IMG/VR virus record: IMGVR_UViG_3300046804_003678
Coordinates: 1 to 56,934 of that record
Direction: 5' to 3' (one strand)
Source: a virus
Length of the DNA stretch: 56,934 nt
Shown: positions 1 through 56,934 of the stretch, piece by piece
Numbering within the stretch: the stretch's first letter is position 1
How the letters are laid out: the number at the start of each line of letters is the position of its first letter
Made by a program: the position numbers and the translations under genes
The notes under the pieces: model-generated
The model's input: the letters and a program-made list of their open reading frames with translations, nothing else
Database searches by the model: none
What the model was told of the DNA's origin: nothing

Positions 1-1
1 C

Positions 2-9
2 AATAAATA
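2..9 (+). promoter_or_regulatory. probable late promoter -10 box
   Basis: AATAAATA matches 7 of 8 positions of the T4 late box TATAAATA and lies 28 bases before the first start codon. The window starts here, so upstream context is missing. The same gene family at 12722 is followed by a perfect late box, which supports late expression of this region. Confidence 0.45.
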
Positions 10-37
10 CTAATAAACATATAGGAGAAAATATAAA

Positions 38-397
38 ATGAGTCACTTTGCTAATATTGATGATAATAATGTTGTAACACAAGTAATTGTTGCTGAACAA
101 GATTTCATTAATTCTGGCGCAGTTGGTGATCCTTCTAAATGGATTCAGACTAGCTATAATACATCCGGGGGTCAGCATAAAAACGGAGGAACACCTCTTC
201 GTAAGAACTATGCCGGAATTGGATATTCTTATGATGTATCTCGTGATGCATTTATTCCACCAAAACCATATGATAGTTGGGTTTTAGATGAAGACACTTG
301 CTGGTGGACAGCTCCAACACCTATGCCAACAGATGGCAAGCTGTATCAATGGAATGAACTTGGTATGGTATGGGAAGAAGTAGTGTTGCCTGAGTAA
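38..397 (+). CDS. small fibre-associated protein, copy 1
   Basis: A 119-aa protein of a type common beside tail-fibre genes of cyanophage-like T4 phages; its role there is usually left as hypothetical or fibre-associated. An N-terminal half with MSHFANIDDNN and VIVAEQDFINSGAVGD precedes a Trp-rich C-terminus (WVLDEDTCWWTAP, YQWNELGMVWEE). AGGAG precedes the start. A closely similar 119-aa paralogue lies at 12722-13081, and both are followed by the same promoter and palindrome. No signal peptide or membrane segment is visible. A role as adaptor, chaperone or minor fibre protein is inference from position. Confidence 0.8.
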   Translation: MSHFANIDDNNVVTQVIVAEQDFINSGAVGDPSKWIQTSYNTSGGQHKNGGTPLRKNYAGIGYSYDVSRDAFIPPKPYDSWVLDEDTCWWTAPTPMPTDGKLYQWNELGMVWEEVVLPE

Positions 398-398
398 C

Positions 399-422
399 TA
401 TAAATATACTAGAAAATCTAGT
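399..422 (+). promoter_or_regulatory. late promoter followed by a palindrome
   Basis: A perfect TATAAATA late box (399-406) is followed at 408-422 by the inverted repeat ACTAGA-AAA-TCTAGT, and the fibre gene starts at 438. The 30 bases 393-422 recur exactly at 13077-13106 before the second fibre cluster. The late box is the gp55-dependent type known from T4. The palindrome's role (start-site region, 5' mRNA hairpin or recombination site) is unknown. Confidence 0.75.
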
Positions 423-437
423 AATTCAGGTTAAAAA

Positions 438-1814
438 ATGGCAATTAACTTTCCAAGCAATCCAGCAAATAATGACGTTTATAGTTTTAATGGCAAAACC
501 TGGTATTGGGCAAATAATAATGGTGTTTGGCTAGTTAATACATATGGCCAGTCTGCAACATTGAACGTTATTGTTGCTAATAATATTACATCAAATTTTA
601 TCAATCTAGATTTAGGTTATATTACGGTAGGAAATTCTACCGTAAATACCGTCATTGGAAACTCTTATATTACCATAAACGGAAGCAGCGCAGTCTCTAA
701 TAATTATGCTGTCACTTCTTTAGTTTCTAATAATTACTTAATTAACGGATCGATTACTCATAATAGTAATGTTACAATAGCTAATACATTAACATTAGGC
801 AATACTACTGTTTATACTGTATTATCAAACAGCAGCATTAGCGTAGGTAATAGCACAGTTAATGCAGTAATTAATACTACATCTGTTTCTATAAATGGAA
901 ACATTCTTTCGTCTAATGTTTACAATCAAGCTACATATGCATCTAATACGTATTCTACTGCTACGTTTGCTTCTAATGACTATTTTACTTCAGGAACAAT
1001 CTCATTTACTGGAGTAAGAACATTTAACTCCAACGTAGTATTTGGTAATACTCTTATTGCAAATGGAAGTGCTGGTACACAAGGTCAGGTTTTAGCATCA
1101 AATGGTACAGTAGGTTCTCCGTATTGGACAACTATAACTTCATCTGGTGGGGGTTTCAGTAATGGTCAATCTATTGCTGTATCTCTTCTTTCAGTAAACA
1201 CTTCTACGTTTGTTGCTGCTAACCTAAACACTACAAATGCAACTTTTTATGTCCCCTCATATTATAATGCAAACGTAATTATAGCTCCTGGTTCTGTATT
1301 ATCAGCTAATGGTGGTTTTGGATCAGCTGGTCAAGTATTGACATCTAATGGGTCCGTAGGCTCTCCGTACTGGTCAACAGTTTCTGCTGGTGGAGGTAGT
1401 ATTACAGTAACAAACGATACCTCTACAGCATCAAATTTTTATCCTACATTGACTACCGCAACTTCTGGAACAATCAGTGGTATTACAACATCTTCATCTT
1501 ATCTTTATTTTGTACCTTCCACTGGTACTCTTAACTCACAAATATTTAATTCACTTTCTGATATAAACAAAAAAACTAATATAGAAACTATCAATTCATC
1601 AATAGATATAATTAATAAATTGAGAGGTGTTAGTTTTGATTGGAAGGACAATGGTAATCATTCTTATGGTCTGATTGCACAAGAAGTGGAACAAGTAATA
1701 CCTGATATTGTTAGTACTGGACCAGATGGAACAAAAACTCTAAACTATGATGCTTTAATTGGATTCTTAATTGAAGCTATTAAACAATTATCCAATGGTT
1801 ATCTAAAGAGGTAA
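438..1814 (+). CDS. tail fibre protein with S74 chaperone domain
   Basis: A 458-aa Asn/Ser/Thr-rich fibre. The first ~370 residues hold repeated beta-structured segments, including two copies of a G(T/S)QGQVLASNGTVGSPYW-like unit and many VGNSTVN motifs. The last ~85 residues are a peptidase-S74-type intramolecular chaperone: SDINKKTNIE, then LRGVSFDWKDNG, YGLIAQEVEQVIPDIV and LNYDALIGFLIEAIKQL. In such proteins the chaperone assists trimer folding and is usually cut off by itself. It is the first gene after the late promoter and is followed closely by three propeller genes. Receptor binding is inferred. Confidence 0.85.
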   Translation: MAINFPSNPANNDVYSFNGKTWYWANNNGVWLVNTYGQSATLNVIVANNITSNFINLDLGYITVGNSTVNTVIGNSYITINGSSAVSNNYAVTSLVSNNYLINGSITHNSNVTIANTLTLGNTTVYTVLSNSSISVGNSTVNAVINTTSVSINGNILSSNVYNQATYASNTYSTATFASNDYFTSGTISFTGVRTFNSNVVFGNTLIANGSAGTQGQVLASNGTVGSPYWTTITSSGGGFSNGQSIAVSLLSVNTSTFVAANLNTTNATFYVPSYYNANVIIAPGSVLSANGGFGSAGQVLTSNGSVGSPYWSTVSAGGGSITVTNDTSTASNFYPTLTTATSGTISGITTSSSYLYFVPSTGTLNSQIFNSLSDINKKTNIETINSSIDIINKLRGVSFDWKDNGNHSYGLIAQEVEQVIPDIVSTGPDGTKTLNYDALIGFLIEAIKQLSNGYLKR

Positions 1815-1820
1815 TACATA

Positions 1821-2963
1821 ATGCCTGGATTTTTGGTTAATAGTGATACACTAGAAAACGAACTGGTACAATGGAGCGAATTGGGTCTTGATAATACATC
1901 AGGTTATCTTTGGGCAACAGGGGGAAATGGACCTCTTGGTGTTCTTGGTAATAATAGCGCCCTACTAAGATCTAGTCCAGTTCAAATAGGTTCTTTGACA
2001 GACTGGATATCCGTAGCAGAAAATTCTAACGTAGTTGCATTGAGAAAAGATGGAACTTTATGGACATGGGGGTCAAATTTTAATGGTGCATCGGGACAAA
2101 ATACAACTACTCCGTCATCAACTTCAAGTCCAGCTCAAGTAGGATCGCTAACCAACTGGGCTAAGGTTTCTGGTGGCCAATATGGTGTAAGGGCAATAAA
2201 AAAAGATGGTACGTTGTGGGTTTGGGGTGATAATGTCAGCGGAGGGTTAGGAGATAGTACTATTATACCTAAAAGTTCTCCAATTCAAATTGGATCTTTA
2301 ACCGACTGGGCTTTTGTTGTAGCATCTAATAGTCAATCAACTGCTGCTATAAAAACTAATGGAACTTTATGGACTTGGGGTTCTAGTTTTTATGGAAATT
2401 TAGGAAATAGTTCTATATTATCTAGATCTTCTCCCGTTCAGGTTGGAGCTCTTACAGATTGGAAAATATTATCTTGTAGTAGTACTAATGTTAGTTCTGT
2501 AAAGGTTAGTGGAACGTTATGGACATGGGGGTTAAATACTAATGGTCAATTAGGAGATGGTACTATCATTCATAGATCATCTCCTGTTCAAGTAGGATCT
2601 TTAACAGATTGGAAATATCCAATAAATATGTCAGTTAGTTCAGGTTGTTTAAAAACTGATGGAACTTTATGGACCTGGGGCTATAATCATAATGGACAGT
2701 TAGGAAGCAGTACCGTAATACATAGATCTTCGCCCGTACAAGTGGGAGCATTAACAAACTGGTCTTCTATAACCAATCAAGATTATGGTATAGCAGCTGT
2801 TAAAACTGATGGTACATTGTGGACTTGGGGTCATAATTTTCAAGGTCGACTTGGTCAAGGAGATCTTGTTCATAGAAGTAGTCCTACACAAGTTGGAGCA
2901 TTAACTACGTGGAAGAAAGTTTTAGGAGCGGGTTCGTTTACTTCCTATGCTCTGTCATATTAA
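1821..2963 (+). CDS. RCC1-repeat propeller protein A
   Basis: A 380-aa protein with a short unique N-terminus (about 30 residues) followed by seven RCC1 repeats of about 52 residues, each with a core like DGTLWTWGxNxxGQLG and a link like HRSSPVQVGSLTDW. Seven repeats is the number needed for one closed seven-bladed RCC1 beta-propeller. RCC1 is a binding scaffold in cellular proteins. Here the setting among fibre genes suggests a virion-surface or receptor-binding role, but that is inference. It shares a 51-bp exact DNA repeat with propeller C at 4831 and a 32-bp one with propeller B. Confidence 0.85.
   Translation: MPGFLVNSDTLENELVQWSELGLDNTSGYLWATGGNGPLGVLGNNSALLRSSPVQIGSLTDWISVAENSNVVALRKDGTLWTWGSNFNGASGQNTTTPSSTSSPAQVGSLTNWAKVSGGQYGVRAIKKDGTLWVWGDNVSGGLGDSTIIPKSSPIQIGSLTDWAFVVASNSQSTAAIKTNGTLWTWGSSFYGNLGNSSILSRSSPVQVGALTDWKILSCSSTNVSSVKVSGTLWTWGLNTNGQLGDGTIIHRSSPVQVGSLTDWKYPINMSVSSGCLKTDGTLWTWGYNHNGQLGSSTVIHRSSPVQVGALTNWSSITNQDYGIAAVKTDGTLWTWGHNFQGRLGQGDLVHRSSPTQVGALTTWKKVLGAGSFTSYALSY
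2556..2606 (+). repeat. 51-bp exact direct repeat shared by RCC1 genes A and C
   Basis: Bases 2556-2606 recur exactly at 5728-5778. Both copies start on a codon boundary of their own gene, so recombination between them would give an in-frame A/C chimera. A second exact repeat of 32 bp joins gene A (2874-2905) with gene B (4295-4326). Confidence 0.9.
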
Positions 2964-2985
2964 TTAATATAATGAGGTTAATAAA

Positions 2986-3651
2986 ATGTATTATTCTTTG
3001 ATTAGAAACAATAAAATAGAATTAGGACCGCGTATATGGTCATGGTCAGCTTTTTATGATTATCTCATAGAAGAATCTCTTGACACTTCTACATTACCTA
3101 AAACTGCGCCCGACCAACCAATCGTAACGGATGATTGGAAGATATTACCTACAGCTGCACCTACAATGCCAAACAACATGAATGAACCGTTTGAACAGCT
3201 AGCTGGGCCATTTTGGACAATAAATGAAAACGATGTTACAGGATATTACGATGTTGCTCCTGTAGATATTGATGCGATTAAAGGTATACTAAGAGCAAAA
3301 GTAGCAGATAATAGATATAAATTGGAAATAAAAGAATTTAATTATAATTTAAATGGTAACAATGTTACTGTAAACACAAACAGAGAAGTTAGAAATAATT
3401 ATTTTATGAAATATCTTGAACTAGATTCAGACGAAACTATACAATGGAAATTTAATCAAGGTTGGTTTGAAACAAGTAAAAATGATTTTAAAAATATTAA
3501 CATTATGTTAAAAAATCAAATACAAGCTAGTTTTGATTGGGAATTACAAGTTAATCAGCAAATAGATAATTGTACATCGGTTGATCAATTAAAACTAATA
3601 GAAACTAGACATTCTTCTCAAATTCCTTCAGATCCTTTACATGCCAGCTAA
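2986..3651 (+). CDS. DUF4376-like tail-fibre-associated protein
   Basis: A 221-aa protein between two RCC1 genes. The C-terminal ~120 residues (LRAKVADNRYKLEIKEFNYN, then VNTNREVRNNYFMKYLELD, TIQWKFNQGWFE) resemble the DUF4376/tail-fibre-assembly type, where a short modified-beta region precedes a helical IQWK(F/T) segment. The N-terminal part (MYYSLIRNNKIELGPRIWSW) looks like the conserved opening of phage fibre-associated proteins. It overlaps propeller B by 11 bases, suggesting translational coupling. Chaperone or adaptor for the neighbouring propellers is an inference. Confidence 0.6.
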   Translation: MYYSLIRNNKIELGPRIWSWSAFYDYLIEESLDTSTLPKTAPDQPIVTDDWKILPTAAPTMPNNMNEPFEQLAGPFWTINENDVTGYYDVAPVDIDAIKGILRAKVADNRYKLEIKEFNYNLNGNNVTVNTNREVRNNYFMKYLELDSDETIQWKFNQGWFETSKNDFKNINIMLKNQIQASFDWELQVNQQIDNCTSVDQLKLIETRHSSQIPSDPLHAS

Positions 3652-4831
3652 TACCGTTAATTATCAAGAGTCAGGTGTTGATATTAGTGAAAAATACATA
3701 GGTATTGATGATGCTTGGAGGATTGACCCATCTTATTTTAATAAAGATGGTTCAGATATTTTAGGATATGGTGGATTATGGACTTGGGGATATAACACCA
3801 CTGGAAGTCTTGGCAGCGGAGTTGTAACTCATAGATCTTCTCCTGTTCAAGTTGGATCTACAACAAATTGGAAAAAAATATCTTCTGGGGGTGGTGGTTC
3901 TGCTTATGCTATTAAAATTGATGGTAGTTTGTGGGCATGGGGTGATAACACACAATTCTCCCTAGGAACTGGAAATGCTATACACCGATCTAGTCCTGTG
4001 CAAATAGGTTCGATTACACAATGGAAATCCGTAACACCCGGCGGCGATTTTACATATTTCTTAAGAAACAATCAAACATTGTGGGCATGTGGGTATAATT
4101 TATATGGCCAAATAGGGAACGGTGTTTCTTCTTTTTCTGTGAGAATATCTTCTCCTATACAGGTTGGAGCTCTGACAGATTGGTCCTTTTTAGCTGCAGG
4201 TGGGGGGTCTGGATATGCTATAAAAACAGATGGCACTTTATGGACCTGGGGAGCTAATAATATTGGGCAGCTAGGTCAAGGAGATACTGTTCACAGAAGT
4301 AGTCCTACACAAGTTGGAGCATTAACAGACTGGTCATGGGTTGCAGGTGAAAATAATAGTTCTGCAGGTATTAGAAATGATGGAACGTTGTGGACATGGG
4401 GGGGAAACACTTTTGGTCAATTGGGACAAGGAGATTTTGTTCATAGAAGTAGTCCAACTCAGGTTGGCTCTCTTACTGATTGGTATTCAGTATCCTCTAT
4501 GAGTGTTGGTTATGGTTTTACTAAAACTGATGGTACGCTGTGGACTATAGGTGTTAATAATTATGGTCAAATAGGTGATGGAACTGTCATTCTCAAATCA
4601 TCACCTGTAAAGATAGGAGCTCTGACTAATTGGAGACCTCTAGCTCCTAGTCTAGATGCTCGTACAGCTGGTATCAAAACTGATGGTACTCTGTGGACAT
4701 GGGGGATTAATACTGATGGTTCATTGGGAGACGGAACTGTCATTCACAAATCATCACCTATTCAAGTAGGTTCATTATCTACGTGGAAAAATGTTGGTAT
4801 ATTAGGGGCAGCTATTGGGGCAATTAAATAA
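3641..4831 (+). CDS. RCC1-repeat propeller protein B
   Basis: A 396-aa protein with an N-terminal unique segment of about 45 residues (MPANTVNYQESGVDISEKYI) and seven RCC1 repeats, counted from seven SSP(V/I/T)(Q/K)(V/I)G linkers. It starts inside the end of the DUF4376-like gene, and its stop overlaps the start of propeller C by one base. Repeats are close to those of A and C, but the N-terminal tails differ, as expected if the tails select different attachment points. Function on the virion is inferred from location. Confidence 0.85.
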   Translation: MPANTVNYQESGVDISEKYIGIDDAWRIDPSYFNKDGSDILGYGGLWTWGYNTTGSLGSGVVTHRSSPVQVGSTTNWKKISSGGGGSAYAIKIDGSLWAWGDNTQFSLGTGNAIHRSSPVQIGSITQWKSVTPGGDFTYFLRNNQTLWACGYNLYGQIGNGVSSFSVRISSPIQVGALTDWSFLAAGGGSGYAIKTDGTLWTWGANNIGQLGQGDTVHRSSPTQVGALTDWSWVAGENNSSAGIRNDGTLWTWGGNTFGQLGQGDFVHRSSPTQVGSLTDWYSVSSMSVGYGFTKTDGTLWTIGVNNYGQIGDGTVILKSSPVKIGALTNWRPLAPSLDARTAGIKTDGTLWTWGINTDGSLGDGTVIHKSSPIQVGSLSTWKNVGILGAAIGAIK

Positions 4832-6021
4832 TGGCAATAAAATATAATGCCAATTCAATCTTATTTGAAAGTATATTTTTACCTAGATCATATACAAACT
4901 TATATCTACAAAATTATCCATCAGCTTTCAATGCTCAAATGTGGGAATGGGGAGATAATGCATTTGGTCAACTTGGACAAAATAATGTAACACATAGATC
5001 ATCTCCAGTTCAAGTAGGTTCAATAACTGGATGGAAAACGGTATCCTCTAATTTTCATTGTTTGGCTGTTAAATATGATGGAACACTGTGGTCATGGGGA
5101 AGAAATACATGGGGTGAACTAGGAGATAATTCTGTAATACACAGATCATCTCCAGTTCAAATTGGTGCATTAACTAATTGGTCACAAATTACAGCTGTTC
5201 AATCTGGAAGTAGCATAGCTATCAAAACAGATGGTTCACTTTGGGGATGGGGACAAGGTAGCTATGGTCAAATTGGTAATGGTTCAGTCCAGACTTTTTC
5301 TAGTCCGGTTCAAGTAGGTTCACTTACTAACTGGTTATTGCTAGCATCCGGTCAAGATCATATTATTGCTATAAAATCTGATTATTCACTTTGGGCCTGG
5401 GGTCACGGGCGAGATGGAGGATTGGGTGACGGTACAATAGTTAATAAATCAACTCCTGTTCAAATAGGCACACTATATAATTGGTCTAAAATATCAGCTG
5501 GAGGATATAGTTCTGCAGCAATAAAAACAGATGGTACTTTGTGGGCATGGGGACAAAATAACAATGGTCATGTAGGAAATGGAACTGTTATTCCAAGATC
5601 ATCTCCTGTTCAAATTGGTTCGTTGACAAATTGGAGAACTATATCAATAGGAGGAGCTGGAACTTCTGCTATTAAAACCGATGGTACTTTATGGTCGTGG
5701 GGTCCTAATCTAACTGGGCAGCTGGGTGATGGTACTATCATTCATAGATCATCTCCTGTTCAAGTAGGATCTTTAACAAATTGGAAACTATCTTCTGTTA
5801 CAGGACACAATGGAGCCAGCTTACAAAGAGGAACATTTTCAGCTATTAAAACCAATGGTACATTGTGGGTATGGGGACAAAACGGCGTTTATGGTTTATT
5901 GGGTAACAATGATGCAAGTCCTAACACAGATGTATCATCTCCAGTTCAAGTAGGATCACTCAATTACTGGAAAACTTTGCCTTCAAGACAACCAGATTCT
6001 AATCTTATAGCCTTTGCATAA
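4831..6021 (+). CDS. RCC1-repeat propeller protein C
   Basis: A 396-aa protein with a unique N-terminus (MAIKYNANSILFESIFLPRS) then seven RCC1 repeats beginning near residue 35 (MWEWGDNAFGQLGQN). It is the third and last propeller gene in the unit; the start codon overlaps the stop of propeller B (TAATG). It carries the partner of the 51-bp repeat found in propeller A. Short sequence deviations occur mainly in the loops after WGxN, where a propeller would contact ligands. Virion adhesion is inference. Confidence 0.85.
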   Translation: MAIKYNANSILFESIFLPRSYTNLYLQNYPSAFNAQMWEWGDNAFGQLGQNNVTHRSSPVQVGSITGWKTVSSNFHCLAVKYDGTLWSWGRNTWGELGDNSVIHRSSPVQIGALTNWSQITAVQSGSSIAIKTDGSLWGWGQGSYGQIGNGSVQTFSSPVQVGSLTNWLLLASGQDHIIAIKSDYSLWAWGHGRDGGLGDGTIVNKSTPVQIGTLYNWSKISAGGYSSAAIKTDGTLWAWGQNNNGHVGNGTVIPRSSPVQIGSLTNWRTISIGGAGTSAIKTDGTLWSWGPNLTGQLGDGTIIHRSSPVQVGSLTNWKLSSVTGHNGASLQRGTFSAIKTNGTLWVWGQNGVYGLLGNNDASPNTDVSSPVQVGSLNYWKTLPSRQPDSNLIAFA

Positions 6022-6058
6022 ATATTAAGTTGAAATTATTTTTTGCTTAAATTAAAAT
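6017..6058 (+). promoter_or_regulatory. overlapping late-like and sigma-70-like promoters of the sugar cassette
   Basis: CATAAATA (6017-6024) is one base off the T4 late box. A sigma-70-like promoter follows: TTGAAA (6030-6035), 17-bp spacer, TAAAAT (6053-6058), about 28 bases ahead of the methyltransferase start. An alternative TTGCTT/TAATAT pair with 17-bp spacing overlaps it, but would start too near the ribosome site. The leader ending GAAAGGTTTTGTTATG nearly matches the hldE leader on the other strand. Confidence 0.5.
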
Positions 6059-6086
6059 ATGTTATTAATATGTGAAAGGTTTTGTT

Positions 6087-6632
6087 ATGAAAATTAACAT
6101 TGGTGCTGGCTATAAAAAATTTGATGGGTTTGTAAACGTAGACAATGACCCAAACTGCGATCCAGATTATATTGTAAATTTGGAAACAGATAAACTTCCT
6201 TTTGAAGATAATTCAGTAGAAAAGGTTATCGCTCATCATATTTTAGAGCATATCGGTGATGGATATTTGAATCTAATTAAAGAATTGTATCGAGTATGTA
6301 AACATGGAGCAATTATAGATGTTAGGGTTCCATACCATCACCACGAAGTATTTTATAATGATCCTACTCACAAGAGACCTATCACAATTGAAGGTCTTAG
6401 AATGTTTTCTAAAAAATTTAATCAAAGAGATATAGATATAGGGTCTGCAACATCTACATTAGGTATTATGTTAGATGTAGATTTTGAAATAATTAATTAT
6501 GACTATGTGCACGATAGTTTTTATGATGAGATTATTCCTAAAAATACTCCAGAACAAAATGCAAGGTTGTTAAGAGAAGCGCTTAACACAACAATAGAAG
6601 CTCATGCAGTTTTAACTGTTGTAAAGGAATAA
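6087..6632 (+). CDS. SAM-dependent methyltransferase-like protein
   Basis: A 181-aa class I methyltransferase-like protein. INIGAGYKKFDGFVNVD is a shortened SAM-binding motif I with the acidic residue at the end of strand 2. LPFEDNSVEKVIAHHILEHI and LIKELYRVCKHGAIIDVRVP match the type-11 (UbiE/sugar methyltransferase) pattern. The ATG at 6087 is chosen because GAAAGG lies 7 bases upstream; an upstream in-frame GTG has no good site. It opens a run of sugar-transferase genes, so O-methylation of a glycan is a reasonable but unproven role. Confidence 0.75.
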   Translation: MKINIGAGYKKFDGFVNVDNDPNCDPDYIVNLETDKLPFEDNSVEKVIAHHILEHIGDGYLNLIKELYRVCKHGAIIDVRVPYHHHEVFYNDPTHKRPITIEGLRMFSKKFNQRDIDIGSATSTLGIMLDVDFEIINYDYVHDSFYDEIIPKNTPEQNARLLREALNTTIEAHAVLTVVKE

Positions 6633-6634
6633 AA

Positions 6635-7954
6635 ATGCACCTTTCAGCTGTTGTAAAATTTCTTAAAAATACAGATGAACTACAAACTGCAAAGGTACTA
6701 CTTGATACGTTTGCGAAGTATGCTAATGGTTTGGATCAATATGATGAACTTGCAATGCTCTATCAGGAAATCAAATGTTATGATGTTTCTTTGAAAATGC
6801 TTCACAAATGCATATCTATGGCTAACAATCGAGAAATGTATACAATAAGATCCAATTTGGCAAAGGTTTTAAATCATTCAAACGACCCTCACAAGGCGTT
6901 AGAGTATAGTTTAATGAATTTAGAAATGGATCCAAATAATTACGATACTGTGATGGAAATTTCATTTTCATATTACTTAATGGGAAATAAAGAAAAATCT
7001 TATCAGATTCAAAATGAGCTTCTTGAAAAAGATATAGATGTGTCTCTTAAAAAAAGAATCATGTATAATATGGGAACTTTCCAGATGGAGCGTGGAAAGT
7101 TTAAAGAAGGTATTCGTAATATGATTATGGGAGGTCGAGGTATTGGTATATGGCCTCCTATGAAAAAACCATTTCCAAAATGGGATGGTGTTTCTAATGA
7201 TAAAACATTAGTAATATATGGTGAGGCTGGTATAGGTGATGAATTAATTAATGTCAGATTTTCTAATGAACTTAACAAAAGAAATATCAAACATATATGG
7301 GTAAGTTTAAGAAAAGATCTATCTAAAATTTTTAACGATAATGCAATTAAATCTATACACTCTAGTGTCAACTTAGATCCCACAGAAGAATATTATTTTA
7401 TAGAAGCAATGTCACTTCCAATATATCTTGAGCTAGAAGAACAACAATTGTGGACAGGTGCATATCTTAGACCTAATCAAAATTTTATAGATAAGTGGAA
7501 GAATATTTTACCAAAAGACTTTATTACTTTGCGTTGGAGTGGTAATCCTTATTATGATCAAGATCTCCATAGGTTTGTTGATAGAGATATTCTAGTAGAT
7601 AGATTTGCTAAATTTAATTTACCAATGATATCTCTACAAATTGATAAAAAGAACGAAGATTCAAGATTGTTAGATGTAGATATCAAATCATGGGAAGATA
7701 CGCTAGCTATTCAATATCTTGCAAAATGTAACATAACAAGTTGTACAAGCACTGCACATTCTGCAGCTGCTATGAATGTTAATACAATTATTATTCCTCC
7801 AATTGCAACTTACTATCCCTGGATAACAATGAGAGATAGAATACATTCATATTGGTATGGTGATAAAGCAGTATTGTTTCCTCAAACAGAACACAAGAAC
7901 TGGACAACACCTGTAAATCAAGCAGCAGAGTATTTTGAAAATAATATACTATGA
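6635..7954 (+). CDS. TPR protein with GT9/heptosyltransferase-like domain
   Basis: A 439-aa two-part protein. Residues ~1-155 are helical TPR-like repeats (LLDTFAKYANGLDQYDELAM, LAKVLNHSNDPHKALEYSLM). Residues ~185-430 resemble a GT-B glycosyltransferase of the GT9/TPR group: LVIYGEAGIGDELINVRFSN, LRWSGNPYYDQDLHR, and CNITSCTSTAHSAAAMNV, the usual substrate-nucleotide region. GT9 enzymes include ADP-heptose:LPS heptosyltransferases, and TPR-like fusions occur in protein O-glycosyltransferases. The presence of hldE and hldD 3 kb away supports ADP-heptose as donor, which is inference. It overlaps the next gene by 4 bases. Confidence 0.7.
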   Translation: MHLSAVVKFLKNTDELQTAKVLLDTFAKYANGLDQYDELAMLYQEIKCYDVSLKMLHKCISMANNREMYTIRSNLAKVLNHSNDPHKALEYSLMNLEMDPNNYDTVMEISFSYYLMGNKEKSYQIQNELLEKDIDVSLKKRIMYNMGTFQMERGKFKEGIRNMIMGGRGIGIWPPMKKPFPKWDGVSNDKTLVIYGEAGIGDELINVRFSNELNKRNIKHIWVSLRKDLSKIFNDNAIKSIHSSVNLDPTEEYYFIEAMSLPIYLELEEQQLWTGAYLRPNQNFIDKWKNILPKDFITLRWSGNPYYDQDLHRFVDRDILVDRFAKFNLPMISLQIDKKNEDSRLLDVDIKSWEDTLAIQYLAKCNITSCTSTAHSAAAMNVNTIIIPPIATYYPWITMRDRIHSYWYGDKAVLFPQTEHKNWTTPVNQAAEYFENNIL

Positions 7955-8721
7955 AAATTGCAGTTGCAGTAAGAACTTGTGGTCAGGTATTCCATTGGTG
8001 GAATGATCCAGATAGAATAGTAAACGTCTCAAAACCATCGTTGGTACTTACCAGTTTAAATAGTCTTTGTAGGACTATAAAAAATAGCAAACATGATATA
8101 ATTCTTAGTATACACGATGATAATTCAGGGGAACAATTCTTATCTAGTTTGGATCAACTTATAAAATTCTACTCTATAGAATATCAATTGATACAAACTG
8201 AACCAAAAGGAAATTGTATATCACAGTATAATTGGCTAAAGCAACAACATTGTGATTATGTATATCTAATGGAAGATGATTACTTGCATACAGAGCATGG
8301 ATTGGATACTATGTTAAATGCGTGTGAATATATGCAGGAATTTGAACCAAATGATTTAGGTGGTTATGCTGTATTTCCTATGAATCACCCACATAGATAT
8401 AGAAAAAACTTTATCTATAGTAGTTATATTTTTATTATTGATAATAGATATTGGAGATCAATTACACATACTTCTGCATCTTTTTTTATTAGTAAAAAAG
8501 ATTTTACTACCTATGATGAGTATATGAGAATCAATGCATACAGCTGGAGTGAAAGAGTAGAAGAAGATAAAGCAATCAATTTATTTTGGAATATGGGTAA
8601 AGTGAGATTGTTGTGCCCTATAAACAGTCTTGCATGGCATATTGCAGATAAGACCCATGAAGATAAAATAAATGATTGGAAGAGTGTGTGGGATCAAAAT
8701 TTTGTAGAGTATAAAATATGA
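7951..8721 (+). CDS. GT-A type glycosyltransferase
   Basis: A 256-aa protein with glycosyltransferase-family-2-like layout: MKIAVAVRTCG start, SLNSLCRTIKNSKHDIILSIHDDNSG (strand with acidic nucleotide-binding residues), and YVYLMEDDYLHTEHG, a DXD-like metal site (EDD). The C-terminal half contains a helix-rich acceptor region with several Trp and His residues (SLAWHIADKTHED). No membrane helix is seen, so it is probably cytoplasmic. ATGA overlaps with both neighbours indicate coupled translation. Donor and acceptor are unknown. Confidence 0.65.
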   Translation: MKIAVAVRTCGQVFHWWNDPDRIVNVSKPSLVLTSLNSLCRTIKNSKHDIILSIHDDNSGEQFLSSLDQLIKFYSIEYQLIQTEPKGNCISQYNWLKQQHCDYVYLMEDDYLHTEHGLDTMLNACEYMQEFEPNDLGGYAVFPMNHPHRYRKNFIYSSYIFIIDNRYWRSITHTSASFFISKKDFTTYDEYMRINAYSWSERVEEDKAINLFWNMGKVRLLCPINSLAWHIADKTHEDKINDWKSVWDQNFVEYKI

Positions 8722-9554
8722 AACACGGAATGACTGCTGCGTATACAATTCTTAAGAATGAAATTAAGTATATAGAGAAGTGGTTATATTATGCAAAGCC
8801 GTTCACATACAGAGTATTATTAGATACTGGTTCTACGGATGGAAGCTGGGAATTTCTGCAAGAGTGTGCTGCAAAAGATGCTGGTCTTATAATAGAACAA
8901 AAAACATTTGATCCTTGGAGATTTGACGTAGCAAGAAAATATAATCTTGCTATGGTTCCAAATAATGTAGTCTGGTGTCTTAGTCCGGATCTTGATGAAT
9001 ATTATTCCATCAATACATTAGACACAATGGAAAAATTAATTTCTGATATACCGGATGTAACTTCAATTACGAGCGATAGATTAGATATTTACTCCAGGAC
9101 AGTAAGGGTAGGCCCACCCAATTTTATGCCAACTAATAAAATTCATCTTAGAGCAGACTATACATGGTCTCAACCAATCTACGAACATCTTGCCTGGATT
9201 CATAAAGATAGATATGAAAAAGAAGTATATTGCGATGATATATATCTTGTGCATGATCAGGACTTTAAAAAACAAGAAAGACCTGAACTTTATATAAAAA
9301 TGTTAAGGGAAGAGTATGAAAAAAATCCAACTAACACTTGGTGTCTTTGGTTCTTAGTTTATCATTTTTATAAGTCTAAAAATCTTGAAGAGTATATACC
9401 AGCTGCATGTAATTATGTAAAATATGATAAAGATAAAAATAGTAAAAATTACAAAGATACGTTAAACGACATTAAAATGTTATATATCAATATGAAAAAT
9501 ATTAAAGAACAACATAAATTATTAATAAAGCAAACTTTGGATGATGTAGAGTGA
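8718..9554 (+). CDS. family 2-like glycosyltransferase
   Basis: A 278-aa GT2-like protein. TAAYTILKNEIKYIEKWLYY followed by RVLLDTGSTDGSWEFLQE is the canonical GT2 start (D-x-GSTDGS). WCLSPDLDEYYS supplies the DxD-like metal site (DLDE). Later residues ERPELYIKMLREEYEKNP and LWFLVYHFYKSKN look like a helical TPR-type tail. The next gene starts GTG inside the GTGA stop overlap. Together with the preceding two genes it forms a three-transferase unit acting on one unknown glycan. Confidence 0.7.
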   Translation: MKHGMTAAYTILKNEIKYIEKWLYYAKPFTYRVLLDTGSTDGSWEFLQECAAKDAGLIIEQKTFDPWRFDVARKYNLAMVPNNVVWCLSPDLDEYYSINTLDTMEKLISDIPDVTSITSDRLDIYSRTVRVGPPNFMPTNKIHLRADYTWSQPIYEHLAWIHKDRYEKEVYCDDIYLVHDQDFKKQERPELYIKMLREEYEKNPTNTWCLWFLVYHFYKSKNLEEYIPAACNYVKYDKDKNSKNYKDTLNDIKMLYINMKNIKEQHKLLIKQTLDDVE

Positions 9555-10075
9555 AAAAGAATTTTAAAGTAGATAAGACAGTTTTAAGTTATATCTATGC
9601 TAAGAATTTTTGGCAAGAAGGGGATGCAGATAAATTTAAAACTGTAATCTCAAATTTAAAATTTGTTCCCAAACAATACGGCTATGAAATTGATAATTTT
9701 AATATGACCGATCCTGAACTTGATATGGTCTTTAGTGAAATGCTGGGTGATTGGATTGAGATGAAGGAAAACAAATCAGGCATCTTTAGAATACCATACC
9801 AAGGAATTCATTTTGAAGACTTCAATAGTTTAAATGAATGGAGATTTGTAGTTGCCTTAGAAGATAATCAATTCACAATTTTTAATCATAAGTCCGGTGT
9901 GACGGACGCAAGACAAGGACATAACTTTGACTATAAGAATACATTAGAGTGGACTGTAGATTCTATAGTAAACATTAAGAAAAATGATTGTCTATTTTTT
10001 AGACCATGGGTATTCCATTCATTTGAACCAAGACCAATCTACTATTATAAATTAATGGTTATTGAGGAAGATTGA
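9551..10075 (+). CDS. double-stranded beta-helix (2OG oxygenase/cupin-like) protein
   Basis: A 174-aa protein starting with GTG in a GTGA overlap with the upstream transferase. RIPYQGIHFEDFNSLNEWRF, FTIFNHKSGVTD and CLFFRPWVFHSFEPRPIYY resemble a double-stranded beta-helix with a distal His, as in phage 2OG-Fe(II) oxygenases or cupins. A clear HxD iron motif is not seen, so catalysis is uncertain. The last 24 bases overlap the end of hldD on the opposite strand, leaving no room for a terminator between the convergent units. Confidence 0.4.
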   Translation: MKKNFKVDKTVLSYIYAKNFWQEGDADKFKTVISNLKFVPKQYGYEIDNFNMTDPELDMVFSEMLGDWIEMKENKSGIFRIPYQGIHFEDFNSLNEWRFVVALEDNQFTIFNHKSGVTDARQGHNFDYKNTLEWTVDSIVNIKKNDCLFFRPWVFHSFEPRPIYYYKLMVIEED

Positions 10076-10858
10076 TATTGGGTTGATATAGTTACTTACA
10101 GTAGTAAAATTCTTAGGATAAAAATGTTGACGAGCACAAGTATAAAATTGATACTTGTGCTTTAATTTTTCTGGAAATGGAATTTCTTCTATTGAGCAAT
10201 TATATTTGTCTGCAATCAGATCTGCAACGTATCTAAAAGAAACAGGTTCAGAAGTTCCTACATCATATATTCCAGATTGTTTATCTTGTAATATACAATC
10301 AATTACATCCTCTACCCAAATAAAATCTCTGATACAATTTTCTGAATCTTTAAATATCTTTATTTTATTATCTTGTTTTGCTTGTTGAGTGAATTGATGA
10401 ATAGGCGAGGCCTGAGAACCTTTATCATCTTCACCACTTCCATATACATTAAAGAATCTCAAACCTACTATATTTTTAAATTTATTATAATTAGATTCTA
10501 CCCATATATCAACATTTGCTTTTGATATTGAATAGTGATTTAATGGGTTATAAGCGTATGTATAGCTATTACCATATACAGAAGCTGAAGAAGCATATAC
10601 GATAGAAATATTGTATATTTTAGCATGTTCAAATAAACTCATAGTATAGGAAACATTATAGGCATGCAACTTATCTAGATCGTCACATGAAGTATCACTT
10701 ATACCTCCAAGATGATAAATTTTTTCTACATTATTCCAATCAGTTGTAATTAAAGATGAAAAACAATTATCTGAATCTACAAGTATTAAATTTTTATTAC
10801 CTAGTCTTTTTACTAAGTTTCTACCTATAAATCCTTTATAACCTGTTATCAATATCAT
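10052..10858 (-). CDS. hldD: ADP-glycero-manno-heptose 6-epimerase (HldD-like)
   Basis: A 268-aa NAD(P)-dependent short-chain epimerase. MILITGYKGFIGRNLV is the Rossmann site (GxxGxxG); YASSASVYG and YSISKAN carry the catalytic Ser and YxxxK. RFFNVYGSGEDDKGSQASP, KIFKDSENCIRDFIWVEDV and IPFPEKLKHKYQFYT follow E. coli HldD (KLFEGSENFKRDFVYVGDV; IPFPDKLKGRYQAFT) rather than generic epimerases. HldD converts ADP-D-glycero- to ADP-L-glycero-D-manno-heptose. The protein is about 40 residues shorter than E. coli HldD. ATG 10858 is preferred to an adjacent TTG. It is last in the minus-strand operon. Confidence 0.85.
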   Translation of the reverse strand: MILITGYKGFIGRNLVKRLGNKNLILVDSDNCFSSLITTDWNNVEKIYHLGGISDTSCDDLDKLHAYNVSYTMSLFEHAKIYNISIVYASSASVYGNSYTYAYNPLNHYSISKANVDIWVESNYNKFKNIVGLRFFNVYGSGEDDKGSQASPIHQFTQQAKQDNKIKIFKDSENCIRDFIWVEDVIDCILQDKQSGIYDVGTSEPVSFRYVADLIADKYNCSIEEIPFPEKLKHKYQFYTCARQHFYPKNFTTVSNYINPISIFLNNH

Positions 10859-11147
10859 CAAAGAATCTTTCTGAATTTATTGCTTTATCATCAATCCAAA
10901 TATCATAAGATGGTTTACCTGTATTGACAGAAGTATATTTAACACCCCATTGATTAAGTTGATTAACTGTTAATAATAGATGATCTTTTTTAGAAACAGA
11001 GCCTCTTGCTGTCCAATAATGTATTTCATTACCTTTATCATACATATCATTTAAAAAATTAATTCTATGTACAAACGGAACCGCTTCTTCATATTTGCCA
11101 TTAGTTAATGAACATATCGTACCATCTATATCAACCAGATATTTCAT
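10836..11147 (-). CDS. small HAD-superfamily phosphatase
   Basis: A 103-aa minimal HAD hydrolase. MKYLVDIDGTI carries the DxD nucleophile pair (Asp6, Asp8), YWTARG the motif-II Thr, and YDIWIDDKA the distal acidic motif. Proteins of this size and pattern sit in capsule and LPS sugar loci. In the ADP-heptose route a HAD enzyme (GmhB) removes the 7-phosphate, and this gene lies between hldE and hldD homologues, so it may fill that step. It is much shorter than GmhB (about 190 aa), so the assignment is tentative. GGAG 9 bases upstream favours the second ATG. Confidence 0.7.
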   Translation of the reverse strand: MKYLVDIDGTICSLTNGKYEEAVPFVHRINFLNDMYDKGNEIHYWTARGSVSKKDHLLLTVNQLNQWGVKYTSVNTGKPSYDIWIDDKAINSERFFDDIDNRL

Positions 11148-11502
11148 TTTGACCATCTCCTGGTAAAACTCTAAAATTATCTTTCATAGAATCTTGAGTA
11201 GATACTTCTATAATAACAGAATTATTTTCTACTGCAATTAGCTGATGTATCGTAAAAGGATAGTTAGTACAGGTATCGCCTTCAACAATTACAGAAGTGT
11301 TAATCTTACCTGTATCTGTATCAATTGTTTTATATAAAAAAGAACCACTAAGAACATACCACGATTCTTTTTTATCTTTATGAAAATGCATAGAACTAGT
11401 TGCACCTTCTTTATCATATATCAAAAGTTTACCACAGTATTCAGGATGATCAGCAAATATTACTTCTCTACCCCATCCCTTTTCTATTGTTTGTTTAACC
11501 AC
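11131..11502 (-). CDS. cupin-domain protein, sugar-isomerase-like
   Basis: A 123-aa single cupin. Both signature motifs are intact: GATSSMHFHKDKKESWYVLSG fits G-x5-HxH-x4-E-x6-G, and GDTCTNYPFTIH fits the second motif with its metal His. The opening KGWGREVIF is typical of the mannose-6-phosphate-isomerase type II cupins found in LPS and capsule loci. GTG at 11502 is chosen because GGAG lies 7 bases upstream, giving an 8-base overlap with hldE. It may isomerise or bind a sugar phosphate; the substrate is unknown. Confidence 0.7.
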   Translation of the reverse strand: MVKQTIEKGWGREVIFADHPEYCGKLLIYDKEGATSSMHFHKDKKESWYVLSGSFLYKTIDTDTGKINTSVIVEGDTCTNYPFTIHQLIAVENNSVIIEVSTQDSMKDNFRVLPGDGQNEISG

Positions 11503-12652
11503 TATATTTCTCCAAAATCTTTGTTGTAGAATAATCATCCACATAAGGTAGGATAACAACATCAGCAAGATCATTACCAACTACAGCATCTATTGTATAA
11601 TCTCCGCCTTTAGTAATAATATCAGGCTGTAATCTTTTAATTAGCTGATAGGGTGTTTCTTCATCAAATATAATAACATCATCAACAAAGTCCAAAGACT
11701 CAAGCACTGCTTTTCTATCATGTTGATTGTTAAAAGGTCTATGGATACCTTTTAACTTTCTGATTGAGTCATCAGAATTGAGACCAACAATTAATCTACT
11801 ACCAAGACGTTTAGATTGTTTTAAATATTCAACATGACCTCTATGGAGAATATCAAAACATCCATTGGTAAATACAGTATATGCATGTCTGATATCTTCT
11901 GGTTGTAAAACATAAGTTCCAAATTTAGTAACAGAAATGCTTGATAGCCTAACAGCTTTTTCGCAAGCCTGTTTTAATGTTTTCCCCTGATCAAGAAAGA
12001 ATGCAAGAGTAGCAGTAAAAATATCACCCGCCCCAGTTACATCTATCACTTGATGTTGTTCTGTAGGAATGTTAATAATACCGTCTCTGGTAACAATGGA
12101 AGCACCATCAGCTCCTCTGGTAACAACAATAGCTCCAATATTATTTTCAACTAAAGCGATCTTGATACTGCTATATTTTTTTAAAATAAACTTGCTAGTT
12201 TCTTTATGATTCATTTTTACGATATCAGCATTCTTATAATTTACAATAGATTTTTTAGCATCAACTATTACCTTTGAGTTTCTTTTATGGCAATAGTCAA
12301 TAATATCTTGACTGTTATGAAGATATCCTTTATTATAATCAGAAAGAACTACATAATTACAATTCTTTAGATTGAATTTAGGAACAGATTTATTTGCAAC
12401 ATATTGTTCTTGATCCATACGAAATACAATATGATTATCTACAACATATCTGTATTTTTTAGAATTATTTGTCCCGTAATGAACAACCTTACTTCCAAGA
12501 GCTTCAAGATTTTTAACAACATTACCAGCTCCTCCAGATATGGTTTCTTGGAAGTCTTTTTCAAATACTGGGATGGGAGATTCTGGAGAGATTCTATTAG
12601 TAGAACCGTACACATAAATATCTGTGATGAAATCACCAACAACAACAATCAT
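11495..12652 (-). CDS. hldE: bifunctional heptose kinase/adenylyltransferase (HldE-like)
   Basis: A 385-aa two-domain enzyme. The N-terminal ~255 residues are a PfkB/ribokinase kinase (MIVVVGDFITDIYVYG, ISGGAGNVVKNL, DVTGAGDIFTATLAFF with the catalytic Asp). The C-terminal ~125 residues are a nucleotidyltransferase (FTNGCFDILHRGHVEYLKQS with HxGH, then ITKGGDYT). HldE makes heptose-1,7-bisphosphate and later ADP-heptose. The kinase part is shorter than in E. coli HldE (about 475 aa total). ATG 12652 has AAAGGA 6 bases upstream. It is the first gene of a four-gene minus-strand operon. Confidence 0.9.
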   Translation of the reverse strand: MIVVVGDFITDIYVYGSTNRISPESPIPVFEKDFQETISGGAGNVVKNLEALGSKVVHYGTNNSKKYRYVVDNHIVFRMDQEQYVANKSVPKFNLKNCNYVVLSDYNKGYLHNSQDIIDYCHKRNSKVIVDAKKSIVNYKNADIVKMNHKETSKFILKKYSSIKIALVENNIGAIVVTRGADGASIVTRDGIINIPTEQHQVIDVTGAGDIFTATLAFFLDQGKTLKQACEKAVRLSSISVTKFGTYVLQPEDIRHAYTVFTNGCFDILHRGHVEYLKQSKRLGSRLIVGLNSDDSIRKLKGIHRPFNNQHDRKAVLESLDFVDDVIIFDEETPYQLIKRLQPDIITKGGDYTIDAVVGNDLADVVILPYVDDYSTTKILEKYSG

Positions 12653-12679
12653 AACAAATCCTTTCAAATTCACATATAT

Positions 12680-12708
12680 ATTATACTGTGAATGATATAT
12701 TTAGACAA
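12680..12708 (-). promoter_or_regulatory. sigma-70-like promoter of the heptose operon
   Basis: On the minus strand TTGTCT (12703-12708), a 17-bp spacer and a perfect TATAAT (12680-12685) lie just before hldE. The -35 box is inside CTGTTGTCT, also seen in the early promoters at 42627 and 42973. Its complement overlaps the ribosome site of the plus-strand gene at 12722. The 7-bp inverted repeat ATTCACA/TGTGAAT (12668-12674, 12687-12693) brackets the -10 box and could be an operator. Confidence 0.75.
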
Positions 12709-12721
12709 CAGGAGTTTAGTA

Positions 12722-13081
12722 ATGAGTCATTTTGCACATATTGATGAAAACAATACTGTAACACAAGTAATTGTAGCAGAACAAGATTTTATTAATTCAG
12801 GTGCTGTGGGCAATCCTTCTGAATGGGTACAGACTAGTTATAACACATATGCTGGTCAGCACAAAAATGGTGGTACTCCTCTTCGTAAGAATTATGCTGG
12901 AATTGGCTATACCTATGATTCAGGTCGTGATGCTTTTATTCCACCAAAGCCTTTTGATAGCTGGATTTTAGACGAGGATACATGCCTTTGGCAGGCTCCA
13001 ACACCAAGGCCAACTGATGGTAAGATCTATCAGTGGAATGAGATGGGTATGGTGTGGGAAGAAGTGGTGTTACCACAGTAA
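12722..13081 (+). CDS. small fibre-associated protein, copy 2
   Basis: A 119-aa paralogue of the gene at 38-397, with the same landmarks (VIVAEQDFINSGAVGN, GTPLRKNYAGIGY, WNEMGMVWEEVVLP). The start at 12722 has AGGAG upstream; an in-frame ATG at 12692 lacks one. It is followed by the same late box plus palindrome and then by a different type of fibre gene (collagen-like). The two copies therefore head two fibre cassettes. Function is unknown; a shared adaptor or assembly role is inferred from the parallel contexts. Confidence 0.8.
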   Translation: MSHFAHIDENNTVTQVIVAEQDFINSGAVGNPSEWVQTSYNTYAGQHKNGGTPLRKNYAGIGYTYDSGRDAFIPPKPFDSWILDEDTCLWQAPTPRPTDGKIYQWNEMGMVWEEVVLPQ

Positions 13082-13082
13082 C

Positions 13083-13106
13083 TATAAATATACTAGAAAA
13101 TCTAGT
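13083..13106 (+). promoter_or_regulatory. late promoter followed by a palindrome, copy 2
   Basis: TATAAATA (13083-13090) plus ACTAGA-AAA-TCTAGT (13092-13106), identical in sequence and spacing to 399-422. It drives the collagen-like fibre, collar fibre, endolysin and PAAR genes. Confidence 0.8.
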
Positions 13107-13120
13107 TTTTAGGATAAAAA

Positions 13121-14140
13121 ATGGCCACCAAAATTTATGTCTCCCAGATAGATACAGCAAATACTACTGGAGGTCAGGCGCCTCTAGGTGCTCTGATTCT
13201 TGTTGGATCGAATGGTCCTTATTGGTATCAGGGTACAGTATCTGAACTTCTTGGTGTAAATCTTAACGAAATTGTTGGATATACAGGTTCAACTGGTTTC
13301 CAGGGATCTGCAGGATCAGCTGGTTATGTAGGATCGGTAGGATTTCAAGGATCTGTTGGTGGTGATGGACCACAAGGTGCTGTTGGTTATCAGGGATCTG
13401 TTGGTGCAGGAGGTCCAGGATATACTGGATCTGTTGGAGATCAAGGCCCTGCTGGTTATCAAGGTTCACTGGGAAGTACTGGTTATTCTGGATCTGTTGG
13501 GGATCAGGGTCCAATAGGATCTACTGGCTATCTTGGATCTTCCGGATATCTTGGTTCTGTTGGTTATCAGGGTTCTGCTGGTGGTCCAGGAACAATAGGT
13601 TTTACACAGCTAACAGATACTCCTCAAAGCTATACAAGTAAGGCTGGTAATTTTGTAAGAGTCAATGCAACAGCCAATGGTTTGTTCTTTGATTCCAATA
13701 CATACACTACCAACAGTATGACTACCGATGTTAACTTTAATAGCAATACCATAATAAATCCTAATTTAAAAAGTTATAGTGAAACTATCAAGGCAACTGG
13801 AAATTCTACATCAGTAGTTACATTAGATATTAGAGACGGCAATCTAAACACAGTAACACTCAATGCTCCTATTGTTCAGATAGTAATGAGTACAGGTGGT
13901 CTAGTCTCAGGTCGTCTCTATAGCATCACTATGATGTTAAAGCAGGATGGTACTGGTTCTAGAACTGTTGATTGGTCTAACCAAACAATCTACTGGCCAG
14001 CAGGTGAAGGAATCTACTCACCAAATGGACCTACTCTTTCTACACAAGCAAATTATACAGATTTCATAACATTAATGACAACCAATGCTGGAGCAACTTG
14101 GTATGGAGTAATATCTGCTAAAGGCTTCCCAACTACATAA
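13121..14140 (+). CDS. collagen-like tail fibre protein
   Basis: A 339-aa fibre. Residues ~50-160 are a Gly-rich tract of G-x-x-G-(S/P) units (GYTGSTGFQGSAGS, GDQGPAGYQGSLGS) like the collagen-type stalks of cyanophage and other phage fibres. Residues ~165-339 form a beta-rich C-terminal domain with TLDIRDGNLNTVTL and LKQDGTGSRTVDWSN, a head domain seen on such fibres. The N-terminus (MATKIYVSQIDTANTTGGQ) is likely the baseplate or fibre-joint attachment. The repeated GGATCTGTTGG-type DNA could slip and change stalk length. Confidence 0.8.
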   Translation: MATKIYVSQIDTANTTGGQAPLGALILVGSNGPYWYQGTVSELLGVNLNEIVGYTGSTGFQGSAGSAGYVGSVGFQGSVGGDGPQGAVGYQGSVGAGGPGYTGSVGDQGPAGYQGSLGSTGYSGSVGDQGPIGSTGYLGSSGYLGSVGYQGSAGGPGTIGFTQLTDTPQSYTSKAGNFVRVNATANGLFFDSNTYTTNSMTTDVNFNSNTIINPNLKSYSETIKATGNSTSVVTLDIRDGNLNTVTLNAPIVQIVMSTGGLVSGRLYSITMMLKQDGTGSRTVDWSNQTIYWPAGEGIYSPNGPTLSTQANYTDFITLMTTNAGATWYGVISAKGFPTT

Positions 14141-14151
14141 CGGACTAGATC

Positions 14152-15618
14152 ATGCCAATTTCAAAAGCAGGTTTACTAAGAACAGATGGATTGAGCTCTG
14201 CACCTAAAGAACAAACATTTGTTCCTTTATATTCTGTATTATTTTACTATGGTAAAGATAATGAGTTCACTAGCGGAACACTAAACTTTGATAATTATAG
14301 AACATATCAAGAAATATTTTATCCAAACATAATAATATATAATTCAGATAAGACTCCATCACTACTAAAATGTGATCCGTTAATTACTTGTATTTCTGCT
14401 GACTCTGATTGGAATACAAATACTGGTGTTGCTTTTGCTGCAACCACCTCACTTCCCAATACTGGTGCTACTTTATTTGAATCTCATACTCATGGATTCT
14501 CAACATTAACAAGAACTAATGTTTATAATGTACTTGCAGCAGCACCTGGTGAAGCAACAGGCCTTTTAAATTACATAGAGCAAAAAGGTAATTATACTCA
14601 CATTCATACTGCTAATAATATTGCTCTTAATTTGAGAAATGTACAGTATGGTAGATATGATGGGTTTGCAGCAAGAACTGCTGGTATTAATGCGATCGCA
14701 GTAAAACCAATTCTAAGAGATCCTCAGTTAGTTACTAATCTAAACGAAGTATATAATGAAAAGAAACTAACATATTTTCCAAAAAATGTTATTGTGTTTG
14801 GAAATGATCTTCCTGCTAATGCATATAGTAGAAGTGATACAGGTCACAGCAATACAGCAACAGGAAAAGTACTTCCGTTAATTTCAAAGAATGATAATGT
14901 TGGTGCTCTTAATATTGCAAACACTCTTAGTTTTTCTGTAACTTCTAGTACAGTTTTAAATCACAATCACGATCCTGTTCCTGCATCTACAAAAAGAAAA
15001 TCAAAGAAGGTTGGTCAGACTGGTTATAAATTAGTAGATGCTGGTGTACACAATCATGCTGTCACATATACTGCTAATGTTGCAATCAGATCGAAGATTC
15101 TTAAGGGATGGATAACAACACAAAACTCTACACCAATTGCAAATGGTGTTATCATTGGATATTCAATTGGTCTTAACACACTATACCAGGGAATATATTC
15201 CAACTCAGAAGTTCTTCCAATCAATTGGCATTTTTGTGATGGTAACAACGGAACACCTGATCTAAGAGGGTACTTCATCTATGCAAACTTTGATGCAGCA
15301 AACAACTGCCATGATACTGTTCTATACTCTTCCAACACAATGATAATAAATGCAATATCAATGGCAGCTAATGGTAATCATGCGCATGTAGGACCTCTCA
15401 CAGGTCAGGAATCTGCAGCAGGAACACCTACTGATATCGGAACTCACAGCTACGAAGATAGCCTGAATCATACACACACAATTTCTACAGCAAATACTTT
15501 TAAATATAATGCAACAGACACTACAGAAGTAACTAACATTAAGACGACTCAGTCTTATACGTATGTTCCTCCTCAGGTTCAGCTTGCATTTATAATGTAT
15601 AATGAAAATATAGTATAA
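14152..15618 (+). CDS. tail-collar fibre protein (gp12-like)
   Basis: A 488-aa fibre with a tail-collar signature near the C-terminus: WHFCDGNNGTPDLRGYFIYA, followed by His-rich pairs (NGNHAHVGP, LNHTHTIS). In T4 gp12 similar HxH residues bind zinc in the trimeric receptor-binding head. Additional HTHGF, YTHIHT and LNHNHDP pairs occur earlier, so several metal-stabilised segments are plausible. The position after the collagen-like fibre and before the lysin suits a short tail fibre. Receptor unknown. Confidence 0.7.
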   Translation: MPISKAGLLRTDGLSSAPKEQTFVPLYSVLFYYGKDNEFTSGTLNFDNYRTYQEIFYPNIIIYNSDKTPSLLKCDPLITCISADSDWNTNTGVAFAATTSLPNTGATLFESHTHGFSTLTRTNVYNVLAAAPGEATGLLNYIEQKGNYTHIHTANNIALNLRNVQYGRYDGFAARTAGINAIAVKPILRDPQLVTNLNEVYNEKKLTYFPKNVIVFGNDLPANAYSRSDTGHSNTATGKVLPLISKNDNVGALNIANTLSFSVTSSTVLNHNHDPVPASTKRKSKKVGQTGYKLVDAGVHNHAVTYTANVAIRSKILKGWITTQNSTPIANGVIIGYSIGLNTLYQGIYSNSEVLPINWHFCDGNNGTPDLRGYFIYANFDAANNCHDTVLYSSNTMIINAISMAANGNHAHVGPLTGQESAAGTPTDIGTHSYEDSLNHTHTISTANTFKYNATDTTEVTNIKTTQSYTYVPPQVQLAFIMYNENIV

Positions 15619-15629
15619 AGGAGATAATT

Positions 15630-16244
15630 ATGATTACAGAAGAACAAATTAAACATGGATATCCAAGTGCAGACTCTGATATTGTTTCTGCTCTTGTATC
15701 GAGTCTAGATATGTTTGCAGAAAAATATGGATTGAATACTCCACTTCGTCTTGCACATTTTCTTGCACAGACAGCACACGAATCAGGTGGTTACAGAGCA
15801 GTAGTAGAAAATCTCAATTATTCTGCAGATAGTCTTTCCAAAGTATTTCCAAAATACTTCAAGGATGTAGATCCTAATGACTATGCAAGACAACCAGAAA
15901 AGATTGCTAACCGTGTATACGGTGGTAGAATGGGCAATGGTGATGAATCAACAGGTGATGGTTTCCGTTACCGTGGTCGTGGTCTGATCCAGCTTACTGG
16001 CAAGAACAACTATTCTTCTATGGCAGCTGATATGGGTGTATCAGTAGAAGAGTGTGCAGAATATCTTGAGACTCCAGAAGGTGCATGCGAATCAGCAGCA
16101 TGGTTCTGGAATAAGAACGGTCTTAATGCACTTGCAGACAGCGATGATGTTGTTGCAGTAACAAAGAGAATCAATGGTGGTACTATTGGTCTAGAAGATC
16201 GTCAGAAGCATACAGAAGAGTTTAAGAGCATTCTGGGTGCCTAA
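15630..16244 (+). CDS. GH19 chitinase-like endolysin
   Basis: A 204-aa glycoside hydrolase family 19 protein. HFLAQTAHESGGYRAVVENL holds the catalytic Glu, and FRYRGRGLIQLTGKNNYSSM is the classic GH19 substrate-binding motif; NGGTIGLEDRQKHTEEFKSIL closes the domain. It covers the full length of phage GH19 lysozymes, which cut peptidoglycan during lysis or entry. No signal peptide is visible, so export would need a holin or delivery by the virion. AAGGAG 7 bases before the ATG. The place between a fibre and the PAAR tip permits either role. Confidence 0.85.
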   Translation: MITEEQIKHGYPSADSDIVSALVSSLDMFAEKYGLNTPLRLAHFLAQTAHESGGYRAVVENLNYSADSLSKVFPKYFKDVDPNDYARQPEKIANRVYGGRMGNGDESTGDGFRYRGRGLIQLTGKNNYSSMAADMGVSVEECAEYLETPEGACESAAWFWNKNGLNALADSDDVVAVTKRINGGTIGLEDRQKHTEEFKSILGA

Positions 16245-16249
16245 TAAAA

Positions 16250-16603
16250 ATGGCATTAATTGTAAGACTAGGTGACAGCAGCAGCCATGGTGGTAGTGTT
16301 ATCACATGCTCTGCTGTTACTAAAACTGAAGGTATACTAACTGCAAGAGTGGGGGATCTACATTCTTGCCCTATTCCTGGTCATGGTATCACGCCTATCA
16401 TAAATGGATCAGGTAATTTCAAGACAGAAGGCAAGGTAACTTCAGTATATGGAAGTAAGACAGGTTGTGGTGCGACAATATATGGTGGTAGTAGTGTTTC
16501 CAATGCACCTTTGGAATCTCCATCTAATTCAGGTAGGTTTGGTGGACCATTGGTGCTTGGTGGTCCTAGCATTCCAGCAAGTCAATCATTTATACTAGGA
16601 TAA
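16250..16603 (+). CDS. PAAR-like tail spike tip protein
   Basis: A 117-aa PAAR-like protein. RLGDSSSHGGSVITCS and VGDLHSCPIPGHG carry the His/Cys residues that bind metal at the apex, and the rest is made of beta-hairpins rich in Gly and Thr. It corresponds to T4 gp5.4, which caps the gp5 spike and pierces the outer membrane. Length is a little above the usual 90-100 residues, with a Gly/Pro-rich tail after residue 85. It lies 6 bases downstream of the lysin. Confidence 0.8.
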   Translation: MALIVRLGDSSSHGGSVITCSAVTKTEGILTARVGDLHSCPIPGHGITPIINGSGNFKTEGKVTSVYGSKTGCGATIYGGSSVSNAPLESPSNSGRFGGPLVLGGPSIPASQSFILG

Positions 16604-16606
16604 CAA

Positions 16607-17248
16607 ATGGGTGTAACGTATTTACAGGGTGATATTCTAACAGCAGAAGATCTCAACAACTCATTGAATGAGGCTGTCAATACGTATGGTTATTTTGTGT
16701 TTAGCGCTACTCCTGTTGCATGGGAAAACAGACCAATTGGTCCTCCAGGTGAGCATGTTCATAATGCAAAGCTGACTGCAAACGGTGTATTTGTTGTAAA
16801 CACCAATCCATCATATTTTTATTCACAAAGTAATTTTTATAATGATATCAACATCTATAGTGGCAACATTGTAGTATCGAGCGGGAGCTTGAATGTTACC
16901 GGTAATGTTATTAGTAGTGGAAGTATAAGTGACAACATTGGAGACATAAGAAAAGTTCCTAGAAACAATTCTGTTCCTAATGGATATACAGTACAATCTA
17001 CCGATGCAGGTAAGTTTCTAAATGCAACCGGTACTGTAAATGTTCCTGGAAACATTTTTAATATTGGTGACAATGTCACCATATTTAATTCTACTAGTGG
17101 TAGTATTACTATAGCTCAGACTGGAGGTACTTTAATATTAGCAGGAATTGGTACTACTGGAAACAAATCACTTGATACTAAGGGTCTAGCAACAATTTTA
17201 TGTGTAGATACTAACGTATATGCAATAACAGGTGCAGGGCTCAACTAA
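16607..17248 (+). CDS. tail fibre-like protein
   Basis: A 213-aa Asn/Ser/Gly-rich protein with an N-terminal phage attachment-like segment (VTYLQGDILTAEDLNNSLNE), a middle stalk of IYSGNIVVSSGSLNVTGNVI type, and a C-terminal domain (GYTVQSTDAGKFLNATGTVN, GDNVTIFNSTSGSITIAQ, TKGLATILCVD) common in marine phage fibres. The stop overlaps the start of the polyglycine gene (TAATG), so the two are probably translated together and may assemble as stalk plus tip. Host target unknown. Confidence 0.65.
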   Translation: MGVTYLQGDILTAEDLNNSLNEAVNTYGYFVFSATPVAWENRPIGPPGEHVHNAKLTANGVFVVNTNPSYFYSQSNFYNDINIYSGNIVVSSGSLNVTGNVISSGSISDNIGDIRKVPRNNSVPNGYTVQSTDAGKFLNATGTVNVPGNIFNIGDNVTIFNSTSGSITIAQTGGTLILAGIGTTGNKSLDTKGLATILCVDTNVYAITGAGLN

Positions 17249-17964
17249 TGAGCATCTATAACGTATATCTCGGCTACGGTGGAGGTATCGTAGATAAAGC
17301 AGCAGGGTTGATAGGGTTTGCTGATAACACACCTGGAACCAACAAGACTTATAGACTACCTCCGTTCAATCAAATAAAAATAGAAATATGGGGTGCTGGT
17401 GGATCCGGTGGTGGAGGTGACCATAATGTTACTCCAACTGGGTCTGGAGGAAGCAGATCTAGATTAATAGATTTTGGATTAGAAGCAGGAGGTGGTGGTC
17501 CAGGTATTGGTGGTAATAATAATGGTACTAAAACAGGTGCTGGAGGGGGTGGTGGTGTTTCTTCTGGATCATATGGAACTGGAACTATTGTTTTATTAAA
17601 CGGTAAAAGCGGAGCTGCTGGAAATAACAGTGGTCCTGGAGATGGTGGTGAAGCAGCAAATGCTCCTGGTACAGCTGGTAGTAGATCTGATGGTGGTGCT
17701 CCCGGAGGAGGTGGTGGGGGTTCTGGATATGATAATGGTGCTTCTCCTGGAGGTGGTAAAAAATCTGGTGGAGGTAGCGTAAAGGATGCTGCTGCCGGTG
17801 GAGGGGGTGGAGGTGGATCATACGTTTCTGCTCAATTTGTAAAAGGTCAAATTCCTCAAAGAATGCTAATTACATATGATGTTGGTACTGGTGGATCACC
17901 TGCTCCTGCTGAATATACAGGAGGAAGTGGAGCAAATGGTAGAATAAAAATCACTTGGTCTTAA
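17248..17964 (+). CDS. polyglycine-rich adhesin-like tail protein
   Basis: A 238-aa protein whose residues ~50-190 are dominated by Gly runs (GAGGSGGGGD, GAGGGGGVSSG, GAPGGGGGGSGY, AAAGGGGGGGSY) separated by variable loops. This resembles the polyglycine-II lattice of the gp38-type adhesins at T-even fibre tips, where loops between Gly runs set receptor choice. The C-terminus GANGRIKITWS is common in glycine-rich phage tail proteins. Translationally coupled to the preceding fibre gene. Homology to gp38 itself is not established. Confidence 0.6.
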   Translation: MSIYNVYLGYGGGIVDKAAGLIGFADNTPGTNKTYRLPPFNQIKIEIWGAGGSGGGGDHNVTPTGSGGSRSRLIDFGLEAGGGGPGIGGNNNGTKTGAGGGGGVSSGSYGTGTIVLLNGKSGAAGNNSGPGDGGEAANAPGTAGSRSDGGAPGGGGGGSGYDNGASPGGGKKSGGGSVKDAAAGGGGGGGSYVSAQFVKGQIPQRMLITYDVGTGGSPAPAEYTGGSGANGRIKITWS

Positions 17965-17966
17965 AT

Positions 17967-17974
17967 GATAAATA
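17967..17974 (+). promoter_or_regulatory. probable late promoter before gp13
   Basis: GATAAATA, one base from the T4 late consensus, 20 bases upstream of the neck gene start. Confidence 0.55.
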
Positions 17975-17994
17975 TCTAAAAAGGGTATTTTTAA

Positions 17995-18735
17995 ATGGCT
18001 ACACTAACTTCTCGTTCTGAATTCAAAGAATACTGCCTTAGAAAACTAGGCAAACCAGTGATTGAAATTAACGTCGATGATGATCAAGTTGATGATCGTA
18101 TTGATGAAGCGTTAAAATATTACTGGGATTACCATTTTGATGGTACAGAAAAGATATATTACAAACATCAATTTACACAGGAAGATATTGATAACAAATA
18201 TATCACACTTCCTCAGAATATCATTGGTGCTGTAAATATTTTTGATATTGGTGATTATATTGCAACAAACAATATATTCAACATTAGATATCAGATTGCT
18301 CTTAACGATCTGTATACATTAACATACCAATCAATGGTTCCGTATTATATGGCATTTCAACAGCTCCAATTGCTTGAAGGTCTTCTAGTTGGTAAGCAAC
18401 CTATTAGATATAACAGAAATACAAACAAATTGTATGTAGATGTAAATTGGGATAAAGTAACAGTAGGATATTTTCTTGTAGTAGAAGCGTATCAAATTGT
18501 AGACCCTACAACATATCAGGATGTATGGAATGATCGTTGGTTACAAAGATATGCATCTGCTTTGATTAAAAAGCAATGGGGATCAAACCTAACCAAGTTT
18601 AGTGGAATGCAACTTCCTGGTGGCGTACAATACAACGGTGAGAAGATCTACAATGACGCTCACGATGAGTTAGAAAAGTTAGAAGATGAGATGATTAATA
18701 GCTATAGCTTGCCTGTTGCAGATATGATAGGATAA
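17995..18735 (+). CDS. gp13: neck protein gp13
   Basis: A 246-aa T4 gp13-like head completion (neck) protein. The N-terminus (SRSEFKEYCLRKLGKPVIEI, VDDRIDEALKYYWDYH) and the C-terminal VWNDRWLQRYASALIKKQWG with LPGGVQYNGEKIY are the conserved gp13 blocks of far-T4 phages. In T4 gp13 and gp14 seal the packaged head and receive the tail. It opens the order 13-14-15-16-17-18-19-20, which supports the call. Three bases separate it from gp14. Confidence 0.85.
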   Translation: MATLTSRSEFKEYCLRKLGKPVIEINVDDDQVDDRIDEALKYYWDYHFDGTEKIYYKHQFTQEDIDNKYITLPQNIIGAVNIFDIGDYIATNNIFNIRYQIALNDLYTLTYQSMVPYYMAFQQLQLLEGLLVGKQPIRYNRNTNKLYVDVNWDKVTVGYFLVVEAYQIVDPTTYQDVWNDRWLQRYASALIKKQWGSNLTKFSGMQLPGGVQYNGEKIYNDAHDELEKLEDEMINSYSLPVADMIG

Positions 18736-18738
18736 TCT

Positions 18739-19467
18739 ATGGCAACGTCATTATATTTTAACAATTTTTCTTCATCTGGTGAACAAAGATTAATTGAAGA
18801 TTTAGTTATAGAATCTATTAAGATCTATGGTGTAGATAATTACTACGTTCCTAGAAAAATTGTTAATTATAATAACACATTTAGAGAGCAAAACTTTACA
18901 GAGTACGGCACTGCTGTATCTGTTGAAATGTATGTTCGTAACGTTGATGGATTTGATGGAGAAGGTGAATTCCTTTCTGCCTTTGGTGTAGAAGTAAGAG
19001 AACAAATTACATTCTCTATGGCTCTAAGAACATTTGAGACTGAAGTAGGTTCAGTTCTTAGCAGAGATAGACCACTTGAAGGTGATCTTATATTTTTTCC
19101 ATTTACAAAAGCTCTATATGCAATCAAGTTTGTTAACAAGAAGCCTATCTTCTATCAGATGGGATCTTTACAGTTCTACGATATTGTTTGTGAATTGTTT
19201 GAATATTCTAATGAAGTATTCAATACTGGTGTTGATATTATTGATCAGACATATAATGCATTCTTAACCACTACTGAACCATATTATGCTCAGACAGAAG
19301 CAGGTTTGACCATTACTGATGAAAATGGTGATCCAATTGTAACAGAAGCATATGATATTGATAAGCTAGACACATCATCACAGAACAATCTATTTGAAAC
19401 TGAGGGACTTGATTTCCTTGATTTTACTGAAAGAGATCCTTTTAGTGAGATGGAAAGGAGAGCATAA
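18739..19467 (+). CDS. gp14: neck protein gp14
   Basis: A 242-aa gp14-like neck protein. FFPFTKALYAIKFVNKKPIF and YQMGSLQFYDIVCELFEYSNE are the strongest conserved blocks, preceded by NYYVPRKIVNYNNTFREQN. It pairs with gp13 in closing the head. The C-terminal 50 residues are acidic and probably flexible. Stop and next start overlap by one base (TAATG), indicating coupling with gp15. Confidence 0.85.
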   Translation: MATSLYFNNFSSSGEQRLIEDLVIESIKIYGVDNYYVPRKIVNYNNTFREQNFTEYGTAVSVEMYVRNVDGFDGEGEFLSAFGVEVREQITFSMALRTFETEVGSVLSRDRPLEGDLIFFPFTKALYAIKFVNKKPIFYQMGSLQFYDIVCELFEYSNEVFNTGVDIIDQTYNAFLTTTEPYYAQTEAGLTITDENGDPIVTEAYDIDKLDTSSQNNLFETEGLDFLDFTERDPFSEMERRA

Positions 19468-20285
19468 TGATAGGTGGTCTCTCATTTTACAATACGCTAT
19501 TTAAAAAATATGTTGTGATATTTGGAACTCTTTTTAATAACATAAAGATTGAAAGAAGAAATGAAGCAGGAGTCTTAGAGCAAAACTTTAAGGTTCCTAT
19601 TGCATACGGTCCTCGTGAAAAGTTTCTTGCCCGTATTCAGGATAATCCTGATGCTATTGCTCAAACATCTATTAAGCTCCCAAGAATGGCTTTTCAGATT
19701 TCTTCTATCAATTATGCACCTGAAAGAAAACTTCAATCTATTAATAAAGTTGCATCCAAGAAGGATGTAAACGGTGTGAACGTATACAGCAAGGTTTACA
19801 ATCCAGTACCTTATGATCTAGGTTTCACGTTACAAATTCTTTCAAAGACAATGGAAGATGGTCTTAGAATTGTAGAACAAATTATTCCATATTTTACACC
19901 AGAATGGACAGTATCAGCAAAACTTTTAGGAACAGAGTTTGACAATGTAACTGATATTCCTCTTATACTTGATGAAGTACAGATCCAGGATCAATACGAA
20001 GATACATTCATTGCAAGAAAAGTACTAACTTTCACTTTGAACTTTACAATGAAATGTTACTTTTATGGACCTGTCACAGAAAGCAAAATTATTAAACTTG
20101 CAACTGTCAATCTATATCCTGATACTTCTGCAAACAGTATGTTGGTAACAACAACTGTGAGACCAGGATTAACAGTGGATGGTGAACCAACATCAAATGC
20201 AGATCTTTCTGTTGCATTGTCTCAAATTGATGAAGATGATAATTATGGATTTATTATTGATATAGTGGACAAGAACAATGCCTAA
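19467..20285 (+). CDS. gp15: tail sheath stabiliser gp15
   Basis: A 272-aa protein matching the T4 gp15 tail terminator family: LFKKYVVIFGTLFNNIKIER, QTSIKLPRMAFQISSINYAP, VPYDLGFTLQILSKTMEDGL and IIPYFTPEWTVSAKLL. gp15 forms the hexameric ring that caps sheath and tube and joins the neck. It overlaps the small terminase gene by 8 bases. Confidence 0.9.
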   Translation: MIGGLSFYNTLFKKYVVIFGTLFNNIKIERRNEAGVLEQNFKVPIAYGPREKFLARIQDNPDAIAQTSIKLPRMAFQISSINYAPERKLQSINKVASKKDVNGVNVYSKVYNPVPYDLGFTLQILSKTMEDGLRIVEQIIPYFTPEWTVSAKLLGTEFDNVTDIPLILDEVQIQDQYEDTFIARKVLTFTLNFTMKCYFYGPVTESKIIKLATVNLYPDTSANSMLVTTTVRPGLTVDGEPTSNADLSVALSQIDEDDNYGFIIDIVDKNNA

Positions 20286-20676
20286 AAGAGATATTATATC
20301 TCAGACTCTTGGAATAGATCCTATAGAACAACCTGGTAAAATTACTCAGGTTCTTCCTGCTTTGAAAGCACAAAATAGTGATGACTATGAATATGCACGT
20401 CGTAACCTCTATGATATAATAGAGAAGGGTAATAATGCGTTGGAGCATATTGTAGATATAGCCAAGCAATCAGAATCAGCACGCGCATTTGAAGTTGTTA
20501 CTAATCTTATCAAGACTATGGCAGATACAAACAAAGATCTTCTAAATCTAGCCAAAGTCAAAAAAGATCTTGAAAAAGATGATAGTATTCCTGATAAGAA
20601 TGTTACCAATAATAATCTCTTTGTAGGATCTTCAGCTGAACTACTGAAGATGATTAAAGATAAAAGTAATGAGTAA
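20278..20676 (+). CDS. gp16: small terminase subunit gp16
   Basis: A 132-aa protein with an N-terminal segment (KRDIISQTLGIDP) and a central coiled-coil hairpin (NLYDIIEKGNNALEHIVDIA, FEVVTNLIKTMADTNKDLLN) typical of T4-type gp16, which recognises DNA and regulates the gp17 motor. Immediately upstream of gp17 apart from one tiny gene. Shorter than T4 gp16 (164 aa), as in cyanophage relatives. It ends inside the next gene's start region. Confidence 0.85.
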   Translation: MPKRDIISQTLGIDPIEQPGKITQVLPALKAQNSDDYEYARRNLYDIIEKGNNALEHIVDIAKQSESARAFEVVTNLIKTMADTNKDLLNLAKVKKDLEKDDSIPDKNVTNNNLFVGSSAELLKMIKDKSNE

Positions 20677-20872
20677 AATAATTCTTCTTACTGATGTATA
20701 TGAGACTAAAAGACGTAAAGAAGAAGAATTAAGATTTTATAATGAACAACTTGAAAAGCTAAAAAACAAGATGTTTTTTCTACAAAAAGATATAGATATA
20801 ACTAATCTTTGTATAGAGCTTATAGAAAAAGAAAAAGTTGTAGAAATTAGAAAAGTTATTTCAAATGAGTGA
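20669..20872 (+). CDS. small coiled-coil protein between terminase genes
   Basis: A 67-aa charged protein (KRRKEEELRFYNEQLEKLKN, FFLQKDIDITNLCIELIEKE) predicted by eye as one long coiled coil. It overlaps gp16 by 8 bases and gp17 by 8 bases, so it is expressed with the packaging genes. The family is not recognised. A helper of the terminase is possible from position only. Confidence 0.65.
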   Translation: MSKIILLTDVYETKRRKEEELRFYNEQLEKLKNKMFFLQKDIDITNLCIELIEKEKVVEIRKVISNE

Positions 20873-22460
20873 GATTTACTTAGGTAATAAGAACCTAAAG
20901 AATAAAGACGTAAAATTACAATATACAAAAGAGCAGATTGCAGAGTATATCAAATGCTCTCAAGATGTTGAATACTTTTGTGAAAAATACGTAAAGATTG
21001 TTTCTGTTGATAGAGGTTTGATACCATTCAAGCCTTTTGAATATCAAAAGAAGATGTATAATACTTTTGATAACAACAGATTCACAATCTGTAAGATGCC
21101 TCGTCAGGTTGGCAAGACTACTGGTGTTGTTGGATATCTATTACATAAGGTTCTTTTTAACGAGAACTACAACATAGCGGTTTTGGCAAATAAAGAGAGA
21201 CAGGCGCGAGAAATACTTTCAAGAGTTCAACTTGCATACGAGTGGTTGCCAAAATGGCTTCAGCAGGGTATTGTTGAGTGGAATAAAGGTAATATTGAAC
21301 TAGAGAACGGTTCCAAGATTCTAGCATCTTCGACATCATCATCTGCGGTTCGTGGACAATCTTATAATCTTGTTTATCTTGATGAGTTTGCATTCGTTCC
21401 TCGTAACGTTCAGGATGCATTCTTTGCTTCTGTATTTCCTACAATTTCTTCTGGTAGCACATCTAAACTACTTATTACATCTACACCCAACGGTATGAAT
21501 TTATTTTATAAAATCTGGGTAGATTCAGAAGAGGGTAGAAATAATTACGCTCGTGTTGATGTTCATTGGTCTGATGTTCCTGGTCGTGATGAGAAGTGGA
21601 AAGATGAGACTATTAGAAACACTTCCATTGATCAGTTCAGACAGGAGTTTGAGTGTGAGTTCTTAGGATCTACAAACACTCTTGTTCATCCTTCAACGTT
21701 GAATAAACTGACTTTTATCTCCCCTCTCAGAATAACTGGTGGTGTAAAGGTATACAAAGAACCAGTCAAAGATCATGTGTATTCTATGACTGTTGACGTA
21801 TCTGAAGGACTGGGATTAGACTCGTCTGCATTTGTCGTGATAGATTGTACAAAAGTTCCATATGAGGTAGTTGCAACGTTTAAAGATGCAAACATTTCTC
21901 AGCTTCTGTTTCCAACTCTGATTCACAATGTAGCAAGATATTATAATGATGCTGCTGTTTTAATAGAAATAAACGTTGGTTCTCAAGTTGTCAACATTCT
22001 CCACCAAGATCTGGAATATGAGAATGTTGTTATGACAAAAGCAACAGGTAGAAAAGGAACTGTAGTAGGAACTGCGGCAGGCCAGTCTAGGTTGGGTATA
22101 AAAACTACCAAAATTACCAAGAGAATTGGTTGTGCTAATATAAAATCGATAATAGAAGATAACAAGATATTTTTAAATGATTACGATGTCATTCACGAGC
22201 TATCAACATATGTTGTAGATGGTACGACATATAATGCAGAAGAAGGATATCATGATGATTTGGTGATGTGTCTAGTATTGTTTGCTTGGATGATTCAACA
22301 GAATTATTTCAAGGATGTATCAAACACAGATATTAGAAAAAGAATGATAGAAGAACAGGAAGATACTTTTTCGCCATTTTTTATTGATGATCACCATCCT
22401 GAAGACGTTTCTCCTAAGACTTTAAGCGATCAATCATTCGAAAGATTCCTTCTAAACTAG
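20865..22460 (+). CDS. gp17: large terminase subunit gp17
   Basis: A 531-aa packaging ATPase and nuclease. Walker A lies at residues 80-86 (RQVGKTT), Walker B in NLVYLDEFAFV, and the coupling motif in LITSTPNG. The C-terminal RNase H-like nuclease has acidic sites in MTVDVSEGLGLDSSAF and in EEGYHDDLVMCLVLF. The protein cuts concatemers and pumps DNA into the prohead through portal gp20. Length and motif order match the T4 family. Confidence 0.95.
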   Translation: MSEIYLGNKNLKNKDVKLQYTKEQIAEYIKCSQDVEYFCEKYVKIVSVDRGLIPFKPFEYQKKMYNTFDNNRFTICKMPRQVGKTTGVVGYLLHKVLFNENYNIAVLANKERQAREILSRVQLAYEWLPKWLQQGIVEWNKGNIELENGSKILASSTSSSAVRGQSYNLVYLDEFAFVPRNVQDAFFASVFPTISSGSTSKLLITSTPNGMNLFYKIWVDSEEGRNNYARVDVHWSDVPGRDEKWKDETIRNTSIDQFRQEFECEFLGSTNTLVHPSTLNKLTFISPLRITGGVKVYKEPVKDHVYSMTVDVSEGLGLDSSAFVVIDCTKVPYEVVATFKDANISQLLFPTLIHNVARYYNDAAVLIEINVGSQVVNILHQDLEYENVVMTKATGRKGTVVGTAAGQSRLGIKTTKITKRIGCANIKSIIEDNKIFLNDYDVIHELSTYVVDGTTYNAEEGYHDDLVMCLVLFAWMIQQNYFKDVSNTDIRKRMIEEQEDTFSPFFIDDHHPEDVSPKTLSDQSFERFLLN

Positions 22461-22465
22461 GATTT

Positions 22466-22473
22466 TATAAATA
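22466..22473 (+). promoter_or_regulatory. late promoter before sheath gene
   Basis: Perfect TATAAATA, 43 bases ahead of the sheath start and just after the gp17 stop. Confidence 0.8.
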
Positions 22474-22516
22474 AAGACACTGGATATTGAGTTATTTTAT
22501 TATAAAGGAGAAACCA

Positions 22517-24538
22517 ATGCCATTTCAAGTAAGTCCTGGTGTAAATGTATCAGAGGTTGACCTTACTACAATTGTGCCAGCAGTTACCTCTACAGTAGGA
22601 GCAATTGCTGGTGTATTTAGTTGGGGACCTGTGGAGGACCGAGTATTAATTTCAACTGAAAACGAACTAGTTAATACTTTTGGTAAGCCAACATCATCAA
22701 ATTTCGAAACATTTTATTCTGCAGCTAATTTTCTAGCATACGGCAATCAGCTCTATGTTTCAAGAGCAGCTGGTGCAGCCAATTACAACGCAATTGCAAA
22801 CACTTCTGGTGGTTCAACATCAACTACAGCAGTAAAAAATAGAACCAATTTTGATTCTCAAGAATCTACTCTTGCTTCAGGAACTAGCAACTTTGTTGCC
22901 AAGTATCCAGGATCTATTGGCAATTCATTAAAGATTTCTGTTTGTCCATCAGCTGATGCTTATTCACAAACATTCACAGCAAACACTCTATGTAATGTCC
23001 AATCTTATATGGTTCTTGGAAGTTCGTCACTAGCAATCAATTGTACTGGTTCTATTGCAACAGTTGTTGCTAATACAATTTACAATAATATTACAGCTGG
23101 TGATTATATTCTTATTGGAAACTCAACTATTGGAACACAATATGTACAAGTTTCAAGTGTGACTCTTACAGCTCATACTGGCACAAACAGTACTGTAGAT
23201 ATCACAACAGAAGAAATACAAAAGTTAAAGACTACTTTTGATACTTCAGCAACTGCAAATACAAATTCAGTAACAAGATACTGGGAATATTTCAATGCGG
23301 TTGATGGTGCTCCTGGTACGTCTGCATATGTTGCAACAAGAAATGCAAACACCACAATTGGAGATGAACTTCACATTGTAGTTGCAGATGAAGATGGTGT
23401 AATAACTGGAGTTCCTGGCTCAATCCTAGAAGTATGGAAGAATGTTTCTAGAGCTACAGATTCTAAAGGTGAACAGGGTGGTTCAATCTATTACAAGGAT
23501 GTTCTCAAGAACAGCTCACAATGGGTATGGCCAGCAAATGACTTTGTTGGAACAGGAACAGCGGCTGCATTAACTGCAACTACTAACTCAATGGTTGAGA
23601 CTCAATCATTTGGTGGTGGTGGTTCTGATGATACAGAATCTAGCATTGCAGTAGCAAAAATCATGACAGCTTATGATGTATTTGCATCGTCAAGTGAGAT
23701 TGATATATCTCTTGTTCTTGGTGGCAAGGCACATGGTGGATCAGGTGAGCAAGTAGCAAACTACATCATAGACAACATCTGTGAAACTAGAAAAGATTGC
23801 GTAGCTTTCGTATCACCACCTAGCACATCAACAGTTAATGTTCCAGGAAATGAAGCATCAAATCTAGTTACTTTCCGTAACCTTTTACGCTCAACATCAT
23901 ATGCTGTACTTGATTCTGGTCACAAATACCAGTATGACAAGTATAACGATCTTTATCGTTGGGTTCCAATGAACGGTGATATTGCTGGTCTTTGTGTAAG
24001 AACAGACAATACTCGTGATCCTTGGTATTCTCCAGCAGGATTCAATCGTGGTGGAATCAAGAATGTAGTCAAGCTTGCCTATAATCCAGACAAGGCAGAT
24101 CGTGACCTTCTTTATAAGAGTGGTATTAATCCAGTAGTTAACTTCCCAGGTCAGGGCGTAGTTCTTTACGGTGATAAGACACTTCTTTCTAAACCATCTG
24201 CATTCGATCGTATCAATGTTCGTAGATTGTTCATTGTACTTGAAAAGGCAATTGCTAAAGCAGCTCAATCATCACTATTCGAATTCAATGATGATTTCAC
24301 AAGAGCAGCTTTCCGTAACCTCGTAGAACCATATCTACGTGACATCCAGGGTCGTCGTGGTATCTACGACTTCAGAGTAGTTTGTGACACAACAAACAAC
24401 ACTCCAGAAGTCATTGATCGTAACGAATTCCGCGGTGATATATTCGTAAAGCCAGCTCGTTCAATCAACTTCATCCAGCTTAACTTTGTTGCAGTACGCA
24501 CAGGGGTAGAGTTTGATGAAATCGTAGGCAAGTTTTAA
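22517..24538 (+). CDS. gp18: tail sheath protein gp18
   Basis: A 673-aa contractile sheath subunit. MPFQVSPGVNVSEVDLTTIV and GVFSWGPVEDRVLI form the conserved N-terminus; the C-terminal core has YDKYNDLYRWVPMNGDIAGL, DPWYSPAGFNRG, FDRINVRRLFIVLEKAIAKA and LNFVAVRTGVEFDEIVG. The start at 22517 has AAAGGAG 5 bases upstream; an in-frame start at 22487 lacks one. The middle (residues ~100-260) is a variable insertion exposed on the sheath exterior in relatives. Confidence 0.95.
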   Translation: MPFQVSPGVNVSEVDLTTIVPAVTSTVGAIAGVFSWGPVEDRVLISTENELVNTFGKPTSSNFETFYSAANFLAYGNQLYVSRAAGAANYNAIANTSGGSTSTTAVKNRTNFDSQESTLASGTSNFVAKYPGSIGNSLKISVCPSADAYSQTFTANTLCNVQSYMVLGSSSLAINCTGSIATVVANTIYNNITAGDYILIGNSTIGTQYVQVSSVTLTAHTGTNSTVDITTEEIQKLKTTFDTSATANTNSVTRYWEYFNAVDGAPGTSAYVATRNANTTIGDELHIVVADEDGVITGVPGSILEVWKNVSRATDSKGEQGGSIYYKDVLKNSSQWVWPANDFVGTGTAAALTATTNSMVETQSFGGGGSDDTESSIAVAKIMTAYDVFASSSEIDISLVLGGKAHGGSGEQVANYIIDNICETRKDCVAFVSPPSTSTVNVPGNEASNLVTFRNLLRSTSYAVLDSGHKYQYDKYNDLYRWVPMNGDIAGLCVRTDNTRDPWYSPAGFNRGGIKNVVKLAYNPDKADRDLLYKSGINPVVNFPGQGVVLYGDKTLLSKPSAFDRINVRRLFIVLEKAIAKAAQSSLFEFNDDFTRAAFRNLVEPYLRDIQGRRGIYDFRVVCDTTNNTPEVIDRNEFRGDIFVKPARSINFIQLNFVAVRTGVEFDEIVGKF

Positions 24539-24552
24539 GGGAGGAATGACAA

Positions 24553-25104
24553 ATGGCTTTCAATATAAATGACATTCGTGCCCAACTTGCGTTTGGCGGT
24601 GCACGTCCAAGTCTATTCCAAGTAATCATCAGCAACCCAGTAAATCCGGTTGCTGATATTAAGCTTCCTTTCCTCTGTAAGACAGCTCAGTTGCCTAGCT
24701 CACAAATAGGTGTTATTGAAGTGCCTTACTTTGGCAGAAAGCTAAAGATTGCTGGAGATCGTACTTTTGATGCATGGACAGTTACAATCATTAACGATGA
24801 AGACTTCCTTGTTCGTAATGCAATGGAACAGTGGAACAATTCAATCCAGTTGTACCAGCAAAACGTGACCGCACTAGGTTCAGGTGCTCCATCACTCTAT
24901 AAGTCACAGGCAACTGTCACACAATACGGCAAGGCTGGTGAGGTTCTTAGAGTGTATCAATTCAACGGTATCTTCCCACAAGCAGTAGGTCCAATTGATC
25001 TTGCATGGAATACAGTTGATGAGATCGAAGAGTTCCAAGTACAGTTCCAGTATGATACTTTCGAAGTATTGAATAGTATCACTGGTAACGCAGGTGGTGC
25101 ATAA
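24553..25104 (+). CDS. gp19: tail tube protein gp19
   Basis: A 183-aa tube protein. MAFNINDIRAQLAFGGARPS, LPFLCKTAQLPSSQIGVIEV, FGRKLKIAGDRTFDAWTVTI and NDEDFLVRNAMEQWNNSIQ are the conserved gp19 blocks. It forms the hexameric inner tube through which DNA passes. GGGAGG lies upstream. A terminator-like hairpin follows the stop. A second, diverged protein of the same fold lies at 44715. Confidence 0.93.
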   Translation: MAFNINDIRAQLAFGGARPSLFQVIISNPVNPVADIKLPFLCKTAQLPSSQIGVIEVPYFGRKLKIAGDRTFDAWTVTIINDEDFLVRNAMEQWNNSIQLYQQNVTALGSGAPSLYKSQATVTQYGKAGEVLRVYQFNGIFPQAVGPIDLAWNTVDEIEEFQVQFQYDTFEVLNSITGNAGGA

Positions 25105-25115
25105 TCATTAGAGAT

Positions 25116-25148
25116 AGGGCCGTCATAAATATCATGATGGCCCTCTTT
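25116..25148 (+). terminator. terminator-like hairpin after tail tube gene
   Basis: An 11-base stem AGGGCCGTCAT (25116-25126) pairs with ATGATGGCCCT (25134-25144) through one G-U pair, with a 7-base loop, and is followed by CTTTCTCT. The loop and the end of the left arm contain a late-promoter-like box, so stop and start signals overlap. Confidence 0.65.
25124..25131 (+). promoter_or_regulatory. probable late promoter inside terminator loop
   Basis: CATAAATA, one base off the late box, lies 35 bases before the portal gene start and inside the hairpin described at 25116. Confidence 0.5.
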
Positions 25149-25166
25149 CTCTAAGGAAAATATAGT

Positions 25167-26744
25167 ATGGCGGTAAATTTATTCGGATTTGAAATTAAAA
25201 GAAAAGATGATACACCAATAGAATCGTTTGCTCCAAGGGTTAACGATGATGGTGCAGTCGTTGTAGCGGCTGGTGGTTCATACGGTACATACATTGATCT
25301 TGATGGTACTGCTCGTACAGAATCAGAACTAGTTTCCAAATATAGAGAAATATCATTAGAAGCAGATATTGATCGTGCAATTGACGATATTGTCAATGAG
25401 ATGATTGACACAGATTCCGATGAGGTTGTTTCTATCAATACAGATAAACTAGAATATTCTGATGGTGTAAAAAATAGAATTAGAGAAGAATTTGATATTA
25501 TATTAGATCTTCTTAACTTTCAAAATGAAGCATATGAGATTGTCAAGAGATGGTACATTGATGGAAGAATGTACTTCCATGTGATTATTAATGAAAAGAA
25601 TCCAAGATTGGGTATACAGGAACTTCGTTATATTGATCCTCGTAAGATCCGTAAAGTAAGAGAAGTCCGTAAGAGACCAAAAGGTAGTATTACAGTTACT
25701 ACAAAACAAAACGAATACTTTGTATATAACGAGAGAAATTTTCTCCCAGCAGGTGGTAATGCTGGTCTTCCTATGGATACAGGTGCTACATCTGGTGTAA
25801 AGATATCCGTAGATTCTATTTTACATTGCACTTCTGGTCTTATGGATAAAAACAATGCTTTTGTTTATTCGTATCTTCAGAAGGCAATCCGTCCTCTCAA
25901 TCAGTTAAGAACACTAGAAGATGCAACGGTTATCTACCGTATATCTCGTGCACCTGAACGTCGTATTTTCTATATTGATGTTGGTAACCTTCCTAAGATT
26001 AAGGCTGAACAATATCTAAGAGAAATGATGGTCAAGCATAAGAACCGTCTTGTGTATGATGCAACAACTGGTGAGGTTCGTGACGATCGTAAGTATATGA
26101 CGATGTTAGAAGATTACTGGTTACCACGCCGTGAAGGCAATCGTGGTACAGAAATCACTACATTGCCTGCAGGTCAGAATCTTGGTGAGATGGCAGATGT
26201 TGAGTATTTTCAACAAAAGCTTTTTCAATCACTCAATGTTCCTATCTCACGTTTGAAAGGTTCAGAGGCAGGATTCAATTTAGGTCGTGCAGCAGAGATA
26301 ACACGTGATGAAGTAAAGTTTACTAAGTTTGCTGGCCGTCTTAGAAAGAGATTTGCACAGCTTTTTATGAAAGCTCTCGAGAAGCAGCTTATCCTTAAGG
26401 GTATTGTTTCAGAGCAGGATTGGCCAGAAATATCAAATGCAATCAATTTTGATTTTGCTATTGATAACCATTTTGAAGAATTTAAACAAGCAGAAGTCCT
26501 ACAGAATAGATTGCAAAATCTAAACAATGTGCTACCTTACATTGGTCGTTTCTATTCTGATCTATGGGTTCGTAAGAATGTTCTTATGCAGTCAGAAGAT
26601 GATATCCAGCAAATGATGGAAGAAATTGCACAAGAAGGAAGTCAGCCTACACCGGAAGGTGATGAGCAATTTTCACCAGATGCTAACAATACAATTCAAG
26701 CCAAACCCGGAACAGTACCAAATATTGATGGGGCTGGTAGGTAA
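25167..26744 (+). CDS. gp20: portal vertex protein gp20
   Basis: A 525-aa portal protein. Conserved gp20 blocks include LVSKYREISLEADIDRAIDD, EAYEIVKRWYIDGRMYFHVI, RTLEDATVIYRISRAPERR, LEDYWLPRREGNRGTEI and LKGSEAGFNLGRAAEITRDE. The dodecamer forms the DNA entry vertex, nucleates prohead assembly and docks gp17. The C-terminal ~40 residues are acidic and disordered. AAGGAAA precedes the ATG. Confidence 0.95.
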   Translation: MAVNLFGFEIKRKDDTPIESFAPRVNDDGAVVVAAGGSYGTYIDLDGTARTESELVSKYREISLEADIDRAIDDIVNEMIDTDSDEVVSINTDKLEYSDGVKNRIREEFDIILDLLNFQNEAYEIVKRWYIDGRMYFHVIINEKNPRLGIQELRYIDPRKIRKVREVRKRPKGSITVTTKQNEYFVYNERNFLPAGGNAGLPMDTGATSGVKISVDSILHCTSGLMDKNNAFVYSYLQKAIRPLNQLRTLEDATVIYRISRAPERRIFYIDVGNLPKIKAEQYLREMMVKHKNRLVYDATTGEVRDDRKYMTMLEDYWLPRREGNRGTEITTLPAGQNLGEMADVEYFQQKLFQSLNVPISRLKGSEAGFNLGRAAEITRDEVKFTKFAGRLRKRFAQLFMKALEKQLILKGIVSEQDWPEISNAINFDFAIDNHFEEFKQAEVLQNRLQNLNNVLPYIGRFYSDLWVRKNVLMQSEDDIQQMMEEIAQEGSQPTPEGDEQFSPDANNTIQAKPGTVPNIDGAGR

Positions 26745-26756
26745 TTAACGTTTTTT

Positions 26757-26764
26757 TATAAATA
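26757..26764 (+). promoter_or_regulatory. late promoter before prohead core gene
   Basis: Perfect TATAAATA in the 45-base gap between the portal gene and the gp67-like gene. Confidence 0.75.
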
Positions 26765-26789
26765 ATTTATAGGATTTTTGGAGGCTACT

Positions 26790-27041
26790 ATGAGTGATAT
26801 TGAGAATGTTTTAGCGCACGCATGGAATAAAGATGCAGTAAATTTAGCTCCAGCTTTGGATGCAGTAATGTCATCTAAAGCTGCAGATGCTATTCAGGGA
26901 ATGTATTCGTCTGTTGCAGCATCACTGTTTGGCCAAGAAGTACATAATGAAGAAGTACCTCAAGAACAACAAGAAATACAACAAACAGAAGATTTACCAG
27001 ATCAAACTCACGAGGAACCATCTAATGTCGACTCAGAATAA
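26790..27041 (+). CDS. prohead core protein gp67-like
   Basis: An 83-aa protein with a helical, Ala-rich N-terminus (LAHAWNKDAVNLAPALDAVM, AADAIQGMYSSVAASLFG) and an acidic, Gln/Glu-rich tail. Position directly after the portal, size and composition match T4 gp67, a core protein cut by gp21 during maturation. The ATG at 26790 is chosen because GGAGG lies 5 bases upstream. It overlaps the next gene by 17 bases in another frame. Confidence 0.65.
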   Translation: MSDIENVLAHAWNKDAVNLAPALDAVMSSKAADAIQGMYSSVAASLFGQEVHNEEVPQEQQEIQQTEDLPDQTHEEPSNVDSE

Positions 27042-28623
27042 TATTGACGAAGTAGCAGAACCACTATCAAAAGGTGAGAAGGCTTTCAAGGCTCTTCATG
27101 CAGTAGCTCTTAATAAGAAAATTGTTCCTGGTGTAACAGATCAAGAACACGTTTTCAAGGGTCAAGAAAGAAAGCTAGATCAACCAACTGCTTCTCTTGA
27201 GATCTATAAGTCAGAAGATGAGTCAAAAGAAAACTACGATAAAGGTCTTAAGACGTCTGATGAAAGCGTAGAAGAAGCAACATTGTCAGCTAAGGCTGCT
27301 CGTGCTGGTAAAGATATTGGTGCACCTGGTAAGAACTTTGCTAAGATTGCAAAGGATGCTGCAAAGCGTTATGGTTCAAAAGCAGCAGGTGAAAGAGTTG
27401 CTGGTGCAGTTCTTGCCAAGATGCGTGCTCATGAAGAAGTAGAACAAACAGACGAAGGTTTATCTAAGAATTGGGATAGTGCTCATACAAAAGATAAAGA
27501 CCTACAACATACAAAACCTTCTATGAAAAATTATAGAAGGCCAGGCGAAGAAATGAGGTCAGCTCTCAGTAAAATGGCTGCTGATAAAGTAGGTGAATTT
27601 CTTGCCAAAGGCGGTAAAATTAAAAAAATTAAAGAGGAAGAAGAGTTAGAAGAAAAGACTCTTACTCCTGCAGAGACAAAGAAGCGTGAAGAAGTTGCAA
27701 AAGCAATATCACGTGAAAACCCAGACATGCCTATGGCAAAGAAGATGGCTATTGCAACTGCAACTGCAAAGAAGGTAGCTGAAGATGTTGATTATGATTA
27801 CGAAGGTGAAATGGCAAAAGCTGAACTTCGTGCAGTGTGTGATAAGGCAGAAAAGTTAGCTAACATGCTAACAGATGATCAGCAGCTAGAAGCATGGTTG
27901 CAATCAAAGATTTCTAAGGCAAAAGACTATATTGATGCTGTATATGATTACATGATGTATCGTGAAAAGCCAACTGTTGCAGCACCACAAGCTATGCCAA
28001 CACAATCAGACACAATGGCAGGAACTTATGGTTCCTTCTTAAACCGTATGGGAGAAGAAACAGAAATGTCAGAAGAAACTGTAGACGAAGCAATGGGCAC
28101 TATGGCAAGCATTAAAGCTGGTGCAAAGAAGGGTTATGAGGACTCACGTCGTGCACAGCTAGCAGCAATGGCTCATCCAAAAGATCAAATTACTAAGAAG
28201 GACGTTCTTGTTGCTCGTGGTGTTCTTACACCAGATGGCAAGAAAGTAAAAGAAGAAAATGAATATATTGAATTAAAGAGCAAGGCACTTGCTAATGCTT
28301 TTGAAAAGATGGATTTTATTAGTGGTAAGAACAAGCCAGCTCATACAAATAACCTAGGCTCTTCAAAAACTAAGCAAGGCATTGGTTCTAATTCTAGTGT
28401 TCATAATGCCGATACGCAATCTCACACTAATGTTAAGTCTGGATCTACTCAAACTAAGCAAGGCATTGGTTCTGATTCTAGTGTTCATGATAAGGTAGTT
28501 AATACTAAACCAGCTCCTAGAAGAGGTGATTTGATAGGAGGCAGAAACCAATCACCACAGCCAAGAAGAGGTGATTTGATAGGAGGCCCAAACCGAGCCC
28601 AACCACCAAAGTATACAAAGTAA
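27025..28623 (+). CDS. large repetitive head-associated protein, candidate gp21 substrate
   Basis: A 532-aa Lys/Glu/Ala-rich protein; GAGGA 8 bases upstream fixes the start at 27025. Short conserved-looking helical blocks (ARAGKDIGAPGKNFAKIAKD with AAGERVAGAVLAKMRAHEE; MAKKMAIATATAKKVAEDVD) are separated by acidic linkers such as EEVEQTDEG and EETVDEA. The C-terminus has two DNA-level repeats. It lies between the portal and protease genes, where T4 encodes core and internal proteins. The linkers fit the hydrophobic-x-Glu cleavage rule of T4 prohead protease. Internal or ejected protein is inference; the family was not named with certainty. Confidence 0.7.
   Translation: MSTQNNIDEVAEPLSKGEKAFKALHAVALNKKIVPGVTDQEHVFKGQERKLDQPTASLEIYKSEDESKENYDKGLKTSDESVEEATLSAKAARAGKDIGAPGKNFAKIAKDAAKRYGSKAAGERVAGAVLAKMRAHEEVEQTDEGLSKNWDSAHTKDKDLQHTKPSMKNYRRPGEEMRSALSKMAADKVGEFLAKGGKIKKIKEEEELEEKTLTPAETKKREEVAKAISRENPDMPMAKKMAIATATAKKVAEDVDYDYEGEMAKAELRAVCDKAEKLANMLTDDQQLEAWLQSKISKAKDYIDAVYDYMMYREKPTVAAPQAMPTQSDTMAGTYGSFLNRMGEETEMSEETVDEAMGTMASIKAGAKKGYEDSRRAQLAAMAHPKDQITKKDVLVARGVLTPDGKKVKEENEYIELKSKALANAFEKMDFISGKNKPAHTNNLGSSKTKQGIGSNSSVHNADTQSHTNVKSGSTQTKQGIGSDSSVHDKVVNTKPAPRRGDLIGGRNQSPQPRRGDLIGGPNRAQPPKYTK
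28367..28488 (+). repeat. two 38-bp direct repeats in the large head-associated gene
   Basis: Bases 28367-28404 recur at 28451-28488 with a single mismatch, 84 bases apart and in frame. They encode TKQGIGSNSSVH and TKQGIGSDSSVH. Confidence 0.9.
28519..28587 (+). repeat. two 24-bp direct repeats at the gene's 3' end
   Basis: Bases 28519-28542 recur exactly at 28564-28587, 45 bases apart, encoding RRGDLIGG twice. Each unit contains GATAGGAGG, which resembles a ribosome site, but no start codon follows at a useful distance. Confidence 0.9.
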
Positions 28624-28633
28624 TTGATATATT

Positions 28634-31354
28634 ATGACAGATAATAAGAAGATAGATAACAATAAAGACAAAAAAGGCTCGTTCGATCACGAAGACTTTC
28701 GTCGTCAGATTGTCTATCTTCATAAGCCAGATATCAATAAAAAGCATATAGAAAAGGCATCTCAAGAAATTGAGAAGAAGTTTTCAACACATTTTAACAG
28801 TTCATCAAAAGGTAGATCGGTCAAAACAATGCCAGAAGAAAATAAAGTTAACGTGTTAAACACTGTAATGGAAACTGCAAAGAAACGTATTGATGAAGTT
28901 TCAGCTCAGATGGCTACCCATGCTTCAGTTAAGGCAAAAGAAAAAGCCAACAGAATCGTAAACAAATACAATGATACTATGATTGAACCACACAATAAAA
29001 TTGAAGGTGGTTGGATGGTAAAGCCTGGCAAAGAAAAAGAAGCATCATCTATGATGAATACAGCAGATAAAAAACGTGATCAGGCTAATAAATTTTCATT
29101 GTATGCAAAAATTAAAGCTCGTAAAGAAATGAAAAATGAAGAAGTAGTAGATGAAGGCCTAGGAAAGAACATTATAGCAGGAGTCACGGCTCTTGGTATT
29201 GGTGCAGGTGTTGGTGCTGCTACATCAAAGGCATTTCCAGATAAGCCTGCTACTTATCAAGTAATTGGCAATAATGTTGTTATGAAGAAGAATCCTGGTA
29301 AAATTGTTCATACTGCTAAAAGTAAAGAAGATGCTATGAAGTGGGCTACTACTCAAAAAGAAGAAGTAGAACAGGTAGATGAGATCAGTGCTAAGACTGG
29401 TATGTCATATAGCATCAAGGCAACAAGTCAAGTAGGTAAGGGTAACCTAGACTCATCAAAAGAATCAAAGAGACTGGCTGGAGTAAAAATGGCAGACGAC
29501 AAATATCGTAAGATGCAAGGTAAATCAACTCAAGCTAAGGTAGGGTTTGGTGAAGACAAGGAACACATTGATGAAGGCATGCCTTCTGGTGTAGTTAAAG
29601 ATAAAGCTAGATTAGCACAAATGTCTGACCAAGAATTTGCTGAAAAGTATAAAGATCTATCCGATGACAGATTGAGAGCAAAAGCTCGCATACATGCAAT
29701 TAAAGATCAAGAGCATTACGTAAAGCGTCGTAAAAGAGGCTTATCAGAAGAAGCTGAAAAGAAAAAAATTACTAAGATTAAACTTGGTAAGGAAAAAGAA
29801 GATATTGGCTATAAGGTAGTAGATGTTGGTCCTGGAGGAAAAGAAACAGTTAGGAAACAACATAACTGGAAAGAAGAAGTAGAACAAGTTGATGAAATGG
29901 GTAAAAAAGGTTCATTTCGTCCTGTAAGTCCTGGCGTTCAAAATCTTCGTACTGCACAAGCAGCAACTAGAGGTGATAAAGCTTTAGATAAAGAATATCA
30001 TTATGGTACTACAAAAGGTGGTGTATCTCCTATTGCTAGTAAAAGAAGAGAACAGGGATTTGGCTCTGTAGCAAATTATAATAGTGCACATGCAGCATTG
30101 ACTGCAAAAAAACAAGGTGCTAGTGGAAAAGGTCAAGACGCTGCTATTCACAAAGGTTGGGGAAAGACTGTAGATCAAATGCCTGCTGCAAATCCAGAAA
30201 AACAAGCTGCTAGAAAGAAATTACAACAAACATCATTTAGTTCTCTGTCTAAAGGTGAGCAAGAAAAAGATACTGTGTTGAGAAAAGGTATTACGTCAGA
30301 GGAATTATCAATCTACGAAGGTTGGTATGATACAAAACCAAATTCAGATGGTACTCATACAGTTGTAAAAATTAATAATGATAAAAACCCTTACAACCAC
30401 AAAGTTGGTGACACGGTTTCTAAGGGTGAACACACAACTAGAATGTATCATAGTGATGGTAGTGCATATAGCCAAGTTCAAAAAGAACAATTTGGTTTAG
30501 ATGAAGGTCGTGGTCGTCCTCCTAAGGTTGGTTCAAAAGCATGGCATGCAAAACAAGCTGCAGCAAAATCAGGTGAAGGTGAAGAGCAAGAAGCTGACAA
30601 AAACATTGTCAATCAAATGAGAAAAAAGCCAGTCGGTGATTCTCATACTCTTACATTCAACAATGGTGAAAAGAAGCAAGTTCATGTTCAGCACGTAAAC
30701 AAGGCTCTTTCAATGTTGGCTAATACACCAAAACCTGCGGATAGAGAGAAGCTTCAAAATAGCTTTTCACATTCTCATGATAGATTCATGGCAACTATCA
30801 AGTCTGGTAAGCCAGTAGAAGATGCTGCTCGTCCTAAAGTATCTCTAGGTAAGATGAAAGCAGAATCAGTTGATCCTTCAACTACTCCTGCTGCAAGAGG
30901 ATCTATCACTACTAGAGTAATTAGAAAACCAGATGGATCTTTAGTTCTTACTAAAACTCATGTAGGTAGAAAATTTACACGTGATGTTGTAGATGCTCAG
31001 GAAGCAATCACAATGTATAATCCTGAAAAGGAAGAGAAAGAAGAGAAGAAAGAAAAGCATGAGACTCCAAAAGGACTCAGTGTGGATCTAACTTCTGATA
31101 GCAGAAAAAAGCTAGCTAGTGATCCCCTAGCATCCAAAGAAAAATTTGATATTCCTCCTACTGTTGGAAATAAATCTGCAGGTGGAGAAGATACTACGTA
31201 TGGAATGGGAAAATATTCAGTTGCAGAGGATGAAACCCTAAATAATCTATATGCAGATTTATCAGAAGAAAACAAGCAGATTTTTAATAATTTAATACAA
31301 ACTGAGCAGGGAATTGAAAAACTTCTCCAGTTTGCAGCAAATCAAGGGTACTAA
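28634..31354 (+). CDS. 906-aa repetitive protein, candidate gp21-processed polyprotein
   Basis: A 906-aa, highly charged protein. Blocks of about 50-150 residues are separated by acidic junctions: NEEVVDEGLG, KEEVEQVDEIS, DKEHIDEGM, KEEVEQVDEMG, FGLDEGRG. One block (LGKNIIAGVTALGIGAGVGA) is a short hydrophobic Gly-rich segment. A Ser/Lys-rich block has GRPPKVGSKAWHAKQAAAK, an AT-hook-like DNA-binding motif. The C-terminus (LNNLYADLSEENKQIFNNLI, GIEKLLQFAANQG) looks like a packaged-protein tail. The V-D-E or I-D-E junctions fit gp21 cleavage. It follows the similar 532-aa gene. Function is unknown; internal head protein is inferred. Confidence 0.7.
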   Translation: MTDNKKIDNNKDKKGSFDHEDFRRQIVYLHKPDINKKHIEKASQEIEKKFSTHFNSSSKGRSVKTMPEENKVNVLNTVMETAKKRIDEVSAQMATHASVKAKEKANRIVNKYNDTMIEPHNKIEGGWMVKPGKEKEASSMMNTADKKRDQANKFSLYAKIKARKEMKNEEVVDEGLGKNIIAGVTALGIGAGVGAATSKAFPDKPATYQVIGNNVVMKKNPGKIVHTAKSKEDAMKWATTQKEEVEQVDEISAKTGMSYSIKATSQVGKGNLDSSKESKRLAGVKMADDKYRKMQGKSTQAKVGFGEDKEHIDEGMPSGVVKDKARLAQMSDQEFAEKYKDLSDDRLRAKARIHAIKDQEHYVKRRKRGLSEEAEKKKITKIKLGKEKEDIGYKVVDVGPGGKETVRKQHNWKEEVEQVDEMGKKGSFRPVSPGVQNLRTAQAATRGDKALDKEYHYGTTKGGVSPIASKRREQGFGSVANYNSAHAALTAKKQGASGKGQDAAIHKGWGKTVDQMPAANPEKQAARKKLQQTSFSSLSKGEQEKDTVLRKGITSEELSIYEGWYDTKPNSDGTHTVVKINNDKNPYNHKVGDTVSKGEHTTRMYHSDGSAYSQVQKEQFGLDEGRGRPPKVGSKAWHAKQAAAKSGEGEEQEADKNIVNQMRKKPVGDSHTLTFNNGEKKQVHVQHVNKALSMLANTPKPADREKLQNSFSHSHDRFMATIKSGKPVEDAARPKVSLGKMKAESVDPSTTPAARGSITTRVIRKPDGSLVLTKTHVGRKFTRDVVDAQEAITMYNPEKEEKEEKKEKHETPKGLSVDLTSDSRKKLASDPLASKEKFDIPPTVGNKSAGGEDTTYGMGKYSVAEDETLNNLYADLSEENKQIFNNLIQTEQGIEKLLQFAANQGY

Positions 31355-31357
31355 AAT

Positions 31358-31609
31358 ATGTCTTCAGTATACAAGCTTTTGGGAACAGAATTATCAATAT
31401 CTTCAGCCAATACAGTATCTACTGCTAAGGTTGTTAGAGTAGTTAATGTTACTAATGCTATCACAGTTCTTACTGTTGCATATTCTAATGGTACCTCATA
31501 TGGAAATACAACTATTGCTCCAAATGAAACTTTGATCGTAGAAAAATCACCAACAGATACTGTTGCTGGATCAAATTTAAGAGCATCATCTATTGCTTAT
31601 AGGAACTAA
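31358..31609 (+). CDS. small beta-rich structural protein
   Basis: An 83-aa protein without charge clusters (MSSVYKLLGTELSISSANTV, RVVNVTNAITVLTVAYSNGT, GNTTIAPNETLIVEKSPTDT). The pattern of alternating hydrophobic and polar residues suggests an all-beta fold, like small head-decoration or tail proteins of marine phages. It sits between the large core-like gene and the prohead protease, which favours a head role. Family not identified. Confidence 0.6.
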   Translation: MSSVYKLLGTELSISSANTVSTAKVVRVVNVTNAITVLTVAYSNGTSYGNTTIAPNETLIVEKSPTDTVAGSNLRASSIAYRN

Positions 31610-31613
31610 TTAA

Positions 31614-32291
31614 ATGAAACTTATTACTGAAGTCAATGAAGAGCTAAACTATATTGCAGAAGAAGGCTCAGAAGGCAAAAAGAACCTTTATATCGAAGGT
31701 ATCTTTCTTCAAGGTGGTCTTGTAAATCGTAATGGTAGAATGTATGACCCTGATATTCTAAGTAAAGAAGTAGACCGTTACACTAATGATGCAGTAAACA
31801 ATAATCGTGCTTACGGTGAGTTAGGTCATCCATCAGGTCCTTCTATCAACCTAGAACGTGTATGTATGATGATTAAGTCATTAAAGCGCGAAGGCAATAA
31901 CTTCATTGGTAAAGCTAAGATAATGGAAACACCTTACGGACAGATTGTTAAGAATCTTATGTCAGAAGGCGCTAAGCTTGGCGTATCTTCAAGAGGCATG
32001 GGTTCTCTTAAAGAAGTTAATGGTGTAAATATGGTACAGGATGATTTCTATCTTGCTACAGCAGCAGATATTGTAGCTGATCCTTCCGCTCCTGATGCTT
32101 ATGTAAATGGCGTTATGGAAGGCGTAGAGTGGATCTGGGATAATGGCCTGTTAAAAGCTACACAACCTCAAAAAGCAGAGGAAATTTCTAGAGTTGCTGA
32201 ACAGCATAAGGAAGAAATAAAACAAACTCCAAAAGCAGATCTTGCAGAAGCAAAGATCAGAGTTTTCCAACATTTCCTTTCGAAACTATAA
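31614..32291 (+). CDS. gp21: prohead core protease gp21
   Basis: A 225-aa serine protease of the T4 gp21 (herpesvirus-like assemblin) type. GIFLQGGLVNRNGRMYDPDI starts the domain; His72 in GELGHPSGPSINLERV and Ser125/Ser126 in GVSSRGMGSL are the likely catalytic residues; DDFYLATAADIVADPSAPDA follows. It removes the scaffold and trims head proteins at hydrophobic-x-Glu sites. Many such sites occur in the gp22 scaffold and in the two large proteins upstream. Confidence 0.93.
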   Translation: MKLITEVNEELNYIAEEGSEGKKNLYIEGIFLQGGLVNRNGRMYDPDILSKEVDRYTNDAVNNNRAYGELGHPSGPSINLERVCMMIKSLKREGNNFIGKAKIMETPYGQIVKNLMSEGAKLGVSSRGMGSLKEVNGVNMVQDDFYLATAADIVADPSAPDAYVNGVMEGVEWIWDNGLLKATQPQKAEEISRVAEQHKEEIKQTPKADLAEAKIRVFQHFLSKL

Positions 32292-32295
32292 AAAA

Positions 32296-32303
32296 TATAA
32301 ATA
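32296..32303 (+). promoter_or_regulatory. late promoter before scaffold gene
   Basis: Perfect TATAAATA, 26 bases upstream of the gp22 start. Confidence 0.8.
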
Positions 32304-32329
32304 ATTTATACAACTTTAAGGAGAAACTA

Positions 32330-33421
32330 ATGAGTAACGAAATTAATCAGATTGACGATCAAGTAGAAGTTAGCGAAGCAGACGCTTCAGCTAACATGGC
32401 TACTATCGCCGCAAAACCAACAGACGTTTCACGTTCTGATCTTATTGCAAAAATGGTAGCATATGCATCCAAAGCAGACAAGGGTGAACTTGCTGATTTT
32501 GTTGCAAGCATTGGTTCTGCAGAAGCTAACCCTAACGCAACTACGCCAGATGAAGCAGCTGCTGCTGTTTCTGCTGCTGCAGGTGCAGTTGGTGACAACT
32601 CAGAAAAGAATAAGGCTACTATTAAGTCATCAGGTAAACCAGCTGATCCTATGCCATCAGTAAAAGAAGACCTTGCTCTTCTTTTTGGTGACTCAACTGA
32701 TCTTACAGAAGACTTCAGAGTAAAAGTAGAATCATTATTTGAAGCTGCTGTTTCAACACGTGTTAATATCCGTGTAGCAGAATTGGAAGAAGCTTATGAA
32801 GCAACAGCAGCAGAGCTTGCTGAACAGCATGAAGCTTCACTAAATGAATCAGTAGAAGAAATTAAGAACGAAATGGTTGAGAACATTGATAACTATCTCA
32901 ACTATGCAGTTGCAGAATGGATTTCAGAAAATAAGCTTGCTATTGAAAACAACATTAAGACTGAGATTGCTGAATCATTCATGACAAATCTCAAGAATGT
33001 TTTTGAACAGCACTATGTAAACATTCCAGATGATCAGGTAGACGTTGTAGAAGCAATGGCTGCTGAAGTAGAAGAACTCAAGGCTAAAGTAAATGATCTT
33101 ACTGAAACCAATATTGAGCTCTCTAAAGTAGTTAGCGAAAAAGAAATCAAGGATATCGCTGATGATCTTTCAGAAGGAATGACTGACACACAGAAAGAAA
33201 AGTTTGTAAAGCTTGCAGAAGCTATCAGCTTTTCTGATGTAGAAGAATTTCGCAAGAAGGCTTCCGTAATTAAAGAAACATACTTCCCTAAGAATGTGGA
33301 AGTTAAAGTTGCACAGGATCAACTTCTTAGCGAAACTGTGGAAGAGCCAGTAAAGGCCGCTTCACTTGATCCAGCGATGCAAATGTATGTTTCTTCTATC
33401 ACTAGAAATTCTAAAAAGTAA
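32330..33421 (+). CDS. gp22: prohead core scaffold gp22
   Basis: A 363-aa acidic, Ala/Glu-rich protein between protease and major capsid genes. Long heptad-like stretches (MAAEVEELKAKVNDLTETNI, AELEEAYEATAAELAEQHEA) predict coiled coil. Central VKEDLALLFGDSTDLTEDFR and VESLFEAAVSTRVN match the gp22 family, and C-terminal LDPAMQMYVSSITRN is its conserved end that binds capsid. The scaffold fills the prohead and is degraded by gp21. AAGGAG lies 7 bases upstream. Confidence 0.92.
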   Translation: MSNEINQIDDQVEVSEADASANMATIAAKPTDVSRSDLIAKMVAYASKADKGELADFVASIGSAEANPNATTPDEAAAAVSAAAGAVGDNSEKNKATIKSSGKPADPMPSVKEDLALLFGDSTDLTEDFRVKVESLFEAAVSTRVNIRVAELEEAYEATAAELAEQHEASLNESVEEIKNEMVENIDNYLNYAVAEWISENKLAIENNIKTEIAESFMTNLKNVFEQHYVNIPDDQVDVVEAMAAEVEELKAKVNDLTETNIELSKVVSEKEIKDIADDLSEGMTDTQKEKFVKLAEAISFSDVEEFRKKASVIKETYFPKNVEVKVAQDQLLSETVEEPVKAASLDPAMQMYVSSITRNSKK

Positions 33422-33426
33422 GTACA

Positions 33427-33434
33427 TATAAATA
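33427..33434 (+). promoter_or_regulatory. late promoter before major capsid gene
   Basis: Perfect TATAAATA in the 45-base gap between gp22 and gp23, with AAAAGGAG before the gp23 ATG. Confidence 0.85.
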
Positions 33435-33466
33435 ATATAGGTAAAAAACTCTAAAAGGAGATAAAA

Positions 33467-34852
33467 ATGCAAGGTTTTAATGAACAGTTAATTGCAAAGT
33501 GGAAGCCAGTGCTTGAGCACGAAGATCTTCCAAGAATTGCAGACGCTCACAAGCGTTCAGTAATTGCTACACTTCTTGAAAATACCGAACAGGCTATGAT
33601 TCAAGAAAATGCAGCAGCTAAGAATTTTGGAATGCTAGCAGAAGTTGCTACTAACTCAGTCGGTACTGGTGGATATGGTGCAGGCGGTGGTGCAGGTGTT
33701 GCTGGTTATGACCCAATTCTTATCTCACTTATCCGTCGTGCAATGCCTAACCTCGTTGCATACGACATCTGCGGCGTACAGCCAATGACAGGTCCAACAG
33801 GACTTATCTTCGCAATGCGTTCACAGTATGCAAACTCAACAAACAGAGAAGCTTTTGGTTCAAACAATTCAGAAGCATTCTATGATGAAGCAAACACTGC
33901 ATTCTCAACATCACGCGCTGGTACAAACGTGATTGGTGAAAAGAATACAGGTACATCACCAAACTACAGCAATGCACAAGCAAATACTTCACAGTATAAC
34001 TTTGCTGGTGGTATGACTACATCAACTGCAGAAGCACTTGGTGTTGCAGCTGATTCATTCCCAGAAATGGCATTCTCAATTGATAAGGTATCAGTAACTG
34101 CACGTTCACGCGCTCTAAAGGCTGAATACACTATCGAACTCGCACAGGACCTTAAGGCAGTCCATGGTCTTGATGCAGAGACTGAACTTGCTAACATCCT
34201 TCAGTCTGAAATCCTTGCTGAAATCAACCGCGAAGTAATTCGTACAATCAATGTTTCAGCTCGTCAGGGTGCTCAAGAAGGTACAACTGTTGCAGGTATC
34301 TTTGATCTTGATACAGATTCAAACGGCCGTTGGTCAGTAGAAAAGTTCAAGGGTCTTATGTTCCAGCTTGAAAGAGAAGCTAATAAGATTGCTAAGGACA
34401 CACGTCGTGGTAAGGGTAACATTGTTATCTGTTCTTCAGACGTAGCTTCTGCACTTCAGATGGCAGGCGTACTTGATTATACTCCAGCTCTTGCATCAAA
34501 CAACCTTCAGGTTGATGATACAGGTAACACATTCGCTGGTGTTCTAAACGGACGCTTCAGAGTGTATGTAGATCCATATACAACTGCAAACTATCTAACA
34601 GTTGGCTATAAGGGTTCAAATGCATTCGATGCTGGTATCTTCTACTGCCCATACGTACCACTTCAGATGGTTCGTGCAGTTGGCCAAGATACATTCCAGC
34701 CAAAGATTGGATTCAAGACTCGTTATGGAATGGTTGCTAACCCATTTGCTCAATCACAGCAGGGTTCACCAAATCTTCAGACAAGTACTTCAGATCCTTC
34801 ATATAACACAAACTCATACTATCGTAGAGTTATTGTTAACAACATCATGTAA
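33467..34852 (+). CDS. gp23: major capsid protein gp23
   Basis: A 461-aa capsid protein. WKPVLEHEDLPRIADAHKRS is the conserved N-terminal region containing the likely maturation segment; YDPILISLIRRAMPNLVAYD, GVQPMTGPTGLIFAMRSQY, ARSRALKAEYTIELAQDLKA and IGFKTRYGMVANPFAQ are diagnostic gp23 blocks. Codon use is slightly more GC-rich and uniform than in the surrounding genes, as expected for a very highly expressed gene. A hairpin and a strong terminator follow. Confidence 0.97.
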   Translation: MQGFNEQLIAKWKPVLEHEDLPRIADAHKRSVIATLLENTEQAMIQENAAAKNFGMLAEVATNSVGTGGYGAGGGAGVAGYDPILISLIRRAMPNLVAYDICGVQPMTGPTGLIFAMRSQYANSTNREAFGSNNSEAFYDEANTAFSTSRAGTNVIGEKNTGTSPNYSNAQANTSQYNFAGGMTTSTAEALGVAADSFPEMAFSIDKVSVTARSRALKAEYTIELAQDLKAVHGLDAETELANILQSEILAEINREVIRTINVSARQGAQEGTTVAGIFDLDTDSNGRWSVEKFKGLMFQLEREANKIAKDTRRGKGNIVICSSDVASALQMAGVLDYTPALASNNLQVDDTGNTFAGVLNGRFRVYVDPYTTANYLTVGYKGSNAFDAGIFYCPYVPLQMVRAVGQDTFQPKIGFKTRYGMVANPFAQSQQGSPNLQTSTSDPSYNTNSYYRRVIVNNIM

Positions 34853-34857
34853 TAAAA

Positions 34858-34874
34858 AGCAGGATCAACCTGCT
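34858..34874 (+). other. small hairpin after gp23
   Basis: AGCAGG-ATCAA-CCTGCT can form a 6-bp stem just after the capsid stop and before the strong terminator. It has no T-run and may protect the transcript end or stall polymerase. Confidence 0.5.
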
Positions 34875-34883
34875 CAACTAAAC

Positions 34884-34910
34884 AAAGGGGGCTTCGGCCC
34901 CCTTTTCTTT
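34884..34910 (+). terminator. Rho-independent terminator of the capsid unit
   Basis: Perfect 9-bp stem AAAGGGGGC/GCCCCCTTT with a TTCG tetraloop, followed by TCTTTT. This is the strongest terminator in the window and ends the gp22-gp23 transcripts. Confidence 0.92.
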
Positions 34911-34912
34911 TA

Positions 34913-34920
34913 GATAAATA
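34913..34920 (+). promoter_or_regulatory. probable late promoter before HEAT-like gene
   Basis: GATAAATA, one base from the late box, directly after the capsid terminator and 29 bases before the next gene. Confidence 0.55.
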
Positions 34921-34949
34921 TAACATTAGATTTGTCTTGAGGAATCCAT

Positions 34950-37562
34950 ATGCTTTTTTTGTTCTCAGATTACATATATCAAGGTTATAATACTACCCTA
35001 TCAGAAGAGCTATCTGATAGCCAAAAAAAATTGGTAGATAGTTGGGGTAAGGGAAAAGCCGAGGAAATATCATCAGAAGTATTTCCTAAGGGACAAGATA
35101 GAATATCAATTCCTCTCGAACAAAAAGGCAATAAAGAAGAGGAAGAAATTAAACCTCATCCGGATGTAGAAAAACATCTTAGAGATAATGGGTTTGAAAT
35201 AGCAGATTACAAAGGTGGTTATGCTAAAGATAAGCACGGTAGAACTGTATCTATCGGCAAAGCATTAAACAAGACAAATGCACCACTACCAGTAAAACAA
35301 GCATTCGAAAATGATCCTGTAAGAAAAGGATCTACCCAGGCTAAAAAAGGTCTAAAAGTAATCATATCTAGACACCCACATGATGTAGCTGGTATGTCTA
35401 CTGATCAAGGTTGGACATCTTGTATGACTATGAAAAATCCTGAGACTGGTGAAGGTGGTGGATGTAATCAACATTATTTACAACAGGATGTTAAGCACGG
35501 CACCCATGTTGCCTATCTTGTTCATGATGATGACAATGAACTTAAACGTCCTATTGCAAGAATTGCATTAAAACCTTTTACTTCTGATGATGGTAAACAT
35601 ACTGTATTGAGACCAGAATCAAGAGCATATGGTACTGGTGATTCTTCATTTGCTCGTACTGTTAACAACTGGGTAGAGAAAAATTTTCCAGCAAAGCCTA
35701 AAATATTATATAGAAAGAATCAAAATCTTTATCATGATAGTGGAGTAAGGGCATTTGGAGGTGATAAGGATGCATTCTTGGCTAGTAATGATCCTAAAGT
35801 TAGAGCTTCTGCATTTACTAAAGTTGGTTTAGGTATTGATCACGAAGATATTAGTAGAGGTTTGAATGATGAGGATGATAAGGTAAGAACAGCAGCCATT
35901 AAACACAGAGAAGCAACAGCTGATCATATATCAACAGCTTTAATGGATCAAAGTAAAAAGGTTAGAGCTGCTGCTTTAGCTAATCCTAATGCTACTGAAG
36001 ATCATCTTATGCAGGGATTAAAAAGTAAAGACATTAATGTAAAAAAGGCAGTGTTAAAAAATCGTAATGCTTCTGAAAAAGTATTGAGTGCAGCGGTAGA
36101 AGATCCTAAACTTGCTACTTTAGAGCAAGGCTATAAACAAGAAGGTGTATTTGATCATCCAAATACTACCGAGAAAGTTATACAAAAAGGTTTAGATAGT
36201 AAGAATAAAGAAACAAGAGCAGCTGCTATCAAATCTGGCTATCTATCTGATAAGCAGATAAATGATCTTATGGATGATAATGAATATATTGAAAAAAGAT
36301 TTAGTGTTGTAGATGGTAATAAAATAGTTCATCCTGCTGCTGCAGCTATAGAAGCTGCTCGTTTGGTACGCGCAGGTTTAAATCATTCTATTTTTAAAAA
36401 TAATGGTGATAAAGAATATCTTAACGATGAATTAACTGAAAAGGCATTAAATCATCCAGATCATACTGTTAGACTTGCAATGCTAAGAAGTCTTGATGAT
36501 AGACATCCAAAATATAATGAACGTGTAAGTAAATTATTAGATGATAAAGATGACAGGGTAGTGGAAGAAGCAGCAAAAGCTATTGCTCATGGTAGAAGTA
36601 AAATGTTAAATAAGGAAATGGCAGATAAATTACTGAACCATCCTAGTCCTGATGTTCAACAATATGTACAATTTATCAATAGAAGTAATACATTTAAAAA
36701 TTTAGGATATGATCCAGATAAAATAACTGATGAAGGCTTAAAGAATTCATCTCCAAAAGTCAGAGAAGCAGCAGCTAGAAGTGATAATTTAACTAAAGAA
36801 CATGTAGATAAAATAGTTAATGATAAAGATAATAATGTAATAAAAGCTTTACAGTGGGCAGATAGGTATAGAGGAGATGAATATTATACAGATACATTTA
36901 AACAATCTGGAATAAATATATTAAAAAAACCATTACTTACTAAGGAACATCTAACAAAACTAGCCGGTCATTCTGATCCTGAAATAGTATCTGAAGCATT
37001 AAAACACAAAAACTCAGGAAGCGAAGCTATTGATGCTGCTTTAAATAATCAAAATCCAGATGTAGTAGAAGATACTTACAGAAGAATAAAATATGGTATA
37101 CTTCATCATAAAAAATTAAATAGTAATCATATAGATAAAATATTATCAAGATCTGATACAGATATTGATACATTACAAACTTTAGGACGTAATGACAAAT
37201 TAAACCAAGATCATATAGATAGATTAATGAATAGTTCTGATATATCTGTAAGAAGATTGGCTGCTGCTCATTCAAAACTATCATCTCAGCAGATTTATGC
37301 TGCTCAAAGAGATAAAGACCCAGATGTTAGATATTATGCGCTAACAAATAAAAATGTTAAACCTGAACATATCAATGCTGCTATAAGAGATAATCCTAAT
37401 GATGAAAATCTCAAAAAAATAAAGAACTATATAGGAAGCGACGAGGATAAACAAGCTCAAGCTGATGATTTTACTACTTCTGGATACCATAAGGGAATAA
37501 ACAGTAGTAGAGCTAAATGGGTAAGAACTAAATTAATGGGTAAAAGAGATTATGAATGGTAA
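34950..37562 (+). CDS. HEAT-like repeat protein, 870 aa
   Basis: Residues ~45-270 form a globular domain (LRDNGFEIADYKGGYAKDK, ISRHPHDVAGMSTDQGWTSC, GTHVAYLVHDDDNELKRPIA, ARIALKPFTSDDG, SRAYGTGDSSFARTVNNWVE). Residues ~280-830 are about 20 helical repeats of 20-25 residues of HEAT or leucine-rich-variant type (DPKVRASAFTKVGLGIDHED, DKVRTAAIKHREATADHIST). Such solenoids bind proteins or peptides. GAGGA lies 6 bases upstream. It has its own late box and a terminator, so it is a monocistronic late gene and may be a virion or ejected protein. No known function is recognised. Confidence 0.75.
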   Translation: MLFLFSDYIYQGYNTTLSEELSDSQKKLVDSWGKGKAEEISSEVFPKGQDRISIPLEQKGNKEEEEIKPHPDVEKHLRDNGFEIADYKGGYAKDKHGRTVSIGKALNKTNAPLPVKQAFENDPVRKGSTQAKKGLKVIISRHPHDVAGMSTDQGWTSCMTMKNPETGEGGGCNQHYLQQDVKHGTHVAYLVHDDDNELKRPIARIALKPFTSDDGKHTVLRPESRAYGTGDSSFARTVNNWVEKNFPAKPKILYRKNQNLYHDSGVRAFGGDKDAFLASNDPKVRASAFTKVGLGIDHEDISRGLNDEDDKVRTAAIKHREATADHISTALMDQSKKVRAAALANPNATEDHLMQGLKSKDINVKKAVLKNRNASEKVLSAAVEDPKLATLEQGYKQEGVFDHPNTTEKVIQKGLDSKNKETRAAAIKSGYLSDKQINDLMDDNEYIEKRFSVVDGNKIVHPAAAAIEAARLVRAGLNHSIFKNNGDKEYLNDELTEKALNHPDHTVRLAMLRSLDDRHPKYNERVSKLLDDKDDRVVEEAAKAIAHGRSKMLNKEMADKLLNHPSPDVQQYVQFINRSNTFKNLGYDPDKITDEGLKNSSPKVREAAARSDNLTKEHVDKIVNDKDNNVIKALQWADRYRGDEYYTDTFKQSGINILKKPLLTKEHLTKLAGHSDPEIVSEALKHKNSGSEAIDAALNNQNPDVVEDTYRRIKYGILHHKKLNSNHIDKILSRSDTDIDTLQTLGRNDKLNQDHIDRLMNSSDISVRRLAAAHSKLSSQQIYAAQRDKDPDVRYYALTNKNVKPEHINAAIRDNPNDENLKKIKNYIGSDEDKQAQADDFTTSGYHKGINSSRAKWVRTKLMGKRDYEW

Positions 37563-37585
37563 ATAAAATAGGATATATTAAATAT

Positions 37586-37613
37586 AAAGGGGGCGCGGAG
37601 CCCCCCTTTTTTT
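37586..37613 (+). terminator. bidirectional terminator between convergent units
   Basis: AAAGGGGG (37586-37593) pairs with CCCCCTTT (37602-37609) and is followed by TTTT. The reverse strand also has a GC stem, preceded by A-run and followed by CTTTATATTT. It closes the plus-strand repeat-protein gene and the minus-strand operon ending at 37612. Confidence 0.85.
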
Positions 37614-38214
37614 ATCTAAATGGTGGCCCTGTAATCCATGAAACTAAAGACCTTCTAACTCCAGCTGTTACTGGTTCTACTCTATGAAGAAGGTATGATG
37701 GAAATACCACCACAAAACCTTTTTTCTTTTTAATTGCCACAGGCCCACTTTCTCCATAAATTACTAACTCACCACCTTCATATTCACTGGGTTCAGCTAA
37801 TTGAACTACACAAGAAAGTTTTCTAGCTGGTAAACTAGAATCTATATTAAGATCCATATGATAGTCATAATGACCTTTTTCATTATAAACTGTATACTGA
37901 AGATCTTCATTAAAACCAAAAAGATCAAACCTATAATAATCGCTATTAAGGTTTCTAATTATTACTCCCAATTTACTGTAAATCCATTCTGTTTCTGCAT
38001 TTACACTTATCCAGGATACTTTACTATCTCTAATATGTTTGAATGATTCAAATTCTGATTGATCTAGTTTTGCAATACCTGCTTGTTCAAAATTATTTTT
38101 TTCACCTATTTCTACTATTCTGTTGATTTCTTCATCTGTAAATCCATCTTCCCAAAATGCGTAAGTATACGGTTGGCCAAATTGGTTATCTGGTAAAAAT
38201 TTATAAACTCCCAT
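37612..38214 (-). CDS. 2OG-Fe(II) oxygenase (PKHD/prolyl-hydroxylase type)
   Basis: A 200-aa non-haem iron dioxygenase. The facial triad is visible: His119 and Asp121 in YDYHMDLNID and His177 in FPSYLLHRVEPV, with Arg187 in AGVRRSLVSW to bind 2-oxoglutarate. YEGGELVIYG is the usual strand between them. Family members hydroxylate Pro or other residues or small molecules; such genes are frequent in marine T4-like phages but substrates are unknown. It is the last gene of the minus-strand operon and ends at the shared terminator. Confidence 0.85.
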   Translation of the reverse strand: MGVYKFLPDNQFGQPYTYAFWEDGFTDEEINRIVEIGEKNNFEQAGIAKLDQSEFESFKHIRDSKVSWISVNAETEWIYSKLGVIIRNLNSDYYRFDLFGFNEDLQYTVYNEKGHYDYHMDLNIDSSLPARKLSCVVQLAEPSEYEGGELVIYGESGPVAIKKKKGFVVVFPSYLLHRVEPVTAGVRRSLVSWITGPPFR

Positions 38215-38226
38215 AATTATTACCTA

Positions 38227-38583
38227 TCACTTATCGTTTTTATTGACGTAAGTTAAGAATTTATCAGCAGTATCCATAACATCTTTAGATGTAACTATAA
38301 CATCTTTTTTTTCAGCAAACTTTAATGCCTGTTCTACAGCCCATTGGCGATCCCACACATCATCCCGCATACGCCCAGTATCAAGCTTCTTTGCTAACTC
38401 TTCCATCATACTAAGCTGGATGTTATGCATAGTAAGATATGCCTGATCTGATACAGGAAGTTCCTTGATACGTTCTTCCAATACAGATACTGCTGTACGA
38501 AGATGACCTGTATCTTCTGGAAGAAAACGAGACTTCAAGATCTCAATCTCGTTCTTTAAGATTTGTTCTACAATGTTACTCAT
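38227..38583 (-). CDS. unknown helical protein
   Basis: A 118-aa, mostly helical protein (SNIVEQILKNEIEILKSRFL, LRTAVSVLEERIKEL, WDRQWAVEQALKFAEKKDVI). AGGAG 8 bases upstream supports the start. No family recognised. It lies between two oxygenase-like genes in the minus-strand operon. Confidence 0.7.
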   Translation of the reverse strand: MSNIVEQILKNEIEILKSRFLPEDTGHLRTAVSVLEERIKELPVSDQAYLTMHNIQLSMMEELAKKLDTGRMRDDVWDRQWAVEQALKFAEKKDVIVTSKDVMDTADKFLTYVNKNDK

Positions 38584-38593
38584 ATTATTACTC

Positions 38594-39274
38594 CTATAAT
38601 GTACTATCTACATCTAAAGATACATTTCCTGAAACGGATATTCTGTAATCATCAGATGTGTAAAATGGATTCACACTGTGTGTTAATTTAGATGGAAAAA
38701 AACATATGATACCTTCGTATTCCTTATCTATAGGAATAGAGATATCTGATAAACTACCTAGAATATTATTATAAATTAGATTAAATTTGGATGTTTGTTT
38801 ATTTTTAGATTTAAATATTTTTGTTTCTTGGTTTAAATCGTATGGTATTTTCATCCAAATGACAAAAGATATAACACCTCCATGATAGTGAGGAGGATTA
38901 AATTCGTACTTTTTTTGAAAGTTGACCCATAGATCGTTTAGTTTAAATTTAACACTTCTAGTTAAAATATCAGGGCAGACTTTGTTACCATATTTATTAA
39001 TGTATATATGAGTAGCATTTAAAATGTAATCTTCTAGAACAGGTATACAATTATCTAGATTATATTCATGTTGTAAGTGTCCTGCTAGATATTCATGATA
39101 GCCATCTGCTAAGTTAAAATTAGATTGAATGCTTTTTATTTCATTCAATATATTTTTGTTTATATGTTCAGGAATTCTACCAAAGAATAAATTAATATTG
39201 GGTAGGGTAAATTCAAAAAGTTTGTCAGAAGTAACACTAGTCAAACCATCAAATAAATGATCATCGCTGCTCAC
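38594..39274 (-). CDS. putative 2OG-Fe(II) oxygenase, HxH type
   Basis: A 226-aa protein resembling the phage 2OG-FeII_Oxy_5-type family: FNPPHYHGGVISFVIWMKIP (metal His pair), GIICFFPSKLTHSVNPFYTS (distal His) and DDYRISVSGNVSLD (Arg for 2-oxoglutarate, then the typical S-x-N ending). The GTG at 39274 is chosen because it overlaps the upstream stop (GTGA). Activity is unproven. Two oxygenase-like genes in one operon may act on the same target. Confidence 0.7.
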   Translation of the reverse strand: MSSDDHLFDGLTSVTSDKLFEFTLPNINLFFGRIPEHINKNILNEIKSIQSNFNLADGYHEYLAGHLQHEYNLDNCIPVLEDYILNATHIYINKYGNKVCPDILTRSVKFKLNDLWVNFQKKYEFNPPHYHGGVISFVIWMKIPYDLNQETKIFKSKNKQTSKFNLIYNNILGSLSDISIPIDKEYEGIICFFPSKLTHSVNPFYTSDDYRISVSGNVSLDVDSTL

Positions 39275-39573
39275 TCTGTTACTACCTTTTTCCATTCACC
39301 TTTAGCAGTCTTTAACCAAAGATTACCATCATTACCTACAGCCATTGATACCTGTCTAGATGGATCTGTTTGAGGAAATGAACTTAATATCATACTAGTG
39401 TTATTTCCTATGTTTACTTTAACATCTTTACTCTTCTTAGAAGCACTAAGAACAAGTCTTGTACCAAAATGGCTATCATCTGGCCGATCCTCTTTGGTAT
39501 CTTCTTTTGCAAATGCAGTAACTGCCATTAACGGTGATAGTGCAATTGCACCAAATAAACTACGACGATTCAT
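39271..39573 (-). CDS. small exported protein with twin-arginine-like signal, copy B
   Basis: A 100-aa protein that opens MNRRSLFGAIALSPLMAVTA followed by FAKED. The RR motif, a moderately hydrophobic stretch and an A-x-A-like site (AFA) resemble a twin-arginine (Tat) signal peptide. The remainder (HFGTRLVLSASKKSKDVKVN, GNDGNLWLKTAKGEWKK) looks like a small beta-rich domain. Its N-terminus is clearly related to the next upstream gene. Export is inferred; a signal on a phage protein points to the periplasm of a Gram-negative host. Confidence 0.7.
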   Translation of the reverse strand: MNRRSLFGAIALSPLMAVTAFAKEDTKEDRPDDSHFGTRLVLSASKKSKDVKVNIGNNTSMILSSFPQTDPSRQVSMAVGNDGNLWLKTAKGEWKKVVTE

Positions 39574-39576
39574 ATA

Positions 39577-39987
39577 TTAACTCCATCCTACTGAATCTAA
39601 AAGACTCTCAATAGATCTTTGTAAATGATCTTTCTCATCTTCAAAGTTTCTTTGAGCGTTACGTTTTGCTTGTAGTTCAATTTTAGCAACATCTGAAAAA
39701 GATTTCAATGCTAAAATATCCACATCTACTCTGGGATATGATTTAAGATTATTAAACTCACGTACAAATATATCATTAAGTCTGGTATCTTTGTTTTTTA
39801 TTAAATTAGAAAGATTAGTTCTATAACTATCAACCATCTGTTCTTTAGTAATAGCTTGAGGCATAGATGAATATGATACATCTGATGCTGTTTGTACACC
39901 TAATCTATTACCACTTAACTCATTGGCAACCACACCGCCAAGAGAAGGAGCTAGTCCTAAGAAACCTAGCACACTACGTCTGTTCAT
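39577..39987 (-). CDS. small protein with twin-arginine-like signal, copy A
   Basis: A 136-aa protein beginning MNRRSVLGFLGLAPSLGGVV, a Tat-like start (NRRSVLGFLG), followed by a helical charged body (YRTNLSNLIKNKDTRLNDIF, LQAKRNAQRNFEDEKDHLQR). The hydrophobic stretch is short and Gly/Pro-rich, as in Tat substrates. It overlaps the upstream gene by 4 bases and is separated by 3 bases from its N-terminal paralogue. The bodies of the two proteins are unrelated, suggesting a shared signal module. Function unknown. Confidence 0.7.
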   Translation of the reverse strand: MNRRSVLGFLGLAPSLGGVVANELSGNRLGVQTASDVSYSSMPQAITKEQMVDSYRTNLSNLIKNKDTRLNDIFVREFNNLKSYPRVDVDILALKSFSDVAKIELQAKRNAQRNFEDEKDHLQRSIESLLDSVGWS

Positions 39988-40373
39988 AACGCTACCATAT
40001 TCTTGAATGCAACTTTGAGCATCTCATTGGATATATCTTCTGCTACCTTATCTCTGATAGCCACTGCAATATCTGTAGGACTAGGCTTATCAAACGAATT
40101 AATACCAATCTTAACTGATCGTTTATGACCATTTAAAGAGTAAATAACGACATACACATCCTGTGCAGAAAACACATCAAGAGACCTATGAATCTTACAC
40201 TCAAAATGAGTATCAGATACAACAGTAGTTTCAATCACTTTCTTTCGTGCTTCCTCTTCCATCTCTTTAAGAAGACGAACAGATTCATCTGTAGGTGCTC
40301 GTTTTTCTGTTACTGATGCAGATATAAAACCAAAACCAGCTGTTGGTACAGAAACATTAGTAGTATTAAACAT
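39984..40373 (-). CDS. unknown protein
   Basis: A 129-aa protein with an N-terminal Gly/Val stretch (VSVPTAGFGFISASVTEKRA), a helical segment (RLLKEMEEEARKKVIET) and a beta-rich half (THFECKIHRSLDVF, VYVVIYSLNGHKRSVKIGIN). ATG 40373 overlaps the upstream TGA and has GGAGGGG upstream, so it is preferred to the adjacent GTG. It may be a virion or adaptor protein; no family recognised. Confidence 0.65.
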   Translation of the reverse strand: MFNTTNVSVPTAGFGFISASVTEKRAPTDESVRLLKEMEEEARKKVIETTVVSDTHFECKIHRSLDVFSAQDVYVVIYSLNGHKRSVKIGINSFDKPSPTDIAVAIRDKVAEDISNEMLKVAFKNMVAL

Positions 40374-40561
40374 CACTCTTTCCCCTCCAGCTTCAGCGCG
40401 GTTAGTGCAATAAGTGAACGCAACGCTTCTTTCAATTTATCGCGTTCTTCCCGCAACCGCTCAATCTCTTCTGCTGAATCTAAAATGTACAGTAAGACAT
40501 CATGAGGGAAGGCTTCTATCTCAGCAATACCATTTCGCTTTACACGCTTAACAATATCCAT
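40373..40561 (-). CDS. small coiled-coil protein
   Basis: A 62-aa protein with a C-terminal coiled coil (LDSAEEIERLREERDKLKEA). It starts in a TGATG overlap with the upstream gene and ends in one with the downstream gene. Similar short proteins (DVLLYILDSAEEIERLREER) are frequent, uncharacterised phage early proteins. Confidence 0.7.
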   Translation of the reverse strand: MDIVKRVKRNGIAEIEAFPHDVLLYILDSAEEIERLREERDKLKEALRSLIALTALKLEGKE

Positions 40562-40989
40562 CACACAAACTCCAAACGATCTTCTACCACTTTAAATTTA
40601 ACAACATTATAATCAGAAAAGCGATCCCCACCATACCTAAAATAATCTCGTCCGCCATCTACAAATGCTCCGTTCTTACCTTCTCTGTAGTCATGACGAT
40701 AACGAGAATATACTACTTCACCTTCTGCTTCAATACCTTTAAATTCAACATCTCTAATAGAAGGCAATGCATCAGTGATCATCAATCTATCACCATCATG
40801 ATATACTGCAAAGTAGTTTGAACCTCGTGGATGCTTTTCCTCAGTATAGAATACTGCAGCAGGGAAGTTAGCCCAACCACCATCTCTAGCCTTAAGACAG
40901 GTTTCTAATAGATACTTTGCCTTGTATTCTCTCTCAAACACCTCTATCATTTCAGGTTTGATAAAAGAACTCTTTGTATCAATCTTCAT
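40561..40989 (-). CDS. unknown conserved-looking protein
   Basis: A 142-aa mixed alpha/beta protein. EREYKAKYLLETCLKARDGG is a helix, followed by beta strands (AAVFYTEEKHPRGSNYFAVY, GDRLMITDALPSI) and a Tyr/Arg-rich part (YSRYRHDYREGKNGAFVDGG). Family not recognised. It overlaps the upstream 57-aa gene by 11 bases. Confidence 0.65.
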   Translation of the reverse strand: MKIDTKSSFIKPEMIEVFEREYKAKYLLETCLKARDGGWANFPAAVFYTEEKHPRGSNYFAVYHDGDRLMITDALPSIRDVEFKGIEAEGEVVYSRYRHDYREGKNGAFVDGGRDYFRYGGDRFSDYNVVKFKVVEDRLEFV

Positions 40990-41152
40990 CTTCAGATTCC
41001 TTCTTACGCTTCTTCTTTGGCTTTTCCTCTACAGTAAGTATAGAACCATCATCGGTTTCGATCAACACCTTATTCCACTGAAATGAAATAAGGGGATTTT
41101 CAACATGAGCAGGCTCTCTGAAGTTGATAACCTTCTTGCGTCTGAAAAACAT
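40979..41152 (-). CDS. 57-aa basic small protein
   Basis: A short gene of 57 codons reading MFFRRKKVINFREPAHVENP, then a beta strand pair (LISFQWNKVLIETDDGS) and a Lys/Arg-rich tail (EEKPKKKRKKESEDED). AAGGG 6 bases upstream and tight spacing to both neighbours (2-base gap upstream, 11-base overlap downstream) support it. The basic stretch could contact nucleic acid. Family not recognised. Confidence 0.7.
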   Translation of the reverse strand: MFFRRKKVINFREPAHVENPLISFQWNKVLIETDDGSILTVEEKPKKKRKKESEDED

Positions 41153-41154
41153 CT

Positions 41155-41493
41155 TTAGCCCTTTTTCTTCTCGTACAGCTTTTTGTAAAGAGTTGCTATC
41201 TTATCAAGCTCTGGATGTTTGTATATCCATTGCCCTGTGTCTGGTTGAAACTCTTTCTTAAAGAACTCATCCAATACTTTGTACCTTTTGATTTGTATGG
41301 GATCTGTATGATAATCTTCAATAGTAGAGATATCAGGATTTATTGTCAACGCTAATTTATCAAAGTCACCATCAGACATAATAGAATGGTTGGCATACTC
41401 ATATGCATACGCAGCAAGAGATACACGTATCCTATTGAACCTCTCCCTTTCGGGAGAGGCTTTTGGTGACGTCATAAAATCTTCTAAATTCAT
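41155..41493 (-). CDS. unknown protein, ligase-N-domain-like pattern
   Basis: A 112-aa protein. VSLAAYAYEYANHSIMSDGD followed by FDKLALTINPDIST recalls the helix-turn pattern (AYAYY..SD.EYD.L) at the N-terminus of NAD-dependent DNA ligases and of short phage proteins of unknown function. No adenylation domain is present, so ligase activity is not claimed. It overlaps the SWIM gene by 4 bases. Confidence 0.6.
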   Translation of the reverse strand: MNLEDFMTSPKASPERERFNRIRVSLAAYAYEYANHSIMSDGDFDKLALTINPDISTIEDYHTDPIQIKRYKVLDEFFKKEFQPDTGQWIYKHPELDKIATLYKKLYEKKKG

Positions 41494-41864
41494 TTGATCC
41501 CAACTATATGCCTACAGTTACGTCGAAACTGGAATGCCATACACGTACAAGTCTTGTGTGAACCATCTACAGTAACAGTATAATGATCTCCTTTAGATCC
41601 GACAACAGAAAACTCTCGTTTGGCAGGATTGATCTTCTCTGCCACGAACGATTCGTTGTTAATTGAGATGATATCTTCCTGTGGTATGATACGAACAGGA
41701 AACTTACGTTCGTGTGTAGAAAGAGCAATAGCAGGATAGTCGACCCACTTTGGAGTTGCTACAATCTCACCTTCGAACGTATAGGTCTTTGGCATAAACG
41801 TGTATGCTGGATTTCTGGCAAGACAATTTCTAACAACTACTTGCACATTATACTCCTTTGTCAT
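41490..41864 (-). CDS. SWIM zinc-finger protein
   Basis: A 124-aa protein ending in a SWIM zinc finger: Cys106, Cys108, Cys117 and His119 in CTCMAFQFRRNCRHIVGIK (C-x-C-x8-C-x-H). The N-terminal 90 residues are beta-rich. SWIM fingers bind DNA or proteins and occur in recombination mediators and MULE transposases, but no such domain is fused here. Probably an early regulatory or host-interaction protein. Confidence 0.75.
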   Translation of the reverse strand: MTKEYNVQVVVRNCLARNPAYTFMPKTYTFEGEIVATPKWVDYPAIALSTHERKFPVRIIPQEDIISINNESFVAEKINPAKREFSVVGSKGDHYTVTVDGSHKTCTCMAFQFRRNCRHIVGIK

Positions 41865-42211
41865 ACTTTAATTTTAAAATAGTAATCAAATTCTTCTTCT
41901 GTAAATCCAAATTCAATACGATCTTTTTCTACAGAAATAAAATAAAATTCTTCAATTACTTCTTCTGCTAATTGAATCTCTTCCTCATCTGCACCTTCAA
42001 ATAAAATTCTTTCCATACATTGTTCTTTTGAAGGAAGCTTGAGTTTAGTAGCCTCTAAAGAATCAATATATTCTATTTCTTCTAGATAGCCTCTTGAACC
42101 AGACATAATACGATACAAACCAGATTTAGTAATATCTAGTTCATAATAAGTAATTTCTTGAACTTGTTTAAGTGTAAGTGTAGGAATATTAGTAATGTCT
42201 AAAGTTGTCAT
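41861..42211 (-). CDS. unknown acidic protein
   Basis: A 116-aa protein with many Glu residues (ADEEEIQLAEEVIEEFYFIS, FGFTEEEFDYYFK) and an N-terminal half with KSGLYRIMSGSRGYLEEIEY. Strong acidity and early-type promoter at 42237 suggest an early protein, possibly a nucleic-acid mimic, which is speculation. GGAG is 7 bases upstream of the ATG. Confidence 0.7.
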   Translation of the reverse strand: MTTLDITNIPTLTLKQVQEITYYELDITKSGLYRIMSGSRGYLEEIEYIDSLEATKLKLPSKEQCMERILFEGADEEEIQLAEEVIEEFYFISVEKDRIEFGFTEEEFDYYFKIKV

Positions 42212-42236
42212 TTGATATCTCCATTTCTATATTAAC

Positions 42237-42265
42237 AATATACGATTTTTTGAAAAAAATGTCAA
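42237..42265 (-). promoter_or_regulatory. sigma-70-like early promoter, leftward
   Basis: Minus strand TTGACA (42260-42265), 17-bp spacer beginning with a T-run and ending ATCG, then TATATT (42237-42242). It lies about 25 bases upstream of the start at 42211 and starts the leftward operon 42211-37612. Confidence 0.85.
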
Positions 42266-42456
42266 CCAAAAAACATTTCTTTCATTCCATCCATAACAAT
42301 ATGAAAAGCCTGTCGTTGCTCTAATGTAAATTTAGCTTTCCAATCATTATTACTTTCTTCATATATTTCATTCATATATTGGAGAGTTTCTAAAATTCCT
42401 GTATCATGATCGATAGCAATAATACTAATAATAGATGTAGCTTCTGCTTTTGTCAT
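42262..42456 (-). CDS. 64-aa early protein
   Basis: A 64-aa helical protein (MTKAEATSIISIIAIDHDTG, LETLQYMNEIYEESNNDWKA). Upstream in-frame starts exist but the promoter at 42484 gives a transcript start inside them. The chosen ATG follows GAGG. Its stop overlaps the -35 box of the next leftward promoter. Family not recognised. Confidence 0.7.
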   Translation of the reverse strand: MTKAEATSIISIIAIDHDTGILETLQYMNEIYEESNNDWKAKFTLEQRQAFHIVMDGMKEMFFG

Positions 42457-42483
42457 TTGTATATCCTCACAACTCATATTATT

Positions 42484-42512
42484 AATATCTGATATTTTCA
42501 TAAAAAAAGCAA
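42484..42512 (-). promoter_or_regulatory. sigma-70-like early promoter, leftward (first)
   Basis: Minus strand TTGCTT (42507-42512), 17-bp spacer with leading T-run, GATATT (42484-42489). Just upstream lies an inverted copy of the TTGAAATTACA element (42521-42538). It drives the 64-aa gene. Confidence 0.65.
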
Positions 42513-42520
42513 CAAATAAA

Positions 42521-42620
42521 TTTCCCTGTAATTTCAATATGTTAGCTAACCCTTTGAAATTACACGGTTTTTAGCTAAAACTTCATAAAAATACTAACCT
42601 TTTGAAATTACACGGTTTTT
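42521..42620. repeat. three copies of a promoter-upstream element
   Basis: TTGAAATTACACGG occurs at 42553-42567 and 42601-42615 in plus orientation as part of two 27-bp repeats (42546-42572 and 42594-42620, 26 of 27 bases equal, 48 bases apart). A related ATTGAAATTACAGGG lies in the opposite orientation at 42521-42538. The outer copies sit directly upstream of the -35 boxes of two divergent promoters; the middle copy has no promoter after it. Confidence 0.85.
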
Positions 42621-42626
42621 TTTCTG

Positions 42627-42655
42627 TTGTCTTTTTTTTCATAAAATCGTATATT
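42627..42655 (+). promoter_or_regulatory. sigma-70-like early promoter, rightward
   Basis: TTGTCT (42627-42632), 17-bp spacer with T-run and ATCG, TATATT (42650-42655), about 28 bases before the ATG at 42683. Confidence 0.85.
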
Positions 42656-42682
42656 AATAATATGAGCAATGGAGATATACTA

Positions 42683-42964
42683 ATGACTAAACGTCCTAAA
42701 AACTACATTCGTGATATCGTTGTAAATATGATCCGTAACGGTGATGATAACAATGTGATCATGTGTGAGCTTTGTCACAAATATGGTCTTAAGATTGACA
42801 ACGCAAAGCGTAATTTTCGTAATGCTCAAGCTCTTGTTAAAAAGCAAGATTTTGAAAATGAAAAAGTAGAAGTTACGACTATCTTTGGTACACCTGCCAA
42901 GGTCCAACGTAAGTATGTTGGCACTATGCACGATCCTTCACAAGAACGCTACTGGAGCTTCTAA
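42683..42964 (+). CDS. 93-aa early protein
   Basis: A 93-aa protein (MTKRPKNYIRDIVVNMIRNG, VIMCELCHKYGLKIDNAKRN). The N-terminal half could be a helix-turn-helix. GGAG lies 8 bases upstream; earlier in-frame starts would lie upstream of the promoter or at the transcript end. First gene of the rightward early region; its opening MTK and leader resemble those of the divergent 64-aa gene. Family not recognised. Confidence 0.7.
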   Translation: MTKRPKNYIRDIVVNMIRNGDDNNVIMCELCHKYGLKIDNAKRNFRNAQALVKKQDFENEKVEVTTIFGTPAKVQRKYVGTMHDPSQERYWSF

Positions 42965-42972
42965 TATAACTG

Positions 42973-43000
42973 TTGTCTTTTTTACTAAACTCTGTATAAT
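42973..43000 (+). promoter_or_regulatory. sigma-70-like early promoter
   Basis: CTGTTGTCT contains the -35 box TTGTCT (42973-42978), then a 16-bp spacer with T-run and TATAAT (42995-43000), 35 bases before the next start codon. Confidence 0.85.
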
Positions 43001-43034
43001 CTTATTGTGGCCTTTCAAATATAGGATATAGATT

Positions 43035-43262
43035 ATGAATGTAAATGAATCAATCGCAATTGCATGTCAGGTAGAAGATATCGCAGCTAAGCTAATGTAC
43101 CGTAAGATTCCTGTTGATGATATCTATGAGCTTTTGATGGATATGGGTGCTCGCTTTCGTCAACATGCAGATCGTCTTGATAAGATAATGTATGATCAAT
43201 ATCTAATGGATAAGGCAGAAGCATATGAGCGTTATGATGATGCAATGGTAGTTGGAGGCTAA
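43035..43262 (+). CDS. 75-aa early protein
   Basis: A 75-aa helical acidic protein (NESIAIACQVEDIAAKLMYR, ARFRQHADRLDKIMYDQYLM). The start follows ATAGGATATAGATT. It is directly behind a strong early promoter and 1 base before the next gene. Not recognised. Confidence 0.7.
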   Translation: MNVNESIAIACQVEDIAAKLMYRKIPVDDIYELLMDMGARFRQHADRLDKIMYDQYLMDKAEAYERYDDAMVVGG

Positions 43263-43263
43263 T

Positions 43264-43587
43264 ATGGTTTGGTCAATCTATAAGGATACCTCATCTAGTC
43301 ATGTTGAAGACTGGCAAGAGAACTATGCTGCCTGGTATTATGATTATGATATGGAAACTGACTTCCCACCCAACCGTGTTAAGTTCTTGCATGATGGTAC
43401 TCATCTTATATTCTTTAAGCATGATAAGGGTGAGTTCTCTACTGCTGTTGATGTTATCGATGGTAAGTTTACTGAAAGCACTTATGATAGTATTATGCAG
43501 ATGGTCGAGGAGTCTGGGTATTGGGGTGATTTCGTTGAAGGCTTTGTGAAACGTGATCATAAGATTAGAGTGATTATGGGGAGTTAA
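43264..43587 (+). CDS. 107-aa unknown protein
   Basis: A 107-aa protein (MVWSIYKDTSSSHVEDWQEN, NRVKFLHDGTHLIFFKHDKG, SGYWGDFVEGFVKRDHKIRV), likely alpha/beta. GGAGG 5 bases upstream decides for the ATG at 43264 over a TTG at 43252. Uncharacterised; in a group of small early genes. Confidence 0.7.
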   Translation: MVWSIYKDTSSSHVEDWQENYAAWYYDYDMETDFPPNRVKFLHDGTHLIFFKHDKGEFSTAVDVIDGKFTESTYDSIMQMVEESGYWGDFVEGFVKRDHKIRVIMGS

Positions 43588-43593
43588 AATAAA

Positions 43594-44124
43594 ATGCCTA
43601 ACTGGTGCGGTAATGCTTTTACAGTCTCTCATCCTGACAAAGCTATGATTGATAAATTTGTTGCTGGTGTAGAACAATTTAACCTCCTGCAGACATTTGT
43701 TCCTATGCCTGATGAGCTAAAAGAAGGTGATGGCTGGTATGGGTGGTGTGTCAATAACTGGGGAACCAAATGGGACATCAATGGTGGAGCTAGTATAATT
43801 AACCGAACAGATAATACTGTAGAAGGACATTTTTTGACTGCTTGGAGTCCTCCACTTCCTGTATATGAAAAACTTACAGAACTAGGGTTTGATGTTCATG
43901 TACTTTATGATGATGAGGGTGGTGGTTTTGTAGGAACATATAACTCGGAATCAGGAGATGACTGCTATGAGTTTCCCGACTATGAAGATCCAGACTGGCG
44001 AGATCAATATCTTGAAAATGGTGACGTGTTGGAGTTCTTAGAAGAACAAGAACAGATTTATATTGATAATAAAGAGGATGGCGATTTATGGGTAGAGGTA
44101 AATGAAAATACTGACTCCGATTAA
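43594..44124 (+). CDS. Api92/YubB ferredoxin-like domain protein
   Basis: A 176-aa protein starting MPNWCGNAFTVSHPDKAMID, with FVPMPDELKEGDGWYGWCVN, NWGTKWDINGG and FLTAWSPPLPVYEKLTELGF. These are the hallmarks of the Api92-like/YubB family found in phages, plasmids and pathogenic bacteria; its molecular role is unknown. The last 60 residues are very acidic (ENGDVLEFLEEQEQIYIDNK). It overlaps the next gene by 23 bases. Confidence 0.8.
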   Translation: MPNWCGNAFTVSHPDKAMIDKFVAGVEQFNLLQTFVPMPDELKEGDGWYGWCVNNWGTKWDINGGASIINRTDNTVEGHFLTAWSPPLPVYEKLTELGFDVHVLYDDEGGGFVGTYNSESGDDCYEFPDYEDPDWRDQYLENGDVLEFLEEQEQIYIDNKEDGDLWVEVNENTDSD

Positions 44125-44314
44125 TGCAAACAACTATACAGACTTTAAACTAGAAGGCAAGACTCTAGTATGTAAGCGTGGAATGTTTGTTGTAGAGAGT
44201 ATCGAGACAGACATGGGTATGGGTGTTAAGCAACAAGTACAAAAAGTGGACAATCAGGTTGTTGGAGTGTTCTTACACAACAACCAAGAAACGTATATCA
44301 TAACAGAGGTATAA
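44102..44314 (+). CDS. 70-aa unknown protein
   Basis: A 70-aa beta-rich protein (FKLEGKTLVCKRGMFVVESI, VQKVDNQVVGVFLHNNQETY). It begins inside the end of the YubB-like gene. Not recognised. Confidence 0.55.
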   Translation: MKILTPINANNYTDFKLEGKTLVCKRGMFVVESIETDMGMGVKQQVQKVDNQVVGVFLHNNQETYIITEV

Positions 44315-44319
44315 AAAAC

Positions 44320-44520
44320 ATGAGTGATTTTATTGGTACAGTTGGTGTGATCGTATTGATTATTTTGTTGATTATATTTGCAGGATTTGTTAATATATGG
44401 GCACTGAATACTTTGTTTCCTGTTCTTGATATCCCGTACACTTTCTGGACATGGCTTGCATCTTCTATTTTGTTTGCAAATATTACCAGAATTAAATATC
44501 GTTCCAAAAAGGATGACTGA
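44320..44520 (+). CDS. 66-aa membrane protein
   Basis: A 66-aa protein with two hydrophobic helices (IGTVGVIVLIILLIIFAGFV and FPVLDIPYTFWTWLASSILF) and a basic end (ITRIKYRSKKDD). Likely inner membrane. A holin-like or superinfection role is possible but only inferred from topology. Paired with another small membrane gene. Confidence 0.65.
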   Translation: MSDFIGTVGVIVLIILLIIFAGFVNIWALNTLFPVLDIPYTFWTWLASSILFANITRIKYRSKKDD

Positions 44521-44521
44521 T

Positions 44522-44689
44522 ATGTTTCTCGATCTTAAGGCTTGCTACTCTCCGTCCGACCTTGTGTTTATTGTTTCTTTGTTTGCATTATCACTGATTA
44601 CTGTTGGGTCATTTATTGTTTTGATGACACATTTTCTTAAAGGTGTTTTGCTTACGGTTCATGATATCAGGAACAAAAAACATGAGTGA
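44522..44689 (+). CDS. 55-aa membrane protein
   Basis: A 55-codon gene with one long hydrophobic helix (DLVFIVSLFALSLITVGSFI followed by VLM). AAGGA 8 bases upstream points to the ATG at 44522; an in-frame ATG at 44513 overlaps that ribosome site. The stop overlaps a late-type box. With the preceding gene it forms a membrane pair. Confidence 0.6.
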   Translation: MFLDLKACYSPSDLVFIVSLFALSLITVGSFIVLMTHFLKGVLLTVHDIRNKKHE

Positions 44690-44695
44690 TAAATA
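44688..44695 (+). promoter_or_regulatory. probable late promoter before tube-like gene
   Basis: GATAAATA, one base off the late box, 19 bases before the start at 44715, with AAAGGAG between. Confidence 0.55.
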
Positions 44696-44714
44696 CTCTA
44701 TAAAGGAGTAATTA

Positions 44715-45236
44715 ATGGCTCAGATAAACGAACAACCAGCAAATATTAATTTCTTATCTCCGTTAGGGTTTAGGTTCAAGCTAAAGCGCGCACCTAACCT
44801 TAACTTTTTTGTTACTGATGTAAATCTACCTCAGATTTCTTTAGGAAACATAGAACTTCCAACACCGTTTAAAATAATTAATATTGCTGGTAGCAAGCTA
44901 GAATATGGTGACTTTAATCTTACGTTCAAGATGGACGAAGATATGTCGACTTATTTTGAGATATACAATTGGTTGATTGCAATTGGTTTTCCAGAAAGCT
45001 TCACACAATATAAGGGTTTGAAAGAAGCTCAGAAGGGAACACCTAGCCAGTTGTTTTCTGATGCAACATTGACTATAATGACTAGTGATATGGTTCCAAA
45101 TATAGAGGTAACATTTGAAGATTTGTTTCCTACTGGTATCAATGACATCAATTTTACCACAACTGATAATAGTGTCAATTACATTTCTGCATCCGTATCA
45201 TTTAAGTACAAAATCTTTCATGTGAAGAAAGTATAA
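44715..45236 (+). CDS. tail tube-like baseplate protein
   Basis: A 173-aa protein with the same order of motifs as gp19: FRFKLKRAPNLNFFVTDVNL, LPQISLGNIELPTPFKIINI, LEYGDFNLTFKMDEDMSTYF, EIYNWLIAIGF, then VTFEDLFPTGINDINFTTTD. This suggests the tube fold used by gp19 and by the T4 baseplate proteins gp48/gp54 that start the tube. In T4, uvsY is also next to baseplate genes, which fits. Which T4 gene it replaces is uncertain. A private late-type box precedes it. Confidence 0.7.
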   Translation: MAQINEQPANINFLSPLGFRFKLKRAPNLNFFVTDVNLPQISLGNIELPTPFKIINIAGSKLEYGDFNLTFKMDEDMSTYFEIYNWLIAIGFPESFTQYKGLKEAQKGTPSQLFSDATLTIMTSDMVPNIEVTFEDLFPTGINDINFTTTDNSVNYISASVSFKYKIFHVKKV

Positions 45237-45245
45237 ATTTTTATT

Positions 45246-45680
45246 ATGAAACTTGATGAAATATTGGATATGTGGTCGACAGACTGTAACGTCGACCGTA
45301 CTGAGTTGGGTGATGAAGCTCTTAAGATACCTAAACTACATAGTAAGTATCTCAGACATTATTCAGAAGAAAGATTGACTCTTCGTAAGTTGGAAGAAGA
45401 TAAGCGTGAGCTTCTAAAACTTAAGCACGATTACTATCGTGGCATTTTACCTGAAGAAGATCTAAAATCAAATGGATGGGAACCATTCAGACTCAGTGTA
45501 CTCAAGTCTGATATTCCTATGCATATTGATGCTGATTATGATATTGTTAAAATGAATCTTAAGATTGCAATGCAGCAAGAAAAAGTTGATACGCTCGAGT
45601 CGATTATCAAATCGATAAGTAATAGAGGTTACTTAATTAAGAGCGCAATTGATTTTGAAAAATTCAAGGTGGGCGCGTGA
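45246..45680 (+). CDS. uvsY: recombination mediator UvsY
   Basis: A 144-aa UvsY homologue. Helical region SKYLRHYSEERLTLRKLEED with LKLKHDYYRGILPEEDLKSN corresponds to T4 SKWLNKHSSIKKEMLRIEAQ and LKARLDYYSG; the C-terminal SIIKSISNRGYLIKSAIDFE matches SGALDAIKSRGFAIKHIQDM. UvsY loads UvsX recombinase on gp32-coated ssDNA. No good ribosome site is visible; TATAAATT nearby resembles a late box. It runs into uvsW. Confidence 0.88.
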   Translation: MKLDEILDMWSTDCNVDRTELGDEALKIPKLHSKYLRHYSEERLTLRKLEEDKRELLKLKHDYYRGILPEEDLKSNGWEPFRLSVLKSDIPMHIDADYDIVKMNLKIAMQQEKVDTLESIIKSISNRGYLIKSAIDFEKFKVGA

Positions 45681-45684
45681 TAGG

Positions 45685-47130
45685 TTGTTATTACAAAAGG
45701 TAAACGAAGTTTATCTGAGAGTGGTAAGTGAGCCATCCGTCGTTCAGGAACTCTCAGATCATCTCACGTTTATGGTACCTGGTGCAAAGTTTTCACCAGC
45801 ATACAAAAATAAATTCTGGGATGGAAAAATTAGACTGCTTAACTCCTTAACTGGCCTGACTTATACAGGTCTAGTCAAGGAGATTTCTGAGTTTGCAGCA
45901 TCACGTAATTATGATATAGAGATCGACCCTGAATTAAAATCAGGTGAGCTACTTTCAGATGATGAAGTAGATAATTACATATCACATCTCAGCAAAAAAG
46001 ATCCACGTGATTACCAAAAGTATGCATTTAATGTTGCTATAACAAGTGATAGAGCAATATTTCTTTCTCCTACTGCATCTGGTAAGTCATTAATCATATA
46101 TCTGATTGCATGTTATTATCTTTCTATCCTTACCAAACAAAGAGTACTAGTTATTGTTCCTACTGTATCTCTTGTTCTTCAGATGAAGAAAGATTTTGAA
46201 GAGTATGCTGGTCATAGTTTGGATATACATTGTATTACAGCAGGAGTAGATAAAGTAACTACCTCTCCTATTGTTATATCAACATGGCAATCAATCTACA
46301 AGATGCCTAAGGATTGGTTTAACCAATTTGGATGTGTGATAGGGGATGAGGTTCATCAATTCAAGGCTACTTCTCTCAAGTCTATTATGGAAAAGATGAT
46401 CAACTGTAAATATCGTTTTGGTTTTACAGGAACGCTTGATGGATCTTTAACAAACAAGATTACACTGGAAGGTTTGTTTGGTCCAGTGAAGCAAGTGACG
46501 ACTTCTTCAGAGTTAATGGATAAAGGTCACATTGCAGATCTAAAAATCAAAGCATTAGTTTTACAACATGATCAAGATACCAAGAAACTATCAAGAAAGT
46601 TTTTATATCACGATGAAATAGATTTTATCGTAAGACATGAAAAGAGAAATAAGTTCATACGCAACTTATCATTATCACTAGAAGGCAACACTCTTGTGCT
46701 TTTTCAGTTTGTTGACAAGCACGGTAAAATATTGTATGATATGATGAGTACAAAGGCACCCGATCGTAAAATATTTTTTGTCCACGGAGGAGTGGAAGGT
46801 GATGACAGAGAAAGAATTAGAGGAATTGTCGAGAAAGAATCCAATGCTATTATTGTGGCAAGCTATGGAACTTTCTCTACCGGTATCAACATACGTAACT
46901 TACATAGTGTTATTCTTGCTAGTCCTTCTAAGTCTCGTGTTAGAATTCTTCAGTCCATTGGTCGTGGATTGAGAATAGGTGACAATAAGGATAGTATGAC
47001 TCTCTATGATATTGCTGACGATATGAGAGTTGGCACACATACTAATTTTACTCTTCAGCATTTTATGGAGAGAATAAATATCTATAGCAGTGAAGGTTTT
47101 GATTTTAAAATCTTCAACACGGAGATCTAA
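45685..47130 (+). CDS. uvsW: UvsW helicase
   Basis: A 481-aa superfamily 2 helicase. Walker A SPTASGKSLIIYL, motif II IGDEVHQFKA, motif III GFTGTLDG and motif VI QSIGRGLRIGDN are present; the N-terminal FSPAYKNKFWDGKIRLL is the UvsW recognition domain. UvsW unwinds R-loops and branched DNA and marks the switch from origin to recombination-driven replication. No ATG is available: alignment to T4 UvsW and AAGGTGGG upstream favour TTG 45685; TTG 45649 is an alternative that overlaps uvsY more. Confidence 0.9.
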   Translation: MLLQKVNEVYLRVVSEPSVVQELSDHLTFMVPGAKFSPAYKNKFWDGKIRLLNSLTGLTYTGLVKEISEFAASRNYDIEIDPELKSGELLSDDEVDNYISHLSKKDPRDYQKYAFNVAITSDRAIFLSPTASGKSLIIYLIACYYLSILTKQRVLVIVPTVSLVLQMKKDFEEYAGHSLDIHCITAGVDKVTTSPIVISTWQSIYKMPKDWFNQFGCVIGDEVHQFKATSLKSIMEKMINCKYRFGFTGTLDGSLTNKITLEGLFGPVKQVTTSSELMDKGHIADLKIKALVLQHDQDTKKLSRKFLYHDEIDFIVRHEKRNKFIRNLSLSLEGNTLVLFQFVDKHGKILYDMMSTKAPDRKIFFVHGGVEGDDRERIRGIVEKESNAIIVASYGTFSTGINIRNLHSVILASPSKSRVRILQSIGRGLRIGDNKDSMTLYDIADDMRVGTHTNFTLQHFMERINIYSSEGFDFKIFNTEI

Positions 47131-47463
47131 ATGAAAAAGATTATTCTCCTTACAGTGCCAGGTTGTCAACCAATTATTGGTATGGTTACAAATGACAACG
47201 ATCACTCAATAAACATCCAACATCCTGTAATGCTTTATAACGAAGATTCTTATTTGGTTACTATACCTTTTGCACCGTTTGCAAAGGATGGTATGGTATC
47301 ATTTAATAAAGACAACATTATAAGTATTTCCGATGTCGAGGACGAAGTCAGAGATTTTTATATTAACATACTCTCTGAATTGAAAGACAATAAGGTTACT
47401 TTTAAAAAACCTTCTGATTCCAAAAAGCAAGAGAATATAATTAAAGCAAAAAACTTGCATTAA
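47131..47463 (+). CDS. unknown beta-rich protein after uvsW
   Basis: A 110-aa protein (MKKIILLTVPGCQPIIGMVT, IQHPVMLYNEDSYLVTIPFA, GMVSFNKDNIISISDVEDEV). The alternating strands and a Lys-rich tail recall small Sm-like folds in T4-type phages, but this is only a pattern impression. It starts directly at the uvsW stop. The promoter of the gp55 gene overlaps its last codons. Confidence 0.6.
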   Translation: MKKIILLTVPGCQPIIGMVTNDNDHSINIQHPVMLYNEDSYLVTIPFAPFAKDGMVSFNKDNIISISDVEDEVRDFYINILSELKDNKVTFKKPSDSKKQENIIKAKNLH

Positions 47464-47483
47464 TTTTTTATTCATTATATAAT
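47455..47483 (+). promoter_or_regulatory. sigma-70-like promoter for the gp55 gene
   Basis: TTGCAT (47455-47460), 17-bp AT-rich spacer, TATAAT (47478-47483), 26 bases before the gp55 start. A host-type promoter fits the need to make the late sigma factor before late transcription. Confidence 0.7.
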
Positions 47484-47509
47484 AATTCAAATTACAATAT
47501 AGGTATATC

Positions 47510-48064
47510 ATGGCAGCAGCTGCAAAAAACAATAAGCATTACATTGACAACAAGAAGTTTTATACAGCTTTGTTACAACACAAGCAGGCTGTCACCGCTG
47601 CACGTGCAGAAGGCAAAGAAGATCCTCGAATACCATCATACATTGGTGAATGTCTTTATAAGATTGCAACACGACTATCATTAAAGCCAAACTTTATTAG
47701 TTACACATATAGGGATGAGATGATATCAGATGGGTTGGAAAATTGTATTAATTATCTAAATAATTTTGATCCAGAAAAGTCTGACAATCCTTTTGCATAC
47801 TTTACACAAATAATTTGGTTTGCTTTTATTAGACGTATTGATAAAGAGAAAAAACATTTATATATTAAACAAAAGACATTGGAAAATTTTTACTTTGAGG
47901 GTATGTTAGCTGAGCAGGCTTTTGATGAGGATAAATCTGTTACAGTTAACTTGGATAATGAATACATGAAGGGGTTAGTTAAGTCTTACGATAAGAAGCA
48001 AGCTGAAAAGCAAAAGAAGAGTAAGTCAAGACGCCAAGGAGTGGAGAAGTTTTATGAAGAATGA
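47510..48064 (+). CDS. gp55: late sigma factor gp55
   Basis: A 184-aa T4 gp55 homologue. LYKIATRLSLKPNFISYTYR, DEMISDGLENCINYLNNFDP and NPFAYFTQIIWFAFIRRIDK align with T4 [20 protein letters not shown] and [20 protein letters not shown] (sigma region 2). gp55 directs host polymerase to TATAAATA boxes, several of which lie in this window. Its basic C-terminus probably contacts the flap or the sliding clamp system. Length equals T4 gp55 (185). Confidence 0.93.
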   Translation: MAAAAKNNKHYIDNKKFYTALLQHKQAVTAARAEGKEDPRIPSYIGECLYKIATRLSLKPNFISYTYRDEMISDGLENCINYLNNFDPEKSDNPFAYFTQIIWFAFIRRIDKEKKHLYIKQKTLENFYFEGMLAEQAFDEDKSVTVNLDNEYMKGLVKSYDKKQAEKQKKSKSRRQGVEKFYEE

Positions 48065-48272
48065 TAAGTTACATCTTATACCACAAGTTATAATAGATTG
48101 TGCACAAGGATTGTCTACCACAAGACAAGACAATCTACGTTTAAACTATATTGTAAGATTGGAAGCAATCCGTGACTATTGCGATCAGGCATTGAAAACT
48201 GTAGATCAAAGACCTACAACATTAAATAATAGATCAAAAAAATATTCACGTATTGGATTAAACAACGTATGA
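48054..48272 (+). CDS. 72-aa unknown protein
   Basis: A 72-aa helical protein (DCAQGLSTTRQDNLRLNYIV, AIRDYCDQALKTVD) between the sigma factor and gp47 genes; it overlaps both by a few bases. Not recognised; conserved location would be the main clue. Confidence 0.65.
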   Translation: MKNDKLHLIPQVIIDCAQGLSTTRQDNLRLNYIVRLEAIRDYCDQALKTVDQRPTTLNNRSKKYSRIGLNNV

Positions 48273-49339
48273 AAATAGGTTTGATTTCTGACACTCACTA
48301 TGGCATAAGGAATGATTCTCCAATTATGCATAACCATATGAAGAAGTTTTTAGATGAAGTATTTTTTCCAACTATCGCTGATAGAAATATTGGTACTGTT
48401 ATCCATCTGGGGGATCTTGTTGATCGCCGCAAGTACATTAATTATGTAACAGCAAGACGACTACGTGAGGATTTTTTAAAACCATTACAACAACAAGACA
48501 TTGATACATTTATTATCGCTGGTAATCATGACACATACTACAAGAATACCAACTCTGTCAATAGTCTAAGAGAACTGATTGATCACAAGTTTCATAATAT
48601 AACAATATATGATCATTCTGGTGGAGATGTAGTGTTTGAAGATGGTAGCTCTGTGTTATTACTTCCGTGGATATGTGATGACAACAGACAGCAAATAATG
48701 AAAGCTATTGAAGTTTCTCGTTCGCCAATTGCTCTGGGTCATCTAGAGTTGGCTGGTTATGAAATGTTTAAGGGACAGGTGAGTGATCATGGTGATGATC
48801 CTAAGATGTTTGATAAATTTGATCTCGTCCTTTCTGGGCATTATCATACTCGTTCCAATAGGGGTAATATCCATTACCTGGGGACTCCTTGCCAGTATAT
48901 TTGGAGTGACTATGTGGATGTTAGAGGGTTTCATATCCTTGATACATCGACAAGAGAATTAGAATTCATACCCAATCCCAATCAGATCTTTCACAAGTTT
49001 TTTTATGATGATCTCAACAAAAATATGGATGAAGTATTGTTACTAGATACAGATCAATACAAAGACTGTTACGTCAAGGTAATTATTAAAAATAAAACTA
49101 ATCCGTATTGGTTTGATCAGATCATTGAAAGATTGGAAAAGTCTGGCGCAGCTGACCTACAAGTTGTAGAAGATCATTTTAATCTCAACTTGGAAGAGGA
49201 TTCAGATATTGTCAATGAGGCAGAAGATACAATCAGCATTATACACAAATATATTGCCTCAATGGGAATCAATACAGACAAAAAAAGAGTTGAAAACATT
49301 ATACAAAACTTGTATGTTGAAGCACATAATATACTATGA
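48269..49339 (+). CDS. gp47: recombination nuclease subunit gp47
   Basis: A 356-aa Mre11/SbcD-type phosphoesterase. Metal motifs in order: LISDTHYGIRND, VIHLGDLVDRRKYI, IIAGNHDTYYKN, ALGHLELAG and LVLSGHYHTRS. With gp46 it resects DNA ends to feed recombination-dependent replication and degrade host DNA. The ATGA overlap with the preceding gene suggests coupling. Length is like T4 gp47 (339). Confidence 0.95.
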   Translation: MKIGLISDTHYGIRNDSPIMHNHMKKFLDEVFFPTIADRNIGTVIHLGDLVDRRKYINYVTARRLREDFLKPLQQQDIDTFIIAGNHDTYYKNTNSVNSLRELIDHKFHNITIYDHSGGDVVFEDGSSVLLLPWICDDNRQQIMKAIEVSRSPIALGHLELAGYEMFKGQVSDHGDDPKMFDKFDLVLSGHYHTRSNRGNIHYLGTPCQYIWSDYVDVRGFHILDTSTRELEFIPNPNQIFHKFFYDDLNKNMDEVLLLDTDQYKDCYVKVIIKNKTNPYWFDQIIERLEKSGAADLQVVEDHFNLNLEEDSDIVNEAEDTISIIHKYIASMGINTDKKRVENIIQNLYVEAHNIL

Positions 49340-49563
49340 AGATCATACACATTAATAGAAATATTATTCAACAGAATGCAAAGCACAACAGGCAAGAGCC
49401 TGTTGTTCGCGTAGAAGAAAATGGTAAAGTGATATACTGCATGGAAGTAGATATCAAAGGTCCATCACGCATGATTTATCGTCCAGATAAACCAAGACCG
49501 TGTGGTGCAAAGCTTTGGATCGAGACTGATGCAGAAGTTGAAATGATGGGTGTAAAAGTTTGA
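49336..49563 (+). CDS. 75-aa protein between gp47 and gp46
   Basis: A 75-aa basic protein (MKIIHINRNIIQQNAKHNRQ, PVVRVEENGKVIYCMEVDIK, CGAKLWIETDAEVEMMGVKV) that looks like a small beta sandwich. It overlaps gp47 by 4 bases and gp46 by 4 (TTGA), so it is made with the nuclease subunits. Small genes at this place occur in related phages; function unknown. Confidence 0.7.
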   Translation: MKIIHINRNIIQQNAKHNRQEPVVRVEENGKVIYCMEVDIKGPSRMIYRPDKPRPCGAKLWIETDAEVEMMGVKV

Positions 49564-51275
49564 TTTTTTTTAAGAAGATTCGTTGGAAAAACTTTCTATC
49601 TACTGGTAATAGTTTTACAGAGATTGACTTTAGTAAGAACAATACAACACTAATCGTTGGTGAGAATGGTGCAGGTAAGTCTACTATGCTAGATGCACTG
49701 TCGTTTGTTCTTTACAATAAACCATTCCGTAAAGTAAACAAACCACAACTACTAAACTCTATCAATAAGAAAGATCTTGTTGTAGAGATTGAGTTAAACA
49801 TCGGCTCACATATGTACAAGATTGTACGAGGTCTTAAGCCAGCAGTATTTGAAGTATATCAAAACAATCGCCTACTCAATCAAGATGCTGAGACAAAAGA
49901 TTATCAGGATGTTCTTGAGAAGCAGATCCTCAAGCTCAATCATAAATCTTTTTGTCAGGTAGTAGTACTTGGGTCTGCATCGTTTGTTCCGTTCATGCAG
50001 CTTACAGCAGCAGCAAGACGTGAAGTGATTGAAGATATTCTAGACATACAAATATTTTCTACAATGAATAGTCTACTTAAAGACAAAGTAAGTACCAATA
50101 CAATCAAACTACAAGAAGTTGTATATCAATATGATCTGACGTCAGAAAAGATAAAGATGCAGAATGAACATATTGTTGCTATGCAAAAAAATAATGATGA
50201 ACAAATTGAGAAGCTACGTAGAGAGCTAAAACATCAAACAGATCTTATAGAGCTAGAAAAAAATGAGATTGAACATCTGGAGTCAAAAATCGTATCGCTC
50301 AAAGCCACTATTGAGGATCAAGAACAAGTTAATAAAAAACAAAAAACACTACAAAGACTCGAAGTCCAGTTGGCAGATAAAATTACCAAACTCCAGACTG
50401 ACATCGAATTCTTTACTTCACACGATTCTTGTCCTACGTGCAAGCAAGATATTGACGCACAATTTAAGTGTGAGACTGTGGATACTAAACAAATACAAAT
50501 TCAAGAAACGCAAAACGGTATCGAAAAACTCAAAGAAGAGATCACTGTCATTCATGAAAAGATCCAGCACATTGCTGATGTATCGTCTCAAATATCCTCT
50601 TTGAACATTGATAAAATTACAAAGAATAATAACATCAGTGGTCTTGTCTCTCAATGTAAGAAGATTGCAAGAGAAATGAAAGAGCTACAAGATAAGACTG
50701 ATGAATTAGTAGTAAATGATGATAAGATGAAAGAGCTAGAACAATCTCTTGGACAATATACGTTAGAAAAAACAGAGTTGTTAAAAGACAGAGATGCTCT
50801 TGGTGTGGCATCTATTATTCTCAAAGACAATGGTATCAAGGCAAAGATTATCAAACAATACATACCTGTAATTAATAAATTGATTAACAAGTATCTTGCT
50901 GCTATGGATTTCTTTGTCAACTTTGAACTAGATGAAAATTTTAATGAAACAATCAAATCAAGATTCAGAGACGAATTTAGCTACCCCTCCTTCTCAGAAG
51001 GAGAAAAGATGCGTATCAACCTCGCTGTACTATTTACTTGGAGAGCGATTGCTAAGCTTAGGAATTCTGCTAGCACTAATCTACTTATTATGGATGAAGT
51101 CCTCGACGGTTCGTTGGATAGTAACGGCACTGATGAGTTCCTAAAGATTATTAATACGTTGACACAAGATACAAATACGTTTATTATAAGTCATAAAACA
51201 GATCAATTATATGACAAATTTACCAACGTACTCAAATTTGAGAAGCATAAAAATTTTAGTCGGATTGCAGCATGA
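49560..51275 (+). CDS. gp46: recombination ATPase subunit gp46
   Basis: A 571-aa Rad50/SbcC-like SMC ATPase. Walker A at residues 34-42 (GENGAGKST), coiled coil arms around residues 190-430 with a zinc hook (SCPTCKQD), ABC signature in PSFSEGEKMRINLAVLF and Walker B in NLLIMDEVLDGSLD. It starts at TTG 49560, since no ATG exists between the upstream stop and IFFKKIRWKNFLSTGNSFTE, the conserved first strand; the TTGA overlap implies re-initiation. Confidence 0.94.
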   Translation: MIFFKKIRWKNFLSTGNSFTEIDFSKNNTTLIVGENGAGKSTMLDALSFVLYNKPFRKVNKPQLLNSINKKDLVVEIELNIGSHMYKIVRGLKPAVFEVYQNNRLLNQDAETKDYQDVLEKQILKLNHKSFCQVVVLGSASFVPFMQLTAAARREVIEDILDIQIFSTMNSLLKDKVSTNTIKLQEVVYQYDLTSEKIKMQNEHIVAMQKNNDEQIEKLRRELKHQTDLIELEKNEIEHLESKIVSLKATIEDQEQVNKKQKTLQRLEVQLADKITKLQTDIEFFTSHDSCPTCKQDIDAQFKCETVDTKQIQIQETQNGIEKLKEEITVIHEKIQHIADVSSQISSLNIDKITKNNNISGLVSQCKKIAREMKELQDKTDELVVNDDKMKELEQSLGQYTLEKTELLKDRDALGVASIILKDNGIKAKIIKQYIPVINKLINKYLAAMDFFVNFELDENFNETIKSRFRDEFSYPSFSEGEKMRINLAVLFTWRAIAKLRNSASTNLLIMDEVLDGSLDSNGTDEFLKIINTLTQDTNTFIISHKTDQLYDKFTNVLKFEKHKNFSRIAA

Positions 51276-51484
51276 GTGAAAATAAAACAACTATTACATT
51301 GACTATTGGTGATGTTATGGGAATTGCAAATTGGATGGAATCTTATAGAGATCCAAACAAACAACCACAACTTATAACAATAGAAAAAACAGAGACAGGT
51401 ATTGGACCTGTTATTAAAGCATATATTGAGACCTCACCTGGTCAAGGTGTATATAAAGATTTTACAGATTATAAGAGTTGGTGA
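51272..51484 (+). CDS. 70-aa unknown protein
   Basis: A 70-aa alpha/beta protein (TTITLTIGDVMGIANWMESY, IGPVIKAYIETSPGQGVYKD), starting at an ATGA overlap with gp46. Not recognised. Confidence 0.65.
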   Translation: MSENKTTITLTIGDVMGIANWMESYRDPNKQPQLITIEKTETGIGPVIKAYIETSPGQGVYKDFTDYKSW

Positions 51485-51488
51485 TCAC

Positions 51489-51932
51489 ATGACAATAGAA
51501 GAAAAATTAATGACCTATAAAGAAGGTTTTAGAGATGGCTGGAAAGATGGTTATGAGCAGGGAAGAAGAGATGCTTCTCTGTTAACTCCTCTTCCTTATA
51601 ATATAGATTATTATACTGATAGATGTAAAATTTGTGGAAGATCGGGTGTTAGTGCAGTAGTATGTTCTGTGCCTACTTGTCCTACAAGAGTAACATCGTC
51701 AGGTGCAGCAGGAGAGATAGGTAAGTGGGTTGAAACAGGAAACCATATGGCTGGTGCTAGCGGAGGTTCTACTATACATCCTTTAGCAGCAGGATTAGCA
51801 GCAGGAGCAAATGGACCCTCTATACCACTTCCACCAAACACAATTAGTTTAGATGAGGCTATCAGGCGTCAACAAAGTTATGAAGAGTATGTTAAACAAA
51901 ACTATAATATTAAAACATCGGATATAACATGA
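51489..51932 (+). CDS. zinc-binding-like low-complexity protein
   Basis: A 147-aa protein. It opens with an EGFRDGWKDGYEQGRRDA repeat-like helix, has four or more clustered Cys (DRCKICGRSG, VVCSVPTCPT) that could bind zinc, then an Ala/Gly-rich low-complexity region (LAAGLAAGANGPSIPLPPNT) and a helical tail. The ribosome site is weak. Not recognised; a structural or adaptor role is conceivable. Confidence 0.6.
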   Translation: MTIEEKLMTYKEGFRDGWKDGYEQGRRDASLLTPLPYNIDYYTDRCKICGRSGVSAVVCSVPTCPTRVTSSGAAGEIGKWVETGNHMAGASGGSTIHPLAAGLAAGANGPSIPLPPNTISLDEAIRRQQSYEEYVKQNYNIKTSDIT

Positions 51933-52111
51933 GTGATTTTGAAAACAAATATCGTGTATGGCACAAATATATGTCATACATTAAGTCTTCAGTACGTATT
52001 GCAGGATGTGTGGCTATAATGTGGGTAGGTAATTTTTCTGATCTAGCATTTGGTCTAGCATTTGCATTTTTAATTGCTGAGCTAATTGGTATTGCGGAGG
52101 AGTGGGTATGA
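51929..52111 (+). CDS. 60-aa membrane protein
   Basis: A 60-aa protein with one or two hydrophobic helices (VRIAGCVAIMWVGNFSDLAF, GLAFAFLIAELIGIAEEWV). It starts in an ATGA overlap and ends in one with the deformylase. Probably an inner membrane peptide; role unknown. Confidence 0.7.
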   Translation: MSDFENKYRVWHKYMSYIKSSVRIAGCVAIMWVGNFSDLAFGLAFAFLIAELIGIAEEWV

Positions 52112-52608
52112 GTGAGGATTTAATATTAAAATATCCACATCACATGCTAACAACACCTTGTGAGGATTTCGACTTTGCTAATCCTCCTGGAGATCCAAAT
52201 GATCTTGCTGTTGGATTAATGGATATAATGAATCAATTCAATGGTGTTGGACTTTCAGCAAATCAAGTTGGCATACCGTTTCGTGTGTTTGTAATGAGAA
52301 GTTCACCAGAAAATTTTGTTTGCTTTAATCCTAAGATAGTATATTATAGTGAAGATACAGAGACATTAGAAGAAGGTTGTTTGTCATTTCCTTTGGTCAA
52401 TGTAAAGATTAAAAGATCAAAACATATCAGAGTAAGATTTCAAGTGCCATCAGGTGAAACAGTTTCCATGTCATTTGATGGGCTTACAGCAAGAGTATTT
52501 CAACATGAGATTGACCATTTAGATGGTAAGTTGTTTGTTAACAGAGCTAACAGATACCATCGCGATAAAGCATTGAAGGGTTATTACGATGGAAGAAAAT
52601 CAGCTTAG
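52108..52608 (+). CDS. def: peptide deformylase
   Basis: A 166-aa peptide deformylase with all three motifs: GVGLSANQVG (residues 46-55), EEGCLSFP (Cys91) and FQHEIDHLDG (His133, Glu134, His137). Cys91 and the two His bind the metal. It removes formyl groups from new proteins; phage copies occur in marine cyanophages and related viruses, where they are thought to favour phage or photosystem protein maturation. The ATG at 52108 has GGAGGAG upstream. Confidence 0.93.
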   Translation: MSEDLILKYPHHMLTTPCEDFDFANPPGDPNDLAVGLMDIMNQFNGVGLSANQVGIPFRVFVMRSSPENFVCFNPKIVYYSEDTETLEEGCLSFPLVNVKIKRSKHIRVRFQVPSGETVSMSFDGLTARVFQHEIDHLDGKLFVNRANRYHRDKALKGYYDGRKSA

Positions 52609-52858
52609 TAAAGAACAAATGAAAGAAGGTTTTAGAGTAGGTGAGTATTTTGTTACTTTTCCTCCTGGAGATTTTGTTCATGAAGATAAAGATGGCAACG
52701 TATCGGTCGATGTCGACATCTATAGAATTGATAAAGATAGATTGTATAAAGTAAACGGTCAGATAACAGAAGAAGTAGAAAAACAAATTAGTGATGAATT
52801 AAATCGTATGTTGACAGCAGCGGTAGATCTTTATAAGGAGAAAGAACAGGATGTCTAA
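52589..52858 (+). CDS. 89-aa acidic unknown protein
   Basis: An 89-aa acidic protein (FRVGEYFVTFPPGDFVHEDK, GNVSVDVDIYRIDKDRLYKV, EEVEKQISDELNRMLTAAVD): a beta part then a helix. It overlaps def by 20 bases and queE by 8. Not recognised. Confidence 0.65.
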   Translation: MEENQLSKEQMKEGFRVGEYFVTFPPGDFVHEDKDGNVSVDVDIYRIDKDRLYKVNGQITEEVEKQISDELNRMLTAAVDLYKEKEQDV

Positions 52859-53714
52859 GATTAAAGTAGCAGAATTATTCTATTCACTTCAAGGTGAAGG
52901 ACAATATCTTGGAACACCTTCAGTATTTCTTCGTACGTTTGGATGTAACTTTATGTGTTCGGGGTTTGGTATGCCTCGTGGACAGTTATCAGAAGAACGT
53001 CTAGCAGTCGATCCTAAAGATTATGATAAGTATGATAATCTTCCGTTGGTTCATACAGGATGTGATTCATATGCATCATGGGATCCTAGATTCAAACACC
53101 TTTCTCCTCTATTGACAGTAGAAGCAATTGTAGATAGAATGCAACAACTCCTACCAGAGGGTAAGTTTGGTCCCGACAAGCATTTGATTCTTACAGGTGG
53201 TGAGCCATTGCTAGGATGGCAACGTTCATACATTGATCTGTTTGAAGAAATATTTAAACGTGATATGAATCTCACTCACATTACTTTTGAGACAAACGGT
53301 ACACAACAACTTAAGTCAGAATTAATTGATTGGTTTAAGTCTAATGATTGTTTTCCTGATCTAAATATAACATTCAGTGTATCATCTAAGCTTCCTTCAT
53401 CTGGTGAGAAGTGGGAAGAAGCAATACGTCCAGAAATTATTAAACAATACTATGATATTGGTAGTCTCACTTACTTTAAGTGGGTAGTATCAAACGAAGA
53501 TGATTACAATGATGTTGTAAGAGCGATTGATGACTACTCTATGACATTGAGAGCAGCAATGCAATACATTCCTGTATATCTGATGCCAGCAGGTGGTACG
53601 ACAAAGGTATATGATACTAATGAGAAATGGGTTGCTGATCTTGCAATGAAGCATGGATGGAGATACACACCACGTCTTCAAGTACAATTGTGGAAGAATG
53701 CTTGGGGAACATAA
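52851..53714 (+). CDS. queE: 7-carboxy-7-deazaguanine synthase QueE, split cysteine motif
   Basis: A 287-aa radical SAM enzyme. LFYSLQGEGQYLGTPSVFLR and FGCNFMC (Cys32, Cys36) are the QueE opening. The expected third Cys three residues on is absent, and a ~30-residue insertion follows before HTGCDSYASWD, where Cys71 and the CD(S/T)xYA motif continue the family. LILTGGEPLLGWQ and THITFETNGTQ are SAM and substrate loops. QueE turns carboxytetrahydropterin into 7-carboxy-7-deazaguanine on the path to preQ0. It is about 60 residues longer than E. coli QueE. Coupled to the next gene by TAATG. Confidence 0.85.
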   Translation: MSKIKVAELFYSLQGEGQYLGTPSVFLRTFGCNFMCSGFGMPRGQLSEERLAVDPKDYDKYDNLPLVHTGCDSYASWDPRFKHLSPLLTVEAIVDRMQQLLPEGKFGPDKHLILTGGEPLLGWQRSYIDLFEEIFKRDMNLTHITFETNGTQQLKSELIDWFKSNDCFPDLNITFSVSSKLPSSGEKWEEAIRPEIIKQYYDIGSLTYFKWVVSNEDDYNDVVRAIDDYSMTLRAAMQYIPVYLMPAGGTTKVYDTNEKWVADLAMKHGWRYTPRLQVQLWKNAWGT

Positions 53715-53965
53715 TGCCAAGAAAGAGTTCAGAGATTATTGATGATGTCATTACGTCTTTAGAGACTCTTATTGATGCTCTAGATGATGAATGGCATCAT
53801 AACGATGAAGGTGAATGGCGTAAAGCAGATAATATACGAAAAGTAATTATACCACCTGCTAAAGAAAAATTTAAGAAAGTTTTAGACGAATATATTGATC
53901 GTCGTATAGAGACATATTGTGATAAACATCACATTCAAAGAATAAAATTTACAGAGGTACAATAA
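53714..53965 (+). CDS. 83-aa helical protein between queE and queD
   Basis: An 83-aa highly charged, helical protein (SSEIIDDVITSLETLIDALD, VIIPPAKEKFKKVLDEYIDR, CDKHHIQRIKF). It starts on the queE stop and stops on the queD start, so is embedded in the deazaguanine operon. Not recognised. A role linked to the pathway is possible only by position. Confidence 0.65.
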   Translation: MPRKSSEIIDDVITSLETLIDALDDEWHHNDEGEWRKADNIRKVIIPPAKEKFKKVLDEYIDRRIETYCDKHHIQRIKFTEVQ

Positions 53966-54462
53966 TGAATAAACCAGTAGTATACAAATATGTTAGTACA
54001 AAAGAATACCATAATGCATTTCCTGTTGCATATCGTCAGTGGAAAGCGGATAGTCATTGCAATCTAATTCATGGTTATGCTTTCTCTATGAAGTTTTATT
54101 TTGGTACGGATAGCCTCGATGCTCGTAACTGGGCAGCTGACTATGGTGGTCTGAAAGAACTCAAGAATGTTCTAGAAGATCAATTTGATCATACATTACT
54201 AGTATCAGAAGATGACCCAGAGCTTGAAACATATAAGCTGCTAGAACAAAAGAAAATGGCAAAGCTTACCATCTTACCTAAACTTGGATGTGAGGGTCTT
54301 GCTGATATGTTATATCGTTATGTTAATGGTGTCTATATTCCTGATATGTGGGGTCCAGGTGAAGCAGAACGTCTATGGTGTTTCAGAGTTGAAGTAAGAG
54401 AAACATTAGCTAATATGGCCTATCGTGAAGGTCATCGTGAATGGAATGAGGAACTTATTTAA
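53965..54462 (+). CDS. queD: QueD/PTPS-like protein with altered zinc ligands
   Basis: A 165-aa T-fold protein of the 6-pyruvoyl/6-carboxytetrahydropterin synthase family. SHCNLIHGYAFSMKFYF is the catalytic-Cys and zinc region, NWAADYGGLKELKNVLEDQF the D-(F/Y)-G block, FDHTLLVSEDDP the DH motif, and FRVEVRET the C-terminal Glu. Compared with the usual H...CxxxHGH, the first His is replaced by Tyr (Tyr23) and HGH reads HGY (His36, Tyr38). Context with folE and queE supports QueD; loss of ligands leaves activity uncertain. Confidence 0.75.
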   Translation: MNKPVVYKYVSTKEYHNAFPVAYRQWKADSHCNLIHGYAFSMKFYFGTDSLDARNWAADYGGLKELKNVLEDQFDHTLLVSEDDPELETYKLLEQKKMAKLTILPKLGCEGLADMLYRYVNGVYIPDMWGPGEAERLWCFRVEVRETLANMAYREGHREWNEELI

Positions 54463-54463
54463 T

Positions 54464-55258
54464 ATGGGTGAACTTAAAGATTATTATACTGGAGAAGTTA
54501 GTAAAGTGAAAGATACAATTACAAAACCAACTAAAATAGAGACGCCTGTAACATATCAATCTGTCTCAGATAAAATCATTAAAAGGATGAAAGATGCAAA
54601 TGCTCGCTTTTTTGCCAATGATAACATTAGCAAATATATGGACGATGGCGATCTTGAGTTACTCGTTGACGAGGTAGAAGAGAAGGCTGATGCTTTCCTT
54701 CGCTCACTTTGTATTGATGTTGACAACGATCCTAACTCTAAGGGTACTGCTAGACGTCTTTCTAAGATGTATCTTAGAGAGTTAATGGCAGGTAGGTATC
54801 TTCCTGCACCAGAGGTCACAGCATTCCCTAATGATGGATCACATGGTACACAACCATATAACGGAATGTTGGTAGTTCGTGCAGAACTTAAATCTATGTG
54901 TTCTCATCACCATCAGCCAGTTACAGGGACAGCATACATCGGTATCATTCCAACAACTAAGGTGATTGGTCTTTCTAAGTATGTTCGTATTGCTCAACAT
55001 TGTGCACGACGTGGTACATTGCAAGAAGAACTATGTGGTGATATTGCTCAGGCTATCATGGATGCAACAAATAGTGAGAATGTTGCAGTTCATATTGCAG
55101 CGGAACATGGATGTTGTACAAACCGTGGTATCATGGCATCATCGTCTTTGACACAGACTACAGTACTTCATGGCATGTTCTATATCAGCAGCATTAAGGA
55201 TGAATTCTTCCAGAATATCCGCCTGCAATCGTCGCAAAACAAGTATAGCTGCTTGTAA
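54464..55258 (+). CDS. folE: GTP cyclohydrolase I (FolE)
   Basis: A 264-aa GTP cyclohydrolase I. Zinc residues Cys146 and His149 (MCSHHHQPVTG) and Cys217 (EHGCCTNRGIM) are present; TKVIGLSKYVRIAQHCARRG is the conserved substrate loop. It makes dihydroneopterin triphosphate, the first step to queuosine and related 7-deazaguanines. About 40 residues longer at the N-terminus than E. coli FolE. The start could be 54464 or the in-frame ATG at 54446. It closes the queE-queD-folE unit. Confidence 0.92.
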   Translation: MGELKDYYTGEVSKVKDTITKPTKIETPVTYQSVSDKIIKRMKDANARFFANDNISKYMDDGDLELLVDEVEEKADAFLRSLCIDVDNDPNSKGTARRLSKMYLRELMAGRYLPAPEVTAFPNDGSHGTQPYNGMLVVRAELKSMCSHHHQPVTGTAYIGIIPTTKVIGLSKYVRIAQHCARRGTLQEELCGDIAQAIMDATNSENVAVHIAAEHGCCTNRGIMASSSLTQTTVLHGMFYISSIKDEFFQNIRLQSSQNKYSCL

Positions 55259-55271
55259 TCATTGGGTTTTT

Positions 55272-55326
55272 TCCTGTTGACTTTTTTATTAAATAATCGT
55301 AATATAATAAGTATAAGTCAACAGGA
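55272..55326 (+). promoter_or_regulatory. early promoter inside a 12-bp inverted repeat
   Basis: TTGACT (55277-55282), 17-bp spacer with T-run and ATCG, TAATAT (55300-55305). The perfect inverted repeat TCCTGTTGACTT (55272-55283)/AAGTCAACAGGA (55315-55326) covers the -35 box at one side and the start-site and ribosome-site region at the other. It could be a two-site operator; the ribosome site CAGGAG starts within the right arm. Confidence 0.85.
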
Positions 55327-55335
55327 GTCAAACTT

Positions 55336-55569
55336 ATGAAACAATCCAGCACAAAGATTAAAGAATTTGATCAAATTGCTTTCTATCAAGACTACTATAA
55401 TATGTCTGTGGATGAATTTCGTAATAGATGCATCAATCTAATCAAGGATGCTCGTGCCCCTAACTTAACATTGATAGAACAACTTAAGAAGAGTTCTAGC
55501 AAGGATTATATTCTTAAGTCAGTCAATAACTTTATCATGAAAGGTCATGGATATGGAGTTGTCAAATGA
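55336..55569 (+). CDS. 77-aa unknown early protein
   Basis: A 77-aa helical protein (KEFDQIAFYQDYYNMSVDEF, LKKSSSKDYILKSVNNFIMK). GGAG 8 bases upstream and the promoter at 55277 support expression. It overlaps the nuclease-like gene by 4 bases (ATGA). Not recognised. Confidence 0.7.
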   Translation: MKQSSTKIKEFDQIAFYQDYYNMSVDEFRNRCINLIKDARAPNLTLIEQLKKSSSKDYILKSVNNFIMKGHGYGVVK

Positions 55570-56045
55570 GTGATCGCATTACAAGTGAATGGACAGAAGA
55601 TACTATTGGAGCTTTTGGAGACACGCCAAAAGTACGAAAAGGAATTTTAGCAGAAAAGCTATTTTACGATTATGCTATTAAGGTTTATGATCAAGTAATT
55701 GATCACAGTAAAGAAAAAAACAATCAAGTTAGGGGTTGTGATTTTTCAATTAAAAGAAATACATGGAAGAATTTTTATGGTGTAGATGTAAAAAGCAACT
55801 TCTATGCTAATGGTACGTTCTATATTGAAAATGAATCACAAGGCTGGCTTCGTAACCCCAATAAAAAATGTGATCGCATTTTTCACATATGTGCAGAAAC
55901 AGGATGGGGAATTGAATACGATCGTAAAAGTATGATTCAATATATTGATACCCATCAAATAAAATCAGACAAAGATGGTCTAGTTTTATTATCATCTTTT
56001 GATAAATCGTTAAACGGTATCTTAAAAAAATATAAAGTTAGATAA
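55566..56045 (+). CDS. PD-(D/E)xK nuclease-like protein
   Basis: A 159-aa protein with a restriction-endonuclease-like core pattern: RKGILAEKLFYDYAIKVYDQ (helix with Glu), VRGCDFSIKRN (first Asp), GVDVKSNFYANGTFYIENES (D-x-K). These elements fit a PD-(D/E)xK nuclease, as in several small phage endonucleases. Active-site assignment is by eye only. It may cut host DNA or resolve phage DNA. Followed by a GIY-YIG-like gene starting in its stop codon. Confidence 0.6.
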   Translation: MSDRITSEWTEDTIGAFGDTPKVRKGILAEKLFYDYAIKVYDQVIDHSKEKNNQVRGCDFSIKRNTWKNFYGVDVKSNFYANGTFYIENESQGWLRNPNKKCDRIFHICAETGWGIEYDRKSMIQYIDTHQIKSDKDGLVLLSSFDKSLNGILKKYKVR

Positions 56046-56494
56046 TGTTTGTAGAAACAAAACAACTAGAAGGTTGGACGTTTCATCATACTATGACTAT
56101 TACTGGTCATAGAGGTAGCAAGTCTATTGAAGTGGTCAATGATGAAAAATACAATTCGATAGGTGGGTTGTATGCTGTTTACCAAAATAATCAATTACTG
56201 TATATTGGTGAATATAGCAATTCATTTCAGGCTCGTTGGTTAAATAAAAAACCAAACTCAAATGGTGAATTAAAATTCAGACATTTTAAGGGTGAATATC
56301 TTGCAGAACAAGCAAGAAGTAAAAGTCAGGAAGTATTAGTTTACGTGCTGCCACTATCTAGTATCAAACAACAATTTCCTGACAATAGATGGGTCAACCA
56401 ACATGGTATAGAAGCAGAACTAATCAAACACTACAACCCACCTTTGAATACACAATACATAACAACTAGTAAGAAAGATCGTGAAAATGGATAA
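56045..56494 (+). CDS. GIY-YIG nuclease-like protein
   Basis: A 149-aa protein with a GIY-YIG-like core: GGLYAVYQNNQLLYIGEYSN supplies GLY and YIG, FQARWLNKKPN the following Arg, and HGIEAELIKHYNPPLNTQYI the catalytic Glu with the terminal N-P-x-N motif. In T4 such genes are often homing endonucleases, but no DNA-binding tail is present here. Freestanding GIY-YIG proteins may cleave host or competing phage DNA. Its stop overlaps the next gene start. Confidence 0.75.
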   Translation: MFVETKQLEGWTFHHTMTITGHRGSKSIEVVNDEKYNSIGGLYAVYQNNQLLYIGEYSNSFQARWLNKKPNSNGELKFRHFKGEYLAEQARSKSQEVLVYVLPLSSIKQQFPDNRWVNQHGIEAELIKHYNPPLNTQYITTSKKDRENG

Positions 56495-56867
56495 TCAAAA
56501 ATATATCTGGGTGAAGTTTGCAAAAGAAGGTATTCACAAATATCCAGCAGCATTGGAAGATCCAAAGCTAGCAACTGGCGACCATTATGATGTTAGTTTT
56601 CTTGGATATCCTCACCGTCATATTTTCCATTTCAAGATTCAAATTGAAGTATTTCATGATGACCGTGATATTGAGTTTATTCAGTTTAAACGTTGGCTAG
56701 AATCGCTATATTCTGATGGAACCTTGCAACTAAATTATCGCTCCTGTGAGATGATTTCTGATGATTTGGCAGCAAAGATAAAAGATAAATACCCTAAGAG
56801 AGATATCATTATAGATGTCAGTGAGGACGATGAAAACGGATCTCATTGCATCTATCCAAAAGGGTAA
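56487..56867 (+). CDS. unknown protein with T-fold-like HRHxFHF motif
   Basis: A 126-aa protein. GYPHRHIFHFKIQIEVFHDD (His43, His45, His48), then IEFIQFKRWLESLY, RSCEMISDDLAAKIKDKYP and VSEDDENGSHCIY. The order His-x-His on a strand, acidic strand, helix, S-x-(D/E)-(D/E)LA helix and a final acid-bearing strand parallels QueD/PTPS proteins. It is also close to queD. This is an inference; the family is not known to me. ATG 56487 is chosen over an upstream GTG. Confidence 0.6.
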   Translation: MDNQKYIWVKFAKEGIHKYPAALEDPKLATGDHYDVSFLGYPHRHIFHFKIQIEVFHDDRDIEFIQFKRWLESLYSDGTLQLNYRSCEMISDDLAAKIKDKYPKRDIIIDVSEDDENGSHCIYPKG

Positions 56868-56874
56868 AGCTAAA

Positions 56875-56934
56875 ATGAAGACTTTTCGCGAATTAACAGA
56901 AGCCTCCGTTCACCCCATGGCAGTCCATGCCTAT
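56875..56934 (+). CDS. partial CDS at window end
   Basis: Twenty codons (MKTFRELTEASVHPMAVHAY) run off the window. A start of MKTF(R/K)ELTEA type is frequent on structural and internal proteins of T4-like marine phages. An in-frame upstream ATG at 56830 would add 15 residues but lies too close to its candidate ribosome site. Confidence 0.5.
   Translation, partial: MKTFRELTEASVHPMAVHAY

Follow-up and report, generated by a model that had tools for sequence, protein, structure and literature searches.

A convergent block of genes in a T4-like myovirus fragment joins an ADP-heptose operon to a glycosyltransferase with tetratricopeptide repeats (TPR-GT), and we put at about even chances the reading that it is a virion-glycosylation module, in which the operon feeds the TPR-GT and RCC1 tail proteins are the likeliest substrate. 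The window analysed is the whole 56,934-nucleotide stretch of IMG/VR record IMGVR_UViG_3300046804_003678, and the cassette is embedded in its tail-fibre and RCC1-propeller region. The nearest terminases to that of this phage belong to Methylophilales phage Melnitz and cyanophages (~55%), and the nearest gp23 to Stenotrophomonas phage DLP_6 (66%).

Gene content and organization

The block and the tail genes beside it are as follows.

1821-2963, 3641-4831 and 4831-6021, plus strand: three RCC1-repeat propeller genes (PHROG RCC1 families), candidate glycan acceptors
2986-3651, plus strand: tail-fibre-like ORF between RCC1 genes (PHROG tail fibre match)
6087-6632, plus strand: class I methyltransferase (Pfam Methyltransf_11, above cut-off)
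6635-7954, plus strand: TPR-GT, with TPR at approximately residues 1-170 and a GT-B glycosyltransferase domain at approximately 185-439
7951-8721, plus strand: putative glycosyltransferase (GT-like), no family match
8718-9554, plus strand: GT2-type glycosyltransferase (Pfam Glyco_tranf_2_4, phrog_13126)
9551-10075, plus strand: ORF with no family match
10052-10858, minus strand: HldD, ADP-heptose 6-epimerase (TIGR02197; aligned to 1eq2)
10836-11147, minus strand: small HAD phosphatase, proposed GmhB role (EcbF/BcbF and 9iqw relatives)
11131-11502, minus strand: cupin, proposed GmhA replacement (conserved metal-site motif)
11495-12652, minus strand: HldE, fused heptose-7-phosphate kinase and heptose-1-phosphate adenylyltransferase (TIGR02198/TIGR02199; aligned to 4e84, 5x9q)

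Every gene named in a first-pass annotation of this DNA was recovered at approximately the coordinates given there, as was the convergence it described: a minus-strand operon of overlapping genes (HldE/cupin by 8 bp, cupin/HAD by 17 bp, HAD/HldD by 23 bp) faces a plus-strand set of methyltransferase, TPR-GT, GT-like gene, GT2 and a fifth ORF (9551-10075), the last missing from the earlier list. About ten further phage contigs (L009, L169, L170, L089, L012, L172, L175, L210, L093, L105) have this convergent block too, indicating that the arrangement is not due to chance; the TPR-GTs of these blocks are only 25-39% identical to that of the window, and in L009 and L175 the TPR-GT is naturally fused to the methyltransferase.

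Both transferases downstream of the TPR-GT had been called GT-A enzymes. Pfam backs this for 8718-9554 (Glyco_tranf_2_4 at 32.5 bits, cut-off 27.5), whereas 7951-8721 has no match in curated families; homologues of the latter lie within 5 kb of a TPR-GT in 26 of 84 loci. Either gene could serve some other acceptor. The ORF at 9551-10075 likewise finds no match in curated families; its relatives lie near TPR-GT/RCC1 genes, and the conserved H and D residues of its sequence suggest a cupin or oxygenase-like fold.

ADP-heptose pathway and the cupin

HldE (TIGR02198 and TIGR02199) and HldD (TIGR02197, 190 bits) match their families strongly, yet below curated cut-offs. Alignment of HldE with HldC (5x9q) and HldA (4e84) finds the GAGD and HxGH motifs retained, and that of HldD with Escherichia coli HldD (1eq2) shows both the Y-x3-K residues and the lysine of KGS in place. 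Loss of catalytic residues from either protein had been named as grounds for abandoning the heptosylation system first proposed for this DNA; the alignments find those residues kept, and the activities of both enzymes are inferred. The small HAD protein has conserved HAD motifs and is kin to EcbF/BcbF and 9iqw rather than to GmhB. Its PHROG name, 'phosphoheptose isomerase', was rejected because its sequence and relatives are those of a HAD; the database name 'cysteine dioxygenase' is similarly corrected, the protein in question being the cupin.

Family profile searches of the window confirmed the earlier impression that no GmhA (SIS fold) is encoded there. The accompanying suggestion that heptose-7-phosphate comes from the host fared less well, in that phage HldE operons are without GmhA wherever tested and have an isomerase-like cupin instead: the cupin is present in all 38 well-flanked phage HldE loci, and GmhA in none of 50 cupin-bearing phage records. 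In cells the picture is the reverse, with GmhA present in 20 of 22 HldE-bearing Cyanobiaceae genomes. A metal-binding motif (HxHx4E...H; H39, H41, E46, H86) is kept in nearly all of 33 cupin relatives, and D-lyxose and L-ribose isomerases rank first among solved relatives in a sequence-profile search. On this resemblance the cupin may replace GmhA. An alternative, which we put at about even chances, is that it is some other sugar enzyme (e.g. mutarotase-like, or an epimerase) and that heptose-7-phosphate arrives via host GmhA. Foldseek searches with the structure model (pLDDT 94) are compatible with this, giving similar scores for quercetinase, oxalate decarboxylase, CapF, KdgF and phosphomannose isomerase; they did not single out isomerases and were too generic to guide assignment. 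Several bacteria with a cupin beside HldE also carry GmhA-like genes, although two Parcubacteria genomes carry cupin, HldE domains and HldD with no SIS_2 match; given this mixed evidence, we dropped bacterial neighbourhoods as proof of replacement. Supply by the host is disfavoured by the 118 of 151 Cyanobiaceae genomes in which GmhA finds no match at E 1e-10.

A TPR-glycosyltransferase with a predicted GT-B fold

The AlphaFold model of the 6635-7954 protein is confident (pLDDT 90.9) and combines a helical, N-terminal TPR half with a GT-B domain, the GT41/OGT-type architecture; an unrelated non-transferase fold, the outcome said beforehand to count against the proposal, was not what the prediction gave. 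Its best Foldseek matches are SPINDLY/O-GlcNAc transferases, and the closest of catalytic-domain size among the matches listed is WaaC (TMt 0.50). Of the previous description 'TPR-GT9-like', the TPR, GT-B and WaaC-like components agree with the predicted structure, from which the likeness to GT9 is taken; the Pfam GT9 profile does not match the protein, and assignment to GT9 by Pfam was rejected. Nor was there any Pfam match to the OGT catalytic family among 31 TPR-GT members. Residues G199, G201, D202, R313, S369, C370 and H375 are invariant among relatives, the first three forming a glycine-rich loop followed by aspartate (GxGD202) in which D202 may be the counterpart of WaaC Asp13.

Resemblance to O-GlcNAc transferase and SPINDLY lies in the order of a TPR domain followed by a GT-B domain; they differ in the lack of any sequence-level family match and in low global TM-scores (0.2-0.36), attributable to differences in domain arrangement and length. 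The bacterial autotransporter heptosyltransferases (BAHT; TibC/AAH) attach heptose from ADP-heptose to a repetitive adhesin whose gene lies alongside (PMC4358343), much as is proposed for the window, but have an N-terminal beta-barrel in place of the TPR and a four-cysteine iron finger that the window protein, with cysteines only at 48, 59, 365 and 370, does not have. Membership in BAHT was rejected for want of this finger. TibC also uses ADP-D,D-heptose, whereas the presence of HldD in the window implies the L,D form.

Acceptor and donor

An RCC1-propeller gene stands beside the TPR-GT in 79 of 84 TPR-GT loci, versus 3 of 80 cupin loci, and 54 of 80 RCC1-anchored loci carry a TPR-GT. RCC1 propellers are thus the constant genetic partner of the TPR-GT and its likeliest acceptor, and of the two targets originally offered, host LPS and the phage's own fibres and RCC1 propellers, the pairing favours the virion. 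No report of it in phages appeared among the open-access papers listed, which is weak evidence; in the Ostreococcus virus papers, as far as their available text goes, 'RCC1' denotes culture-collection strain numbers and not propellers. A scan of viral contigs with the window TPR-GT as single query led nowhere.

For the window, ADP-heptose is the likeliest donor because TPR-GTs accompany close HldE relatives, occurring in 9 of 10 loci whose HldE shares 50% or more identity with that of the window, versus 2 of 98 with more distant HldEs. It is not the obligate donor of the family, since most TPR-GT phages have no HldE; the complete S-SRM01 genome and three 258-kb contigs carry TPR-GT without HldE, pointing to other donors.

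We consider it fairly unlikely that ADP-heptose or a derivative is instead added to host LPS or O-chain, blocking superinfection. Phage LPS genes have been read in this way (PMC7029224), the HldE operons of other phages lie among glycosyltransferases, carbamoyltransferases and epimerases, and the block itself contains GT2 and GT-like genes; yet the TPR-GT is like the protein glycosyltransferases, its genetic partners are RCC1 genes, and marine Synechococcus, which may not be the host of this phage, has LPS devoid of heptose (PMC4515613). Least probable is that two independent systems merely adjoin, the TPR-GT/RCC1 pair using another host sugar nucleotide and the operon serving a different acceptor: in most phages each half does occur alone, TPR-GT being missing from most phage HldE operons, but close HldE relatives almost always accompany TPR-GT and the convergent order persists despite the divergence of the TPR-GTs.

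Proposed mechanism and comparison with known phage systems

Under the virion-glycosylation reading, an isomerase step, possibly catalyzed by the cupin in place of GmhA, would yield D-glycero-D-manno-heptose-7-phosphate; the HldE kinase would add the 1-phosphate, the small HAD would remove the 7-phosphate (the GmhB role), the HldE adenylyltransferase would form ADP-D,D-heptose, and HldD would epimerise this to ADP-L,D-heptose. The TPR half of the TPR-GT would bind a protein substrate, most likely the adjoining RCC1-propeller tail protein or proteins, and its GT-B half would transfer the sugar, after which the methyltransferase and other transferases might extend or cap the glycan, and in this way the phage would glycosylate its own tail apparatus.

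The cyanomyovirus 'LPS' cluster (P-SSM2, S-SSM7, S-SM2; T4-GCs 304, 305, 307 and 308 among seven, PMC3037559) similarly has adenylyltransferase, kinase, cupin and epimerase homologues, mostly with a HAD, in or near tail/structural regions. There, however, kinase and adenylyltransferase are separate genes and not a fused HldE, and no TPR-GT occurs in the cyanophage loci compared. Mycobacteriophage virion proteins are glycosylated (Freeman 2023, as cited in PMC12619734), a parallel to what is proposed here. Their glycans sit at the C-termini of capsid and tail-tube proteins, not on RCC1 propellers, and the passage on them in PMC12619734 mentions no dedicated sugar-nucleotide operon.

Phage sugar genes near tail fibres are usually labelled LPS genes or stuffer DNA, and earlier accounts of the cyanomyovirus cluster went no further than these two labels, the second as a possibility. 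The fullest version of our proposal, a nearly complete phage protein-heptosylation system in which a GmhA-free cupin pathway and a TPR-GT of a new family heptosylate RCC1 tail proteins without host heptose genes, we regard as quite unlikely when taken as a whole. In phage ADP-heptose operons a cupin systematically takes the place of GmhA, which hints at a so far unrecognised way into ADP-heptose; the close association of a single glycosyltransferase family with RCC1 propellers points to a specific, testable protein acceptor.

Cassette layout and surroundings

The 56.9 kb IMG/VR window comes from a T4-like myovirus fragment with the usual structural genes, and its sugar genes form two series that converge next to propeller genes:

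1821-6021: three RCC1-repeat propeller genes, set amid tail-fibre genes
6087-10075, plus strand, 3' of the RCC1 genes: in series, a methyltransferase (MT, 6087-6632), a TPR glycosyltransferase (TPR-GT, 6635-7954), a glycosyltransferase-like gene (7951-8721), GT2 (8718-9554) and a fifth ORF (9551-10075)
12652 down to 10052, minus strand, converging on the plus-strand series: operon of HldE (11495-12652), cupin (11131-11502), small HAD phosphatase (10836-11147) and HldD (10052-10858)

Reading frames overlap by 8-24 bp within the minus-strand operon and at the convergence point. The first-pass annotation described this cassette correctly in general, but left out the fifth ORF, and its GT-A label for 7951-8721 is unconfirmed. 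A 406 bp direct repeat (37-442 and 12721-13125, 82% identical), each copy holding one of two phrog_7759 genes, flanks the RCC1-plus-sugar block on both sides, as if recombination had inserted or duplicated the block. The G+C content of the sugar cassette (6087-12652) is ~0.30, versus 0.36 in the remainder of the window, which suggests a separate origin. Elsewhere, consecutive radical SAM, PTPS (QueD-like) and GTP cyclohydrolase I genes (52851-55258) resemble a 7-deazaguanine pathway, with DNA modification a possible role, and two small neighbouring minus-strand ORFs (39271-39987), each beginning with MNRRS and then turning hydrophobic in the manner of a Tat signal peptide, gave no family match.

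TPR-glycosyltransferase and its RCC1 partner

No Pfam glycosyltransferase family recognises the window TPR-GT or 30 relatives. A structure model built from 31 diverse sequences (pLDDT 90.9, pTM 0.88) has as fold neighbours the TPR-bearing protein O-glycosyltransferases (SPINDLY, O-GlcNAc transferases) as well as WaaC, which itself lacks TPRs, and residues GxGD202, R313, SC370 and H375 are invariant; the glycosyltransferase assignment of 6635-7954 thus holds against an unrelated, non-transferase fold.

Among phage loci anchored on TPR-GT, which like all our anchored loci are best-scoring returns of pattern searches and not a random sample, 79 of 84 carry an RCC1-propeller gene, many directly upstream on the same strand; the five without one come from contigs or fragments 4.6-13 kb long. 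RCC1 occurs in only 3 of 80 cupin-anchored loci. At 80% identity the TPR-GTs fall into 22 clusters, and in 18 of these an RCC1 gene lies no more than 3 kb away (a tally that leaves out the window's own RCC1 genes). The reverse anchor on RCC1 found TPR-GT in 54 of 80 loci, often short ones. MT lies within 5 kb of TPR-GT in 20 of the TPR-GT-anchored loci, and in L009 and L175 the two form a single fused gene. Because of these gene associations, the RCC1 protein is the best candidate acceptor of TPR-GT, by guilt by association. Virion glycosylation is known in mycobacteriophages, according to work cited in PMC12619734, and TibC illustrates that ADP-heptose can decorate an adjacent repetitive adhesin (PMC4358343), although the defining features of the TibC family are missing from the window's TPR-GT.

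ADP-heptose as the probable donor

Both rfaE domains match the window HldE and the heptose epimerase family matches HldD, all with scores under the curated cut-offs; in their phage versions these proteins are short and divergent. Their catalytic residues, on which the first-pass reading depended, are retained in alignments with solved structures: Y-x3-K and the KGS lysine in HldD (1eq2), GAGD in the HldE kinase (4e84), and HRGH and STT in the adenylyltransferase (5x9q). The small HAD has intact HAD motifs and is related to the capsule phosphatases EcbF/BcbF and to 9iqw, so that its PHROG label, 'phosphoheptose isomerase', is misleading.

TPR-GT is present in 9 of 10 loci whose HldE shares 50% identity or more with that of the window (6 of 7 dereplicated), versus 2 of 98 with more distant HldE (2 of 63 dereplicated). 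The convergent gene order is conserved in about ten contigs, and the TPR-GTs of five loci aligned among these (L009, L089, L012, L093, L105) share only 25-39% identity with the window's. Heptose-linked TPR-GTs are scattered over the TPR-GT tree, requiring at least five label changes on a rough, long-branched topology that includes some loci brought in via the HldE search. Judged from gene content, ADP-heptose would be the likeliest donor in the window's group of TPR-GT phages. The TPR-GT family as a whole is not bound to ADP-heptose: complete S-SRM01 and three 258-kb contigs all carry TPR-GT and have no HldE adenylyltransferase match.

Transfer to host LPS had been the other suggested destination. 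In 2010 these adenylyltransferase, kinase, cupin and epimerase genes had already been recognised as co-occurring members of cyanophage LPS clusters, their function then unknown (PMC3037559), and pelagimyophage rfaE was interpreted as modifying the O-chain (PMC7029224). Heptose and KDO are both absent from marine Synechococcus LPS (PMC4515613), which, for cyanophages, disfavours a role in core LPS.

Nol-like carbamoyltransferase genes lie near or directly upstream of phage HldE in three loci (L002 12184-13986, L005 7310-8992, L006 4597-7972); carbamoyl groups may be added to the heptose or to the glycan that contains it. Between the heptose and TPR-GT operons of L012 (12520-13323), sequence inspection found a protein resembling a kinase and nucleotidyltransferase fusion.

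A cupin possibly in place of GmhA

Where a phage HldE locus extends 3 kb or more in both directions (38 loci), cupin and HldD matches are always present, and a local search with a single query sequence gave no match to GmhA, the standard SIS-fold isomerase, in any of them. GmhA matches were likewise absent from 50 cupin-bearing phage records, which include five complete cyanophage genomes and many fragments. Of 151 genomes belonging to the same family as a Prochlorococcus genome, 22 encode the HldE kinase; 20 of these 22 also have GmhA, and at most one has even a weak cupin match (manual count). In two Parcubacteria genomes the cupin is present together with HldD and HldE domains, and neither genome has a SIS_2 match. 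The best solved relatives of the cupin profile, D-lyxose ketol-isomerase and L-ribose isomerase, are of the aldose-ketose type that the GmhA step needs. A Foldseek search with the cupin does not discriminate, and cupin and GmhA-like genes occur together in other bacteria. From these patterns, replacement of GmhA by the cupin in the phage pathway would seem about evenly balanced.

In phage P-TIM68 (L003 7844-12338) and a Parcubacteria genome (L251 10363-14182), kinase/cupin genes adjoin transketolase- or E1-like and zinc alcohol-dehydrogenase genes, neighbours through which a further route may supply the starting sugar.

Significance

The phage heptose/TPR-GT cassette is a real finding and looks functional. 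Donor, acceptor and cupin reaction are proposed assignments. The gene set is partly known already; what is new is the partnership of RCC1 with TPR-GT and the pattern of a cupin in the place of GmhA.

Follow-up and report, generated by a model that had tools for sequence, protein, structure and literature searches.

Genes between the portal and prohead protease genes

The window (the whole 56,934-base stretch that was analysed) is a virus record of T4-like type, with Pfam and PHROGs matches to the T4-type terminase, tube, portal, prohead protease, scaffold and major capsid families. Its portal-to-protease interval holds an 83-aa ORF at the gp67 position, two large proteins (A and B) and a second 83-aa ORF, all on the + strand:

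26757..26764, +, TATAAATA, a T4-type late-promoter-like box 5' of the gp67-position ORF, A and B
26790..27041, +, 83-aa ORF at the gp67 position, acidic at its C-terminus, preceding A
27025..28623, +, protein A, 532 aa, N-terminal section of a block array
28634..31354, +, protein B, 906 aa, C-terminal section of that array
31358..31609, +, 83-aa ORF in the B-to-gp21 interval (phrog_19805, E=1.9e-9, a family without known function)
31614..32291, +, gp21-type prohead protease, Peptidase_S77 (PF03420, E=1.5e-38; phrog_207, E=5e-80)

The gp67-position ORF matched phrog_1064 'prohead' weakly (E=0.017) and gave no BLASTP alignment with T4 gp67. A and B fill the gp68 slot, from the gp67-position ORF to gp21, apart from the extra 83-aa ORF before gp21. 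A sequence-only reading of this DNA had placed them directly upstream of the protease gene; that ORF separates B from gp21.

Six TATAAATA boxes were found in the window (at 399, 13083, 22466, 26757, 32296 and 33427), all on the + strand and mostly 25-45 bases 5' of an ATG, as expected of T4 late promoters. Their number was not above chance (6 vs 8.9), and only strand and placement are notable. An 870-aa HEAT-repeat protein (34950-37562; PF02985, E=1e-16) lies immediately 3' of gp23.

Pfam and PHROGs searches with A and B returned nothing significant. Against phage records, tblastn of B gave no match and tblastn of A recovered the core block only, from four records (S-WAM2 and S-H9-1). Searches of an open-access literature library turned up no account of a comparable array in a T4-like phage.

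Motifs and joints of proteins A and B

A and B are K-rich block proteins in which V/I/L-D-E motifs sit at the block edges. The sequence-only reading had noted V-D-E/I-D-E motifs recurring there in both proteins; the places were correct and the numbers exceeded composition-preserving shuffles, with [VIT]DE occurring 5 times in B vs 0.74 expected (p=0.0004) and 3 times in A vs 0.48 expected (p=0.011). The motif is denser in B, where we found IDE (residues 86-88), EEVVDE↓G (169-174), EEVEQVDE (243-250 and 414-421), EHIDE↓G (310-314) and GLDE↓GRGRPPK (621-630); the arrow marks the joint. A is weaker, with the forms VEE, TDE, LEE, VAE and VDE, and carries IDE (7-9), EEVEQTDE↓G (137-144) and EETVDE↓A (350-355). 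Across all ORFs of the window, 7 of the 13 matches to the joint-like string E[EDQ]x(1-5)[ILV][DEN]E fall in A and B, and the other six lie one each in six other ORFs. The candidate joints and the blocks they border are:

27025..27051, +, capsid-targeting-like N-terminus of A, MSTQNNIDE↓V (by alignment with relatives and T4 IPIII)
27268..27276, +, joint VEE↓A, 5' of the SAKAARAGKDIG block of A (relatives have VDE, VEE, IEE, IRE)
27448..27456, +, joint TDE↓G, 5' of the NWDSAH block of A (P3 is Thr, a doubtful site)
27646..27654, +, joint LEE↓K, 5' of the TLTPAE block of A ([ILVM]xE in 16/16 entries)
27775..27783, +, joint VAE↓D, 5' of the core helical-hairpin block of A
27784..28029, +, core block of A, a predicted helical hairpin (alignment and AlphaFold model)
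28081..28089, +, joint VDE↓A of A
28889..28897, +, joint IDE↓V of B; no relatives were found for this block
29147..29155, +, joint VDE↓G, 5' of the glycine-rich block of B (relatives have VDE, VEE or LEE, then G)
29375..29383, +, joint EEVEQVDE↓I of B
29567..29575, +, joint EHIDE↓G of B
29888..29896, +, joint EEVEQVDE↓M of B
30497..30505, +, joint LDE↓G, 5' of the AT-hook block of B ([LI]xE↓[AG] in 17/17)
30506..31003, +, AT-hook-like (RGRPPK) block of B with a predicted folded domain (alignment and AlphaFold)
31220..31228, +, VAE, 5' of the conserved block at the end of B
31229..31351, +, conserved acidic C-terminal block of B, LNNLYxxLSEENK

Predicted block structures

The AlphaFold model of the core block showed two helices, with pLDDT above 90 over residues 11-60. 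In the AT-hook block, pLDDT was 87-97 over residues 31-100, after a low-confidence N-terminal stretch. These predictions agree with an array of folded units linked through flexible junctions. Neither block gave a significant hit when searched against the PDB by sequence or by fold (no PDB fold match for the AT-hook block at E<=0.001), and in BFVD the searched blocks matched phage proteins that are uncharacterised or labelled 'EF-hand'. Only the RGRPPK motif hints that the GRPPK piece may bind DNA. Stand-alone ORFs of the SAK or core block types, 129-230 aa long, are present in huge-phage records (L116:3860-4399, L117:3455-4147 and L118:3848-4237).

Related loci and exchange of blocks

About 100 related viral loci were collected, 80 by a scan with the protease and more from two block scans. 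Among these the blocks were reordered, gained and lost, and the same blocks appeared in different orders and in either the A or the B gene. Comparison of L093 with L087 and L092 showed that one block (NWDSAH) is missing in L093, exactly from joint to joint. The check set beforehand, that alignment with relatives should find the junctions conserved while the blocks vary, was borne out. In four loci (L018, L021, L025 and L037) one protein carries both an A-type N-terminus and a B-type C-terminus, and A and B of the window are therefore best seen as one split array, a putative split polyprotein.

Proteins in this position could be purely scaffolding core proteins, as T4 gp67 and gp68 are, with peptides that mostly exit before DNA packaging and have no cargo role. 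A and B do occupy the T4 slot 20-67-68-21, and T4 core proteins are cut to multiple fragments of which most exit (PMC9026906). However, the slot protein ranged from 166 to 970 aa in most loci with a readable interval, and Mosig had nothing but small ORFs in the slot. Homology to T4 gp68 was also not detectable (the best BLASTP alignment covered 22 residues at E=1.2), the blocks are predicted to be folded and are mostly basic, and they recur stand-alone in other phages and in a cyanophage virion protein. We regard a purely scaffolding role as unlikely.

Junction consensus and protease specificity

The commonest junction form in the relatives was I/L-D-E (IDE 40 vs 6.6 expected, LDE 36 vs 9.5), with VDE found 18 times; the X-Y-Glu triplets furthest above the shuffle include IDE, LDE, LNE and LSE. 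At orthologous joints V, I and L replace one another. At the joint of the TLT block P3 was [ILVM] and P1 was E in 16/16 entries, one of them a doubtful alignment, with D, G, E or N at P2, and most positions further 5' varied while P3 and P1 held. At the AT-hook joint [LI]xE↓[AG] was present in 17/17 distinct sequences (P2 was A, D, E or L), and the blocks upstream of it were largely unrelated among the 17. The N-terminal site of the A family showed a hydrophobic P3 and Glu at P1 in 16/17. The core-block joint was the least regular examined, with V or M at P3 in 12/17 and E at P1 in 11/17.

Hydrophobic-x-Glu is a short, common motif. For 72% of the 223 distinct block starts an [ILVM]xE lay within -8..+3, as against 18% for random positions (500 draws, maximum 26%). 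This statistic may be flattered for the seeds, whose boundaries were set by eye at candidate sites; this bias cannot inflate the residues found in relatives. The ends of gapped BLAST alignments were only weakly enriched at [ILV]DE (0.16 vs 0.10) because the alignments run through low-complexity stretches, and block profiles were used instead.

As a yardstick for protease specificity we took the predicted gp23 maturation site, aligned to the known T4 cleavage position:

33635..33643, +, predicted gp23 maturation site LAE↓V

Among 52 distinct gp23 sequences of the same phages, P3 was L in 46/52 and P1 was E in 49/52, with P2 free and V at P3 in 0/52. PMC9026906 gives the specificity of T4 gp21 as L/I-x-E. 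Joints of this I/L-x-E type were also the most frequent in the related loci, and the hydrophobic-x-Glu rule assumed in the sequence-only reading is too loose. Within the window, L or I at P3 together with E at P1 (the gp21 type) is seen at the N-terminal site and at the joints of the TLT and AT-hook blocks, and it is widespread in relatives; many of the window's own joints carry V or T in the P3 position instead. V-D-E is a weaker variant of the junction, and T-D-E does not fit the gp21 type; some of the joints with V or T may be cut poorly or not at all, since T4 gp21 is of L/I-x-E type and V was absent from the 52 gp23 sites. Taken together, the comparisons support junctions that behave like prohead-protease sites, with a hydrophobic P3 and Glu at P1 held and P2 free. 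The earlier proposal of a gp21-processed polyprotein keeps its ground on these protease-site-like junctions and on the T4-type targeting sequence of the relatives (below), and loses its emphasis on V-D-E.

The junctions might also serve another purpose. If A and B remained intact, the acidic EEVEQ(V/I)DE segments would be flexible linkers of multidomain internal proteins. Acidic residues are indeed common 5' of P3 (for 70-78% of [ILV]DE, an EE lies no more than 9 residues away), V and T stand at P3, and cleavage at the joints is inferred. Against this, P3 and P1 were kept at orthologous joints even where the acidic stretch is absent (ILGE, IIGE, LVGE), and the same motif ends the relatives' targeting sequence. 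Intact linker proteins are, in our judgement, quite improbable.

Recurrence of the junction could in addition be a DNA-level effect, with repeated sequence acting as a recombination point between blocks, as the shuffling of blocks and the repetition of the junction within one gene might suggest. Paired junctions within one protein shared 63% of codons at same-residue positions. Codon usage predicts the same 63%, so that the junction DNA shows no extra likeness, and the motif is therefore kept at the protein level. P2 and the flanks moreover vary while P3 and P1 hold, which leaves a DNA-level origin very hard to credit.

N-terminal capsid-targeting-like sequence

The N-termini of A relatives (MKTYKTLIRE↓V, MKSFKDYIQE↓V, MKKFKNLISE↓I, MKTLKDFLNE↓R and MKTFKNSIDE↓V) are in register with MKTYQEFIAE↓A of T4 IPII/IPIII (T4 record). 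In IPIII the first 10 residues suffice for targeting; among them, residues 4 and 7 act in targeting and residues 8 and 10 in processing (PMC9026906). The register MKTxxxx(I/L)xE was present in A relatives L016, L021, L025/L027, L044 and L103; in its strict 10-residue form it fitted only 5 of the 35 N-termini of the A family, and the remainder were shifted or diverged. In the window, A starts with MSTQNNIDE, which lacks one residue by comparison and in which most of the targeting consensus is gone, with the I-x-E end kept. B showed no clear N-terminal targeting sequence. The site that ends the relatives' targeting sequence has the same motif as the internal joints.

Related proteins in cyanophage virions

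We compared N-termini with the published virion proteome of S-CREM2 (PMC10665884); the proteome papers give peptide counts, not cleavage termini. The strict targeting register was present in 4 of the 27 non-classical virion ORFs detected by MS and in 2 of the 168 ORFs that were not detected (p=0.004). A looser pattern was chosen after viewing the S-CREM2 sequences and is therefore post hoc, so that only the earlier strict pattern counts as evidence. S-CREM2 gp160, which is in virions (PMC10665884), carries blocks of the CWP and CYH types with LEE↓ and ISE↓ in front of them, and these two types are common to P-TIM68 and S-SM2. The published cyanophage proteomes support presence in virions for related proteins.

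Targeting-like N-termini were also seen on S-CREM2 virion enzymes (L114, L119, L120 and L121), namely a SAM hydrolase (MKDFDSFLEE), a cytidylyltransferase (MKNFSSFLTE), a kinase (..RFDAFLTE) and a Cas9-like nuclease (..RFASFMAE), the looser pattern being post hoc. Such N-termini are a possible reason for these enzymes being in virions. The cytidylyltransferase of S-SZBM1 (L113:3390-4478), reported in virions, begins MRFRQFIIE↓A. S-SZBM1_139, which adjoins the virion cytidylyltransferase gene, was detected in virions (PMC9146016).

Proposed packaging and processing

We consider it likely, from the sequence comparisons, that A and B form a packaged modular prohead-core polyprotein, targeted to the head, with prohead-protease junctions, and probably cut into small folded blocks. 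Such an arrangement would probably allow one head to be filled with many small proteins together. A and B would be produced together with the head genes. The array would enter the prohead core via the T4-type capsid-targeting sequence at the A N-terminus, and the conserved block that ends B may assist in this. As the head matures, the gp21-type protease would cut after hydrophobic-x-Glu junctions and release some 10-17 pieces, mostly of 40-240 aa, most of them basic and one AT-hook-like; for this phage, we infer such cleavage of A and B from its relatives. The junctions would permit blocks to be gained, lost or reordered without loss of packaging or release.

More tentatively, and with the balance leaning against it, the array may be a cargo array of aquatic T4-like phages, in which many different small proteins enter one head on a single targeting sequence, are separated by the protease, are delivered into the host and are exchanged between phages as cassettes with cutting sites at their borders.

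If the proposed processing is true, a T4-like head-maturation protease doubles as a polyprotein processor, and block-by-block exchange of internal proteins between phages would be accounted for. A sequence rule, a targeting sequence plus hydrophobic-x-Glu joints, would then predict head-borne proteins among those without known function in aquatic phages, and would offer a reason for the cytidylyltransferase, SAM hydrolase, kinase and Cas9-like nuclease in S-CREM2 virions.

Comparison with known systems

T4 IPI, IPII, IPIII and Alt likewise have an N-terminal targeting sequence of about 10 residues ending I/L-x-E, as found in A relatives; the pieces are mostly basic in both cases, and the protease belongs to the same family. 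In contrast, they are separate gene products, each with its own targeting sequence, whereas A and B place many blocks in one array with internal candidate sites; no homology of the blocks to IPII or IPIII was seen. T4 gp67, gp68 and gp22 share the slot 20-67-68-21, and the T4 core proteins are fragmented by gp21 (PMC9026906), but A and B are far larger (532 + 906 aa), modular and variable in block order.

SPN3US head proteins parallel the processing proposed for the array: one precursor receives several x-x-Glu cuts by gp245 within the head (PMC10052503). There the multiple cuts remove a long propeptide, whereas cuts in A and B would separate folded blocks. The virion protein gp160 of S-CREM2, AIR93496.1 of P-TIM68 and S-SM2_109 share core, CWP, CYH, GPG and DUF6321-like block types and hydrophobic-x-Glu junctions; they differ in lying near cytidylyltransferase or terminase genes and in having other block sets. 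The array is best read as a variant of the known T4 internal and core proteins.
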